Notes under the pieces: generated by a model | What the model was told of the DNA's origin: nothing | Database searches by the model: none | What the model saw: the letters and a program-made list of their open reading frames with translations, nothing else | Position numbers and translations under genes: made by a program | DNA from: Zanthoxylum bungeanum | Taxonomy: Eukaryota; Streptophyta; Magnoliopsida; Sapindales; Rutaceae | Assembly (NCBI GenBank): GCA_019454045.1 | Contig: SKCR01001847.1 | Coordinates: forward strand, 62,001 to 126,000 | DNA length: 64,000 nucleotides | Direction of reading: 5' to 3' | Part shown: positions 1 to 64,000 of the stretch, piece by piece | Layout of the letters: every line of letters begins with the position of its first letter | How positions within the stretch are numbered: the first letter of the stretch is position 1

Positions 1-1420
1 ACGCTTGATGTGACTTGCGGGCCGTACTTGAATTCGAAATGTGAGTGCGCTCGCAAACACTCCCGGGCTCGGATTCGCTAATTCCAAATTAACGAATTTT
101 CAGTTGCGACGTAATTAAATAATTATGTCTAGCAAAATCACTATTCACGTCGCTAACGAATTAATTCTAATTAACTCGTTCGCTCGAATTAAAATCTAAT
201 TTCAATTCCGCGTCGAAATCCAATTTCGTATAATATATCGAATATATTATTTTATCGATTAATTCCAAATTAATCGTTATCTCTCTTTTAATAATATTTT
301 ATCCCAGATAAAATATCTCTGTAATTAATCCCAGATTAATTTTCTCTCTCTACTAATGAATCTCAGATTAATTAAAGTGCGAGTCATACGTCATCGGTGA
401 ATCTTCGGGAAGCGACCCATGAGATCCCCGGATATGTTGACAGTAAATCCGGTCGTCGGACTATCCGAACACGTACGTATCTAGTACTACGTTTTAATTG
501 ATTTAGAGGACAAGGTTGGCTTCTAGCAAAGCGCCATGCCTACCCAATTCTCTAGAAATATCCTTACAGGAATAAGTGATCTATATCAGGCGTAGTATAC
601 GTAGTATTGCATATTACGATCCAGTATCGGATGTCATATGCTAGGCCTGGGGTTGGAATTGTGTCTGCCCCGTACGAAGCACATATCGGATCTCTGGTAA
701 TTAGTCTCTATAATCGGATAACTATGACCTAGTCATATTATCCCGATGACTGCAGTACATAAGAGAACCAGTTCCGTATCCTTCGTGACCATCATCTCCA
801 CTATGACTGGAGTGATACTTCCGTCTTGACATCACACCCAACACACTACGATTCTCAATATACCCAGCAGAGGCGTACACAGAACCTATTAAAGCCATGG
901 ACGACCTAAAACCAAAGTATATTGATTGTCGCAAGCATTAGCTGTGCAAGTCTCAGGTTAAGACCAAATACACCTACCCTGATTTCGAACTTCCATAGAC
1001 ACATAGTCATACTACCAATGGAATTTCGAGGGGTCTATCCAGAGCGAAGCTGTTTCCGTACCATCGGTAAACACAACCTCCTATTACACTTGCATGAGTA
1101 TCATATACCCAAATATATGAGAACTATGTCGTTATGCCCTCACAACACGCACAAGTGTAATACTAGTCTTTTACGCATTATCGATGTCCAATCTCGATAA
1201 TACTCTGACTATGGATATTTAATGATTATACCTTCATGGATTGATACTGTCTCATATCATCTCAATCCATGAACTAATCATATGGACCTTCTATCAGTTA
1301 TATATCTTGGTTATCTAATCACAAATGATAAAGTACAATTTCCTTTGTCACATAGTTAATTTGTACAACATCACCATGATATGTACAAATAGTGACGCTA
1401 TGGGTCATAATTGTCCAACA
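1..1420 (-). repeat. Copia-1 3' LTR (partial)
   Basis: Base 1 onward matches the sequence from about 8582 in the other LTR nearly base for base, and ends in the same GTCCAACA at 1420. About 480 bp of this LTR lie outside the window. Short open frames inside it (for example 922-1200) recur in the other LTRs but are not conserved as proteins. Confidence 0.9.
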
Positions 1421-1434
1421 ATCTCCCACTTGGC
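1421..1434 (-). other. Copia-1 polypurine tract
   Basis: On the minus strand this reads AAGTGGGAGAT, directly against the LTR end. It is the expected plus-strand DNA priming site and fixes the element's orientation. Confidence 0.75.
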
Positions 1435-4400
1435 CTATAGCCAGTCACTCGAGTGTCCTACACCCGAACTATGTACGGTTGGCTCAATTTCTACTGAGAA
1501 AAGGTTTTCGTCAACGGATTTGCATGACTATCATCTGATGCGATTTATACGATCATCACATCGCCACGATGTATGATCCGAACGAATCATATAAATAGTC
1601 AAATTATGTATCTGGATCGTTGATGAGACCATTAATTCTTTAGCCTGCGCTGTAGCCTAGCTCAGCTGCTAACAGAACTATATCTAATCTAATTAGATTT
1701 AGTATCGACCCAAATGGCTTCTTTTGCTGCTTCAGCTGCAGCAATATCCCGCTTTTGTTGTTTCAAACTGTATAGTACCGTTATTACGACTTATAATTGT
1801 TTTTATCGGTTAGGAAACTTGTAGCAGTGAACCTAGTCACTTCAAGTTCTCATTCTCCATAGTTTAAGACATCATCCTTAGTTCTCTAAGATACTCAAAG
1901 ATGTTCTTAACATCAATCCAGTGACTATCACTTGTATTGGCCTGATTGTGACTCTATATGCTCAAAGCGTATGAGACATCAGGTCGCATATATTTATTTC
2001 AATGTACGAGTTCTCGGAGAGTGTTAACAACTTTAAATCTATCCGAGTTCTCGGAGAGTGTTAAAAACTTTAAATCTATCCCAGTAGATATTTATTCCTA
2101 AAATAAAGGTTGTTTCTCCTAAGAATTCTACGGAGAATTTTTCATGAAAGCCAAGCTTTCACCGATTGTTTATGGGAATATCATTTCCAAGAAATGACAT
2201 ATCATCATTGTATAAGACATTTACTGTCAGTGCGCTCCCACTAACCTCTTTATATACACAAGAATCATTTTCGTTTTGAATTAAATCATAAGCATTATGA
2301 TTACATCAAAACGATAGTTCCAAGAACCTAATGCTTGCTTCAATCCATCCATGGATCGAATAACCTGCAAAACTTGTTTGCTTGTTTTAGTACAACAAAA
2401 CCGTCAGGATGTTGTAAACATCCTCCAAAAGGTTTCATGTTTAAGGAAAGCGATTTTCCCGTTCAGCTGTCATATTTCATAAATGAAACATGCAGCATCA
2501 GCAAGCATTATCCAAATGGATTTACTGTGGCAACAGGTAAAAGGTTTCGTCGTAATCGACACAATGTTGATAACGATACATTTTCGCTACAAGCCTAGCT
2601 TAGTACGTTGGTATGTTGCCTTCCATGTATGTCTTCCTTGAAGAATTATATAGTACTAATAGGCACAATGCCTTGCGGTACATCAACTAGTATCCAAACT
2701 TGGTTGATTTACATGGAATCCATTTTGGACATCATGGCATTTTTCCATAATAGGGAGTCGATACCTTGTATCACTTCCTCAGACGTAGTCAGTTTGTGTT
2801 CCTCAATAAGATTGACATCTTTATGAGGTGAGATCAGAAACCCATACCCCAGGTTATTTTCTGACTCTCTCCGACTTACGCGGTTCTTGTGTATTCGAAG
2901 ATTATTGGTATAGTTTCATCATTGATGAACTATTAGTGTTCCAATAGGAATCGGTGCCTGGAATAGCATTACTCTGAATTTCATCGAGTTTTACTATCCT
3001 CCCACTTACCACTGCATATAGGTAATCCTCTTAGGAAAACCGCATGGCGAGCAACAATTAAATTGTTCTCTTGTGAGTTGTATAAGTACTATATTTAGGT
3101 TTCCCTAGGATAACCTACAATTTGGCACTTATCCAATTTGGGTTTTAGTTTGGTATTATCCAAACATATGCCTAGCATTCCCAAATATTCAGGAATAAGA
3201 AAATCCAGTTTCTTTCCTGTTCATATCTAATATCAAGTCTGTCAAACAAATTTTTATGGAACCTTATTCAAAATAAGTTTTGCACTGTTAATGCTTATCC
3301 GTTGAAGGAAATGGTAGCTCAGAGCGACTCATGGTTATCCTAATCATGTCCAATAAATTTCGGTTTCTCCGTTCGGACACACCGTCAAGTTGACATGTTC
3401 CAGGAGGAGTTCTCTTTGAAAGAATACTATACCCTTTCAAGTATTTGATAAACTTATTGCTTAAGTATTTTAATCATGGTCTTACCGTGATGGTTTTATA
3501 CTTAAGCCGATCTGTTTGTCTACTTCGTGTCAAAACTCTAAAAGTTTCCGATTCGTATTTCAAAAGAAACACACAACCATAACGCGATGCCACATCCGTA
3601 AAGGTCACGAAATATTCATATCCACCTCTAGCTTAGCTAGATATAGGCCCACTTGCTTCACTATGAACTAGGGCTAACAGATCGGTGGCACTTGCATTTT
3701 TACCAAGTAAATAGTGTTTTAGGCATTTTGCCTAATAAAACTAGATTCGTAGACTTTATTTGAATAGAATCAAATTTGTCCTAGTACCCACTCTTCGAAA
3801 GTGTGGATATATGAGTCTTGTTTAATTGTGTCCCAGACAACAATGCCACAATTAAGTTTCAACTGATTAAATCAGTTTGAGCTTATTTGTTTGTCATGTT
3901 ATACGTTTGAGATTTATTTATATTCAAAATATAAATACTATTATTCACATCTAATGTGTTTATCTCAATATCATCTTTATATAATAAAACATTTTAGTGT
4001 TCTAGAATATAAAGGTATATCCGCAACGGATAATACACTGATATAGAGATAATGTTCCTAGTCAAACTAGTTACATTATAACAGTTTCCTAATTTAAGTA
4101 CGTACCCGAGGGTAGTTTCTAAACTTAGGTATCTACGGTTAAAACAGCGACTTTCGTCCCGTTTCCGATTCGCAGATTAATCTCAACTGAGGTCAGTATC
4201 CTGCTCATAGCAGATTCTGCACACCAGTACATATTTTTATGTACCACACTAAGTATTTAAAATCCAATTTTAATACTAGTAGTGAAAATATTTTATGACA
4301 AACATATTTGAAGTCAGAGCCTTGTCCGTCTTCAATTCCTTCATGTCTGCCTTGTCCAAACGGCAGTCACGCTTCCGCGATCCCGTTTGCCACAATTTAG

Positions 4401-4479
4401 GCAGACATTTTGGGATATGTCATTTATCTTCCTAGAAGATTATAATGATTTTGCCTTTGCCCTTTTCCACACTCAGAAG

Positions 4480-5232
4480 TAGGGGTGAGCATCGGTTCCG
4501 GCCGAACCGATTTTCCGGGTTTGGAACCGGAACCGGTTGTAATCGGGTAGGTTCCGGTTCCAAATATGAAGGAACCGATTTTATCCGGGAAGGTTCCGGT
4601 TCCAAAATGGTCGGAACCGGAACCAGTTCATGGAACCGGTTTATATGAACATAAATTTTAAACATTTGGCGTTCATTATTTAATTATACAAATTTTAAAG
4701 AGTCGTTAGTAATGGTTTTGCCAGTATTGAAGCTTGGAACGCTCGCGCTAAAAACGCTAAGAAAACCTGTTGCTGCTAAGCTTAAGCAACAAGCTGCTAT
4801 TCACCCTCGGTTTCGTCAGTTCATCATCAACATCACCCCGGTAACTCCTCATTTATTAAATTTTTCTAAATCAATGCATTTTGAAACGCTTTAATGTATC
4901 TTAATGAGCTATGTTAAGTAGCAAAGTAGAATTTATTAACTTCATTTTCGCCCAAGTAATTTCATTTTCTTCATTTTTGAGCTTCCGCACTCCGATTTGG
5001 TCCCCGTTTTTTCCTACGGACTCGTATCGTAATGTAGTTTTCATTAAAATATTTTAAAATAGGGTAATTTGAAACCGAACCGGAATCGGATCGGAACCGG
5101 ATTGGAACCGAATAATAGGGTACCCTGTTTAATTGGGTAGGTTCCGGTTCCACTTAGTGCGGAACCGAATTTTTCCGGGTAGGTTCTGGTTCTATACGGA
5201 ACCGGAACCAAAACCGATTTTGCTCACCCCTA
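4480..5232. mobile_element. hAT-type Pack-MITE 1 carrying an OPA3-like exon
   Basis: A 753-bp element with inverted ends TAGGGGTGAGC and GCTCACCCCTA, flanked by a perfect 8-bp target duplication CTCAGAAG (4472-4479 and 5233-5240). Both subterminal regions are full of GGAACCGG-type repeats in opposite orientations. It has no transposase. Part of the interior (about 4970-5080) is shared, inverted, with the second copy at 13128-13930; another part is a host exon found only in this copy. The 8-bp duplication and ends are those of hAT elements. Confidence 0.9.
4712..4840 (+). pseudogene. captured first exon of an OPA3-like gene
   Basis: The frame from ATG 4712 encodes 43 residues starting MVLPVLKLGTLALKTL and ending HPRFRQFIINITP, the characteristic N-terminus of OPA3-like mitochondrial proteins (LGTLALKT and HPRFRQ are the family hallmarks). 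It is followed by GTAACT, a plausible splice donor at 4841; the reading then runs into unrelated AT-rich sequence, as expected for retained intron. Only this exon is present and it sits inside a MITE, so it is a transduplicated fragment rather than a working gene. The exon itself has no stop. Confidence 0.75.
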
Positions 5233-5690
5233 CTCAGAAGCCTTCAGCCTAGCCTTGGCCTTTTGGAATGTTGAAGTAAGGTGCGCCTTGCGCTTCTTGC
5301 CTTATTGCAAACTTTGGCTTTGTCTCCTTGAGAATAGCCATTAACTCTCCAAGATTTTAATATTGCAATTTAGTACTTCTAAGATCTAAGGATAGATCTG
5401 TGAAGATCCTTCAATTTCAATATCATACTATAAGGATCTAATCCTTAGTTCTGATTAAGAAATTAAGGAGTTTATTTGGCAAGCTTTATGGATTAATCAC
5501 TAAAGTTATCATCACATGAAAATTCCAAATATCATGTTCTACTGTTTGCTTAACTCCGGGCTTAGGCTTAAGATGTTATTTTATCAAATAAAGTAACTTC
5601 TTAGTTTTCAGGACCATCTTGAAATTTTATTCCCAATTTGAAAATTAAAGTCGTTTAAATACATTTTCACCCAGGATAATGTTTTAAATA

Positions 5691-8090
5691 CTAATATTTC
5701 AATTTTATCTTGATTCTAATAGTCCAACTATTTAATCAACGATTTTAGGTACTATTTATTATAATCATTACTATAGTCCAACTATATAATCAACTATAAT
5801 TTAATTGGTTAAATTCAATTATATTGATTACTATAATCCAATTATAAAATCAACTATAATTAATTAAATCAAATATATTGATTACTATAATCCAATTACA
5901 TAATCAACTATAAATGAATAGTTTGAATATAGTACAACTGTTTTATTAAAACAACGATTAAATATTAGTCCAACTAACATTTAATTTATTTGACGAATGA
6001 TATTTGATTGAGCGTGTATGGCAAGTTATTAAACGAATATTGCAAATTTAATACTTGCCTCCCACTATTTTTCGGCGAGCCTCTAACCCTATGTTGAGTA
6101 CTCGGGAAACCGTGTTTCCTAGTGGGCTAGGATCCATTTAAATAACACACAATCTTGACTTTGGCCAACAAATTGTATGATAATTAACTAGGTAGATCTC
6201 TAAGATCAATTGGATCTCATCCAATTCCTAGATCCAGTAGAGGGACATCCAAGTCCGAAACATATATCTTATATATGCCAATATATCCAATATATTGCCT
6301 AACCTTTTTCCTCTGAATCAACTAAGCCTTGGCTTTGGCACAACAAACTTAGTGATCCCAGTTAAACGTGACCCATTGACCTTGGAAAGCTTCGTAATCA
6401 ATGTCGATGGACAAGAGGTGATCTTGACTTTGGCTAACAAATCACAACTTGGACAAGACACCGATATGGAACAAAGCTTTCATGATTCAAACACATCCTC
6501 AACGGACAAATGCCTTGACTTCGGCCAACAAACAATGCCAGTCTTGGATCTTGAGTAAGAATCACTCAATGGAAGGAAAAACACTTAATATTTTGTGAGG
6601 GTTGTTCGCGTGCAAATTGGCAACCAATTTATTATCTTTGTTAAGGTCACATCATCATACACCCTTAAGCATGCATTCTAAATACATAAAAAGGCGCGTA
6701 AATAAATATAATAATGATATGCGGATGGATACTTAACACATTGTTCCTAGAACAAATCTCTCACTTTCCTCTCTCCCGCTAGCAAAAGTATTACTTCTAC
6801 CCGTTACATAACACTTCTAAAGAAACCTCATTTACATTGAGGGGAATAGGTGAGAAGAGAAATACATAGAGTAAGGAGGTAATAGGCTGGACACGCAGGT
6901 CCAATTAATAAATTCTAAATTTATTACAACAATTTCCAAAATTGCCCCACCCTTCTAATATCCATCTGATATACATTATTCATGCATCGCAACCATGTAT
7001 TCACACAAGCATGTTATCAATCAATCTAATCCAATTAATTAATCTGATAATTAATGACCATCCAATGTTCAAACAACGATTTGATTTTGCGCGAGTCAAA
7101 CTCGTTTTGCGAATAAGTACTCAAAGTACGAATTCTTGAATTATATTAAACTACAAAATTAAATCCAATTCAATTTGCATTTAATACTAATTCGCTATTT
7201 AATTCCAAATTAAATATTACACTTTATTAACAAACCTTTACGACTTAAATTCCAAATTTAATCGTTACGGGTCTCAAAGCCCGATTAACATCCAATGTTA
7301 ATTTAATTAAAGTCCAATGAGCTTTCAATTAATTTCTAAAGGCATGGACTTTTGGTCAATATGGGTCAAACCCAAATACCAAAGCTCATTAAAGAATCAC
7401 CCTTATATGCCAAGAAATCAATTTAGGCCCATTAGGCCCAATTAAAGTTAAAGGTCCATTAAGTCATAATTGAACTTTATGGAAACGGTTTTGGGCCCAA
7501 TTGGATCCAACCAATTTAGCCTAAACCTTTCTTGGTACAACCGAGCCCATTTAAGCCCAATTACAATTTTACAAGCCCAATTTCCAAAATTAGCCCAATT
7601 AATTAAATCACAAAAAAATTCCAATTTCACAATTTAATTAACCAAAGTGTATTACATAATTAATTACCCAAATTAACATTTCCAAAACATCAATTAGCCT
7701 AATTAATTATGCTCATTAACATCAAAACATGTCCAACACATTTTAATCAAAAATCAAACTCATTTCACATGCTTATAGTCTCGACAATTAGGGTATTTTT
7801 ATGTCCGATTCGAATTCAATCCAATTAAATCCAATTCAACATTACCCAATTATTTTCCAACTCATCCAATGATCAAAAACACAAAATACCAAGACATTAG
7901 GGTTCTATGAAGATTCGACCAAGCAAACTATTTGGGGGAAAATTTGTCCAATTTAAAATTCATCAAATTGACAATGCATAACACCATGTTATCATAATTT
8001 AAGCATACTCAAACATCCAAATTCACTCAAACATGCTCAAATCAATTTTGCCCAATTTTAACCCTAAGTTCAAATTTCATGCTCAATCTC
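5691..8090 (-). other. Copia-1 long leader between 5' LTR and gag
   Basis: About 2.4 kb without a convincing gene. It is colinear with the leader of Copia-2 (41378-43581). It contains four loose copies of a short motif like TTGACTTTGGCCAACAAA (plus-strand starts near 6154, 6327, 6423 and 6514), which recur at matching places in Copia-2. The open frame 6295-6558 lies across these repeats on the antisense strand and matches no protein I recognise. Confidence 0.6.
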
Positions 8091-8102
8091 GCTCTGATAC
8101 CA
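8091..8102 (-). other. Copia-1 primer-binding site
   Basis: Minus strand TGGTATCAGAGC, complementary to the 3' end of initiator methionine tRNA, one base from the LTR. This is the standard Copia minus-strand priming site. Confidence 0.9.
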
Positions 8103-8103
8103 T

Positions 8104-10004
8104 TGTTGGATTTCTACGGTCTCGATGATCGATTAAAGCAATGAAACAAAATGCGAATACATCAAGGAAGTTGCAGAATACTTACATTGATTGGTTGTGC
8201 GATGCGACGAAGAACAAAACTCCAAGCTTTGTGTGATTCCAGGCTCACGGGTGTGGTTCCCTATCACCTTTGCAAGACTCCTAAAGCGTGCTAGCACTTG
8301 GTAATTTTTGCCACAAAAATCACCTTGCTTCTTCTTCATGTTCACGGCATAAACTAGAAAAATGAAGAGAGAAAGAGGCCCAAGGCCGAGAGTTTTGGGA
8401 GAAGAAAGAGAGAGAGAAGTGTTGGTTCTTACAAAAAAAAATTGGTAAATGATTTTCCAAAAATCATATACACAAAATTGCAACCAAAAAGTCAAATGGC
8501 AATTATGCCAACCACTTCCATCAACTATACACATCACTCAAGTGACAAGTTGTCACATCAATCAAATTGACAAGTGATTTGACGCTTGATGTGACTTGCT
8601 GGCCGCACTTGAATTCGAAATGCGAGTGCGCTCGCAAACACTCCCGGGCTCGGGTTCGCTAATTCCAAATTAACGAATTTTCTGTTGCCACGTAATTAAA
8701 TAATTATGCATAGAAAAATCACTATTCACGTCGCTAACAAATTAATTCTAAATTAACTCGTTTGCCCGAATTAAAATCTAATTTCAATTCCGCGTCGAAA
8801 TCCAATTTCTTATAATATATCGAATATAATATTTTATCGATTAATTCCAAATTAATCGTTATCTCTCTTTTAATAATATTTTATCCCAGATAAAATATCT
8901 CTGTAATTAATCCCAGATTAATTTTCTCTCTCTACTAATTAATCCCAGATTAATTAAAGTGCGAGTCATACGTCATCGGTGAATCTTCGGGAAGCGACCC
9001 ATGAGATCCCCGGATATGTTGGCAGTAAATCCGGTTGTCGGACTATCTGAACACGTACGTACCTAGTACTACGTTTTTACCGATTTACAAAACAAGGTTG
9101 GCTTCTAGCAAAGCGCCATGCCTACCCAATTCTCCAGAAATATCCTTACAGGAATAAGTGATCTATATCAGGCGTAGTATACGTATAATTGGGTATTACG
9201 ATCCAGCATCGGATGTCACATGCTAGGCCTGGGGCTGGAATTGTGTCTGCCCCGTACGAAGCACATATCGGATCTCTGGTAACTAGTCTCTATAATCGGA
9301 TAACTATGACCTAGTCATATTATCCCGATGACTGTAGTACATAAGAGAACCGATTCCGTATCCTACGTGACCATCATCTCCACTATGACTGGAGTGATAC
9401 TTCCGTCTTGACATTACACCCAACACACTACGATTCTCAATATACCCAGCAGAGGCGTACACAGAACCTGTTAAAGCCCTGGACGACCTAAAACCAAAGT
9501 ATATTGATTGTCACAAGCATTAGCAGTGCAAGTCTCAGGTTAAGACCAAATACACCTACCTTGATTTCGCACTTCCATAGACACATAGTCATACTACCAA
9601 TGGAATTCCAAGGGGTCTATCCAGAGCGAAGCTGTTTACGTACCATCGGTAAACACAACCTCCTATTACACTTGCATGAGTATTCTATACCCAAATATAT
9701 GAGAACTATGTCGTTATGCCCTTACAACGCGCACAAGTGTAATACTAGTCTTTTTACGCATTATCGATGTTCAATCTCGATAATACTCTGACTAGGGATA
9801 TTTAATGATTATACCTTCATGGATTGATACTGTCTCATATCATCTCAATCCAGGAACTAATCATATGGACCTTCTATTATTTATATATCTTGGTGATCTA
9901 ATCACAAATGATAAAAATGCAATTTCATTTGACACATAGTTAATTTGTACAACATCACCATGATCTGTACAAATAGTGACGTTATGGGTCATAATTGTCC
10001 AACA
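8104..10004 (-). repeat. Copia-1 5' LTR
   Basis: 1901 bp, starting TGTTGGA and ending TCCAACA as read on the plus strand, so with short inverted ends. The right part is almost the same as 1-1420. Related but more divergent LTRs belong to Copia-2 (36593-37378 and 43595-45458). Confidence 0.9.
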
Positions 10005-11595
10005 TATATGTCTCACTAATGAAAACTCACTAATGAAGAATATAGCTTAGGAGAATATTAAACATTACCTAGTAAGCTTGATATAAAGATCCAATATCAT
10101 TCTCCTTTGTTGAAATGGTTAGAGAACTTCCCAGGTTTATAAGCTTGACTTCAAGATCCAATCTTGATTCCAATGCTAGCAAGCTTCACTCCAAGCAAAA
10201 TTTAGACAATTTTTAATTAATAAAAGTTCTAATCAACTTTTATGTGGGCTTATCTAATTTGTCCAAATATGTATAATTAGGTGTGACTAATCACATTTGT
10301 CTACCGTTTTTATTTAATCCAATTAAATCAAGACAAGACTTAATTAATGGATTAGTTACATGTCTTCCAATTTGATTTAATCAAATTAAATCAAGCCAAA
10401 AACACATATAATTACATATTTGGAATTACCAAAATATCCTCAAATGGTAGGGATATTTATGAATTTACAATTAAATCATTATGTAATTATTGAATTAATC
10501 CAATTAATCTAATTAAGTAAAAGTAAATAATCAATGTTATCCAATAACATTTGATTATCTTAGTTGATAATTATAATGTCGAATATTATCTTTTATCAAA
10601 ATTAATCGATTACCTAAGTGCTCAACGAATACACTTTATAGTGAGACTCTATAAGTTCAGGAATGTTCGTCATATAAGCCTAGCTAGTATGTACGCAATT
10701 CGGCCACCTCTGAATTCACGAAAAACACGAACGACCTTTCTGAACTATACAAGTCGAGGTCATCATATTTGTTTATCAATCCCTTCGTCGTAGGCTATTC
10801 GAGTTGATCTTAGGAAATATAGAATACATCGTCAAGTGTCCGAGGCGCACATCTCATGTCGACATGTCCACGATTATTTATAACTAATCAGAAACCATTT
10901 CTGATATATGTGATTCACCCTAAGTGATCAATATTGGCCTTATGGTACACATACGGGCCGACGAATCCTATCTTGATTCGTACTTAAATAATCAGTGCAT
11001 CGATCCACACCCAACGAACATCTAGAGGCCAGACCATGAAAGATTTTTGACATACATGACATCAAAGTATGGAAGATCTCACACAAAATCAATGTTATCT
11101 TATAGTCAAATGATTACATATGCTACTCAACTCGAGGAGATTCCTATTGACAGTGGTGTGTACTTCTAACTATTAGGAAACACATGCGAGTAATTTAGTA
11201 TTCGGTCAAACCAATACCCACACGTCTACACAAGCTTCCAAAGCTCATGGTATATCGGGTTAAACCATTGGAACTCCAATTTTAATATACGACATGTGCT
11301 AGTCTTCTAGGTTATATGAATTTGACCGTATTCCAAAACCAACGACTATGAATATTTACTTTAAGAATAGTTTATAATAGTAATATTATCTCAATGTCGG
11401 ACCACCTAGTGTCCAGTATTACTACAAGACTGTTCTAAGGTTGATGTCATTCTTAGCATATTTATACATCAATCTAATATGCATAATGCCAATACTATTA
11501 ATAAGGTATGAAATGAAAATGTAGTTATTTTATTAATAAATAATAAAATGTACAATACATTATTTGGATTGGCGTTCCAAGCACCAACTCTAACA
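10005..11595. repeat. LTR-like non-coding sequence
   Basis: No gene seen. The texture resembles a Copia LTR and it ends in CAACTCTAACA at 11595, immediately before recognisable Copia RNase H coding sequence. It may be a solo or truncated LTR that Copia-1 inserted into. I could not find its left end or a target duplication. Confidence 0.35.
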
Positions 11596-11604
11596 GATTT
11601 AACT

Positions 11605-12261
11605 CTATACCAACTCAACAATATTGGAATGACATCAAACATATTTTACTTCATCTTTAGGGGATAAAAGACTTGGAATTATTTTATTCAAATATGCTAG
11701 CATAAAATCTAGGTTTTGTTGGTTATGTTGATGCATGATATCTCTCCGACTTTCATAAAAACATGTTCATAGATAAGCAAGTAGAGAATGTCTATGGTAA
11801 GGCACTTATCCGTCATATTTAGAGCAATGCAACTTAAATTCTGTTACAAATATCCCAATCGTGATATATGAAGACAATAATGCTTCTATTGCACAAATTA
11901 GAAGTTAGTAAATCAAGGAAGACAAAATTAAGCACATCTTATCAAAGTTCTTCTACATTCATGAGCTCCAGCAGAGCAAGCAAATTGACGCCAATATTTC
12001 AGAAGTTCGTACATAACATTGACATGTGTTGACTTAGTTGATTATCTTGATAATTCCTTCTAAGGGGGGAATATTTCATCAAGGGGAACATATTATTGAA
12101 ATGAACAGTTACAGTTAAATATAGATGTTTTATACTTTTTTTCATTCGACCAGGTTTTGTCCCATTTGAGTTTACTGGTAAGATTTTAATAAGAGAATAT
12201 TATACACATCCAAAGGTCAAATAAATTGTGTGAAATTAAAGTTATAAGGCCTAAGAGGGAG
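11605..12261 (+). pseudogene. Copia-3 RNase H remnant
   Basis: Frame-broken plus-strand coding sequence with RNase H features of Copia polyproteins: a stretch like YWNDIKHIL followed by KDLELFYS, then YVDA and YLSDFHK, and near the end segments resembling HILSKFFYIHELQ. Several stops and shifts. It ends in a purine run AGAGGGAGTG (about 12252-12262) against an LTR, which supports the plus orientation. Only the 3' end of the element is present. Confidence 0.65.
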
Positions 12262-12463
12262 TGTTGTAAATGTGAGTGGTCCATTTACTTTAGTATTATT
12301 TGTATTCTACTTTGACTCTTTATAACTTATCCAATAATATTTGAGGATAATAATCTCACTCTAATTTCTTTGTAAGTAGAGAGTAACTCCTATAAATTTA
12401 TTTATTCTACTAATAAAAGTATGCAAGATTATAAAGTATTTTATTTTCTCCTATTTTATAACA
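12262..12463 (+). repeat. Copia-3 3' LTR
   Basis: About 202 bp starting TGTTGTAAATG and ending TTTTATAACA, directly after a polypurine tract. The ends form the short inverted repeat expected of an LTR. No matching 5' LTR is visible in the window. Confidence 0.6.
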
Positions 12464-13119
12464 ATGGGAGTTTTTTTTTCACTTTAATACGTAAATTTAT
12501 TTGGTATTTGGTTAGAACGAGAAGAGAGAAGAGGAGATCAAATAAGGATGAAATATAATTTCATTATTTGGTTTGTACGTGAAATTTGAAGAGAAAATGA
12601 AATTACGTATTTTTTAAAGATAAATTTACCCATGTTGTACTAGACTATGAATATTTATTATTAAATTTATTAAAAAAATTATAAAACTATAAATTAATTA
12701 ATCTAAAAAAATAAATTATTATTTTAATTTGAAACTAAAATTTTATTTTATTTTACATAAACTAAATTTCACCAATAAGGAAGAGTTTAACTCATGCTGC
12801 CTTATAATCATCACTAAGACAATAGAAAACATTTTGCGTGGCATTATAACAAGCAATTAAAGTGGCGGCGACTCTAAGTTGTTCTATCATTGTAAGACTA
12901 TTAATCTTCTTCAACTCGTCATTCAACCCTACTTGTTTGTCATTGATTTCCTGTCCTAGTTCGTGTTTTTCTATTTAGGTTAATAAATTTTGATCTGATG
13001 GGATAAATTTTGATCACTAAAGTAGAGAGCCCAACAATCATGACAATATTTACAAAAAACTCATATAATAATACTATCTTAGAATCTATTAGACGTCCGA
13101 TCGCAGGATCATTTGTAAA
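12464..13119. other. AT-rich intergenic stretch
   Basis: No gene, repeat boundary or regulatory element could be supported here. Confidence 0.6.
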
Positions 13120-13127
13120 TTTTTGAG

Positions 13128-13930
13128 TGGGGGTGAGCAAAATCGGTTTCGATTTCGGTTTCGTATGGAATTAGAACCTATTCGGAAAAAATCGGTTTTT
13201 AACTAAATGGAATCAGAACCTACCCAATTAAATTCGGTTCCGGTCCGATTCTGAATTACCCTATTTTAAAATATTTTAATGAAAACTGCATTTCGATACG
13301 AATCCGTAGGAAAAAACGGGGACCAAATTGGAATCCGAAAGCTCAAAAACGAAGAAAATGAAGTTTTAGTACTTACCAAGAAGGTACACTTCTCTTCGAT
13401 AAATAGAGCCATACCATGAAGCAAAATCATCCTCAATGCACTGATCATCATCTCCTAGACCAACATGAATTAGACGTGTTCCACCTGCATCAACCAGCAT
13501 AATGTAAAATAAGAACATAACAGAGAGAGTGTGTGTTTGAGGACTCATTAGGCAACAAACCCAGAGATATAAGATCATCACTGAAAGCTCAGAATATTAA
13601 AGTTTAATCATTTTTTACAGTTAATAACTTCTAAAATTAGCATGTACTAGTAATGATGCATAAGAAGAATATATAAATTTTAACAAAGAATAAAAATTGT
13701 AATTGAGTTATACATTGATTACAAAGTTCTTCATCAAGCACCAATCCTATCTATTTCCGAAACAGTTTTTCAAGCACCAAATTGCTTCTATATTCGGTTC
13801 CGAAAACATGCGGTTCCGATCAGCTTGGAACCGGAACCAGACCTGTTACAACCGGTTCCGGTTCCAAACCCAGAAAATCGGTCCGATTCCAATCGGTTCT
13901 GGGTAGAACCGGAACGGATGCCCATCCATA
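13128..13930. mobile_element. hAT-type Pack-MITE 2 carrying a cytochrome P450 reductase-like exon
   Basis: About 803 bp. The left end TGGGGGTGAGCAAAATCGG matches the family end seen at 4480-5232; the right end is more decayed (GCCCATCCATA). The 8-bp flanks TTTTTGAG (13120-13127) and CTTTTGAG (13931-13938) differ by one base. It shares the GGAACCGG-rich subterminal regions and about 100 bp of core with copy 1, but the captured host fragment differs. The right end lies 428 bp upstream of the P5CR start codon. Confidence 0.8.
13377..13484 (-). pseudogene. captured exon resembling NADPH-cytochrome P450 reductase
   Basis: On the minus strand an acceptor-like TGATGCAG is followed by sequence encoding GGTRLIHVGLGDDDQCIEDD, then FASW. 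The block GLGDDDQCIEDDF is the strongly conserved end of the FMN domain of plant P450 reductases. It ends at a donor-like GTAAGT. The later residues (YGSIYRREVYLL) do not match the family as I know it, so the true exon may end sooner, for example at the ATG-GTATGG junction. A fragment inside a MITE, not a gene. Confidence 0.65.
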
Positions 13931-13938
13931 CTTTTGAG

Positions 13939-14358
13939 CTTGTCAGAAATTACTGTCAACATTATTACAAGCTTTTCCCAGATCCGGGCCAAAAAATCTT
14001 ACCGGGCTCGGTCCGAACTTATCAAAGCTCAGGCCCGATCCGGTCCGTATCAACCTTTATTTATTACTTTTCAAAGAATAAACTAATAAAAATTGACCTA
14101 CTTAGCAAAAAATTCAGTTTTAGGAGAGAGACTTAATTGTAAATTACCATTTTACATATTTTAATTTAAACTATTACAAAATTTAACCAGAGCCTCGTGT
14201 CGTTCAGAAATAGGATTCTGATTCAATCATTCAATCCTTATCTATTACCATTCGTGATTTGTTTATTTAACTCTCAGTTTGATACTGAAACTTTAGTGGC
14301 GATTTTAGCCCCCCCAAAAAAAAAAAAATTACTCGGAGCAGCAGCTAACTACGTGGTC
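13939..14358 (+). promoter_or_regulatory. upstream region of P5CR
   Basis: Contains the promoter and 5' UTR by position. A GC-rich patch near 13978-14050 with CCGGGC/CCGATCCGG-type words looks like a fragment of another repeat. An A-run follows six C's at about 14311-14328. No TATA box could be chosen with confidence. An open frame runs into the gene from 14197, but residues before the ATG at 14359 do not resemble P5CR. Confidence 0.4.
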
Positions 14359-14730
14359 ATGGAGACGGTTCCTATTCCGGCCGATAGCTTTAAAATAGGG
14401 TTCGTCGGAGCCGGAAAAATGGCGGAGAGTATTGCGAAAGGTGTGGTGAACTCAGGTGTCTTGTCTCCCGATCGTATCTGCACCGCCGTCCACTCCAATC
14501 TCAACCGTCGTACCGCTTTTGAGTCCATCGGCGTCAAAGTTGTATCCAGCAATAACGCCGTAAGCAACCACTAACCACTTTCTCATTTTCATTTTTATTT
14601 ATTCATTTACTTTTTTTTTTTTTAATTATATACTGGGAATTATTTTGTAAGTGATTTGTTATATCAATAGGTTGTTGAAGGCAGTGATGTGGTTATTTTC
14701 TCTGTGAAACCCCAAGTAGGTACTGTCCTT

Positions 14731-14767
<37 letters not shown>

Positions 14768-17700
14768 TTAATTATATATATTTAATTAAATTTTTCTGTT
14801 AATATAAATGAGGGAGTCGAGGGATACACTAAAAGACGAAAATTATATTATGTGTCGGGCACATATTTGTGGGGCCCGCCTGTTATGAGAGAGATGGCAT
14901 ATGTGCCCGGCACATGATATACCACTACCTAAAAGACAGGAAAAACATGGATATCAAAATATAGGCTAATGATTTAAGAAATTTAATTGTAGATATTCAA
15001 TGTTAAAGTAACATTTAGTGATGAAAATTCATCCACTATGATCTATTGGATTGACTTAAATTAATGGCTAGATGTTAATGTCTAGATTTAAGTTAAAAAT
15101 TTAAGTTAAAAGATCCCACCCTATGTGTATAACACAATCATTTTAATAAAATAAGAATCAAACTAGAATACAAGAAAAACACACTTGTGCAATATGTTTT
15201 GTCATATAGTGCAATTGAGTCCCAAGGGGTGTGGCTTGATGGTGTAGGGTCCAGGATCTCACCTTGAGGTTCTAGGTTCGAATCCTGAGGGATCTCTCAT
15301 TAAAAGGAGACGGTTTATGTTTATGTTTTGTTGATTTTTGAGGTAAATATAATTTTATTGATATTTTCAAACTGTCTTGTGTGTTGTAACAGTTAAAGAC
15401 GTGGCCTTGCAGTTGAGGCCACTGTTGTCAAAGAAGAAGCTTTTGGTTTCTGTTGCTGCAGGAGTAAAGTTGAAAGACCTCCAGGTTTGCATCCTATCGT
15501 ACAAATCGGTTTAGTCCTAGAGAAACTGGTATCAGCATGTAATTGTTATGATTATGTTTTGCAGTTGATTAATATCTAAAATGATATGAGCTCTGAAGAT
15601 AGCTTCTTCATTGTGATAGTTCTGGTAGTATATGTGTACTCTTTCATTGATTAAAATTCTGTCTAAGTGATTCGACTTAATAACATTGTACCGTTGGTGA
15701 ACTGTAAGAGAAGTAGGAGGAAGAAAAATAGAGAGAAAGAGGAGGAAATTGAATTGAAACATCAGAAAGTCCAAATTTTTGAATGAAATATGCTTACTTT
15801 TAATACTATAATTGGGATGCTATGCTCTCCTGGTTTATTTTCTCATTTTGTAGTTGCACCTGCTTTCTTCAGCCAGCTTTATGCATCCAATTGCTTGTTT
15901 ACTTTGTTTATATATGTTTATGTTATGGGTGATTGAAGTGAAATGTTATATTTTGTTTAGGAATGGGCTGGTCACAGCCGGTTTATTAGAGTTATGCCTA
16001 ATACACCTTCCGCTGTAGGTGAGGCTGCAACAGGTATGCTTTCTTTCTTTTTGATGGAATGTGAACCACTGTTCTCCTCTTCACCTTCATCAATGAAGCA
16101 AAGTGCTGGTTTCTTACCTAGGAAAAAAAACGAACTTACCTTCATTCCTCTGACATTTTAGTAAACTTTTAGGTTATTAAGTCCCTATTGCTTCTTTTTG
16201 CAATCCTAAATTTTCATGTCAAATTCGTAATACATGCACGAAAATTGTACAATTCTCTAATACTTGCACTTTAAGTAGTTATGAGCTTGGGAGGAACTGC
16301 AACAGAAGAGGATGGAGAACTAATTTGTAAATTATTCGGATCAGTTGGCAAGGTATGGCGAGCTGATGAGAAATTGTTTGATGCAATCACTGGCCTGAGG
16401 TATGTAGATTTTGTGATTATATATTATGCTTAGAAAATTCTTTCATGTAATCATTGCACAGAGGTGCTATTTTTGGCTCTCACCAATCTTTTTTCATTAT
16501 AGAATCTAGATTCCTAGGTAAATAAGTAACCATAAAAAGAGACCTACTTGTGTTTGTTTAAATGTGCCTGTTTCGAGATAGATTAACTTTGATTTGATGT
16601 TTTACTAAACACTTTTTTTACTAAATTTTTCAGTGGCAGTGGCCCAGCATACATATTTTTGGCAATTGAAGCGTTGGCTGATGGAGGTGTGGCTGCAGGG
16701 CTACCACGAGAACTTGCACTTGGTCTGGCTTCTCAGACGGTAAGTCAATTAGATCCATATTTTATTTTTACACCCTTTTTAGGTCCATTGGTTTTATGAG
16801 CTATTCAACAGTGGAACTCTCCCACTCTAGGCCCCTAACTCTTTCTGTATTCCTTTCTTTTTGGGTGTATACGTGCGAAAGGGATGTGGGTGAGTAGTTG
16901 AGTTTTTGGATTGAAGAGTTTCCATCCTTGAGAAACTAGTTACATAATTAGACTCTATACCTCCCCCTTGAGGGAGATATGTACCACATGGCTAGCATAA
17001 AATAGGTTATAGTATTGAGTCATTACAAGTGATGAAACGTAATATTTGCTTGCAATATATTATATGATTGCCTTATGGCGTAGATTTATTGTTGTAAGTA
17101 ATTGTCTTGATTCAGTTAGCCTCAATACAACTTGATATCCATATTTTGGTGCATTGGAAAATCCATAATAATAATATGTTTATGCAAATATGATAGAAAT
17201 GAGTTGGGATGATAACAAAATTTTAAATATGAGACCAGAAATATCTTCCTATTATGTTCCATAATACCAGTTATCTGATACTAGATGCTAAATTTTAAAT
17301 GAAGGTTTCGACTAATTTTGAATTTCACCCTTTGCACTAGCATAGAGGTATGAGGATGAGCTTTAGTGTAACAATAAGGTTACTTCATTATGACTTGGAG
17401 GTTGCAAGTTCGTGTTGCGTAAACAGCTTATTTGCAAAAAATTGCAAGGGTAAGGCTGCGGACATTGAATCTTCCCTAGAGCCCATAGTGTGGGAAGCCT
17501 CTTGCGCTGGGCTATCCTTATCTTTATAGTTTATACTAGCATGCATCAGAACGAAAAGAAGTTGTAGTTATATGGCCGGTTTGGCTGAAGTTTAGGAATT
17601 ATGCGATATCTTTTCAAATTTGATTCCATTACTTTGAGTGACGATGAAGAAGTATTTTTCTGTTTTCTTCCTTGTATTAGGAGTGAAGGCGAGGAAGTAT

Positions 17701-18024
17701 TTTCTGTTTTTGTTTTCCTTGTGTTGGGCCGGGGTTCAAGTTTCTAGTTTGCTTCTTTCATGTGAATGCTATATTTAGCTTCAGAATTACACCTATTACA
17801 TCAAATCTTTTGCACAGCTAACTAAATTGGCTATTCTGCAGGTATTAGGAGCAGCATCAATGGTCACTAAAAGTGGGAAGCATCCAGGTCAGTTGAAAGA
17901 TGATGTTGCATCGCCGGGTGGGACTACTATTGCTGGTATTCACGAGTTGGAGAAAAGTGGATTTCGCGGGATATTAATGAACGCAGTTGTTGCTGCTGCC
18001 AAACGCAGCCGAGAACTGTCCTAG
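14359..18024 (+). CDS. P5CR: pyrroline-5-carboxylate reductase, seven exons, intact
   Basis: Catalyses the last step of proline synthesis, reducing 1-pyrroline-5-carboxylate to proline with NAD(P)H. Exons, all with GT-AG borders and consistent phase: 14359-14559, 14671-14719, 15393-15484, 15961-16033, 16276-16399, 16634-16739, 17842-18024; 828 bp, 275 residues, the usual plant length. Residues 12-22 carry the nucleotide-binding [11 protein letters not shown]; exon 4 has RVMPNTP; exon 5 ends in TGL and exon 6 opens SGSGPAYIF; residues 239-244 are the P5CR signature SPGGTT followed by [14 protein letters not shown]. No transit peptide is evident, fitting a cytosolic enzyme. The start is chosen because conservation begins there. 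Exon 2 uses the donor at 14720: the GT at 14716 would shift the frame. Introns 2 and 6 hold mobile elements. No stops or shifts: a functional host gene. Confidence 0.96.
14729..14768. repeat. (TC)n(TA)n microsatellite in P5CR intron 2
   Basis: A run of TC dinucleotides passes directly into a run of TA dinucleotides just downstream of the exon 2 donor. Likely length-variable. Confidence 0.9.
14838..14928. mobile_element. tiny fold-back element in P5CR intron 2
   Basis: About 91 bp, flanked by the same 9 bases CTAAAAGAC on both sides (14829-14837 and 14929-14937). Its two arms pair for about 30 bases around TATGTGTCGGGCACATAT and ATATGTGCCCGGCACATGAT. A 9-bp duplication with inverted arms suggests a Mutator-type miniature element; no coding content. 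Confidence 0.6.
15226..15335 (+). mobile_element. tRNA-derived SINE in P5CR intron 2
   Basis: Contains a box A-like TGGCTTGATGG near 15233 and, about 35 bases on, an exact box B GGTTCGAATCC near 15274. It does not fold as a complete tRNA and continues into non-tRNA sequence, so a SINE rather than a tRNA gene. Same strand as P5CR. Confidence 0.6.
17345..17530 (+). mobile_element. Au-like SINE in P5CR intron 6
   Basis: tRNA-related head (GAGCTTTAGTGTAACAATAA), a decayed box B area (TTGCAAGTTCGTG), then the body typical of the plant Au SINE family: AACAGCTTATTTGCAAAA, GGGTAAGGCTGCGGACA and a GGGCTATCCTT tail. Inserted in the sense direction of the gene. An old copy judging by its differences from the family as I know it. 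Confidence 0.65.
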
Positions 18025-19205
18025 AGCAAATTCATTTTGATGCTCTTATTGCAAGTATGGCGACTGGAAACTTTTTGTTATATCCGCATAAAATTATTAA
18101 ATGGTTACATGAAGCTCCCTTAGTACATGGGGAGAATTTTTGTCGCACAAATCTATTTATGGTTCCGACAGCAATTTTTCTTAGACATTACTAATGTCCC
18201 TTTCTTCCAGTTGGTGTCGATGAGTGATGACTAGGAAATTTTGATACTTATTGCCCTCTACATTATATACCATGCTGTGCTCTGAAATGATAAATGACTT
18301 GCAGTTTGATAAGCAACAGCCAACTTCATTCTAGTAGTGGCCTCTTATTTTGAAATAACATTGTCTTACTTATGTGACTGGCTGCTTGTTAATCCTTTAC
18401 AGTAAGTACAATTTCTAGCTTGATGAGTGAGAAAAGCTGAAATGCTTTCTAATTAACATGGATAAAGTTAGAAAAGCATAGTTGCTTCTGCTGTATTCAC
18501 AAATAGAATGATGAGAATAGAAATTCTGAGTTGTGCCGGCAGCTGCCTAGTGTGATTGAAATGCTGGATATCGTTGTCTCAAATGAGGCAGCTGCCTAGT
18601 GCGAGTGAAATGCTGGATATTGTTGTCCTAAATGATGCTAATGCAGGTACTGAGTGATGAACTTTGGCCGGGATCTGCGATGAAGGACAAAAACAAGCGT
18701 GGACGGCAGATGGCAGAGGACTTTGCAGTCTAAGCAGAAGTAACATGTAAGCCAAGTCAGACAGAAGTAATTTCCAACACATCAGGTGATCATTTGAATC
18801 AAGAAAAATCGAGATGCTTGTTCTGAACCACAAGCAAGAAGCCTGATTTTCAAACTATTTGGTATTTTCACTATGGTTTTTAAAATTAATGTGAAAATGA
18901 TCATATTTTTCTAGATGTTTTAGCCAATATAGGTCTCTCCTCAATGCGATGCGGCAGCCTGCTGACTGCGGCGGAGAGTGATTGTGCATTATTATGCCCG
19001 ATGGATAGCATAGCGTATGGCTTCGCGTACAGCATTTGATACCAGTGAGTTGTAACCTGGAAGACGCAAATGTACTAAAGTAAGATTTAAATTGCATTGA
19101 ACCATAGGCCAAGTTCATTTGGGTGAACTTGGCGATCTTAGCCTACAAGAAAATTTTCTTGTTTTGTAGTGACTAATGGGAAACCAATCACCTTGTAAGG
19201 CCACA
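18025..19205 (+). other. 3' flank of P5CR
   Basis: Holds the P5CR 3' UTR in its first few hundred bases by position; no single polyadenylation signal can be picked. From 18540 to 18640 a unit of about 50 bp (starting GGCAGCTGCCTAGTG) is duplicated in tandem with a few differences. No other gene is supported. Confidence 0.5.
18540..18640. repeat. two-copy tandem duplication, about 50 bp
   Basis: GGCAGCTGCCTAGTG begins at about 18539 and again at about 18589, each followed by GTGAAATGCTGGATAT-like sequence and TTGTC...AAATGA. The copies differ at several positions. Confidence 0.85.
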
Positions 19206-19214
19206 TTATTCTAT

Positions 19215-19280
19215 GGGAAATTTGCAAAAATAACAACTTTCATTTATCCATTATAAAAATTGACCTACAATCTCAATATT
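19215..19280 (+). repeat. MULE left terminal inverted repeat
   Basis: Begins GGGAAATTTGCAAAAATAAC and continues with similarity to the reverse complement of 52260-52324 through an ATTTATCCATTATAAAAA-like stretch. The pairing fades inward. Confidence 0.8.
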
Positions 19281-19494
19281 TCTAATGTCCAAAGAAATAT
19301 TTTGAAAACTAAATTGCCCTCAGTTTCAAGTTAAAAGAGGAATCTAAAGATCTCAACCATAAAAATCACAAAACCTCCACACAAATCTCTCACTTTTTTA
19401 ATAGAAATCTTTTCACATCTTCACTCATAAAAGTTAGGAAATGTCGGTTCATCAATTGAAACTCAATCAAATAAGTTTAGTAGGATTTAATTTT

Positions 19495-19735
19495 CGCAAT
19501 CTTTGATAAATCTGATAGTGGGCACCAACGTGACCTCTCGGGCACCTGCGTTGGCGCCGGGTGCCATCGCGGGCGCCGAAGGTCTTGAATAGGTGCCCAT
19601 GTGAGCTCCGATTTTATTGAACAGGCGTCTACGTGGGTGCCCGCATGACTAGTCGAATACAGGCACCAGCGTGGCACCCATAAATCTTGGGAATGCCTGT
19701 GGGCGTCCGAGCAGGGACCCATATGCCTATATCGG
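19495..19735. repeat. GC-rich subterminal repeat patch of the MULE (left)
   Basis: A GC-rich island in AT-rich surroundings made of loosely repeated words such as GGGCACC, GGTGCCC and GGCGCC. A similar patch sits near the other end (51655-51850). The minus-strand open frame 19477-19722 is a by-product of the base composition. Confidence 0.55.
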
Positions 19736-19786
19736 TGCTCAAAAGACCAAGTTTCAATTTATTTGTAAGAAATTAAAATTTTATTC

Positions 19787-20901
19787 GTGTCGTGTGATTG
19801 TGCAGGTTTAATGGATTTAATTGTGTTGAAAATATGGTACAATGGATTATGGATAACTTCAGAGGCTGATAGAATGGATTATCATGATGAAATAGCAACT
19901 GTGACTTTTGTTCCAAATGATAAGAAAAGTGATCAGTTAATTGAAAACGACAATCGAAAAAATTTCAAATGAATACTGTCTTTCTTTGAAGTCAATTTTT
20001 AAATCCGCTTTTAGTATAAATGGTCACGAAGGATTCTCCGTGGACATTACGAATGATGAAATAGTTAAGGCTTTATTGATACTAAATTCTCAAGTGGCAA
20101 ATCACAGGTTGACTCTTTTTATGTGACGACATATTCCAAAATTTTGATAAAATCTCATTGACACCTTTAAATAAAAACGTAGCTGTTTTTCATGAAAGTT
20201 GGGAGTTCGCACCAATAACCCAATCAGAAGCATTTGATATCAGAGTGAAAACTGAGGGTCCTGTTATTCGTCAACATGGAAAGATGACAGTGGTTATAGT
20301 CTATGGAATGATGAGCAACTGTGTGGTAGTCAGAAAAATGATCACATTTCCTCTTTTGATCCACTTAAGTTCATGTCTCCTCTAATGAAACTGATTAGAC
20401 TGCTCCGGACATGGTCGCTGAATCTAGTTCTGGTGATATTTGTGTTGGTCATTTGTTTACGGAGAAGAATGTCATGTACATGGAATTGAGCATGTTCGTC
20501 ATAAGAAAAAGGTTCGAGTTCAAGGTTGCCAAGTCCACTAAGACATGTTTTGATGTGCATTGTGCTTCAGATACATGTAAATGAAGATTTAGAGCAACCG
20601 AGATGAATGATGAAATTAATGTTCATTGGGTTGTAATTCGGTATGACAAACTTGAACTGCATATATGTCATAATGATATAATCCACAATGGACATTGACA
20701 AGCAAAGAGTCGGGTTATTGGTCATATTATCAAAGATAAGTTTATTGATAGTTGCAGAATATACTCTCCAAACGATATAATATTCGATGTCAACAACGAT
20801 CACAATGTGAAGTTATCTTATCGGCAAGAATACAGAGCGAAAGAAGTTGCTTTGGAATTATTAAGAGGGAGTGAAGAAGAGTCATATTGGTACTCAATTT
20901 G
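19787..20901 (+). pseudogene. MULE transposase, N-terminal half
   Basis: Decayed MuDR-type transposase. The N-terminal part holds short open pieces (19787-19972, 19941-20126, 20158-20385) in different frames. From about 20535 comes the DNA-binding part (a CFDVHC...C pattern followed by FRATEMNDEINVHWVV) and then IIKDKFIDSCRIYSP, followed by KLSYRQEYRAKEVALELLRG and EEESYWYS, the typical lead-in to the catalytic domain. It is cut at 20906 by the Gypsy element E1 and resumes at 48262. Independent stops show that the gene was already or has since become non-functional. Confidence 0.75.
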
Positions 20902-20906
20902 TTTTA

Positions 20907-22870
20907 TGACCGGTGTTGTCACACGCGTATAACGCAAGCGCACGTATCGTTCAAGTAGTATAAAAAGTATCGATCCCAATAGGACTTAATACCTAAGCTA
21001 TTAATTTATGAAGTCAAATTAATACAAGTATCTAATGGATTAATTATTTGATTGGATGGTAATTTTAAATTAAAACAAGTAAATAAAACGACTTGAAAAT
21101 AGATTTAGGAAAACTCAATATTAAGAAACTATCCAGGGTTGTGATTCTTTCCAATATCTTTTAAAAGATGAAGTGATTATTTTACGTTTGTGTAATATAT
21201 TAGTTTACTAACCTGGAACACGAAATTTTGAAAAAGCCTTTGTCGGTGGTCAGCTGTAAATACTCAGTGTAACACAATTAAACCATATGTCTATGTCAAC
21301 CAAGTTACCTGAATTCATTAAGATTAAGTTCCAATTGTGGCTACCCCCGCCCGACAAGTATATGTCTATCCTGTAAGGAAATCTATTAAAGGGTTATTTA
21401 TCTTCAAGTAAGATCGTAGGCTATTAAGTCAAAGGCTGAAACCTAAAATTCCTTTGTCAAGTTTATTTTAAGTTTACCTGATCAATCTTATTATGGCCAG
21501 TTAACAAGAAGCATTAAGATTAAGACTTAATAAGTAACCATTTATATTACCCAAACTATAAAATAACCCCTTATAAACCGGTGATATTGGAATTCATCAC
21601 AACCCCAGATAATGGATTTAGTTACGACACATATTTACGACTAGTAAAAACTTAAATAAAATAAAAGATATAAATTAAATATTGAAAAGTAAATGCGTAA
21701 AAGTAAATGCTGAAAAATAAAAATATAAAAGTACAATAAAAGAAAATGCTGGAGTAAAAGGATCCACTTTTATCACTACTATTTTAGATATCTCCCTTAA
21801 TATAATATATTAACTTTGCGTGATATTACCAACCTGTCATATAGGCGGTATCATGATTAAGTCAAATTTATAATTAATTACCAACCGACTAATCAGGCGG
21901 TATCCAGTTTAGTCAGGTTAAGACCAATTTCAATATTTACCAACCGACCAATCAGACGGTATCCTCATTAAGTCAGGTTTTAACTAGTTTATATATTATA
22001 TTTAAAGGAGATTAATCTAAATATTAGTAATAAAAGTTTTACCTTTTACCACAGTAGGGGGGAGTTACCTCCTCATTACTGAAATGTAAATTGCCTGAAG
22101 AGTAAAGAAAGGAAAGTAATGTGCTGAAAAGTAAATTGCATAAAGTAAAGACTGAAAAGTAAAGAAAAGAAAGTACAAATGCGGAAATTAATTACTGAAA
22201 ACTGTAAATAAACAAACAAGATACAATCCTCTAGTATTCTTAAGGAATTACATAGAGAAAAGTATGAGATTACAACTGAAATTTCGAGCTCAATTTATAG
22301 ATACCAATAGGCTTGGCATGTCGCAACGCGTAGCCATTGTGCGTCGCGACGCGCCGTAATTTATGGCGCAAAATACGGAGGTTGTGACACGTGTCCTGGC
22401 GGCGTCGACAACTGAATGATTGTGCTGACGTGGCAATGACGTGGCGATGTCGATTGTCGGCAGCATGTGATGATGACACGTGTCCAGCGCATGTTAGCAT
22501 GATTGGCGCAAGTTAGTACAACGCACGTTAGCATGACACATTTTAGCAAAAACTTCTCTGATTGGTCCACGTGCCCCGGTGCACGTTAGCAGACTCTGGC
22601 GCACATTATCAGGCTCTGGCGCACGTTAGCAGACTCCGGCGCACGTTAGCGGTCGCGACCCAGAGTGTGTGTTGCGACGCGCCAAATGATAGTTGTGCCC
22701 TTTTTGTCTGTTTTTCACTGTTTTGGCCCTGAATCACCTCCAGAGAGTCCTGAAACTTTATTTATCTACAAAATAACACAAAACACATTAAAATATTCAC
22801 AAAACTCAAGAAACTATACAAAATATTAAGTCAAATGAGTGGGAAATAGTGATACATTTACCACTCATCA
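20907..22870 (-). repeat. E1 3' LTR
   Basis: 1964 bp, TGACCGG...CATCA on the plus strand. Includes three tandem units of about 60 bp around 21828-21965 (each with TACCAACC... and GGCGGTATC or a variant), a GC-rich zone 22320-22690 containing repeated GCACGTTAGC words, and on the minus strand a good TATA box CTATAAATTG (22292-22301). The right border is the polypurine tract TTTGGGGGTG (minus strand, 22871-22880). Confidence 0.88.
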
Positions 22871-24208
22871 CACCCCCAAACCTAACATTTTGCTAGTCCT
22901 CGAGCAAAATAATAAAATACAATAACATAAACATCTTTAAAATAAAATTAAACTAAGCCACTTTCGTAGGGATCACAGTTGCATTTAGGGTATGTAACAA
23001 GCTTTTAAACCCCTAGGTGTCCCTAGTGGACGAGTTGTAGTCTCGTGAGGGCTTACAGCGACGATAACCACAAATGTTTTATAAAAATAAAAAGATAATA
23101 AAACTAATGCACACAAAAGCAAAAAGACAAGAGAAAATAGAATAAACGAGTTAGTGACTAATCAGGTGAAACTTCTTATCTAAGTGAATAGTTGTTTTCT
23201 TTCTTTATAAATTACCGAATAAGTAAATTCTCCGATTATTTTTACCATTCTCCATACACACAACCAACAAAATATTAATCAACTCATTGTGCCCACAATA
23301 TTCACAAGTGTAGTTGAAAATAGAGTAATATTTTTATCCCAAAGTTATATCAGAATTCACACATTTGTTTAGGCAATGGAATATTTTTCCGATTTTTTTG
23401 ATTTTATTTATTTATTTATATACAATATCTTTCATCCATGTAGCGAGCTTTAGGCCAGTGACTCCCAAACCAGTTGGATTTAGGGCACCAGATGTTAAGA
23501 TACCCCTACGGACTTAATTACTCAGACTTCAGATATATATATTTTTTGCAATATCCTTGATCCATGTAGAGAGCTTTGGGTCAATGACTCCCAAACCAGT
23601 TGGTTTTAGGGCACTAAGTGTTAAAACACCCATATGGACTTAATTACTCGGATCTTAAATGCCATTTTTTTCCCATCGACTCGGATCTTAGATGCCATTT
23701 TTTTCCCATCGCTTTTTTAAATGTTTCCTCCAATTAAACTATAGCACTGAATATCACAAACTTTTCAATTACATATCATATCCGTATGTTACCATGTATG
23801 TTGATAAAATCTGTTAACTGAGCATATGAAGATTTATTTTAGTCGGTTTTATGGAGAATTAAAAAATTAAATAATTCAAAAGGAAATAAACAAAAATTAA
23901 CTTGTTCCAAACTAGGTTGAGATACTTCTCAGGAGTAGAAATTTCTTACACAGCTATCTCACACCAATTTCACATGATTAATCAAATTAAAAACACAAAA
24001 TATTTTTTTTTTATTTTTTCTAAAGTTTTTCGATTTTTTTTTGAATTTTTCGAAAATTTTGGACTAAAAACAACATAAAAACAAGATACTAGTCAACTAT
24101 TCCCCACCCTCAAACCTAAATGAGACATTGTCCCCAATGTCTTAAAAGTAGAAGAATAGTTTAGAAGATAATACCTGGTTAGTTGAAATTCTACATCTAA
24201 AATGGAAA
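22871..24208 (-). other. E1 3' non-coding region between LOG and 3' LTR
   Basis: No gene. Contains the polypurine tract at its left edge, a hairpin-prone ATTTTGCT/AGCAAAAT pair (22887-22910), a two-copy tandem unit of about 120 bp (23435-23660) with a short hairpin in each copy, and a perfect 8-bp stem AGACATTG/CAATGTCT with loop TCCC (24123-24142) 67 bases past the LOG stop codon. A purine-rich AGGTTTGAGGGTGGGG next to that stem resembles the true polypurine tract. The same arrangement is present in E2 at 29099-30448. Confidence 0.7.
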
Positions 24209-24869
24209 TTAAAGGTTAAGATCCAGATTTATCCGACGCTTCTTACCACGATCATTATCATACCAGTTTATCTTGGAAATGATAGGGTCAATTTGTGGTT
24301 CAAAGGCTAAGATTTGGTCAATTAAATCTAGGGCAGTTCTAGCAGTGAAGATGAGTTCTTTTAAAGGTTTTGACACGAACCCATTTCTTCGGGCATCATC
24401 AAGAAACACACAAAGAAAATCATAAAATCCATCAGCGTTGAACAGTCCAATCGGTTTCTGGTGTATGTTTAAGTTCGCCCAACATAGTAATGTAAAGATT
24501 TCCTCCATTGTACCCAAATAACCTGGAAAAGCAATAAAAGCATCAGCACGGTTAATCATTTCTACTAATCGCTCAGACATATCTGGCACAATTAGTTCCT
24601 CTCTATTTGATGGTCCTATCAGATTCACTTCCTCCAAAGGTTTTGGGATGATTCCCAAGACTTGACTGCCTCCATCTTGTACACTGTACAGCCTTTGAAA
24701 TGATTCCCATTAGTCCAAGATTGCCACCGCCATATACTAAGTGCATATTCCTTTCAGCTAAGACTCGACCCAATTCCTGTGCCGCCGCTACGTATTGTGG
24801 CTTAGTACCAACACTAGTACCACAAAAGTCACATATATTTACAACTCGTCTTCTTGAAGTAGCTTCCAT
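24209..24869 (-). pseudogene. LOG-family protein, E1 copy, frameshifted
   Basis: Homologue of the intact E2 gene (30449-31102). LOG enzymes release active cytokinin base from its nucleoside 5'-monophosphate. The first part (start ATG 24869, MEATSRR) encodes ICDFCGTSVG and YGGGNLGLMG; near 24680 a 7-bp insertion repeating TGTACAG shifts the frame, and the second part continues in another frame with SERLVEM and then FPGYLGTMEE, where the usual PGG has become PGY. The C-terminus RGKKRRINLDLNL is preserved. It lies in sense direction in the retrotransposon, downstream of CRP. Inactivated by the shift and probably by the altered signature. Confidence 0.88.
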
Positions 24870-24938
24870 TTTATATATGTTTCTTTTCTCAAATCTGGAT
24901 GCCTTCAAAAGTGCAATGATGAGTTGAATTTACATCAC

Positions 24939-24950
24939 CTGAAAAGGGAT
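24939..24950 (-). promoter_or_regulatory. possible splice acceptor upstream of E1 LOG
   Basis: Minus strand reads CCCTTTTCAG/GTGATG, a pyrimidine-rich acceptor about 70 bases before the LOG start. The same position in E2 reads CCCTTTTCAG/GTACT. Conservation of a short pyrimidine tract plus AG suggests a spliced subgenomic message, but this is inference. Confidence 0.35.
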
Positions 24951-25136
24951 GAGTAATAATAGCACTAGTACCTACGAAATGACAATTATTAGTTAAACAG
25001 TAAAATGTATCATGGAAGTCAAAAAAGATTTGGATCCTGTCGGAGAAAATAAAAGAAAATAACAAAACAAATCACAATTATTAGGAAAAGACAAAGATAT
25101 ATAATATTTACAAGAAAGTAACGGCTTGATTGTCGT

Positions 25137-25685
25137 CTATGCGTCAAGGACAAGCTTCCCATCCAATTTTCTTATAAATTGGCTAACAGGGTCTTTTAGA
25201 GTCAGATTCCCGAGACTATACTGTTGTCTTTGTTTTCGAAATTGTGTAAATAACATGTGAATTGCATGATGCACATATCCACTGGAATGCGTCTCAAGAG
25301 TCTTAGATATGTCATTCAGAGACTCTTTACTCAAGCCATCCCTAATGAATTTAATTTTATCTTCATGGTTATCAGACACAATTCCTAAAGAACGACAACG
25401 AGTATTACATGTCATGCGAGCACATATATAACAAACACCCATCTTTTTAGCTCTTCTCTTTTTAGCGTAGGTGCTTCTTCCTAAACCAGACAGATGTGAA
25501 ACAAAAGATTCAGAGGACTCACTTGCCAATCGGACCCGTGCTTCAATAATCCAACGAATGTCATTAGGAATACCTTTGATCATCAGTAGTCTCATCCGTT
25601 CCAAGAGACCTTTGTAGACTTTCATCAGATAGTTTTGAGAGAGAGAAGGAAATTGCTTGTGAAGATTTACGAGAACTTCTTCCAT
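25137..25685 (-). CDS. small basic cysteine-motif protein resembling carlavirus-type CRP, E1 copy (open)
   Basis: 182 residues from ATG 25685. That start is chosen because the E2 copy begins at the matching codon; an ATG 18 bases further upstream (25703) lies in an inserted MITE. Seen: an N-terminal helical-looking part with IPNDIRWIIEARVRL, then GLGRSTYAKKRRAKKMGVC, a C-x2-C-x4-C-x3-C cluster (cysteines 85, 88, 93, 97 from this start), and KIKFIRDGLSKESL after it. The order (G-x-S-x-Y-A, basic RRA, G-x-C-x2-C, later R-C) resembles the cysteine-rich nucleic-acid-binding proteins (Pfam Carla_C4 type) of carlaviruses and relatives, though the cysteine spacing is shorter than I expect there. It sits between integrase and LOG in the env position. 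Function unknown; nucleic-acid binding or silencing suppression would be guesses. The C-terminal 75 residues match nothing I know. Confidence 0.6.
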   Translation of the reverse strand: MEEVLVNLHKQFPSLSQNYLMKVYKGLLERMRLLMIKGIPNDIRWIIEARVRLASESSESFVSHLSGLGRSTYAKKRRAKKMGVCYICARMTCNTRCRSLGIVSDNHEDKIKFIRDGLSKESLNDISKTLETHSSGYVHHAIHMLFTQFRKQRQQYSLGNLTLKDPVSQFIRKLDGKLVLDA

Positions 25686-25691
25686 CCTGAA

Positions 25692-26169
25692 TAGGGATGG
25701 CAAATTCTGGATCCGGACCTGGGTCCGGATCCGGAAGAGGTTTTGTTACCCCGGGTCCGGTTCCGGACCTGAGTAAATATTCTCGGCTCAGTTACCCGGA
25801 TTGCTTTTTTTTTTAATTTTTTTTTTAAATTTTAATTGTATTATTTTATATTTATATTTGTATTTTGTCAATTTTATTAGTTTTATTTCAATTCTTTTAA
25901 TTTTTTATTATATTCTATTATATATATATATATATATGCATAATATTTTATATTTTTTTTATTATAATCTAATTTATTATATTTATTATTTATTTTATTT
26001 TTATTCTTTTCCGAACTCGGGTATACCCGGTCCGGACCCGGAATCACCCGGGTCTTAATTTTAAGGACCCGGGTCCGGATTTTTTAATTTCGGACCCGGG
26101 TCTTCTCGGACCCGGGTCGTCCGGGTCCATACGGACCCGGGCCGGGTCCGGGTCTTGTTGCCATCTCTA
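25692..26169. mobile_element. hAT MITE 3, inserted at the start of E1 CRP
   Basis: 478 bp with inverted ends TAGGGATGGCAA and TTGCCATCTCTA, and a perfect 8-bp duplication ATCCTGAA (25684-25691 and 26170-26177). The arms are rich in GGACCCGGGTCCGG-type words and the centre is nearly pure AT. A different family from the MITEs at 4480 and 13128. It lies 6 bases from the CRP start codon and separates it from its presumed leader and splice acceptor. Confidence 0.92.
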
Positions 26170-26410
26170 ATCCTGAAATCTGATTTTACCTACACAATTA
26201 AACACACAAAAATAAAACACACCAAATCACAATATATACACAAATTGCATGGGTTGCCTCCCAGTGAGCGCTAAGTTTAAAGTCGTCAACTAGATATGAC
26301 TGCCCGAACGTTAGGCTAGATCGCTCAAATGATTCTCCCTAGTAGTGTTTGACAGCTGACTGTTAACTTTGAATGTTTTGTTGGTGTTGGGATCAAGCAA
26401 CTCAGCAGCT
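26170..26410 (-). other. E1 end of pol and spacer before CRP
   Basis: Contains decayed C-terminal integrase coding sequence (about 26300-26410; minus-strand traces like the KTFKVKN and VKHYWGES found intact in E2) and a short leader with an acceptor-like GATTTCAG at 26173-26180 on the minus strand. Confidence 0.55.
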
Positions 26411-27697
26411 CTATATGGTAAAACATGAGTGACTACAAATGGACCTGGACCATCTTGATTTCAAATTTCCAGGGAAAAGTTTCAACCTTGAATTGTATAA
26501 CAACACATGTATCATTGGTTCCAGTTGTCTGCGCATAATTTTTCGATCATGCCATTTCTTGGTCTTTTCTTTGTATAATCTGGCTTTCTCATAAGCCTGT
26601 AGGCGAAACTCCTCCAATTCGTTGAGTTGATGAAGCCGTTTCTCTCCTGAAGCTTGTGGATCAAGATTCAACTTCTTCAGTGCCCAGTACGCCTTCTGTT
26701 CAAGCTCAACTGGCAGATGGCACGCTTTCCCAAACACCATTCGATATGGGGACATACCAATGGGTGTCTTGTAAGCTGTCAGGTATGCCCATAATGCGTC
26801 ATCCAATTTTGTAGACCAGTCTCTCATTGTTGATCCAATGGTTCTCTCCAAGATTCTTTTGATCTCCATGTTCGAAACTTCAACATGTCCATTTGACTGT
26901 GGATGATAAGCAGTGGAAACTTTATGAGTAACTCTATATTTGGATAGAAGTGCATCAAAGTATTTTTTGCAGAAGTGTGTACCACCATCACTGATAAGCG
27001 CCCGAGGTGTTCTGAAGCGAGTGAAAATATTATTTTTAAGGAATTTAATCACCATTTTTGAATTATTTGATGGCAGTGCTATTGCTTCAACTATTGCTTC
27101 AACCTATTTGGAGACGTAGTCTACTGCAACTAGTATGTACGGGTTTTCGATTGATGGAACAAAGGGTCCTATGAAATCAATCCCCCACACATTGAATATC
27201 TCAACTTCCAGGATTTTTTGTAGAGGTCTTTCATTTCTTCTCGAAATATTTCCCGTTCTCTGGAACCTGTCACATTGAAGAGCAAAAAGATAAGTATCTT
27301 TAAAAAGAGTGGGCCATAACAAACCTGATTGTAGGAATTTGGCTGCAGTTTTATTCCCGCTGAAGTGTCCGCCATATGGTGACGAATGATAGTGTTGCAA
27401 GAAACTATTGACCTCCTCATGTGGAACACATCGTCTCAGTAATTGATCAACATAATATTTGAATAGGTACGGCTCATCCCATACATAATGCTTGACTTCT
27501 TTGAAGAATTTCTTCCGTTGCTGAGTTGTCCATTCCAACGACCATTTTCCTGATACTATGTAGTTGACATAGTCATCATACCAAAGGACATCATGCTGTT
27601 TCATGGCAAATAACTGTTCATCTGGAAAATTTTCTTTGATTGTCAATTCTTTGACAGTTGTTTCTCCATTCTGGAGCCTCGATAAGTGATCTGCCAC
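26411..27697 (-). pseudogene. E1 pol: integrase (and end of RNase H region)
   Basis: Two open pieces separated by a break near 27056-27103. The first (27104-27697) has MADHLSRLQNGE, an HHCC-like segment (HYHSSPYGGHFSG ... LFALQCDRFQRTGN) and the first catalytic aspartate in VWGIDFIGPF. The second (26411-27055) carries the second aspartate in [10 protein letters not shown], the glutamate in [17 protein letters not shown], and [18 protein letters not shown], all as in Athila integrases. The C-terminal part is shifted. Catalyses DNA insertion in an active element; here broken. Confidence 0.88.
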
Positions 27698-27721
27698 TTG
27701 GTTTTATATGTTTTTCCTGTC

Positions 27722-28806
27722 TCAGATTTCCACGTCAAATTCTTGCTGTAGAAGTATCCATCGGATCAATCTGGGTTTGGCATCTTTCTTCACGATCAGG
27801 TATTTCATTGTTGAATGATCTGTGGAGACCACCACTTTGGGACCCAGCAGATAAGATCCAAATTTATCAAAAGCAAACACAACTGTGAGCAACTCCTTTT
27901 TCAGTTGTTGTATAGTTGAGTTGAGCTTCATTTAGAGTTCTTTTGGATTAGTAAATGATATGGAAAATATTTGCTTTACGTTGTCCCAAAACTGCACCTA
28001 CAGCAAAATCACTAGCATCGCACATCACTTCAAATGGAATGGTCCAGTGTGGTGCTACTATGATGGGGGCAGAAATCAGCTTCTGTTTTAAGATCTCAAA
28101 AGCTTCGTGGCATTCTTTGGTGAAGTTGAAAGGCACATATTTCTCCAGAAGATTGCACAAAGGTTTAGCAATCTTTGAAAAGTCTTTGATAAATCTCCTG
28201 TAAAAGCCAGCATGTCTGAGAAAACTCTGAATCCCTTTAACAGATGTTGGTGGAGGTATTTTTTTAATTGTCTCGATCTTTGCTTTTTCTACCTCGATTC
28301 CCTTTTGTGAAATCTGATGTCCCAGGTTTATTCCTTCTTGCACCATGAAGTGACATTTCTCCCAGTTGAGTACTAGGTTGGTATCTTCATACATTTGTAG
28401 CACTTGTTCCAGATTTTGCAAGCAGTAGTCGAAAGAATCTCTAAACACAGAGAAATCATCCATGAAAACCTCCATACTTTGTTCCAGCATGTCTGAGAAG
28501 ATAGCCATCATGCAACGTTGAAATGTAGCAGGAGCATTACATAGTCCAAATGGCATCATGAGGAAAGCAAAAGTACCATACGGACATGTAAAAGTGGTTT
28601 TCTCCTGATCTTCTGGGGTGATGGCTATCTGATTATACCCTGAATATCCATCCAGAAAGTAATAGAATTCATGTCCCGCCAATCTGTCTAGCATCTAGTC
28701 AATGAATGGTAGCGAAAAATGATCTTTTCTTGTTGCTTTGTTCAGCTTCCTGTAGTTCATGCATACTCTTCATCCAGTCATCGTTCTTGTTGGAATTAAC
28801 TCGTTC
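27722..28806 (-). pseudogene. E1 pol: reverse transcriptase and RNase H, truncated at the N-terminus
   Basis: The open piece 27948-28694 holds FLDGYSGYNQI, TFTCPYGTFAFLMMPFGLCN and the catalytic box VFMDDFSVF (FxDD as in Athila-type enzymes), followed by GHQISQKGIEVEKAKI and the connection SFLRHAGFYRRFIKDFSKI. RNase H starts in VMCDASDFAVGAVLGQR and continues after a shift in 27722-27931. Upstream, 28695-28806 encodes a decayed ELIPTRTMTG and YRKLNKATRKDHFSLPFID, with in-frame stops, and is cut at 28806 where E2 LTR sequence begins. Confidence 0.88.
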
Positions 28807-29098
28807 TGATTGGTCCACGTGCCCCGGTGCACGTTAGCAGACTCTGGCACACATTAGCAGACTCCGGCGCACGTTAGCGGTCGCGACCCAGAGTGTGTGT
28901 TGCGACGCGCCAAATGATAGTTGTGCCTTTTTTGTCTGTTTTTCACTGTTTTGGCCCTGAATCACCTCCAGAGAGTCCTGAAACTTTATTTATCTACAAA
29001 ATAACACAAAACACATTAAAATATTCACAAAACTCAAGAAACTATACAAAATATTAAGTCAAATGAGTGGGAAATAGTGATACATTTACCACTCATCA
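28807..29098 (-). repeat. E2-side 3' LTR fragment
   Basis: Begins in mid-LTR at TGATTGGTCCACGTGCCCC and runs to CATCA, followed by the polypurine tract CACCCCCAAACC. It is almost identical to 22557-22870 of E1, apart from fewer copies of a 20-bp GCACGTTAGCAGACT-type unit. Beyond the LTR end, the two elements differ much more often. Confidence 0.85.
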
Positions 29099-30448
29099 CA
29101 CCCCCAAACCTAACATTTTACTAGTCCTCGAGCAAAACAATAAAATACAATAACATAAAAATCTTTAAAATAAAATTAAACTAAGCCACTGTCGTAGGGA
29201 TCACAGTTCCATTTAGCGTATGCAACAAGCCTTTAAACCCCTAGGTGTCCCTAGTGGACGAGTTGTAGTCTCGTGAGGGTTTACAACAATGATACGCACA
29301 AACATTTTACAAAAGTAAAAAGGTAGTAAAACTAATGCACACAAAAGCAAAAAGACAAGAGAAAAGAGAATAAAGAAATTAGTGACTAATCAGGTGAAAC
29401 CTCTACTCCAAGTTACCAGTTGTTTTCTTTCTTTTTAAATTACCGAATAAGTAAATTCTCCGATTATATTTACCATTCTCCATATACACAGCCAACAAAA
29501 TATTAAACAACTCATTTTTGCCCACAACAGTCATAAGTGCAGTTGATAAGAGAGTAATATTTTTGTCCTAAAGTTCTATCAGATTTCACACATTTTTTGC
29601 AGCAATGGAATAATTTTTCTGATTTTTCTGATTTTTTCCTTTGATTTTTCTCTATTTTTTATTTATATACAATATCTTCCATCTATGTAACGAGTGTTAG
29701 GTTGGTGGCTCCCAAACCAGTTGGTTTTAGGGCACCAGGTGTTAAGACACCCCTACGGACTTAATTACTCAGACTTCAGAGATATATATATATTTTTGCA
29801 GCATCTTTGATCCATGTAGCGAGCTTTGGGCCAGTGACTCCCAAACCAGTTGGTTTTAGGGCACCAGGTGTTAAAACACCCTTACAGACTTAATAACTTG
29901 GATCTTAGATTTTTTTTTTTTTTTTACTCCATTGCTTTTTGAGATGCTTCCTCCAATTTAACTAGAGCACTGAATATTACAAACTTTTCAATTACAGTTC
30001 ATGTCCGTATGTTTCTATGTATGTTGATAATATCTGCTAACTGAACATATGAAGATCCATTTTAGTCCGTTTTATGGAGAATTTACAAATTAAATAATTT
30101 AAAAGGAAATAAAAAAAAATTAACTGATTTCGAAAATAGGCTTGAGATACGTCTCAGGAGTGGAAACTCCTTACTCAGCTATCTCTTACCAATTCCACCT
30201 TTTTAGTCAAAATAAAAAAAAAAAAAACACAAAAACACAAAATATTTTTGTAATTTTTGAAAAATTTTCAATTTTTTTTTTGTATTTTTCGAAAAATTTT
30301 GGAGTAAAAACAACACACAAACTAAAAAAGAGGTACTGATCAACTAATTTCCTCCCCCAAACCTAAATGAGACATTGTCCCTAATGTCTTAAACAGTAGA
30401 AGAAGAGTTTAGAAGATAATACCTGGTTAGCTGAAATTCTACAAGAAA
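29099..30448 (-). other. E2 3' non-coding region between LOG and LTR
   Basis: Counterpart of 22871-24208. Two tandem units of about 125 bp (29680-29910) each hold a short hairpin, GGTGTTAAGACACC (29738-29751) and GGTGTTAAAACACC (29867-29880). The stem after the LOG stop is AGACATTG-TCCC-TAATGTCT (30370-30389), next to a purine-rich AGGTTTGGGGGAGG. No gene. Confidence 0.7.
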
Positions 30449-31102
30449 TTAAAGGTTAAGATCCAAATTAATCCTACGCCTCTTACCACGATCATCATCG
30501 GACCAATTTATCTTTGAAATGATAGGGTCAACTCGTGGTCCATAGGCTATGAGTTGGTCTATTAGATCCGGAGCAGTTCTGGCAGTAAAGAGAAGTTCTT
30601 TCAAAGGTTTCGACACGAACTCATTTCTCCGAGCATCATCAAGAAACACACAAAGAAAATCATAAAATCCATCAACGTTGAGCAGTCCAATTGGTTTCTG
30701 GTGTATGTTCAGGTTCGCCCAAGATAGTACTATAAGAATTTCCTCCAATGTGCCCAAGCCACCTGGCAAAGCAATAAAAGCACCAGCACAGTTAATCATT
30801 TCCACTAGTCGTTCAGACATACCTGGCATGATCAGTTCCTCTTCGTTTGATGGTTCAATAAGATTTGCTTCTGCCAAGGGTTTTGGAATGATTCCCAAAA
30901 CGTGACTGCCTCCTTCCTGTACGGCCTTTAAAACGATCCCCATTAGTCCAAGATTTCCTCCGCCATATATTAAGTGCATATTCCTTGCAGCTAAGACTCG
31001 AGCCAATCCCTGTGCTGCTTCTACGTATTGTGGTTTAGTACCAACACTACTACCGCAAAACACACAGATGTTCTCAATTTGTCTTCTTGAAGTGGCTTCC
31101 AT
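30449..31102 (-). CDS. LOG-family cytokinin phosphoribohydrolase-like protein carried by the retrotransposon (open)
   Basis: 217 residues, the usual LOG length, with no stop. LOG enzymes convert cytokinin riboside 5'-monophosphates to active free-base cytokinin in cytosol and nucleus. Seen: Rossmann-type start ICVFCGSSVG (residues 12-21), YGGGNLGLMG (46-55), GSHVLGIIPKPL (65-76), the family signature PGGLGTLEE (113-121), then NIHQKPIGLLNVDGFYDFL. Instead of the common M-x-x-RK loop it has MSERLVEM, so it may belong to a distant LOG subclass. The tail is unusual: basic RGKRRR (205-210) then INLDLNL, an L-x-L-x-L pattern like EAR repression motifs. Sense orientation, downstream of CRP, between integrase and 3' LTR. 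Probably captured from a host LOG gene, without introns. Activity is untested. Confidence 0.87.
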   Translation of the reverse strand: MEATSRRQIENICVFCGSSVGTKPQYVEAAQGLARVLAARNMHLIYGGGNLGLMGIVLKAVQEGGSHVLGIIPKPLAEANLIEPSNEEELIMPGMSERLVEMINCAGAFIALPGGLGTLEEILIVLSWANLNIHQKPIGLLNVDGFYDFLCVFLDDARRNEFVSKPLKELLFTARTAPDLIDQLIAYGPRVDPIISKINWSDDDRGKRRRINLDLNL

Positions 31103-31157
31103 TTTTTAAGTATTTCTTTCTCAACTCCGGATGCCTTCAAAAGTGCAATGACGGGCT

Positions 31158-31180
31158 GAATTTATAGTACCTGAAAAGGG
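31158..31180 (-). promoter_or_regulatory. TATA-like box and splice acceptor before E2 LOG
   Basis: Minus strand: CCCTTTTCAG/GTACTATAAATTC. The CAG could be a 3' splice site for a spliced LOG message (also present in E1), and CTATAAATTC, about 60 bases before the ATG, could be a TATA box (lost in E1, where the sequence reads GATGTAAATTC). Confidence 0.35.
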
Positions 31181-31360
31181 TGAGTAAAAATAGCACAAGT
31201 ATCTTCCAGAGGACGATTAGTAGCGAAATAATATCGTGATAGTCAAAAAGGTCTGGATCCTGTTAGAGAAAATAAAAGAAAACAACAAAACAAATTAAAA
31301 TTATTAAGAAAAGACAAAGAGATATAATATTCACAAGAAAAGTAACAGCTTGATTGACGT

Positions 31361-31909
31361 CTATGCGTCGGGGACAAGCTTCCCATCCAATTTTCTTATA
31401 AATTGGCAAACAGTGTCTTTTTGAGTCAGATTCCCGAGACTTAACAGTTGTCTTTCTTTTTGAAATTGTGTATGTAATTTGCGAAAGGCTATGTGAACAT
31501 ATCCACTGGGATGCGTCTCAAGAGTCGAAGATATATCATATAAAGACTCCTTACTCAAGCCATCCCTAATGAATTTAATTTTATCTTCGCGATTATCAGA
31601 CACCATTCCTAAAGAACGACAACGAGTATTGCAATTTCAGCGTGCACATTTATAACAAACACCCATTTGCTTAGCTCTACGTTTCTTTGCATAGGTGTTT
31701 TTTCCAAAACCAGGCAGATGTGAAATAAAAGAGTCATAAGACTCACCTATCAATCGGACCCGTACTTCAATAATCCAACGAATGTCAGTAGGAATACCTT
31801 TGATCATCAATAATCTCATCCGTTCCAAGCGAGCTTTGTATACTTTCATCAGAGATATTTGAGGGAGAGAAGGAAATTGCTTGTGAAGATTTGCGAGAGC
31901 TTCTTCCAT
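31361..31909 (-). pseudogene. carlavirus-CRP-like small basic protein, E2 copy, with stop
   Basis: Same gene as 25137-25685. The frame opens at ATG 31909 (MEEALANLHKQF) and encodes IPTDIRWIIEVRVRL, YAKKRRAKQMGVCYKCAR, then a TGA at 31634-31636, where the E1 copy has a methionine codon. After the stop the same frame continues with CNTRCRSLG, KIKFIRDGLSKESL and a homologous C-terminus to 31361. Here the second residue pair reads CYKC rather than CYIC. The two copies differ throughout, but mostly in ways that keep the frame. The stop falls inside the cysteine cluster, so it should remove function unless read through. Confidence 0.7.
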
Positions 31910-31921
31910 CTTGAAATGACT

Positions 31922-31945
31922 TAATCTGCAAAAAAACTAAACACA
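31922..31945 (-). promoter_or_regulatory. possible splice acceptor before E2 CRP
   Basis: Minus strand GTTTAGTTTTTTTGCAG/ATTAAG, ending 17 bases before the CRP start. A strong pyrimidine tract plus AG. In E1 the matching place (GATTTCAG) is now separated from the start codon by a MITE. Confidence 0.4.
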
Positions 31946-32050
31946 CTAAAAATAAAACACACCAGATCACAATATATACACAAATTGCATGGATTGCCTC
32001 CCTGCTAGCGCTAAGTTTAAAGTTGTCAGCCAGACTTGACTTCTCGAACG

Positions 32051-32470
32051 TTAAGCTGGATCTGAAAGTGTAACACTTTCTTTTTGTCGTTCAAATGATT
32101 CTCCCCAGTAGTGCTTGACACGCTTGTTTTTAACCTTGAAAGTTTTGTTGGAGTCAGGATCATGTATCTCAACGGCTCTATCTGGTAAAACTTTGGTGAT
32201 CACAAATGGACCTGACCACCGTGATTTTGACTTCCATGGGAAGAATTTCACCCTTGATTTGTTTAACAGTACCTTCTGCCCTGGTTCCAGTTGTATGCGC
32301 ACTAACTTTTCATCATGTCTTTTCTTGCCCTTTTCTTTGTACAATTTGGCATCCTCAAAAGGCTGATTGTGAAATTCCTCCAATTCGTTGAGTTGGTGGA
32401 ACTTTTTCTCTTATGTTGCTTGTAGAGCAAGAATTGGCTCTTTCAGTGCAAAAGATGTTTTATCTTTAGG
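32051..32470 (-). pseudogene. E2 integrase C-terminus joined to the protease end
   Basis: Encodes [36 protein letters not shown] and VKNKRVKHYWGESFERQ, the C-terminal integrase part of Athila elements. Upstream at about 32470 the sequence passes directly from the protease-side text (CQLPVEPKDKT) to integrase text (FALKEPILALQ...), so reverse transcriptase, RNase H and the integrase core were deleted. One in-frame stop near 32411. Confidence 0.78.
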
Positions 32471-33199
32471 CTCCACAGGTAATTGACATGTTTTAAGTTT
32501 GTCAGTAGAACTTTGCATTGCATTGAAGTTCTGAATGGTACTGTGTATCATATCAAGTTTGAAACATTCCTCCTTCTTTTCATCATCTGGGAAATTCATG
32601 GCCTTGAAAACGTTGAATGTTACTTCTTGGTCCTATACCCTCATGGTTAATTCTCTTTTTTGTACATCAATAATGGTTCGACCTGTAGCCAAGAATGGTC
32701 TCCCGAGGATGATTGGCACGTCTGCGTCTTCCTCCATATCAAGGACAATAAAATCTGTTGGGAAAATGAATTTGTCAACCTTGACCAGCACATCTTCAAC
32801 TACACATCTCGGAAATACGAGCGTTCTATCAGCAAGTTGTAGTGAGACTTAAGTTGGCATTGTTTCTCCAATCTGTAATTTCCTAAAAATAGAAAAAGGC
32901 ATCAAGTTAACACTAGCACCTAAATCACACAGAGCCTTACCGAAGTCATGTTCTCCTATGGTGCAAGGAAGAGTGAAACTGCCAGGATCTTTCAACTTTG
33001 GGGGAAGTTTCCTCTGAATGATAGCGCTGTATTCTTCTGATAATGCTACTGTCTCGTAATCTCCCAATCTTCGCTTTCGTGAAAGAATGTCTTTCATGAA
33101 TTTGGCATAGCTGGGCATTTGTTCCAACGCTTCTGGAAATGGAATGTTGATATGTAGCTTTTTGAAGATTTCCGGGAACCGAGAAAACTGCTTGTCCAA
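32471..33199 (-). pseudogene. E2 protease region
   Basis: The open piece 32849-33199 holds KLHINIPFPEALEQMPSYAK, RKLPPKLKDPGSFTLPCTIG and the active site CDLGASVNLMP (D-L-G-A instead of D-S/T-G, as is usual in Athila proteases). The sequence then breaks and continues decayed through 32600-32850, ending in the open piece 32411-32599 with MNFPDDEKKEECFKLD. Confidence 0.82.
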
Positions 33200-33247
33200 T
33201 TTGTTCTTCTGAAGACGTTGAGGAAAATGTGGAGGTGGAATGATTTG

Positions 33248-34753
33248 TTATTTTTCCTTTGCTTCTTTTTCCTCCATCTGTTGCTTTGTTTCTTTTGGAA
33301 TTTCCTCAGCAGCTGTTTTGGCTCCAACATCTTTTTTGATTTCAGTACCATTTTTTAACATGATGGCATGACATTGTTCCTTCCCAATGTTTCTTGGATT
33401 TGGCTCTGTGCTGCTAGGAAGGGTACCTGGCGGTCTATAACTCTGAGCATTTGCCAGTTGTCCAATTTGATTCTCCAGTGCTTTAATAGAAGCAAATTGA
33501 CCTTGAATTAATGTTGTTTGGGATTGAAACATAGCATCATATCTTGCTGCTTGAGATTGAAACATAGTATCATATCTTGCTTCTTAAGAGTCGTGTTTTG
33601 CTTCTATCTTTTTCAAGTGGGTCAACACTTTTGTTATTCATGGTTCATTTGCCTGCTCCTGGATTTTGTTCTATTGTTGGAATCCAGGTGGTGGATAGTT
33701 CTGCTGTTGGCCTGAATTGTTTCTCCATGATAAATTAGGATGATTCCTCCACCCTGGGTTGTAGGTGTTGGAATATGGATTGTTCCCCTGTCTGTTGAAA
33801 TTGTTGATAAAATTCACCGTTTCTTCAAGTTGGTTCGACTCTGGTGCTCCTCCATATGGTGAACTTCTGGATCCAGTGGTAAGAGTCTCCATGAATTTAC
33901 ATATCTGATCTAGCTTGGTGTTGACTGTTGTATTGGCTCCACTTTCATAAATTCCTGCAATTCTTTAGATCATGCTCCTTTCTGTTTGCCACAAGGAATT
34001 GTTGTTGGCCATTTCTTCGATTAGGTCCCAGGCTTGATCTTCTCCTTTTGCCATCAAGGCTCCTCCAGCAGCAGCATCAATTGTGGTTCTCATTATTCCA
34101 GAACCCCATTATAGATTGTTTGGACTTGAAGCCATTTTGGAATCTCATGGTGATGACATTTCCGGAGCAAATCTTTATACCTTTCCCAAGCTTCGCAGAG
34201 GGATTCTGAATCTTGTTGTACAAAAGATGTGATGTCATTCCTCAGTTTTCCGGTTCTGGCTGGTGGAAAGTACTTTGCAAGAAATTTGGTGGCTAAAGTG
34301 TTCCAAGTTGTGATGGAACCTGCTGGTAGTGAATGTAGCCAAGCTTTAGCTCTGTCCTTCAAGAAGTATGGGAAAACACGCAATCTCATTGCTTCTTCAG
34401 CTTCTCGGTTGTAATTGAAAGTGCCGCAAACTTCCAGGAAGTTGCTGATGTGGGAATTAGGATCTTCAGTTGCATTCCCCCCAAACTGAACTGACTGCTG
34501 AATCATCTGAATGCATGTTTTGATGTCACCTGCATTTGCTGGTAAGGGAGGAAGTACAATGTAAGAAATAAGTCTGTCAACCACCGGAATGGTTCTGTCT
34601 CGAATGGGAATTGGTGGTGCAACGTTCAAAGGTTCAGGTTCCATGTTGACTAAAGTTTCTTGGCCTTCTCGTATATCCCTTCTCAACTGTCTGATGGTTT
34701 TTTCAATTTCCTGGGTCAAGCGGTCGAAGTTCAAAGCTTCTGGTTCGTCTCAT
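33248..34753 (-). pseudogene. E2 gag, several breaks
   Basis: Nucleocapsid/capsid polyprotein of the Athila type. The start is ATG 34753 (MRRTRSFELRPLD, shared with E1), with a shift soon after. The main piece 34093-34734 has the retrotransposon gag core: FLEVCGTFNYN, MRLRVFPYFLKDRAKAWLHS, ATKFLAKYFPPART and ESLCEAWERYKDLLRKCPH-like text. 33671-33892 has SNTYNPGWRNHPNLSW, and 33248-33565 has ALENQIGQLA and a 33-bp tandem duplication that repeats MFQSQ. Stops and shifts separate the pieces. Confidence 0.83.
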
Positions 34754-34850
34754 GTAGTTTCTGAGAACCTGAAACACAAGAAAACAAAAACAATAAGTAA
34801 AAAGAAATTAGATACAAGTAACGTATCTAACCCCAAAACTAATAGTGAAA

Positions 34851-36592
34851 CACACACGTATAACGCAAGCGCATGTATCGTTCAAGTAGTATAAAAATAT
34901 CGATCCCACGAGGACTTAATATCTAATCTATTAATTTTATGAGGTCAAACGATTACTAGTATCTAACAGGTTGTTTGATTGATTTGAAATGGTGACGATT
35001 CTAAATTTAAAAACAAGTAAATAAAATTGTTCACTATCTAGGGTTGTGATTTCTTCCAATATCATTTTAAAGATGAAGTGGTTATTTATATTTGTGTAAT
35101 AAATCGGTTTACTAATCTGGAACACTAAATTATGCAAAAGCCTATGTCGATGGTCAGACGCAAATACTCAGTTTAACCCAATTGAACCATATGTCTATGT
35201 CAACCAAATTATCTGGATTCATTAAGTTTAAGTTCCAATTATGGCTACCCCCGCCCGACATGTATATGTCTATCCTGTAAGGAAATCTATTAAAGGGTTA
35301 TCTATCCTCAAGGAAGATCATGGGCTATTAAGTCTAAGGCTGAAATCTAAAATTCATTTGTCAAGTTTATTTTAGATTTACCACATCAATCTTATTAGTG
35401 GCCAATTAAAAGGACGCATTAAGCTTAAGACTTAATAAGTAAACCTTTAAATTACCCAAACTATAATTTAACCCCTTATAAACCGGTGATATTGGATTTC
35501 ATCACAACCCCAGATAATTGACTTAGTTACGACACATATTTACGGGTTGTAAGAAAAACTTAAATAAAATAAAAGACATAAAGTAAAATACTGAAAATTA
35601 AATACTGAAAATTAAATACTGAAAAGTAAATGCTGAAAGTAAATGCTGGAATTAAATACTGAAAATTAAATGCTGAAAAGTAACTGCTGAAAGTAAATTA
35701 CTGAAAAGTAAATTGCTGAAAAGTAAATTGCTGAAAAGTAAATTGCTGGAAGTAAATTACTGAAAAGTAAAAACTGAAAATTAAAGAAAGAAAAGTACTG
35801 TGCGTAAAAGTAAATTGCGGAAAGTAAAAACTGAAAAGTAAAGAAAAGAAAGTGCGAAATCGGAAATTAATTACTGAAAGCTGTAAATAAACAAATCAGA
35901 TACAATCTTCTTAGTATTCTTAAGGAATTCCTTAGAAGAAAGTATGAATTTTACAAATGAAATGGCTTGGTATTTATAGGCAAAATTTTGCCTCCATCAA
36001 ATCATCCACCAAATCAATTATTAATTGCTCCACTAATTGCTCCACCAAATCCATTATTAATTGCTCCACTAATCTCTTATCATGTTTGGTGATGATTTGA
36101 TAACTTTTATTATTTTATTATTAATTTATTTTTTTCTTTGAAAATGATTGAAAGTGGCTTTAATAATTACATACAACACACTTCTGGATGGTTCATCAAT
36201 TTCGGGCATGACATCGTCAGAATTCGAATTTATTTTGTCTTTAAAAGTTGTAGATATTTGAGTCTTCTTTAATCTGGAACTTGAATCAGCTCAATTCAAT
36301 ATCGGAGTAAAAAGGTATGCAAAAAATACGACAGATACGCAAAACTAGAATTTCCAAAACTGCACTTCGTCAAAAACGTCCTTTCAAATTTCCAATCTCC
36401 AAAATTAAACTATCAAGTCCAATAATTGCCCTTATTTGACACATATTTCATCCTAAATGATTTCATTGAGACCCGATATTATTTTATCTGCAAAATAAAC
36501 TAAAAAACATCAAAACGTTCATCAAACCCGAGAAACTAAAAAAAATATTAAGTTAAAGGGGCGGTAAATATTGATATATTTTCCGCTCATCA
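34851..36592 (-). repeat. E2 5' LTR, different LTR subtype
   Basis: The left part (CACGTATAACGCAAGCG, tRNA-adjacent) matches E1 LTRs, but the right half does not: the GC-rich GCACGTTAGC zone of E1 is replaced by AT-rich sequence with ATTGCTCCACTAA repeats (36000-36085). Minus-strand TATA box TATAAATA at 35971-35978. The outer base pairs and PBS are deleted at the left edge; the right edge ends in CATCA at 36592 and abuts Copia-2. Confidence 0.8.
35580..35840. repeat. minisatellite in the E2 LTR
   Basis: More than ten head-to-tail copies of a 13-18 bp unit close to CTGAAAAGTAAATTG. E1 LTRs show only a few scattered copies (21680-21720, 22080-22170). Confidence 0.85.
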
Positions 36593-37378
36593 GTCACATG
36601 CAAGGCCTGGGGCTGGAATAGTGTTTACCCCGTATGAAGCATATATCAGATTACTAGCAGCTAGTCTCTTTGATCGGATAATCATGACCTTGTCACATTA
36701 TCCCGATAGTTGCAACATAATAGAGTACCAGTTCTGTATCCCTCCGTGATCATAATCTCTATATGACCGAAATGATACTTTCATCTTGACATCACACCCA
36801 ATACACTACGATTCTCAATAAACCTAGAAGAGGCGTACACAGAACCTGTTAAAGCCTCGGACGACCAAAACCAAAACGTATTGATTGTTGCAAGTATTTG
36901 CGATGCAAGTCTCAGGTTAAGACCAAATACACCTACCCTGATTCGGATTCCCATAGACACATAGTCATACTACCAATGAGATTCCGAAGGGTCTATCCAG
37001 AGCGAAGCTGTTTCTATACCATCGGTAAACACAACCTCCTATCACACTTTCATAAGTATACAATACTTAAATATATGAGAACTATGTCGTTATGCTTCCA
37101 TAACGAGCACATGTGCGATACTAGTCTATTCCGCATTATCGATGTCCAATCTCGATAATACTACGACTATGGATATTTAATGATTAAATTTTCGTGGATT
37201 GATACTGTCTCATATCATCTTAATCCAGAACTAATCATAAGGATTTTTATCATTTATACATTCAAGTAATCTAATTACAAAATGATAAAATAGCAATTTC
37301 CTTTGTCACATAGTCAATTTGTACAAAAACCACAATGTCTTTTACAAATAGTGATGTTATGGGTCATAACTGTCCAAA
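36593..37378 (-). repeat. Copia-2 3' LTR, truncated
   Basis: Starts at GTCACATGC, matching 44672 in the other LTR, and ends in TGTCCAAA (end mutated from CCAACA). A polypurine tract (minus strand AAGTGAGAGATT, about 37379-37392) follows. Confidence 0.85.
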
Positions 37379-37633
37379 AATCTCTCACTTGGCCTATAGC
37401 CAATCACTCAAGTATCTAACACCTGAACCATGTACATGTCGCTCAAACTTTTGCTGAGGAATAGCTTTCGTCAGCGGATCTGCAATGTTGTTATATGATG
37501 CGACCTTCTCGATCTTCACATTGCCACGATGTATGATCTCACGAATCAGATGGAAATGTCGAAGTACATGCTTGGATCGTTGATGAGACCGCGGTTCCTT
37601 AGCCTGCGCTATAGCCCCGTTATTGTCACAATA

Positions 37634-39150
37634 TTATGGAACTGGTTCAGCTGCTAACGGAACTACTCCTAATCCAATTAGGAATTTACAGATCCAAATT
37701 GCCTCTTTTGCTGCTTCAGCTGCATCAATATATTCTGCTTCTGTTGTTGAATCGGAAATAGTCTCTTGCTTGGAAGATTTCCAGCTTACTGCTCTGTTGT
37801 TCAAGTAAAATATGTACCCGGATTGCGACTTACAGTCGTCTTTATCGGTTTGGAAACTTGCGTCGGTAAACCCAATTATCTCAAGTTCTCCATCTCCATA
37901 GATTAAGAATGCATCCTTAGTTTGTTTAAGATACTTAAGAATATTCTTAACCGCAACCCAGTGATCATCACATGGATCGGCCTGATAGCGACTACACATG
38001 CTCAAAGCATATGAGACATCAGGTCGCGTACATATCATGGCATACATGATCGATCCGACTGACGAAGCGAACGGGATCCAACTTATGTTGTCTCTCTCAT
38101 CTTGAGTTTTAGGACACATGTCCTTAGATAGAGTGACGCCATGTGACACTGGCAACAGTCCCCTCTTAGACTGATCCATGTTGAATCTCTTCAACATTTT
38201 GTCAATGTATGTGCTCTGGGAGAGTCCAAGCAGTTTTCTAGATCTATCTCGGTAGATCTTTATTCCTAGAATAAAGGCTGATTCTCCCAGATCTTTCATG
38301 GAGAATTTTAATGAAAGCCAAGCTTTCACCGATTGCAGCATGGAAATGTCATTGCCAATAAGCAATACATCATCAACGTAAAGGAAAATGAATGTCAGTG
38401 CGCTCCCACTAACCTTCTTATATACACAAGGATCATCCTCGTTTTGAATGAAATCATATTCTTTTATAATCTCATCAAAACGTTGGTTCCAAGAACGTGA
38501 TGCTTGCTTCAATCCATAAATGGATCGATTTAATTTACAAACCTTATTTGCAAGTCTTGGTGCGACAAAATCGTGAGGCTGTTTCATATAAACATCATTC
38601 AAAAGGTTTCCGTTAAGGAAAGCGGTTTTGACGTCCATCTTTTATATTTCGTAATCGAAATATGCAGCAATAGCAAGAATAATCCGAATGGATTTAATTA
38701 TGGCAACACGTGAAAAAGTTTCTTCGTAATTGACACCATGTCATTGACGATACCCTTTTACTACAAGCCTAGATTTGTACGTTTGTATGTTGTCATCCAT
38801 GTCAGTCTTCTTCTTGAAGACTCATTTACAACCAATAGGCTTTACGCATTTTGGTGCATCAACCAGTGTCCAAACTTGGTTGGTGTACATGGAATCCATT
38901 TCGGACTTCATGGCTTCTTGCCATAAAGCGGAGTCGATACCTTGTATTGCTTCCTCATACGTAGTCGGTTCGTCTTCCTCAATAAGATTAATATCCACAT
39001 GAGTTGAGATTAGAAACCCATACCTCTTATGTTGTTTTATAACTCTCTCTGACCTACGCGGTTCTTGTGTATTCGAAGATTGTGGTACAGTTTCATCCCT
39101 GATGAACTTTTCGTGTTCCGTTAAGTAATCGGTGCCAGGAACAATATCAC
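37634..39150 (-). pseudogene. Copia-2 reverse transcriptase and RNase H
   Basis: The open piece 37634-38638 (334 residues) begins MDVKTAFLNGNL (first catalytic aspartate), has SIYGLKQASRSWN and the catalytic FLYVDDVLLIGND, GIKIYRDRS, then RNase H with GFTDASFQTD, SGYIFYLNNRAVSW and STTEAEYIDAAEAAKEAIWI. Upstream, 38639-39150 continues the reverse transcriptase N-terminal part, broken by stops and shifts. The RNase H end and RT core could fold; the polyprotein as a whole is broken. Confidence 0.9.
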
Positions 39151-39151
39151 T

Positions 39152-40123
39152 CTAATTTTCATCGAGTTCTACTTTCCTCCCACTTACCACTGTATTTAGG
39201 AATTCTTTTTCGAGGAAAACTGCATGTAGAGCAACAAATACTTTGTTCTCTTGTGGGTTGTAGAAGTAATATCTTTTGGTTTCCCTAGGATAACCTACAA
39301 ATAGGCACTTATCCGATTTGGGTTCTAGTTTGGTACTATCCAAACGCTTAACTTAAGTCAAGCAACCCCAAATTTTCAGGAATGAGAAACCCGGTTTATT
39401 TCCTGTCCATATTTCATATGGTGTCTGTTGAACAGACTTTGACGGAACCTTATTCAAAATAAGTATTGCATTGTTCAATGCATATCCCCATAAGGAAATT
39501 GGTAGCTCAGTGCGACTCATCATGGACCTTACCATGTCTAACAAAGTTCGGTTTCTCCGTTCGAACACACCGTTTAATTGAGGTGTTCCGGGAGGAGTCC
39601 ACTGTGAAAGAATACCATATTCTTTCAAGTAATCGAGAAACTCATTGCTTAAGTATTCTCCACCACGGTCCGACCATAGTGGTTTAATACTTTTACCGGT
39701 TTGTTTTTCTACTTCGTGTCGGTACTCTTTGAATTTTTCAAAGGTTTCCGACTTATGTCTCATAAGATACACATAACCATAACGCGATGCATCATCCTTA
39801 AAGGTTGCGAAGTATTCATATCCACATCTAGCCTGACTAGACATGGGACCACATACGTCACTATGAACAAGGGCTAATAGTTCGGTGGCTCGTGCACCTT
39901 TACCGCTAAAAGGTGTTTTAGGCATTTTTCCTAATAAACAAGATTTGCAGACGTCATATGAATTTGGATCAAATCCGTCCAAGTACCCACTCTTCGAAAG
40001 TGTGGATATGCGAGTCTTGTTTATGTGTCTCAGACGATAATGCCACATATAAGTTTCATATTTGTTACTTAATTTAAGCATTTTGTTTGTTACATTATAT
40101 GTTTGAGATTGATTTATATTCAA
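39152..40123 (-). pseudogene. Copia-2 integrase
   Basis: The piece 39353-40123 carries the zinc-binding start (WHYRLRHINKTR ... CKSCLLGK), the catalytic residues in LVHSDVCGPM, TLWSDRGGEY-type text (SDRGGEYLSNEF) and LNGVFERRNRTLLDM, and SLWGYALNNAILILNKVPSK. After one break, 39152-39343 continues with EPKSDKCLFVGYPRETKRYYFYNP, the C-terminal part. One frameshift/stop separates them. Confidence 0.9.
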
Positions 40124-40254
40124 AATATAAAGACCATTATTAATATCAGCACTACATATTTATAAATCATTTTTATAAACAAAACACACAGTGTTTCTGA
40201 ATACAAAAGTATACCCACATTGGGTTAAACAAGATACATAACTAATATTCCTAG

Positions 40255-41377
40255 TTAAACTAGGTACAAAAAAAAACAATCTGATAGATTTAGTACATGC
40301 CCCGATGGCAGTTCCAAAATATAAGTCCCTACAGCCAAAACAGCAACTCTGGTCCCGTTTCCAACTCGTAGATCAATCTCCCATGAGGCCAGTCTCCTGC
40401 TAATCTGCAGATCATGCACATCAGTACATATATGAGTACCACAACCAGAATCAAAAATACAATTTTTAAAACCAGAATCAAAAATACAATTTTTAAAACT
40501 AGAAGTAGACATGTTTATTTCTATATCAAACATACTTGAAGCTGGTGCCTTGCCCGTTTTGTTTTCCTTCATATGCGTCTTGTACTCATGGCAGTCACGC
40601 TTCCAGTGACCCCATTTGCCACACTGTAGGCAGTCATCTTGGGATTTGTCCTTTGTCTTCCCAGAAGACTTTGATGATTTGGCATTGCCATTCTTCTTCT
40701 TTACACCTCCAGTAGCCTTCGGCCAAGCCTTGGTAGAGTGAGATGCTGAAGCGAAGTGCGCCTCACGCTTTTTGCTTTTTAAAAGCTCATTTTCTGCCTA
40801 TTTCAACATAGTCATCAACTCTCCAAGAGTGTCTTCTTGGTTCAACATATTGTAGTTCATGATGAACCCGCTCCAGCTGTCAGGAAGAGACTATAAGATC
40901 AAATCTATAGAAGTCTCAACCTCAAAGGTTATGCCTAGCTGACCTAGTTGTTCGATTTCAGCAATCATCTGTGACACATGGTGCTCAACAGATATACCCT
41001 ATGACATGCAAGAGCGAAAGAGCTTCTTCTGCAACTCATACTTCTGCGATCTAAGATTAGATCAGTGAAGATCCTTCAATTTCATCATCATAGTATAGGG
41101 ATCCAATCTCTTGTTCTGACGACGAAAATGAGGGTTCATTGCAGCAAGCATGACATATTGAGCAGTTGAGTTGTCATCGTTGTGAGTCTTCCAAAGCTCA
41201 AGCTCAAGCTTAAGCGACTGCTCAATTCCGGGCTTAGGCCCGAGAGGTCTCTATATCGTATAGAGCATTCTCTCAGCCCCCAGGACAATCCTGAGGTTCA
41301 TATCCCAGTCAGGAAAGTTCGCACCATTAAGATATTTCGCCCATGATAATGTCTCTAACCCTGATCTTTCCAGCCAT
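40255..41377 (-). pseudogene. Copia-2 gag, zinc knuckle and protease
   Basis: gag starts at ATG 41377 (MAGKIRVRD), then after a shift reads LNGANFPDWDMNLRIVLGAE, a typical Copia gag N-terminus. A CCHC knuckle, CLQCGKWGHWKRDC, is encoded at 40591-40632. The open piece 40255-40572 is the protease; its active-site segment is duplicated in tandem (NCIFDSGF then NCIFDSGCGTHIC), a 27-bp repeat at about 40440-40500. Several stops in gag. Confidence 0.82.
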
Positions 41378-43581
41378 CTTAATTGCAATAGTCATACTAT
41401 TCAATAAATGATATATGGGTACAGTCTAACTGCTACAAAAAAATAATAATAAAATATCAGTCCAACTAATAAATACATAAAATGACCAAATAATTTGAAA
41501 GCGCGTAATGTCAAGTATTTGAACGAAATTGCAAATTCAATACTGGCCTCCCACTATTTTTCGGCGAGCCTCTAACCCTCTGTTGAGTACTCGAGAAACC
41601 TAGTTTCCTAGTGGGCTAGGATCCCGTTAAATAACACACAACCTTGACTTTGGCCAATAAGCTGTATGATATTTAACTAGGTAGATCTCTAAGATCAATT
41701 GGATCTCATCCAATTCCTAGATCCGGTAGGTGGACCTCCAAGTGCGAAATATATATACAATATATATGCTAATATATCTAATATATTTGCCAAACTTTTT
41801 CCTCTGACTAAACTAAGCCTTGGCTTTGGCTCAACAAGCTTAATGATTCCAGTCAAGCGGGACCCATTGATAGTGGGAAAACTTCGTAATCCATGTCGAT
41901 GAACAAGAAGTGACATTGACTTTGGCCAACAAATCACAATTTTCCCAAGACATGCGATATGGAACAAAGCTTTCGTGGTTCAAACACATCCGCGATAGAC
42001 ATTGATCTTGACTTTGGCCAACAAACCAATGCCAATCTTGGATCTTGAGAAAGAACCACTCAATGGAAAGAAAACGCTTAATATTTGATTGAGGGTTTTT
42101 TCACGTAAATTGGCAACCAATTTATTATCTTTGATTAGGTCTCATCATACACCCTTAAGCATGCATTCTAAAAACATAATAAGGCGTGAAATAAACTAAT
42201 AATGATATGCGGATGGATATTCAACAAATTGTTCCTAGAACAAATCTCTCACTTTCCTCTCCCCGGCTAGCACTATTCTAACTTCTACCCAATTACATAA
42301 TACTATAAAGAAACCTCATAAACATTGAGGGGAATTGGCGAGAAGAGAATTACAAAGAGTCAAGAGATAAAGGCTGGACACGCAAGTCCAATTTAATAAA
42401 TTCTAAACTTATTACAACAATTTCCAAAATTGCCCTCACCCTTCTAATATCTATCTGATATACACTATTCATACATTACATCCATGTATTCACACAAAGC
42501 ATGTTATCCAATCAATCTAATCAAATTAATTAATCTTTGAATTAAGTGATCATCAAATGTTCAAACAACGATTTGATTTGCGCAAGTCCAACTCGTTTAA
42601 GAATAAGTACTCAAAGTACATATTCTTGAATTATATCGAACTACAATTTTAAATCCGATTTAATTTGTATTCAATACTAATTCATATTTAATTCTAAATT
42701 AAATAATTACACTTTATTAATGTGTCTTTTACACTTAGATTCTAAATTCAATCTTAATGGGTCTCAAATGCCCAATTAACATCCAATGTCAATTTAATTA
42801 AAGTTCAATTGGCTTTTAATTAATTTCTTAAGGCATGGGCTTTGGCCAATATGGGTCAAACCCAAATGTCAAGGCCCAATAAAGGAATCACCCTATTTGC
42901 CATAAAATTAATTTCGGCCCATTAGGCCCAATTAAAATTTAAAGGCCCATTTATTATATTTGGACTTAACAGAATGGTTTTAGGCCCAATTTGGATCCAA
43001 TCCAATTGTCCTAAACCAACTTGGCCCAACCAAGTCCATTAGGCCCAAATATAACAATTTTAGCCCAATTCCGAATTAAAGCCTTATTATTAAATTCCAA
43101 TATCCCAAATATCATAATTTTTAATTAAAGTGTATAGTTATAATTAATTAGTTAAATTAACATTTCCAAAACACCAATTTAATTAATTAATCATGCTTTA
43201 TCATATTCAATACATGTCCAACATAATTGAAACAAAATCAAGTCATAATTATGCTCTTAAACTCACGGTAATTAAGGCTTTTTATATCCGATTTTGATTT
43301 CAATCGAATTAAATCACAAATCAATACACTCATGCATTTTAAACACATCCAATGGCCTAAAATATAAAAAATCACCATGACATTAGGGCTCTAAGTATTC
43401 GGCCATGCTATCCAATTTGGGGAAAAATTATCTAATCAATATTTCTCAAAATTAATCATACATAACTCTAAGTTATCATAATCTAAGCATACTCAAACAA
43501 TCAGTTTGAAGAAATCATGCGTAAATCATAAAAGCCCCAAATTAAAGTCTAAGAACCCTAATTCATTTCATGCTTAAATTG
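41378..43581 (-). other. Copia-2 leader between LTR and gag
   Basis: 2.2 kb, non-coding, colinear with 5691-8090 of Copia-1. Four copies of a TTGACTTTGGCCAACAAA-like motif start near 41643, 41819, 41915 and 42007. Confidence 0.6.
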
Positions 43582-43593
43582 GCTCTGATACCA
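43582..43593 (-). other. Copia-2 primer-binding site
   Basis: TGGTATCAGAGC on the minus strand, initiator-tRNA type, one base from the LTR. Confidence 0.9.
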
Positions 43594-43594
43594 T

Positions 43595-45458
43595 TGTTGG
43601 GTTCTCTAAGAACATGCCAAAGATCTATTTAAGCATAAAACATGTGAATACTCAAAGTAAGATTGTGGAAAAATACTTACATTGATCAGTTTCTTGGATG
43701 TAGGAGAGTTCAAAACTTTGAATCCTTTAAAGTAGTGTGTTGAGCTCCAAGCTTTGATTCTTGAATTCCAAACTCAATTGGAAAGGTTTCCATAACACCT
43801 TAGAAGACTCATTTATGTGCTAGCACTTAAGAAATTTTGAAACAAAATTTCCAAACCAAGAGGGAGAGGTCACGAAAATTCAAGTATGAGAGAGAGAGGA
43901 TTTGATTTTTTGTGTTGTGTAAATAATTTTCAAAAAGTCAATTAGCATATACCAAAAATCAAGTTGGTATATGTCTTTCACAAATCAAGATAATGTGTTT
44001 TACAAGTTACCAAAAAATCTTCACTAACTTCCATCACCATAAAGGTAAGTGTTTGACTAGTGATGTGATTTGATGTAGGCCCCACTTAATTCAAAATCCG
44101 AGTGGGCCCGTAAATCACATATCTGGCTCGAGTTCGTTAATTCTGAATTAACAAATTTTCCATTGCGACGTTAATTCAATATTAAAGTCGCTTACGAATT
44201 AATTTAAAATTAATTCGTTCGCCCGAATTAGAATCCAATTTTAATTCCGCGTCGAAATCTAATTTCATTTAATATATCGAATATATTATTTAATCGATTA
44301 ATTCAAAATTAATCGTTCTCTCTCTTCTAATCGAATTTTATCCCAGATAAATTCTTGCCGTAATTAATCATAGATTAATTTTCTCTCTCTTTTAATTAAT
44401 CCCAGATTAATTATGTTCGAGTCATACGTCATCGGTGAATCTTCGGGAAGCGACCCATGAGATCCCTGGATATGTTGGCAGTAAATCTGGTCGTCGGACT
44501 ATCCGAATACGTGCGTACCCGGTACCATATTTTTACCGATTTACAAGACATGGTTGGCTTCTAGCAAAGCATCGTGCCTACCCAATTCTCCAGAAATATT
44601 CTTTTAAGGAATATATAATTTTTTTCAGGCGTAGTATACATAGTATTGCGTATTACGATCTAGTATCAGATGTCACATGCAATGCTTGAGGCTGGAATAG
44701 TGTATGCCCCATACGAAGCATATATCGGATTACTAGCAACTAGTCTCTTTGATCGGATAATCATGACCTTGTCACATTATCCCGATAGTTGTAACATAAT
44801 AGAGTACCAGTTCTGTATCCCTGCGTGATCATCATCTCCATATGACTGAAGTGATACTTCCATCTTGACATCACACCCAATATACTACGATTCTCAATAA
44901 ACCCAGAAGAGGCGTACACAGAACCTGTTAAAGCCCCGGATGACCAAAACCAAAGCGTATTGATTGTCGCAAGTATTAGCGATGCAAGTCTTAGGTTAAG
45001 ACCAAATACACCTACCCTGATTCGGATTCCCATAGACACATAGTTATACTACCAATGGGATTCCGAGGTGTCTATCCAGAGTGAAGCTGTTTCCGTACAA
45101 TCGGTAAACACAACCTCTTATCACACTTGTATAAGTATCCAATACTTAAATATATGAGAACTATGTCGTTATGCTTCCATAACGCGCACATGTGCGATAC
45201 TAGTCTATTCCGCATTATCGATGTCCAATCTCGATAATACTACGACTAGGGATATTTAATGAGTAAACTTTCGTGGATTGATATTGTCTCATATCATCTT
45301 AATCCGGAACTAATCATATGGACTTTTATCATTTATACATTCAAGTAATCTAATTACAAAATGATAAAATAGCAATTTCCTTTGTCACATATTTAATTTG
45401 TACAAAATCCACAATGTCTTTTACAAATAGTGATGTTATGGGTCATAACTGTCCAACA
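43595..45458 (-). repeat. Copia-2 5' LTR
   Basis: 1864 bp, TGTTGGG...CCAACA on the plus strand. Full length; homologous along its whole length to the Copia-1 LTR at 8104-10004. Confidence 0.9.
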
Positions 45459-46241
45459 CATGCTTCTTTCTGTTGGCCACAAGGAATTATTGTTGGCCAT
45501 TTCTTCAATTAGGTCCCAAGCCTGATCTTCTCCTTTTGCCATTAGAGCTCCTCCAGCAGCAGCATCGATTGTGGTTCTCATTATTCCAGAAAGTCTATTA
45601 TAGAAAGTTTGGACTTGTAGCCACTTTGGAATCTCATGGTGAGGACATTTCCGGAGTAAATCTTTGTACCTTTCCCAAGATTCGAAGAGGGATTCTGAGT
45701 CTTATTGCACAAAGGATGTGATATCATTCCTCAGCTTTGCAGTTCTGGCTGGTGGAAAGTACTTTACAAGAAATTTGGTGGCTAGAGCGTTCCAAGTTAT
45801 GATGGAACCTGCTGGTAATGAATGTAGCCAAGCTTTAACTCTGTCTTTCAAGGAATATGGAAAAACACGCAGTCTCATTACTTCTTCAGTCGCTCGGTTG
45901 TAATTGAAAGTGCCGTAAACTTCCAGGAAGTTGCTGATGTGGACATAAGGATCTTCAGTTGCATTCACCCCAAACTTAACTGACTGTTGAATCACCTGAA
46001 TGTTTGTTTTGATGTCACATGTATTTGATGGTAAGAGAGGAAGTACAATAAAGGAAATGAAGCTGTCAACCACCGGAATGGTTCTGTATCTAATAGGAAT
46101 TGGTGGTGCAACTTCCAAAGGTTCAGATTCCATGTTGATCAGTGCTTCTTGGCCTTCTCGTCTTTCCTTTCTCAACTATCTAATGGTTCTTTCAATCTCT
46201 GGGTCAAGCGGTCGGAGTTCAAAGCTTCTGGTTCGTCTCAT
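45459..46241 (-). pseudogene. E1 gag, N-terminal part
   Basis: Starts at ATG 46241 (MRRTRSFELRPLDPEIERTI) with a stop shortly after, then an open piece 45702-46175 with FLEVYGTFNYN, RVFPYSLKDRVKAWLHS and FLVKYFPPART. Continues broken to 45459 (EDQAWDLIEEMANNN), where Copia-2 begins. The counterpart in E2 is 33980-34753. Confidence 0.85.
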
Positions 46242-46343
46242 GTAGTGTCTGAGAACCTGAAAAAAAAAACAGAAATAATAAATAAAAAGAAATTAGAGAC
46301 AAGTAAAGGTATCTAACCTCAAAACTAATAGTGAAAGATAAAT

Positions 46344-46364
46344 AAGTCCTCGGTAACGGCGCCA
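46344..46364 (-). other. E1 primer-binding site
   Basis: Minus strand TGGCGCCGTTACCGAGGAC, the Athila/Gypsy-type site (close to TGGCGCCGTTGCCGGGGA), seven bases inside the LTR border. Confidence 0.85.
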
Positions 46365-46371
46365 AAAACTT

Positions 46372-48256
46372 TACCGGTATTATCACACGCGTATAACGCA
46401 AGCGCACGTATCGTTCAAGTAGTATAAAAAGTATCGATCCCACGAGGACTTAATACCTAAGCTATTAATTTATGAAGTCAAATTAATACAAGTATCTAAT
46501 GGATTGATTATTTGATTGGATGGTGATTTTAAATTAAAACAAGTAGATAAAACATGTTGAAAGTAGATTTAGGAAAACTCAATATTAAGAAGCTATCCAG
46601 GGTTGTGATTCTTTCCAATATCTTTTAAAAGATGAAGTGTTTATTTTATGTTTGTGTAATATATTAGTTTACTAACCTGGAACACGAAATTCTGCAAAAG
46701 CCTATGTCGATGGTCAGATGCAAATACCCTATGTAACCCAATTAAACCATATGTATATGTAAACCAAGTTACCTGAATTCATTAAGATTAAGTTCCAATT
46801 GTGGCTACCCCCGCCCGACAGGTATATGTTTATCCTATAAGGAAATCTATTAAAGGGTTATCTATCCTCAAGGAAGATCGTGGGCTGTTAAATCTAAGGC
46901 TGAAACCTAAAATTTATTTGTCAAGTTTATTTTAAGTTTACCTAATCAATCTTATTAATGGCCGGTTAACAAGAAGCATTAAGCTTAAGACTTAATAAGT
47001 AAACCTTTATATTACCCAAACTATAAAATAACCCCTTATAAACTGATGATATTGGAATGCATCACAACCCCAGATAATAGATTTAGTTACAACACATATT
47101 TACGGCTAGTAAAAACTTAAATAAAATAAAAGATATAAATTAAATATTGAAAAGTAAATGCGTAAAAGTAAATGCTGAAAAGTAAAAATATAAAAGTACA
47201 ATAAAAGAAAATGCTGGAGTAAAAGGATCCACTTTTATCACTACTATTTTAGATATCTCCTTTAATATAATATATTAACTTTGCGTGATATTACCAACCT
47301 GTCATATAGGCGGTATCATGATTAAGTCAAATTTATAATTAATTACCAACTGACTAATCAGGCGGTATCCAGTTTAGTCAGAATAAAACCAATTTCAATA
47401 TTTACCAACCGACCAACCAGGCGGTATCCTCATTAAGTCAGGTTTTAACTTGTTTATATATTATATTTAAGGGAGATTAATCTAAATATTGGTAATAAAA
47501 GTTTTACTTTTTACCTCAGCAGGGGGAATTACCACCTCATTACTGAAAAGTAAATTTGTGAAGAGTAAAGAAAGGAAAGTATTGTGCTGAAAAGTAAATT
47601 ACAGAAAGTAAAGACTGAAAAGTAAATAAAAGAAAATGCAAATACGTAAATTAATTACTGAAAACTGTAAATAAACAAACAAGATACAATCCTCTAGTTT
47701 TCTTAAGGAATTACATAGAGAAAAGTATGAGATTACAACTGAAATTTCGAGCTCAATTTACAGGCACCAATAGGCTTGGCTCGTCGCGATGCGTAGCCAT
47801 TGCGAGTCGCGACACGCCGTAATTTGCGGTGCAAAATACGGAGGTTGTGACACATGTCCTTGAGGCATCGACAGTTGAATGATTGTGCTGACGTGGCAAT
47901 TACGTGGCGATGTTGATTGTCGGCAGCAGGTGATGATGACACGTGTCTGGCGCATGTTAGCACGACGTATTTTAGCAAAACTTATATGATTGGTCCATGT
48001 GTCCCGGTGCACGTTAGCAGAATCCGACATACCTTAGCGATCGCGACCCAGAGTGCGTGTCGCGACGCACCAAATGACAGTTTTGCCCTTTTTGTATGTT
48101 TTTCACTGTTTTTGCCCTGAATCACCTCCAGAGAGTTCTGAAACTTTATTTATCTACAAAATAAAATAAAACACATTAAAATATTCACAAAAATCAAGAA
48201 ACTATACAAAATATTGTCAAATGAGTGGGAAATAGTGATACATTTACCACCCATCA
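46372..48256 (-). repeat. E1 5' LTR
   Basis: 1885 bp, from TACCGGTATTATC (first bases mutated from TGACCGG) to CATCA. Homologous to 20907-22870 with many substitutions and some indels; contains the three 60-bp units (47290-47440) but fewer GCACGTTAGC repeats. The TATA box of the 3' LTR is altered here (TGTAAATTG at about 47752-47762). Confidence 0.88.
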
Positions 48257-48261
48257 TTTTA

Positions 48262-49508
48262 CAACATAGCAAACCTCGTACGATAACACATCTTATTAAG
48301 AATGAGGATGATAACTTTATGTCCTATTTTCTAGCTTTGGGATCTTGTATCAATGGATTTTTACAGTTTATTCAGTCAGTTACTACTGTCGACAGATCAT
48401 AAATGAAAGGTAAATATTTTGGGTCACTGTTTGTGGCAACATGTTTGAATGGAAATAATCAATTATTTATGGTTGATATTGGGATTTGTGATACAGGGAA
48501 TGACGCATCATGAGAATAGTTTATGCACAGATTGTTTGAAGTTATTGGGGATGTTCCGGAGTTGGTATTCATTCCTTATCGATATAAGTCAATTAAAAAA
48601 ACTGTTCTCAGAGTGTTCCCAACCGCAAAACATGGTGTTTGTTTTTATCATGCACAAGGCAACTTGAATTGGAACCAAAATCATGGTTGAAATTTAAGTC
48701 GTTCTTTATTGATGCAGCAAAAGAGTATGATCCGATTGAGTTTGAAAAACAAATGAGTGCATGTGGGGTATGCATCTTGATGCAGCTAGATATTTGGAGA
48801 AGGATGTGGGTATGCATAATTAGGCTCGTTCACAATTTGAAGGGAGACAATACATATTCTTATTATTAACTTTGCTGAGAGTGTCAATTCTTTGATGAAA
48901 CGGGCAAGAAAGTTCCTAGTAACTCACATGATAGACTTCTTCAGAGAAAAAAATACAAAAATGATTTATAGAAAGAAGATGGCCAAGTCGATGATAACTC
49001 GACTAACCACTTAGACTCATAATATGGTTGATGAGAGGAAAACAATTGTTCCAAATATGAATGTGTCACTTGTCTCTGATCATCAATATCAGGTTAGAGT
49101 TAGTGGCGTATAAGAGGGGTTTGTTGATTTCTGTGAGAGGACGCGCTGTTGTAGAGTTTTTCAGTTGGATTAGCTTTTGTGTGCTAATACAATTACAATT
49201 TATATGTTTTGTCAAATTCATCATGTCAGCCTATGTTCACATTTATACTTAAGAGACTCATTATTACATGCATACGAGGAACCGATCATTCTAGTTAGTA
49301 ACCTGGCTAGTTGGGTCGTTCCAGAAGAAATCCGAACACAGAGAGTAAGTATATCCTTCAGCTACATCAACTATCACAAATCGACGTAAAACACTTTAAG
49401 TTTCGTTTACAGGTAAAGAGACATCTCGTAGAAATTATCGTTGTACGTTGTGTCATGAATTAAGACACAATCACAAGAGATGTACCAATCCAATAAGATA
49501 TATTTGAA
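48262..49508 (+). pseudogene. MULE transposase, C-terminal half
   Basis: Resumes after the E1 target duplication with LQHSKPRTITHLIKN and YFLALGSCINGFLQF, the usual MuDR catalytic-domain start, then VDRS, KGKYFGSLFVATCLNGNNQ (first acidic region) and IDIGICDTGNDAS-type text. Later fragments include INFAESVNSLMKRARKFLV and, near 49420-49490, a CCHC zinc knuckle CTLCHELRHNHKRC. Reading needs several frame changes and contains stops. Confidence 0.78.
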
Positions 49509-49689
49509 TTATGTATGAATAACATTTAAGTAACTTATATTTATTGATTACATCCATATAAATTTCAGTTACATTAAATTTTCAAATAATAATGTCGCCC
49601 AAAAATATATCTATAACAATCTTATTCCTAAAGAAATATACTAGAATTAAATTTAGGTAATGTAGACAACAAAAAATAACAAATGTATA

Positions 49690-51330
49690 TAAACATAAAC
49701 ATGCCACAATCACCACTCTCGGGATCTTCTTGTGGCATCCCATGCACTCGTGAAAATTTTCAGGGCTCATTATTGTTTAGCTCCAGCCTATCAGTATAAA
49801 ATCCGACATGTTCTATCTACTTGGGAAGAATATGTTGAAGAGGTGCCCATCATATTTAGAAAACTTTTTGCCTCGTTAAGAGCCATGTATGAATCTAATG
49901 TCTGAATATGCTTTATTGTTAGGAAAATTTATGCAAAGACCCAATGAGTCTGTTGAGATTGATCGGAATGAAAACATGTCACGATCATAACTGTAATTAA
50001 TAACTTAATAATATGAAAACATATACTAACTTCAAATCGCTAATAAGGTCACTCACGTAATCGACACCCTTCAATGGTTTGGATAACATATTAAATTTTG
50101 AGTCATGGTAGTAATTTATAATTATCTCATTATACTGTATTTTATCATTGTCACCACCTGACATCTCCCATATGTTCTTCAAGAATCTCAAAATTATAAA
50201 AGATTAGTCAATATATATAATTGTGTTCATATAACTATCATTAAATAGTATTTATAAAAAATCATGTATTTGTGTGAGTAACTTTTTGGATCAGCACATT
50301 GGGATATCTGAGATGTCATCTACAAAGCAAGCGTAGGTACTCGTTCACATGCTGTGACATATAAGAAATTGAATTTTTAATATAACATGTTTACAATCAT
50401 AATCAAATATTTACAATTGTTGCATACCTCATCTGTAAGCCATCTATATTTTTCTTATCCCAATATTACTATGTAGAAGAATGGAACGAAATTCATTGGT
50501 CGAGTGAAATTAATCACACCCATCATCTATTGATTTAACTCTATTAATACTTGTGGGTCATCAATGCCTTTATTGGGTCAACCTCTACTTCATGCTCTCA
50601 TCCACAACCAAATTCTCATTGCAATCAAATCTAGACCTCTTAGTTGGAGGTACAACAAATGGACTATTAACTATCGTGGACTTCTTGAATTGCCTCTCAA
50701 ACATACTACAACCTTTCGATCGATGGGTTAAAATGTGTACGATTTTGTCACACGTGACTAGATAGCTGCTGTCATTATCTCTCCAATGCAAATTTATGGT
50801 GTTTCTCCAGGCCTAATTGCTCGTGTCGTTTCTTCGGGCCTCATTATTGGTATTGTTCACGCATGATCCTGCATACAATTAAAGATAAATTCAGCAAAAA
50901 AAAAGTCACATAAACTGCTAGTGTACCTATTTAGTATGATTACCTTATATGATAGCCCAACATAAGAATATCTGAATGAGGGATTATTATATGTATTCAT
51001 AAAAGTCACGATATTTTCCCTGAAACGTTTTTGCTCAACCATTTATGCTTCCATTTTATCTAGTATAGTTTGCCTAAAATTCTTATCTTGTTTTGACATT
51101 TCATTAACTAATAAGCGAATGAAATATATTTCAAGATCAATATTATCCAATCTTTTCATAACATAATCCATACGCAACTTTTTTATGCATCTCCTCATCC
51201 TCATCATTATGGCTATCACCTTCGGATACAGTTTCATCTGAACAGAAAAACCACTTCGAAGACTTATGACCAGACACCATTTCCGAATGGATAGCCTTAT
51301 TAATTTCCCACAGATGCGAAACCATAATTA
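49690..51330 (-). pseudogene. Ulp1-like (C48) cysteine protease gene in the MULE, decayed
   Basis: Convergent with the transposase. Three catalytic landmarks are visible in order on the minus strand: histidine in THWVFA (CATTGG at 49941-49946), aspartate in IQTLDSYMAL (about 49875-49905) and cysteine in SGDCGMFMFIY (49688-49720). Upstream short open pieces (51143-51325, 51043-51237, 50857-51042, 50585-50791) are probably the N-terminal region: acidic DETVSEGDSHNDEDEE and a basic TKRSRF. SUMO-protease-like genes are known in some plant MULEs. Frame changes and stops throughout. Confidence 0.62.
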
Positions 51331-51654
51331 AAATCTCATCTCATTTTCCGTTTGTACAACAACTTTAAGTAAATTGTTGTGCAATATCATTCATTTGAAA
51401 TCTGTATCAATCTATAAGAAAAATGTCCTAAGATGAGTTTTTTGAACTCTTCTAATTATGGAGTAGTCAATTTTGACTTTATTGCTTCCACAACCCTTTT
51501 GATACGAGTAATATTGGTCATTAGCCCTCAAAATCGATCAGAATCTAATATCCTTAAATCTTATGCGTTGGAACTACTTGTCTCCATACCTACGAACAAT
51601 ATTAAAAAAATCATTATTGCCTCGTTTAAAAAAACTAGCATGCCCATATACTTC

Positions 51655-51850
51655 TCATGCGGGGGTTCGCGAGGACGCCTATTTACTTGTGCGGGTGTCT
51701 GCGAGAAGAAATGAGTGTCCGCACGAGCGCCCGTGATATGCAGTGGGCGTTCGCGCGGACGCCCAGCGTGTTGCTTGGGAGTTCACGTGGATGCACGCTG
51801 CATCTTGTGGATACCCACACAAGTAAATGGGCTTCCGCAAAGACATCCAT
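51655..51850. repeat. GC-rich subterminal repeat patch of the MULE (right)
   Basis: Repeated words such as GGCGTTCGCGCGGACGCC and GTCCGCACGAGCGCCCG in an AT-rich surrounding, at about the same distance from the right end as the patch 19495-19735 from the left. Confidence 0.55.
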
Positions 51851-52257
51851 TACATTAAAATTTGATACAAGTAATTTCATGAATATTTGATATGTGAATC
51901 ATATCAAAACCATCTCAACTCAAAATCTTTACGCTTATATAAAAAATTTAGTAAAAACACTCACATACAATGCATATTTCCAATTTATTTGGAAATTAAA
52001 ACAATATGATTGGATTAGAATACTCTCCAAACTAAAAGTTGGAACTTTTACAAATAACAACTAAATCGGTGAGCCCAAGTACCAAATCTTTTTCCACCGT
52101 TGTCAGAGTACTCTTACTTCACCAGAATATCCAGCTCTTGTCGGAATGTTTGCAAGTTTGAGAGATTAGGGTTTGATGAGTGAAAATGGGGGAGGTGAGA
52201 TATATGTGTAATAAATGATAATATGGATAGTTAAAGTTGAACTTGATTATTAAATAT

Positions 52258-52324
52258 ATTTTTGAAATTGATGGTTATTTTTTTATAAAGAATAAAACTA
52301 ATGGATTATTTTTGTAAATTTTCC
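52258..52324 (-). repeat. MULE right terminal inverted repeat
   Basis: Minus strand GGAAAATTTACAAAAATAAT from 52324 inward, pairing with the left end; followed by ATTCTTTATAAAAAAA, matching the left TIR's ATCCATTATAAAAA. Confidence 0.78.
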
Positions 52325-52333
52325 TAATTCTAT

Positions 52334-53220
52334 AGGAGTTCTAAGCCACATTATGATGTATATAAGAGACATCACATTTTGTAAAACTTAGTTTATCTTC
52401 CCTAAAATACGTGATTATATTTTACATTTTGCATGCAACATCATAGAAGATGTTTGGTGAAGCATAAAATTCTCTCTCACAAAGGGATACAATATTCTCC
52501 CTACAATATAAATGAGGAAACTTGTAGATTGCCAAATTATTATCTTGTAGACTAAGTATTCCTTAAAGGATCTCGACCGTTTAAGTAGTGATTAATCGCC
52601 GTTTTATAATTTGATCGAATTTAACTGATTTGGTTGGATGTAATAAAATCATCGATTTTCGGCTAATTAATTATTTTTTTCTTTGAAAATCTGGCGATTT
52701 CTAAAAATAATTTCGATCATTTTCCTTTGACGTCGCTATTTATTTTTTTCTTTTAAAACCCTGGCTAATATTTATTTGGAGCTTATGAAAACTTTTTTAA
52801 GAGCTATGTGCAATTCGTGTTTTAAAACTCCCAAGATAATTTTCAATTTTTAATTAATTTTTTAAATGAAGGAACGGGCCGGACTCGGGTTTATTTTTAG
52901 AAAACCAGATCAAAGCCCAACAACCAACAAACCTTGATTTTGAAAGCTCTAACCTCAACCCTTATATTGAGGGTCAGGCACTCAGGCTAAAGCCTTGTTG
53001 GCCACTTCGTAAAAAAAAAAAAATTTGGGTTGGATCGTAGAATCAGATTTTGAAAACATTGATCAATATTATAAAATTTAAAACAATATAATTTGTTGCA
53101 TCAAATGAGGGCAAAGACCAAAGAATTTTACCCCAAACCCAAAAACGAAAGCCCCGTTTCAAAAGTGTTTATTTTTACCGACCCGACTAGTTAACCTCAC
53201 TTAAATCAAATTATTAATTA
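52334..53220. other. intergenic, 3' of the methyltransferase
   Basis: No gene seen. AT-rich; the last few hundred bases before 53221 should include the methyltransferase 3' UTR. A GGGCCGGACTCGGGTT patch near 52875 may be a repeat fragment. Confidence 0.5.
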
Positions 53221-54307
53221 TTAATTACCCACTTTCCCAATCCTCAAATAAATTGGAAACCTAACGACCTTTTGACTCTGCCCATCTTGATTCCAAGCCC
53301 GTTTAAAATTCTCCATCACACTCTCAGTCAAAAGTTCCACTCCTCGATCCTTAGCCATCTGATACGCTGACCATGATCTGATGTACGTAAAAAAGCCCTC
53401 CAAATCCATAACCTTCTCTATAACAAACTCATCAAACGGCCCCGTATCATCCGCTCCATCCACAGGCTCAAAAGGGAAATCAATGGTCATATACTTGTCG
53501 TCCACCAACTTACGGGGTGGCTCCCAAAATGGTTCAGTATCAACGGCGTACAACGGTTCGAAAACTGAATCAACGGCTGGATTGACTTCTGGGACGGTGT
53601 AGCACCAAGAGGCGATTACGCCGTGGGGTTTTTTGAGTACCCATTTGACTTGATTGTAGAAATGAGGCAAATCGAACCAGTGCATGGCTTGAGCAATTGT
53701 TACTAGATCAACGCTTGATTCTGCTGCCACGTGTTGTTCAAGCTCAGCTATGGACATTGCTGCTGAGGTTACCTGGTACCGTATGTTTGGTAGCTTCTTT
53801 GCGAATTCTATTTGCTTGGGGCTTGTGTCTGTGCCTACGACATTTTTGAACATCTCTGCTAGCTGAAAATTTTTACAAAAATTTAGAATTATTTTTTTTA
53901 AAAAAAAAGTTCTTGCTATGGCAGCACAGGTGTTCTAACAGACCATTAATTTAGAACGATTTTTCATTTTAAAATTTGGGATCCTGAGCTAATCGGTATT
54001 TGATTTGAGATGAAAATTTTATGTAGAATCCATATTCAGAATGAAATTAGGATTGACAAATCTCAACCTATCCTAATTGATTGCTAACTCTATACTAAGA
54101 TTATTTTCGAGATTTAAATTATGATCAAACGAATAATAAGTTAATACGTAGACTTACAGATGCAGCGGCCTGGCCGCTTCCGGTGCCGACGTCCCATGCA
54201 AGGTCGTGATGGGGAGTTTTAGAGGCAATGAATTTGAACAATTCTTGTGGGTAATTTGGTCGTGTTGCTGCATATTGCTTTGCCTGTTTAATGAACAATT
54301 CTGCCAT
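53221..54307 (-). CDS. SAM-dependent methyltransferase, two exons, intact
   Basis: Exons 54158-54307 and 53221-53862 (minus strand), GT-AG intron of 295 bp, phase 0; 263 residues, the usual length for the plant embryo-abundant-protein-like methyltransferases. Residues 39-45 are the SAM-binding motif I, DVGTGSG, split from the rest by the intron; VVGTDTSPKQIEFAKK (58-73) is the acidic-loop region, and TIAQAMHWFD lies near motif II. The C-terminal half holds SWSAYQMAKDRG. The family is class I, mostly soluble, with substrates unknown for most members. No transit peptide is seen. No stops or shifts. A recent Gypsy insertion starts 356 bp upstream of the ATG. Confidence 0.92.
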
Positions 54308-54663
54308 CTCTCTGTCTTTCTAACAAGTTTGAAAGAATTTGATGAAAGTAGACCAATAAATAGAAAAATTTTACTTGGAAAATTATTTTGGCAGGGCTTA
54401 TCTGGGGAACCCAATTCAATGAACATGGACAACACAGTCATTTTTTTAAAAATAAATAAATAATGTGTAAAAGCACGTCGGTTTATTTTTTTATTTTTTA
54501 AATGAAATTCATTAATAAGAAAATCCTAAACTAAGGTTATAATAGCTCGCTTATAAATTTCAGAAAATCCTAAAATTCAAGTTAAGTTATGATAAACATA
54601 ATAATATAAAATAATATATATACTATGTGTTTCCCGTAATTTATAAAAATATATATTCATACT
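54308..54663 (-). promoter_or_regulatory. upstream region of the methyltransferase
   Basis: AT-rich, 356 bp between the start codon and the left LTR of Gypsy-2; the proximal promoter must lie here unless the gene now uses LTR signals. No clear TATA box chosen. The open frame 54206-54463 on the other strand has no recognisable product. Confidence 0.4.
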
Positions 54664-55421
54664 TGTTGATGGTGTTTTTCGGGCACTATGTTATTTAAAC
54701 AACACGACAGGGGTAAAAGGGGTAACTCTATTGATCGAGACCGTTAAAGCCGACCCGACAACTTAATGGTAAGAGGCCGAGCACTTGAGATCGGATGACC
54801 GAGCATTATCAGATCGACAACAGCATTCTCAGTTCAAATGGCTATCATGACCGACCTCATGAAGACCGAGCACATGACGAGGCGTGCTCAAGAAGATAAA
54901 ACATCCTATTCTTGTAGAAAAGGGATAAGTTGTCCTACTTTAACGGGGTAAAGTAATAAGTTAATATCCTAATAGGATAAAGGAAGTAAAGGTAGTTTGA
55001 AATTAGGAAACCTTGTGGCAGAAGGAGGTTGACTCAATTAGGAACCCTTGTAAGAGAAGGAGTCTGATTCCTGTTTTTATTATAAATAGGAGGGTAGAGC
55101 ACAAGTTGAGGGCATCATCTGAAAATCATCACAAGAGTGAAAGATTAGAGTCATAAAAGTTCCATTTGTAAAGAGCCAAGGAGAGGCCTGAGAGGTGCAT
55201 TTGAGTAATAAAAAGTATCACCCTGTTCTTGTCCGTGGACGTAGGTCGGATCCCAAAATCCACCGAACCACGTTAAATCACCTTGTCTGATTGGCGTATT
55301 TTCTTGTTTTCCGCTAAATTTGCTTTTGGTTCCCTATAACCAAACAAATTCACAGTTGAAGGAGGATTCCCTCGGAGGTGATATTCCCATATTGCCCTGA
55401 GACCAAAATCCACCGTCAACA
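54664..55421 (+). repeat. Gypsy-2 5' LTR
   Basis: 758 bp, TGTTGATGG...CGTCAACA. TATA box TATAAATA at 55081-55088, so transcription should start about 30 bases later. The end TCAACA is next to the PBS. Confidence 0.95.
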
Positions 55422-55423
55422 GT

Positions 55424-55441
55424 TGGCGCCGTCTGTGGGGA
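55424..55441 (+). other. Gypsy-2 primer-binding site
   Basis: TGGCGCCGTCTGTGGGGA, two bases after the LTR; standard Gypsy-type priming site. Confidence 0.85.
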
Positions 55442-55522
55442 CCCTACAAAAGCAACTCGCGTAGTAAGACAAATGGCGGAAGGCGGAAACCAACAATCAT
55501 CAGGGAGCTCGGCTGCAGATGG

Positions 55523-57031
55523 ATGGAAAAGATCGAGGAAAACCTTAGGAAGGAAAGGGAGGAAAACCAAACTCTACTAAAAACCATAGTAGACCGGTTG
55601 GAAAGGATGGAAGGAGCACGCGACGGAAAATTCGAGGCCGGGACTAGCCGGCGAAGGAGTGAGATAGCGGAAGGAAAGAGAATTGTTGATACAAGCGAAG
55701 ACGACAGACCTCAAAGGAGGGAACCCTACAGGGTGAGATCCGTGGTAGTACAAAGGGATTCCCAAACCGAGGACACATGGGAGGAGGAAGATGACAAATC
55801 ATCACCAGATCCCTCCTACGATAGCCCTCACAGTACCCGGAGGAGAGGAAAAGAACATACCGAAGAGGTGCGGGACGACGCCGACCCTGAGAAACGCCGC
55901 TCCCAAGATAGCAGAAAGAAAAGAAACCTCAGAGGGCGGCATGGAACCAGGGACAGCGGTATGAAATCTTGGTTACGGGAGGAGCTGGTCAAATGGGGAG
56001 TATACCCCAACGCAAACAGAGGGGATATCCAGGACGTCAAAGATGAGTCCCCCCTCACGGAGGAAATAAAATCGGAGAAATTCCCGAAGAGATTTAACAT
56101 GCCGACCATGACACCGTACAAGGGCCATACCGACCCTAAAACCCACATTGAAAGTTTCACCCTGCTGATGGAGGTGCAAGGGGTAACAGGGGACGCCATC
56201 TGCAAAGTGTTCCCCCTAACTCTGGCCGGACCAGCCATTCTATGGTACAGGAGCTTAGCCCCAAGAAGCATCAGCAGCTTCACACAACTGAAGAAGTCAT
56301 TCATACGACACTTCAAGGGGGCTTGTGTCCCCAGAAAGACGATTGGAGAACTCCGGCTCATGAAGCAAGGAGACGATGAACCTCTGAAGATATTTATTGA
56401 AAGGTACCATAATATGGTACTCGAAGTCGGAGGGTATGAATCCCCTGAAGCCCTGGAAAGCTTGAAAGGAGCCTTGAGGGTCGGAAGACTCTGGACCTAC
56501 CTAAGGATCCAGGACACCCCGGACTACGCCACCGCCCTGGAGGTGGCCCGGAAGTTCGTTTCGTTAGAGAACGAAGAGAAAGTGTCCCGGAAAGGGAACA
56601 ACATCAGGGATAGAACCACAAGGGAGGGCGCCCAACGCCGAACAGAAAAAGAATCCAGAAGACCACCCCCGAAACACAAAGAATTCAAGCCACTGCACCG
56701 GGACAATCAGGAGAGAAGAGCGCCGACCCAAGTAAACCACGTGGTCAGGGAAGATGCATACATTCCCCTAAAGAAACCACTGGGACAAATTTTCATGGAG
56801 ATTCAGGGGAAAGGCCTCTTAGTAGAACCCGACCAAAGGAGATTCCCACCAGACAGAAGGAACCAAAAAGCTTATTGTGTACACCACAACTCCAGAGGAC
56901 ATGCAACGGACGGATGTAAAGATCTGCGAGAGCAGATGGAAGACCTAGCAAGAAACGGATATCTGAACAAATACATTGACCACGAAGTTATGACGACCAG
57001 ACAAAGAGCATGTGGCCGCCAAATCAACTGA
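55523..57031 (+). CDS. Gypsy-2 gag
   Basis: 502 residues open. N-terminal third is charged and probably disordered (ENLRKEREENQTLLKTIVDR looks like a short coiled coil, followed by R/E/D-rich text). The gag core spans about residues 190-345: MTPYKGHTDPKTHIESF, CKVFPLTLAGPAILWYRSL, SFTQLKKSFIRHF and ALEVARKFVSLENEEK. Near the end comes a C-H-H-C type knuckle-like CVHHNSRGHATDGC. An earlier ATG at 55473 (MAEGGNQQSSGSSAAD) is in another frame, so the natural start may have been lost by a one-base shift near 55518. It could build particles that carry the element's RNA, using another element's pol. It ends at 57031 with no pol after it. Confidence 0.85.
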   Translation: MEKIEENLRKEREENQTLLKTIVDRLERMEGARDGKFEAGTSRRRSEIAEGKRIVDTSEDDRPQRREPYRVRSVVVQRDSQTEDTWEEEDDKSSPDPSYDSPHSTRRRGKEHTEEVRDDADPEKRRSQDSRKKRNLRGRHGTRDSGMKSWLREELVKWGVYPNANRGDIQDVKDESPLTEEIKSEKFPKRFNMPTMTPYKGHTDPKTHIESFTLLMEVQGVTGDAICKVFPLTLAGPAILWYRSLAPRSISSFTQLKKSFIRHFKGACVPRKTIGELRLMKQGDDEPLKIFIERYHNMVLEVGGYESPEALESLKGALRVGRLWTYLRIQDTPDYATALEVARKFVSLENEEKVSRKGNNIRDRTTREGAQRRTEKESRRPPPKHKEFKPLHRDNQERRAPTQVNHVVREDAYIPLKKPLGQIFMEIQGKGLLVEPDQRRFPPDRRNQKAYCVHHNSRGHATDGCKDLREQMEDLARNGYLNKYIDHEVMTTRQRACGRQIN

Positions 57032-57179
57032 AAAAAGGGCAGTTTGTCCCCGAAACATAAATAAAAATTCTCTTTTCAAAAAGGGTTCTCGTCCACTTTC
57101 TTAAAACATAAAAAGAAGGACCTATTCAAAAACCAGGGACAAACTTAGCGCCTAATATAGAAAGAAGCGACCAAACAAT

Positions 57180-57540
57180 AAGACTTGCTCAGCTCGGGTC
57201 TGGACCTTGCTCCACCGAGGCTATTCAGTTATCCGGCTCGGGGTCGGGTTACGTCCCACCGAGTCATACATATTGGTCTGGGGATGGAACATTCCTCCAG
57301 AGCCAAGTACGTCTTTCGGCTCGGGGCTGGATAGCGTTCCGCCGATGCCCCTTCATTAATCGGCTCGGGGCTGGATCGCATTCCGCCGAGGCCTCTTCGT
57401 TAGTCAGCTCGGGGGGCTGGATTTCGTTCCGCCGAGGCCATTTTCGGCTCGGGGTCGGGTTACGTCCCACCGAGTCAATACTCACTGGTCTGGGGAAGGA
57501 AACATTCCCCCAGAACCAAGCATCTCTCCTGGCTCAGGCC
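57180..57540. repeat. Gypsy-2 repeat zone 1 (CGGCTCGGGG units, irregular)
   Basis: Irregular copies of a unit built from CGGCTCGGGGCTGGAT and CGTTCCGCCGAGGCC, mixed with GGTCGGGTTACGTCCCACC units. Same words as in the two arrays at 58255 and 58470. Confidence 0.8.
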
Positions 57541-57563
57541 CTCAGGGGCATGCTCAGTATACA

Positions 57564-57965
57564 GGATCCGTGAGAAGCATAGCACAGGGAGGGATGATAC
57601 CCCTGTGGCGATTGCTTACTCCAGTGTTACCGAACATAAGGAGGAACATGCCCTTAATGTGTCGAACACTCTTCTGATCCTCACCTGCCCGATGTAATGG
57701 ATCCGTGGGAAAGCATAGCACGGGGGATAATGACACCCCCGTGACGATTGCTAACTCCAGTGATACCGGGCCTAAGGAGGAACATACCCTTAATATCCCG
57801 GACACTCTTTGATCCATTCATCATCCGGATCCGCGGGAGGCACAGCACGGGGAGGCGTATACCCCTGTGGCGTGTGCCTACTCCAGCGTGGTAAGGAGGA
57901 GCCCTCATACAATACACAGGCTCCCGAGCGAACCGACGTGTAGAGGATGTGCCCTTACCGTTCAT
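57564..57965. repeat. Gypsy-2 tandem array A, about 130-bp units
   Basis: Three copies beginning GGATCCG at 57564, 57699 and 57827 (steps 135 and 128), each with GCATAGCACGGG-like, ACCCCTGTGGCG and ACTCCAGTG words and CCTTAATGT/ATACCCTTAAT. The copies are diverged. Confidence 0.85.
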
Positions 57966-58254
57966 ACGCTCTTCTGATCCGAATCCTGGTTCGCCGGGAC
58001 ACTGAATTGAAAGATTCAGAATTGTGTTTTGGAGGCCTTGGGCAGGACGCTGTTTCGAGGCATCCGTGCTGTTGTTTACACTTGTGAAAAGTTTTACTTT
58101 GGGACAAGTGCTAAGTCACCCCCACCTTTTGATTTTATCTTCGAAAATTTTGTTTTTATTTTTTCGCCGGTCTGGCAGAGGGACGCCCATGCCAGATTCG
58201 GTAGGGCTTCAAAGGTTGATTCACTTCCCTTCTGAATAAGTCCCAGGGATTAAT
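57966..58254 (+). other. Gypsy-2 inter-array segment
   Basis: Unique sequence between the arrays with a C- and T-rich tract (CACCCCCACCTTTTGATTTT near 58110). Overlapping open frames of about 70 residues show no known domain. Nothing more can be said. Confidence 0.45.
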
Positions 58255-58471
58255 CGGCTCGGGGCTGGATTCGTTCCGCCGAGGCCTCTGGATTAATCGG
58301 CTCGGGGTTGGATTTCGTTCCGCCGAGGCCATTTGATTAGTCGGCTCGGGGCTGGATTTCGTTCCGCCGAGGCCACTTGTTCATTCGGTTCGGGACTGGA
58401 TTTCGTTCCGCCGAGGCCACTTGTTTATTCGGTTGGGGGCTGAATTTCATTCCGCCGAGGACACTGGTTTC
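58255..58471. repeat. Gypsy-2 tandem array B, 44-bp units
   Basis: Five copies starting at 58255, 58298, 58342, 58386 and 58430; each is CGGCTCGGGGCTGGATTTCG followed by TTCCGCCGAGGCC and a variable tail. Confidence 0.92.
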
Positions 58472-59355
58472 AGCTCGGGGTCGGGTTACGTCCCACCGAG
58501 CCAGCTCCTTGGTTTGGGGACGTAACATTCCCCCAGGTCCAAGTGCCTTTCTCAGCTCGGGGTCGGGGTACGTCCCACCGAGTCAGCCCTTCGGACTGGG
58601 GACGTAACATTCCCCCAGGTCCAAGTGCCTTTCTCAGCTCGGGGTCGGGGTACGTCCCACCGAGTCAGCCCTTCGGACTGGGGACGTAACATTCTCCCAG
58701 GTCCAAGTGCCTTTCTCAGCTCGGGGTCGGGGTACGTCCCACCGAGTCAGCCCTACGGACTGGGGACGTAACATTCTCCCAGGTCCAAGTGCCTTTCTCA
58801 GCTCGGGGTCGGGGTACGTCCCACCGAGTCAGCCATTCGGACTGGGGACGTAACATTCCCATTCCCCCAGGTCCAATTGTCTTTCTCAGCTCAGGGTCTT
58901 CGGACTGGGGACGTAACATTCCCTCAGGTCCAAGTGCCTTTCACAGCTCGGGGTCGGGGTATGTCCCACCGAGTCAGCCCTTCGGACTGGGGACATAACA
59001 TTCCCCCAGGTCCAAGTGCCTTTCTCAGCTCGGGGTCGGGGTACGTCCCACCGAGTCAGCTCTTCGGACTGGGGACGTAACATTCCCTCAGGTCCAAGTG
59101 CCTTTCTCAGCTCGGGGTCGGGGTACGTCCCACCGAGTCAGCCCTTCGGACTAGGGGACGTAACATTCCCTCAGGTCCAAGTGCCTTTCACAGCTCGGGG
59201 TCGGGGTACGTCCCACCGAGTCAGCCCTTCGGACTGGGGACGTAACATTCCCTCAGGTCCAACTGTCGTTCTCAGCTCGGGGTCGGGTTGCGTCCCACCG
59301 AGTCAGTCCTCCGGACTGGGGAAGTAACGTTCCCCCAGGCCCGAGCATCTCTCAC
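58472..59355. repeat. Gypsy-2 tandem array C, 82-bp units
   Basis: About ten units with starts at 58553, 58635, 58717, 58799, 58887, 58944, 59026, 59108, 59191 and 59273, most 82 bp apart. Exceptions: one unit is 88 bp (a 6-bp ATTCCC duplication), one 57 bp (internal deletion) and one 83 bp. Each unit has CAGCTCGGGGTCGGGGTACG, CCACCGAGTCAGCCCTTCGG and ACTGGGGACGTAACATTCCC. A related half-unit precedes at 58470. Frames open through these arrays in several directions are a by-product. Confidence 0.95.
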
Positions 59356-59760
59356 AGCTCGAGACAGGATCACATGCCACCGAGCACATCATCGTTAGCT
59401 CAGAGGCAAATTTTCTCTCCTCACAATCGAGATTGGATCAGTCAGGGGTCAGGACCCCCAAATCTCTGGTACAGATATTACAGAGGATGAGTCATTTTTT
59501 GGACAAAAAGAGGAACTTCATCTCCTGATGGAACGACCCAAGTAAGCAATTTGTTTTGAGGTGGAGAATCATTCTGAATAGAGTCAGCATCTCCAATAAC
59601 CGAGGATATGAAGATAGAAACAGAAGACTTAGTTGATGGCAAAGACAATTTCTCGGTGATTTCTGGAGCGACCACCAGCAAGGCGATCAGCACACCATCT
59701 TTTTTTATAGTTCCCGGCATCAACTCACAAACTCGTTGTTACCGAGAACTAGGGGACAGA
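59356..59760 (+). other. Gypsy-2 3' region and polypurine tract
   Basis: Ends in GAACTAGGGGACAGA (59746-59760) directly before the 3' LTR, the polypurine tract. An antisense open frame lies at 59478-59723. Confidence 0.7.
59478..59723 (-). CDS. antisense small open frame in Gypsy-2, hypothetical
   Basis: 81 residues starting 38 bases inside the 3' LTR border and running against gag. Text: MMPGTIKKDGVLIALLVV near the start and WVVPSGDEVPLFVQKMTHPL at the end. Antisense genes in this position are described in Tat-lineage elements, so it may be a remnant of one. It matches no domain I can name with confidence. Confidence 0.3.
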   Translation of the reverse strand: MMPGTIKKDGVLIALLVVAPEITEKLSLPSTKSSVSIFISSVIGDADSIQNDSPPQNKLLTWVVPSGDEVPLFVQKMTHPL

Positions 59761-60518
59761 TGTTGATGGTGTTTTTCGGGCACTATGTTATTTAAACAAC
59801 ACGACAGGGGTAAAAGGGGTAACTCTATTGATCGAGACCGTTAAAGCCGACCCGACAACTTAATGGTAAGAGGCCGAGCACTTGAGATCGGATGACCGAG
59901 CATTATCAGATCGACAACAGCATTCTCAGTTCAATGGCTATCATGACCGACCTCATGAAGACCGAGCACATGACGAGGCGTGCTCAAGAAGATAAAACAT
60001 CCTATTCTTGTAGAAAAGGGATAAGTTGTCCTACTTTAACGGGGTAAAGTAATAAGTTAATATCCTAATAGGATAAAGGAAGTAAAGGTAGTTTGAAATT
60101 AGGAACCTTGTGGCAGAAGGAGGTTGACTCAATTAGGAACCCTTGTAAGAGAAGGAGTCTGATTCCTGTTTTTTATTATAAATAGGAGGGTAGAGCACAA
60201 GTTGAGGGCATCATCTGAAAATCATCACAAGAGTGAAAGATTAGAGTCATAAAAGTTCCAATTTGTAAAGAGCCAAGGAGAGGCCTGAGAGGTGCATTTG
60301 AGTAATAAAAAGTATCGCCCTGTTCTTGTCCGTGGACGTAGGTCGGATCCCAAAATCCACCGAACCACGTTAAATCACCTTGTCTGATTGGCGTATTTTC
60401 TTGTTTTCCGCTAAATTTGCTTTTGGTTCCCTATAACCAAACAAATTCACAGTTGAAGGAGGATTCCCTCGGAGGTGATATTCCCATATTGCCCTGAGAC
60501 CAAAATCCACCGTCAACA
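59761..60518 (+). repeat. Gypsy-2 3' LTR
   Basis: 758 bp, TATA box at 60177-60184. Compared with the 5' LTR: TTCAATGG for TTCAAATGG, GGAACC for GGAAACC, one extra T near 60170, one extra A near 60262, and ATCG for ATCA near 60315. Confidence 0.95.
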
Positions 60519-60523
60519 ATACT

Positions 60524-62639
60524 TAAAACTACTTTAGAATATGAGGAATTACAGGACCGACCTGATCTCCCTACCTCAGTCTTAATGCAAAGCCGGTGAC
60601 TATAAATCCATAGATAGAAGTGAAACAACATAATACACGCATAGTACGTAAATGTTTTATAACAATATACAATAAATCTAATACAAGACAACTTATAGAT
60701 CTATGAGACTGTGCAAATGTCCTCATAAACATCGCAAAGATCCAACCTCCACCACTAGATCTACTCATTTATTATTTTAATTTTATAATTTAATAATAAA
60801 AATATTAATTGTAGCGATTAGGTATCACATATATTTTGATTTTAATAGAATATTATACTATATTTTCTGATTATAATAGGTAATAAAAAATTATGTGTAT
60901 TCTTTCCTAAATAATCCTTGATATTATGTAAAAATTAATCAGATAATATAATATATTTTCTTGTTATTGTAGAGTTCTTATTTAATAGATTTATTAATTT
61001 AAATTTATAATTTAATAATGTTTTTTAATTGTAATAGGATGGTATAATATATTTTCATATTATAATACAATTCTTATAAAATTATAATATATATTTTTAT
61101 GGTAATAAGTTTTTTTAATTAATACAAAATAAATTGTAAAAATATTTTAATTTTATAACTATATAATAATATATTAATTGTAGAGGTTAATTGTAAATAT
61201 TAAGTGTTACATACATTTTTTTATTTTAATAAGAGATTATATTTTTTTTATTATAATTGGTTTCTTTATTTTAGTTTTATAATTAATAATAATAAATTAA
61301 AATATTAATTAATTAATTAAATTAATAATTTATTATTTTAATTTTATAATTTAATAATAAAAAAATTAATAATAAAAAAAATTGTAGAAATAATTTAATT
61401 CTATAATTTAATAATAAAAAATTAATTGTATGGATTAGGTTAATTGTAAATAATTTAATAGTGTTTTTTTATTTAAATATGATAGTTTATTATATTTTTT
61501 TGTTATAATAGAATTCTTATAAAATTATAATAAGTATTTTTATTGTAATATGATTTTTATTAAATAGATTTATTAATTTAATTCTATAACTTTAACATGA
61601 AACTGTCACATGACGCGATGAGAAGACTTGTTTAACTTTTATATATATTATATATAAATAGAAGATAGATTATCTTATTAATAAAATAATTTTTTTATTA
61701 ATTTATATAATATGCTTAATAAAATTTCAAATTAAACGAAACTACTACGCACTGCTATACATTTGACTCCACTATTGGGTCCAAGCCGTCTTACTTTATG
61801 GTCAAAGGATGTGAAGAAATTTTCTTCCCCCACTCATTCTCTCTTATCCAATTACTTTTCTCTTTTATTTTTTTTGCCTTAATTTACGTTTCCATTTTTT
61901 TTTCTTTTATTTATTTAATTAATTTATTTCGTTATTTTAATTTTAATTTTATTATTTATTTTATTTTTTCATTTAAATATTTTTTATTTTTATATTTTAT
62001 ATTTTTTACACTCACTTGTCATTAAGGTCTCATCAAGAGCGTCAAGAAATAACCATTGCCATTATTAGCAGACACTTCGTGACTTACACCTCATTCATAG
62101 TACGAAGCTAAATGATAGATTGCTCGTTATAGAACATGTAATCAGTTGTGGTACGAAGTATTAAGTATATCATCAAACACGTCCGGAGGAGACTTTAGAG
62201 GTAATATAAATTAGAATTTGTGTTTTTATATCTTTGTTTGTATTTTTTCCTGTGTATTATTACATGTATTTTTCTCTAAAAATATATTTTGCTAACAAGT
62301 AGTGTTAAATAAATTAATAAAAAATCAAAAGATAAATAAATAAATAAATAAATAATAACAATAAAAAATATAAATAAGATTTATTAAATAAATAAAAGAG
62401 AACATATATATATATAAAGACTATTAAATAAATATAAGAGAAAAAAATAAAAATAAAATAAAAATAACAAAATTTTAATTAATAAAATAAAAATAATAAA
62501 TAAATAATAAAAATCATATATATATGATTTTGGGAATGGGGCAAAAAATTGATGATTGGAGGAGAGGATGCGTCATTGATGATGAAATGAAGAAAGATAT
62601 CTCCACGTTGCAGTTTTCCATAAAGTGGCCGCCGAACTT
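60524..62639. other. AT-rich intergenic region
   Basis: Over 2 kb with very high AT content, many A and T runs and simple repeats (for example TTTATATATATTATATATAA near 61635). No gene or element boundaries could be supported; the open frame 61798-62025 is a T-rich by-product. Confidence 0.6.
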
Positions 62640-62800
62640 CGGTTGGAGTAAAATATAGGCCGTGGGTTCTTAGATGACTAGGGATCTAAAATTCGAAGTA
62701 ATATTATGCTTTTTCTTCGCAATCAAATTTGGACCTCTTGTTTACCTCGAGTCATCTTAACCACTGCATCACGATTCAATTTTGATAATAGGATATCATT
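62640..62800 (-). mobile_element. possible SINE fragment
   Basis: On the minus strand a box A-like TGCAGTGGTTAAGATGACTC is followed about 15 bases on by GGTCCAAATTTGATTGC, which could be a decayed box B. Weak evidence. Confidence 0.3.
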
Positions 62801-62827
62801 AAAATTCTTTTAAATCATTCTCCATAT

Positions 62828-63071
62828 TGTTAACGATATTATAATATCACTCCCTATTATAATTCATTATTTTATGAATATTTCATTTTCAACTATAATA
62901 TCTCTTCCTATTATAATTTTTTATTCTATGAAGATTTCTTTTTCCATTATTAGTGTACATATTTAGGATTTCATTTCCTATTATTGATTCTTGTATTGCC
63001 TATATAAAGGTTGTTGCATTGTAATTATAATCAGATTGAAATACAAAGATTATTCAACTTAATCTCTAACA
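62828..63071 (+). repeat. Copia-4 5' LTR
   Basis: About 244 bp, TGTTAACG...CTCTAACA, so TGTTA and TAACA as inverted ends. TATATAAAGG at 63001-63010 is the likely TATA box. Confidence 0.65.
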
Positions 63072-63299
63072 TGATATCAAACGGTGTTTTCTCTAGGTCC
63101 TGTTAATTATCTGCATTTGACATTCTGGCATTCTGACATTCTGTTTTCGGGAACTTCTGGGTATGTCTATTATTTACCTTGGTTTGGGGCCAAACTATTA
63201 TTTTTTTCAATTTTTTTTGGGGCCACTCTGTCATTTTCATAATTTATGGGCAATTTCATAATTTTCTAAAGTTCTTTTTAGACTTCGACGATTATCTCC

Positions 63300-64000
63300 A
63301 TGGAGAAATCTGACATTTCCCAACCTATTCAGATCCTTCTTAACTGTCACAATTATGTCATATTGGCCCAAGCTATGTGCAGCATTCTCAAGGGCCGTAA
63401 ACTCTGGCGTTATATTACTGGTACTCTCACTGAACCGGTCCAACACAAAACTAAGAGCAACGACGATTTTGCTGATCGCCTTGAAGATTGGGAAAGTCAG
63501 AATCACAAGATTATCACCTGGTTTCGCAACTCCTTCATACCAACCATAAATCTCCAATTTGGCCGCTTTAACACAGCCAAATCTCTATGGGATTTTCTTG
63601 CTCACCGCTATACGACCACATATTTATCTCATCAGTATCAGTTGATTTTTCGCGTCCATCAAATGCGTCAGGAACCTGGCCAATCTATTACAGAATTTCA
63701 TTCTCAAATGTAGTTTCTCTGGGATCAATTGATTTCATTCTCAAATGTAGTTTCTCTGGGATCAATTGACTCTCTCTGAGCCATAATGGGACAATCTTAC
63801 TGATGTTGTCAAATTCACAACCTACAGAGATCGAAAAAGACTGATTCAGTTTCTCATGGCTCTTGATACCACGTTTGAACCCACTCGAGCCTCATTTCTC
63901 CATCAAACTCCACTGTCCACTCTCGACTCCGCCATTGATAAACTTATTTCGGAAGAAACTCATCACTCCACTGGCCGGATACAGAATAAAGATATCGTAC
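63300..64000 (+). pseudogene. Copia-4 gag
   Basis: The open part (63300-63713, 137 residues) is a Copia gag N-terminus: SQPIQILLNCHNYVIL, SILKGRKLWRYITGTL, WESQNHKIITWFRNSF, AKSLWDFLAHRYT and QEPGQSITEFHSQM, as in gag-polypeptide (UBN2-like) proteins. A stop TAG follows, and a 37-bp tandem duplication (63696-63770) shifts the remainder; later pieces show more stops. Confidence 0.8.
63696..63770. repeat. 37-bp tandem duplication in Copia-4 gag
   Basis: ATTTCATTCTCAAATGTAGT and the 17 bases after it occur twice without any difference. It adds 37 bp, not a multiple of three. Confidence 0.95.

Follow-up and report, generated by a model that had tools for sequence, protein, structure and literature searches.

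LOG-type genes inside plant Ty3/gypsy elements have been described before. A YgdH (LOG-type) domain is recorded in gypsy consensus sequences of Citrus sinensis, C. clementina and Populus trichocarpa in the relevant section of PMC9289625, which cites Steinbauerova et al. 2011 for a LOG-type domain in gypsy elements. The elements analysed here likewise carry a LOG-type gene within a plant gypsy element, and the idea that such an association would be new is not supported. Populus LOGs are also among the best 120 homologues of the LOG described below. The passages of PMC9289625 dealing with the Citrus and Populus domain give no CRP, gene pair, EAR-like tail, lineage or position, and its main text contains neither the term "EAR motif" nor the term "TOPLESS". 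While the LOG gene in gypsy elements is thus already known, we found no earlier literature report of an element CRP, a CRP-LOG pair or an EAR-like LOG tail.

Extra 3' sense ORFs (env-like, aORF-3S) are described for Athila, Bagy-2 and other elements in the sections of PMC7264820 and PMC11728184 that treat them. In contrast to those env-like ORFs, neither product of the pair looks like an env-like or transmembrane protein, and both belong to recognisable families with Pfam matches to soluble proteins. As its counting rule is given, the 2019 survey in PMC6317226 included extra ORFs only if they had at least 250 codons, so genes of 182 and 217 codons would have been passed over; 21.4% of the extra-ORF proteins in that survey resembled any known domain. 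Since both extra genes here are of recognisable families, one of them a well-characterised enzyme family, their job is directly testable. A further likeness is the AlkB-type RNA demethylase of Phalaenopsis gypsy elements, in which an additional ORF coding for an enzyme domain has become a fixed part of a plant gypsy lineage; as reported in the corresponding part of PMC9289625 that case comprises one gene in one orchid genus with activity shown in vitro, whereas any activity of the CRP-LOG pair is predicted from sequence.

Organization of the elements in the window

The window, the whole 64,000-nt stretch of DNA that was analysed, comes from the 3.96 Gb genome of Zanthoxylum bungeanum and contains two tandem Athila-like Ty3/gypsy elements, E1 and E2. 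All features lie on the minus strand of the window, on which CRP and LOG are in sense orientation relative to gag-pol. E1 consists of a 5' LTR (34838..36592, 3' end approximate), a gag with a Retrotrans_gag match (34093..34734), a protease region (32460..33230) placed by position and by a 10-residue motif that we take to be that of a protease, an integrase C-terminal remnant (32051..32420), the CRP gene (31361..31909), the LOG gene (30449..31102) and, downstream of LOG, a PPT (29110-29099) with a truncated LTR start (28805..29110). It is a deletion derivative in which gag and protease run straight into the integrase C-terminus, with no RT, no integrase core and no PBS stretch of the kind present in E3. 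This third related element (45459..48256) has an LTR, a PBS-like stretch TGGCGCCGTTACCGAGGA and a gag start, and is cut off at 45459.

E2 retains reverse transcriptase/RNase H (27948..28694) and integrase (26411..27697; H2C2 27697-27104, core and C-terminus 27055-26411), followed, shortly before CRP, by a hAT-like insert of 478 bp (25692..26169) whose terminal inverted repeats are near-perfect over 12 bp and which has an 8-bp duplication TTCAGGAT, then by the CRP gene (25137..25685), the LOG gene (24209..24870), and a PPT (22882-22871) with the 3' LTR (22870 to about 20907; together 20907..22882). The E1 5' LTR and the LTR start at the E1 3' end are an unmatched pair (72.5% over 160 nt), and the latter is similar to the E2 3' LTR at 97% (family D5). 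This LTR comparison led us to reject two clean insertions; E1 and E2 are a rearranged tandem.

The presence of the CRP and LOG pair in both E1 and E2, in the order CRP then LOG and between integrase and PPT/3' LTR, was confirmed. Each copy has one gene open and the other broken: in E1 LOG is open (217 aa) while CRP, of the same length as in E2, is interrupted by a single stop at codon 91; in E2 CRP is open (182 aa) while LOG is frameshifted, its 662 nt being no multiple of 3. Positions 22557-25691 and 28805-31915 match at 85%, so the pair is common to both copies and not a chance insertion, in agreement with the earlier observation of the same two sense genes in the same order.

A PBS for tRNA-Asp is typical of Athila, and the stretch that follows the E3 LTR is presumably a match to tRNA-Asp. 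A 14-residue integrase motif which we take to be linked to Athila is present or nearly so in the integrases of E2 and of L069, a stray plant contig, and together with this motif the sense extra ORFs between INT and PPT agree with assignment to Athila. An extra archaeal-type RNase H is given as a mark of Tat in PMC6317226, and a scan of two ORFs from the E2 pol, which represent part of a broken pol, detected none.

Conservation of the gene order across the genome

Among 40 genomic loci picked as the best-scoring LOGs, CRP lay just upstream of LOG in 37, with a spacing of 236-282 nt; one row aligned as CRP, L042, is no CRP (62% identity). When loci were picked by CRP, LOG followed in 18/20. Integrase stands directly before CRP in L069 and is fused directly ahead of CRP in a Rhamnella gene model. 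These data show that INT-CRP-LOG-PPT-LTR is the order characteristic of the family in the Z. bungeanum genome, and the family carrying the cassette is of the Athila-like Ty3/gypsy type and present in high copy number. The synteny at both sets of loci rules out that the pair is a chance insertion or host DNA flanking the elements.

Nine of the 40 LOG-picked loci had no RT or integrase core yet contained both cassette genes, showing that this subfamily is multicopy. Retention of the cassette in multicopy derivatives that have neither RT nor integrase core suggests that it pays its way. No LOG was detectable in L069, which has INT and CRP, and the two genes therefore need not work together.

Selection on CRP and LOG

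In the comparison between element copies that the sequence-only reading had proposed, dN/dS between E1 and E2 was 0.24 (interval 0.15-0.36) for LOG and 0.51 (0.29-0.94) for CRP, both intervals being below 1. With the synteny at 37/40 and 18/20 loci these values uphold its view of a cargo inherited by the family, CRP then LOG: other copies with both genes exist, dN/dS is not near one and the pair is not unrelated flanking DNA. For LOG we obtained 0.29 (0.18-0.49) between sets after subtraction and 0.36 within the CRP-picked set, the latter leaving out two of the 20 stretches (L062 and L063) whose alignment to LOG was too poor. A value of 0.126 from the LOG-picked set is biased low by the choice of best-scoring LOGs and was set aside; the estimates used in its place come from E1 versus E2 and from the CRP-picked loci.

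As yardsticks among element copies, dN/dS was 0.18 for the INT core (25 loci) and 0.22 for RT. The INT core value was used in place of a first INT figure of 0.52, an alignment artefact with frameshifting indels in 40/40 rows, which arose because the reference ran past the frame change and many loci had no core. CRP gave 0.446 at the same 25 loci, and this estimate was preferred to one of 0.466 from 39 rows that included the non-CRP row L042. Constraint on CRP (0.45-0.51) is thus weaker than that on INT and RT. As dN/dS was below 1 in all comparisons run, both CRP and LOG look to be under purifying selection.

That both genes were instead captured long ago and have since been carried as functionless cargo would fit the many broken copies: none of the 20 CRP-picked LOGs was intact, 13/39 CRP rows were open (with L042, which is no CRP, counted among the 39), and in the window E1 and E2 have one gene broken apiece. 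However, this explanation is hardly credible in view of the dN/dS values, which disfavour neutral passengers, of a constant CRP length, exactly 182 aa in 54/120 homologues, of a CRP identity of 55-81% across distant plants, and of the motif-specific conservation of the LOG tail described below.

The CRP gene

The E2 CRP matched the Pfam families Carla_C4 (2e-6, 28.1 bits, curated cut-off 20.9) and Viral_NABP (3e-6, 27.7 bits, curated cut-off 23), and the E1 piece scored 25.8 bits with Carla_C4 and 18.3 bits, below the cut-off, with Viral_NABP. At E<=1e-3, 63/76 members matched Carla_C4 and 63/76 Viral_NABP. Like carlavirus CRPs and viral NABPs, the protein has a basic run ahead of a four-cysteine finger; in contrast to the carlavirus CRP it has longer flanks, is borne on a retrotransposon and differs in cysteine spacing, which is C-x2-C-x4-C-x3-C in 103/120 homologues and C-x2-C-x12-C-x4-C as quoted for one carlavirus in PMC8839810. 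For this reason we name the gene Carla_C4-like and not a carlavirus CRP. CRP relatives were absent from our scans of viral_contigs, the CRP profile had no match in the PDB at E<=1, and the predicted structure had a low mean pLDDT of 62. The CRP ties retrotransposons to plant RNA viruses.

One explanation for the CRP is that it takes the place of a nucleocapsid and serves as a nucleic-acid chaperone in packaging or in reverse transcription, with LOG having a separate role. The need for such a substitute would come from the lack of a CCHC zinc knuckle in gag: none was found in the E1 gag-protease, in the E3 gag piece or upstream of LOG in the nine RT-less loci. The basic run and C4 finger, the retention of CRP in loci without RT and integrase core and the occurrence of CRP without LOG in L069 are consistent with such a role. 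It is nonetheless unlikely, as the viral NABPs that CRP resembles work outside the capsid, according to the discussion of them in PMC8839810, and CRP is less constrained than INT at the same 25 loci.

The LOG gene and its C-terminal tail

LOG is a single ORF; in E1 it matches Lysine_decarbox (1.3e-33), contains the motif PGGLGTLEE, and over residues 4-203 closely matches LOG-family chains from Arabidopsis whose structures have been solved. The best 120 homologues of E1 LOG (element-type LOGs) were compared with 120 sampled host LOGs. PGGxGTxEE was present in 103/120 element-type LOGs, and the catalytic arginine context together with the PGG motif was complete in only 85/120 versus 114/120 host LOGs, a shortfall partly due to truncated rows. 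The predicted protein retains the catalytic signature of the enzyme family.

While sharing fold family and catalytic motif with plant host LOGs, which are cytokinin riboside 5'-monophosphate phosphoribohydrolases, the element-type LOGs form one clade (100/100) apart from those sampled, on a branch of 0.77, and differ in their tail. A basic run with a C-terminal LxLxL was found in 90/120 element-type LOGs and 0/120 host LOGs; the E1 C-terminus is KRRRINLDLNL, its tail INLDLNL containing LDLNL. LxLxL is the EAR motif consensus (PMC9956375), with which the element-type tail agrees at the sequence level. Leucine occupied positions -5, -3 and -1 in 93, 98 and 94 of 102 rows, and positions -4 and -2 were variable. 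Conservation of the leucines with variable residues between them suggests a binding motif, and the tail is a concrete, falsifiable hint of a transposon recruiting host corepressors. LxLxL is short as a motif.

Two other readings of LOG were weighed. It could be an ordinary cytokinin-activating enzyme whose tail binds no corepressor and instead serves as a tag for nuclear localisation or stability, with the element benefiting from locally higher cytokinin and increased cell division and CRP being independent. The widespread PGGxGTxEE motif, the match to the Arabidopsis chains and the low LOG dN/dS between E1 and E2 all fit an ordinary enzyme, but the leucine pattern points to binding and the tail is missing from every sampled host LOG, which makes this account somewhat unlikely. 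Alternatively LOG could have no enzyme role and serve as an EAR-bearing nuclear adaptor or corepressor decoy; tail conservation and the long branch from the sampled host LOGs would agree with this, although an adaptor would not need the PGGxGTxEE motif, and we regard it as quite improbable.

Proposed function of the cassette

Our tentative preference, held at somewhat below an even chance, is for a selected cassette that pairs a nuclear nucleic-acid-binding CRP with a LOG that is probably cytokinin-making and has a corepressor-binding tail. Both proteins would be made from spliced LTR-driven RNAs. The acceptor-like tracts before CRP and LOG were conserved no better than surrounding bases in this young family, so splicing is something that we infer. 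The basic run and C4 finger point to CRP as a putative nuclear nucleic-acid-binding protein, LOG may still turn cytokinin riboside 5'-monophosphates into free cytokinin, and its tail would direct it into the nucleus and into contact with TOPLESS-type corepressors. Acting together on the host nucleus, the two proteins could keep cells dividing and/or disturb repression, which would favour expression and spread of the element. The suggestion of the sequence-only reading that the element may influence division of meristem cells or silencing is likewise hypothetical; that reading did not include the EAR-like tail, the RT-less subfamily or the occurrence of CRP without LOG.

That a cytokinin-activating enzyme may have been remade as a nuclear, TOPLESS-recruiting, EAR-tailed protein and paired with a virus-type CRP is a possible but doubtful extension of this model. 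If true, it would represent a retrovirus-style accessory-gene system in plants with hormone output and host corepressors as its targets, and one gene family common to plant RNA viruses and retrotransposons.

The longest contigs of CRP match P0030 and LOG match P0228 were both 8723, and those of CRP match P0025 and LOG match P0229 were both 4511; these equal values hint at linkage of the two genes in other species.

Organization of E1 and E2

E1 and E2 are related Ty3/gypsy elements arranged in tandem on the minus strand of the window, from a plant with a 3.96 Gb assembly. E1 (36592 to about 28805, minus strand) comprises a 5' LTR, gag, a protease region, an integrase C-terminal remnant, CRP (31909-31361, minus strand, one stop at codon 91), LOG (31102-30449, minus strand, open), the polypurine tract (PPT) and the initial 300 nt of an LTR. 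E2 (28694 to about 20907, minus strand) contains RT/RNase H, H2C2 and integrase, a hAT-like insert, CRP (25685-25137, minus strand, open), LOG (24870-24209, minus strand, frameshifted), the PPT and a roughly 2-kb LTR. Both elements are incomplete: E1 has no RT or integrase core and is missing the PBS stretch present in E3, a third related element (45459-48256, minus strand), and the own 5' LTR and gag of E2 are not in place. The 5' LTR of E1 and the partial LTR at the opposite (3') end are unmatched (72.5% over 160 nt). The tentative assignment to Athila follows the position of the extra genes and hallmarks of that lineage, the integrase motif and a putative tRNA-Asp-like PBS in E3.

The 478 bp hAT-like insert (25692-26169) lies directly upstream of E2 CRP and has the ends TAGAGATGGCAA...TTGCCATCCCTA and the duplication TTCAGGAT. 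A tandem doubled block of about 120-140 nt was also observed in the LOG-PPT interval of both elements (23406-23673 and 29655-29923).

The CRP-LOG cassette in the Z. bungeanum genome

A search of the whole genome with E1 LOG returned 70,268 first-look candidates, of which the best 150 were scored, and the resulting counts are lower bounds. At least 150 scored matches were obtained, E1 itself at 100% and the rest at 89-93% identity, with an internal stop absent from about 130 of the 150 (counted by eye). Forty of these matches, in pieces of up to 6.25 kb, formed the LOG-picked set. CRP was found 236-282 nt upstream of LOG in 37/40 and was missing from L030, which ends at a contig end, L034 and L042; an upstream integrase match was present in 34/40 and a PPT/LTR-start probe match in 38/40. 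A CRP-picked set of 20 loci was taken from 150 scored CRP matches among 45,262 candidates, and LOG lay downstream of CRP in 18 of them. The two-gene cargo that the sequence-only reading had ascribed to the element family is thus a family trait in this genome.

Nine LOG-picked loci (L009, L019, L026, L027, L028, L032, L038, L047 and L048) resembled E1: gag, protease and the integrase C-terminus were present, RT, H2C2 and the integrase core gave no match, and all nine shared the E1 junction between protease and integrase C-terminus. LOG was open in 8/9, a figure biased by picking on LOG, and CRP in 4/9. A derivative needing borrowed RT and integrase functions is therefore multicopy and has kept both accessory genes.

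Selection on the accessory genes

Nei-Gojobori counts with codon bootstrap intervals gave, between E1 and E2, dN 0.098, dS 0.410 and dN/dS 0.24 (0.15-0.36) for LOG, and dN 0.121, dS 0.236 and dN/dS 0.51 (0.29-0.94) for CRP, so that the comparison between copies suggested earlier yielded ratios below 1 for both genes. LOG dN/dS was 0.36 in 18 CRP-picked loci, which were not selected on LOG quality, and 0.29 (0.18-0.49) between the LOG-picked and CRP-picked sets after within-set change was subtracted; the value from the LOG-picked set alone (0.126) is biased low. At 25 loci having the integrase core dN/dS was 0.18 for integrase and 0.446 for CRP, and RT gave 0.22 at 20 loci. The cassette genes are under purifying selection. 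Counting against function, LOG was intact in none of the 20 CRP-picked loci and CRP was open in only 13 of 39 rows (one of the 39 not being CRP). Inserted copies decay, as is expected of transposons, and the constraint is in the lineage.

LOG enzyme signature, C-terminal tail and origin

LOG matched Lysine_decarbox and solved Arabidopsis LOG-family chains. There were 7,754 homologues at E<=1e-10, the best 120 of which, including proteins from Populus, Xanthoceras, Reevesia and Diplodiscus, are termed element-type by similarity and not by genomic context. The comparison set was 120 host LOGs, collected by searching with two aligned Arabidopsis LOG-family chains. PGGxGTxEE was present in 103/120 element-type vs 114/120 host rows, and together with the conserved arginine context in 85/120 vs 114/120; judged by these motifs, the element LOG has kept the catalytic signature.

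A basic run followed by LxLxL ended 90/120 element-type LOGs vs 0/120 host LOGs, the E1 ending being KRRRINLDLNL. Among the 30 without this tail, 9 were below 200 aa and 6 had the variant ending LDIDLNR. Across the 102 rows in which two or more basic residues precede the end, leucine occupied -5, -3 and -1 in 93, 98 and 94 rows, with mainly S/D/T/N at -4 and R/S/N/H at -2. The ending RGKRRRINLDLNL was found in 33 of 42 LOG rows of the Z. bungeanum genome. At the level of sequence the tail is conserved. It is EAR-like: in the account in PMC9956375, EAR repression motifs most often take the form LxLxL and most often lie at the C-terminus, and extended LxLxLxL forms are described.

A 55-row tree split the 30 element-type from the 25 host LOGs with support of 100/100 and a branch of 0.77. 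A closer host donor is possible, since the host sample was drawn from two chain types, LOG3 and LOG8. E1 LOG is a single uninterrupted ORF and host LOG genes contain introns, a difference that would imply capture of an RNA copy.

CRP features and candidate roles

The window CRP matched the Pfam families Carla_C4 and Viral_NABP, as did 63/76 CRP members in each case at E<=1e-3 (13 without a match in each). The CRP query returned 220 proteins at E<=0.01; among the best 120, 95 had the basic run and 103 the finger C-x2-C-x4-C-x3-C which follows it, and 54 were exactly 182 aa long. This spacing differs from the carlavirus spacing as it appears in PMC8839810. The predicted structure was of low confidence. 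A nucleocapsid-like role for CRP is a serious rival explanation, since E1 gag-protease, the E3 gag piece and the nine RT-less loci showed no CCHC knuckle.

In the mechanism which we favor, both accessory proteins would act in the nucleus. CRP and LOG would be made from spliced RNAs; acceptor-like tracts precede both genes, with conservation no better than that of surrounding bases. The element LOG would release cytokinin, its tail may bind a corepressor, and the element would benefit from this action.

Occurrence in other plants and earlier reports

Named CRP homologues among the best 120 of 220 came from Xanthoceras, Acer, Rhamnella and Orobanche. The Rhamnella gene model P0107 is a fusion of an integrase C-terminus with CRP, and the Orobanche model P0106 has a stretch like the element protease region, then CRP. 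Locus L069 (DAIEQH010000041.1, 1-3330), filed as a Candidatus Nomurabacteria MAG, is, judged by its content, probably plant sequence that was binned as bacterial: a 466-aa plant-type gypsy integrase ORF is followed by full-length CRP, 65% identical. No LOG match was found in the remaining 983 nt of this 3330 bp contig. CRP can therefore be present with LOG absent, and LOG has probably been added in some lineages.

The LOG half is not new, since PMC9289625 describes YgdH (LOG-type) domains in Citrus and Populus gypsy consensuses; the main text of that paper contains no occurrence of EAR motif or TOPLESS. We found no report of CRP in retrotransposons, or of the CRP-LOG pair, in the open-access literature searched. 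As described in PMC6317226, a 2019 reference survey counted extra ORFs at >=250 codons only, a minimum by which both genes would be passed over.

Other LTR elements in the window

Two elements of another family lie at 1-10017 (LTR pair 1-1430 / 8582-10017, 95%) and 36593-45458 (LTRs around 36593-37377 / 44672-45456, 94%); neither gave a tblastn match to CRP or LOG. A further, apparently young LTR element (54664-60518) has 758-bp LTRs 99.3% identical, a 5-bp duplication ATACT, a PBS-like stretch TTGGCGCCGTCTGTGGGGA 3' of its 5' LTR and internal GC-rich tandem repeats (57189-59485) whose unit lengths are about 44 and 82 bp.
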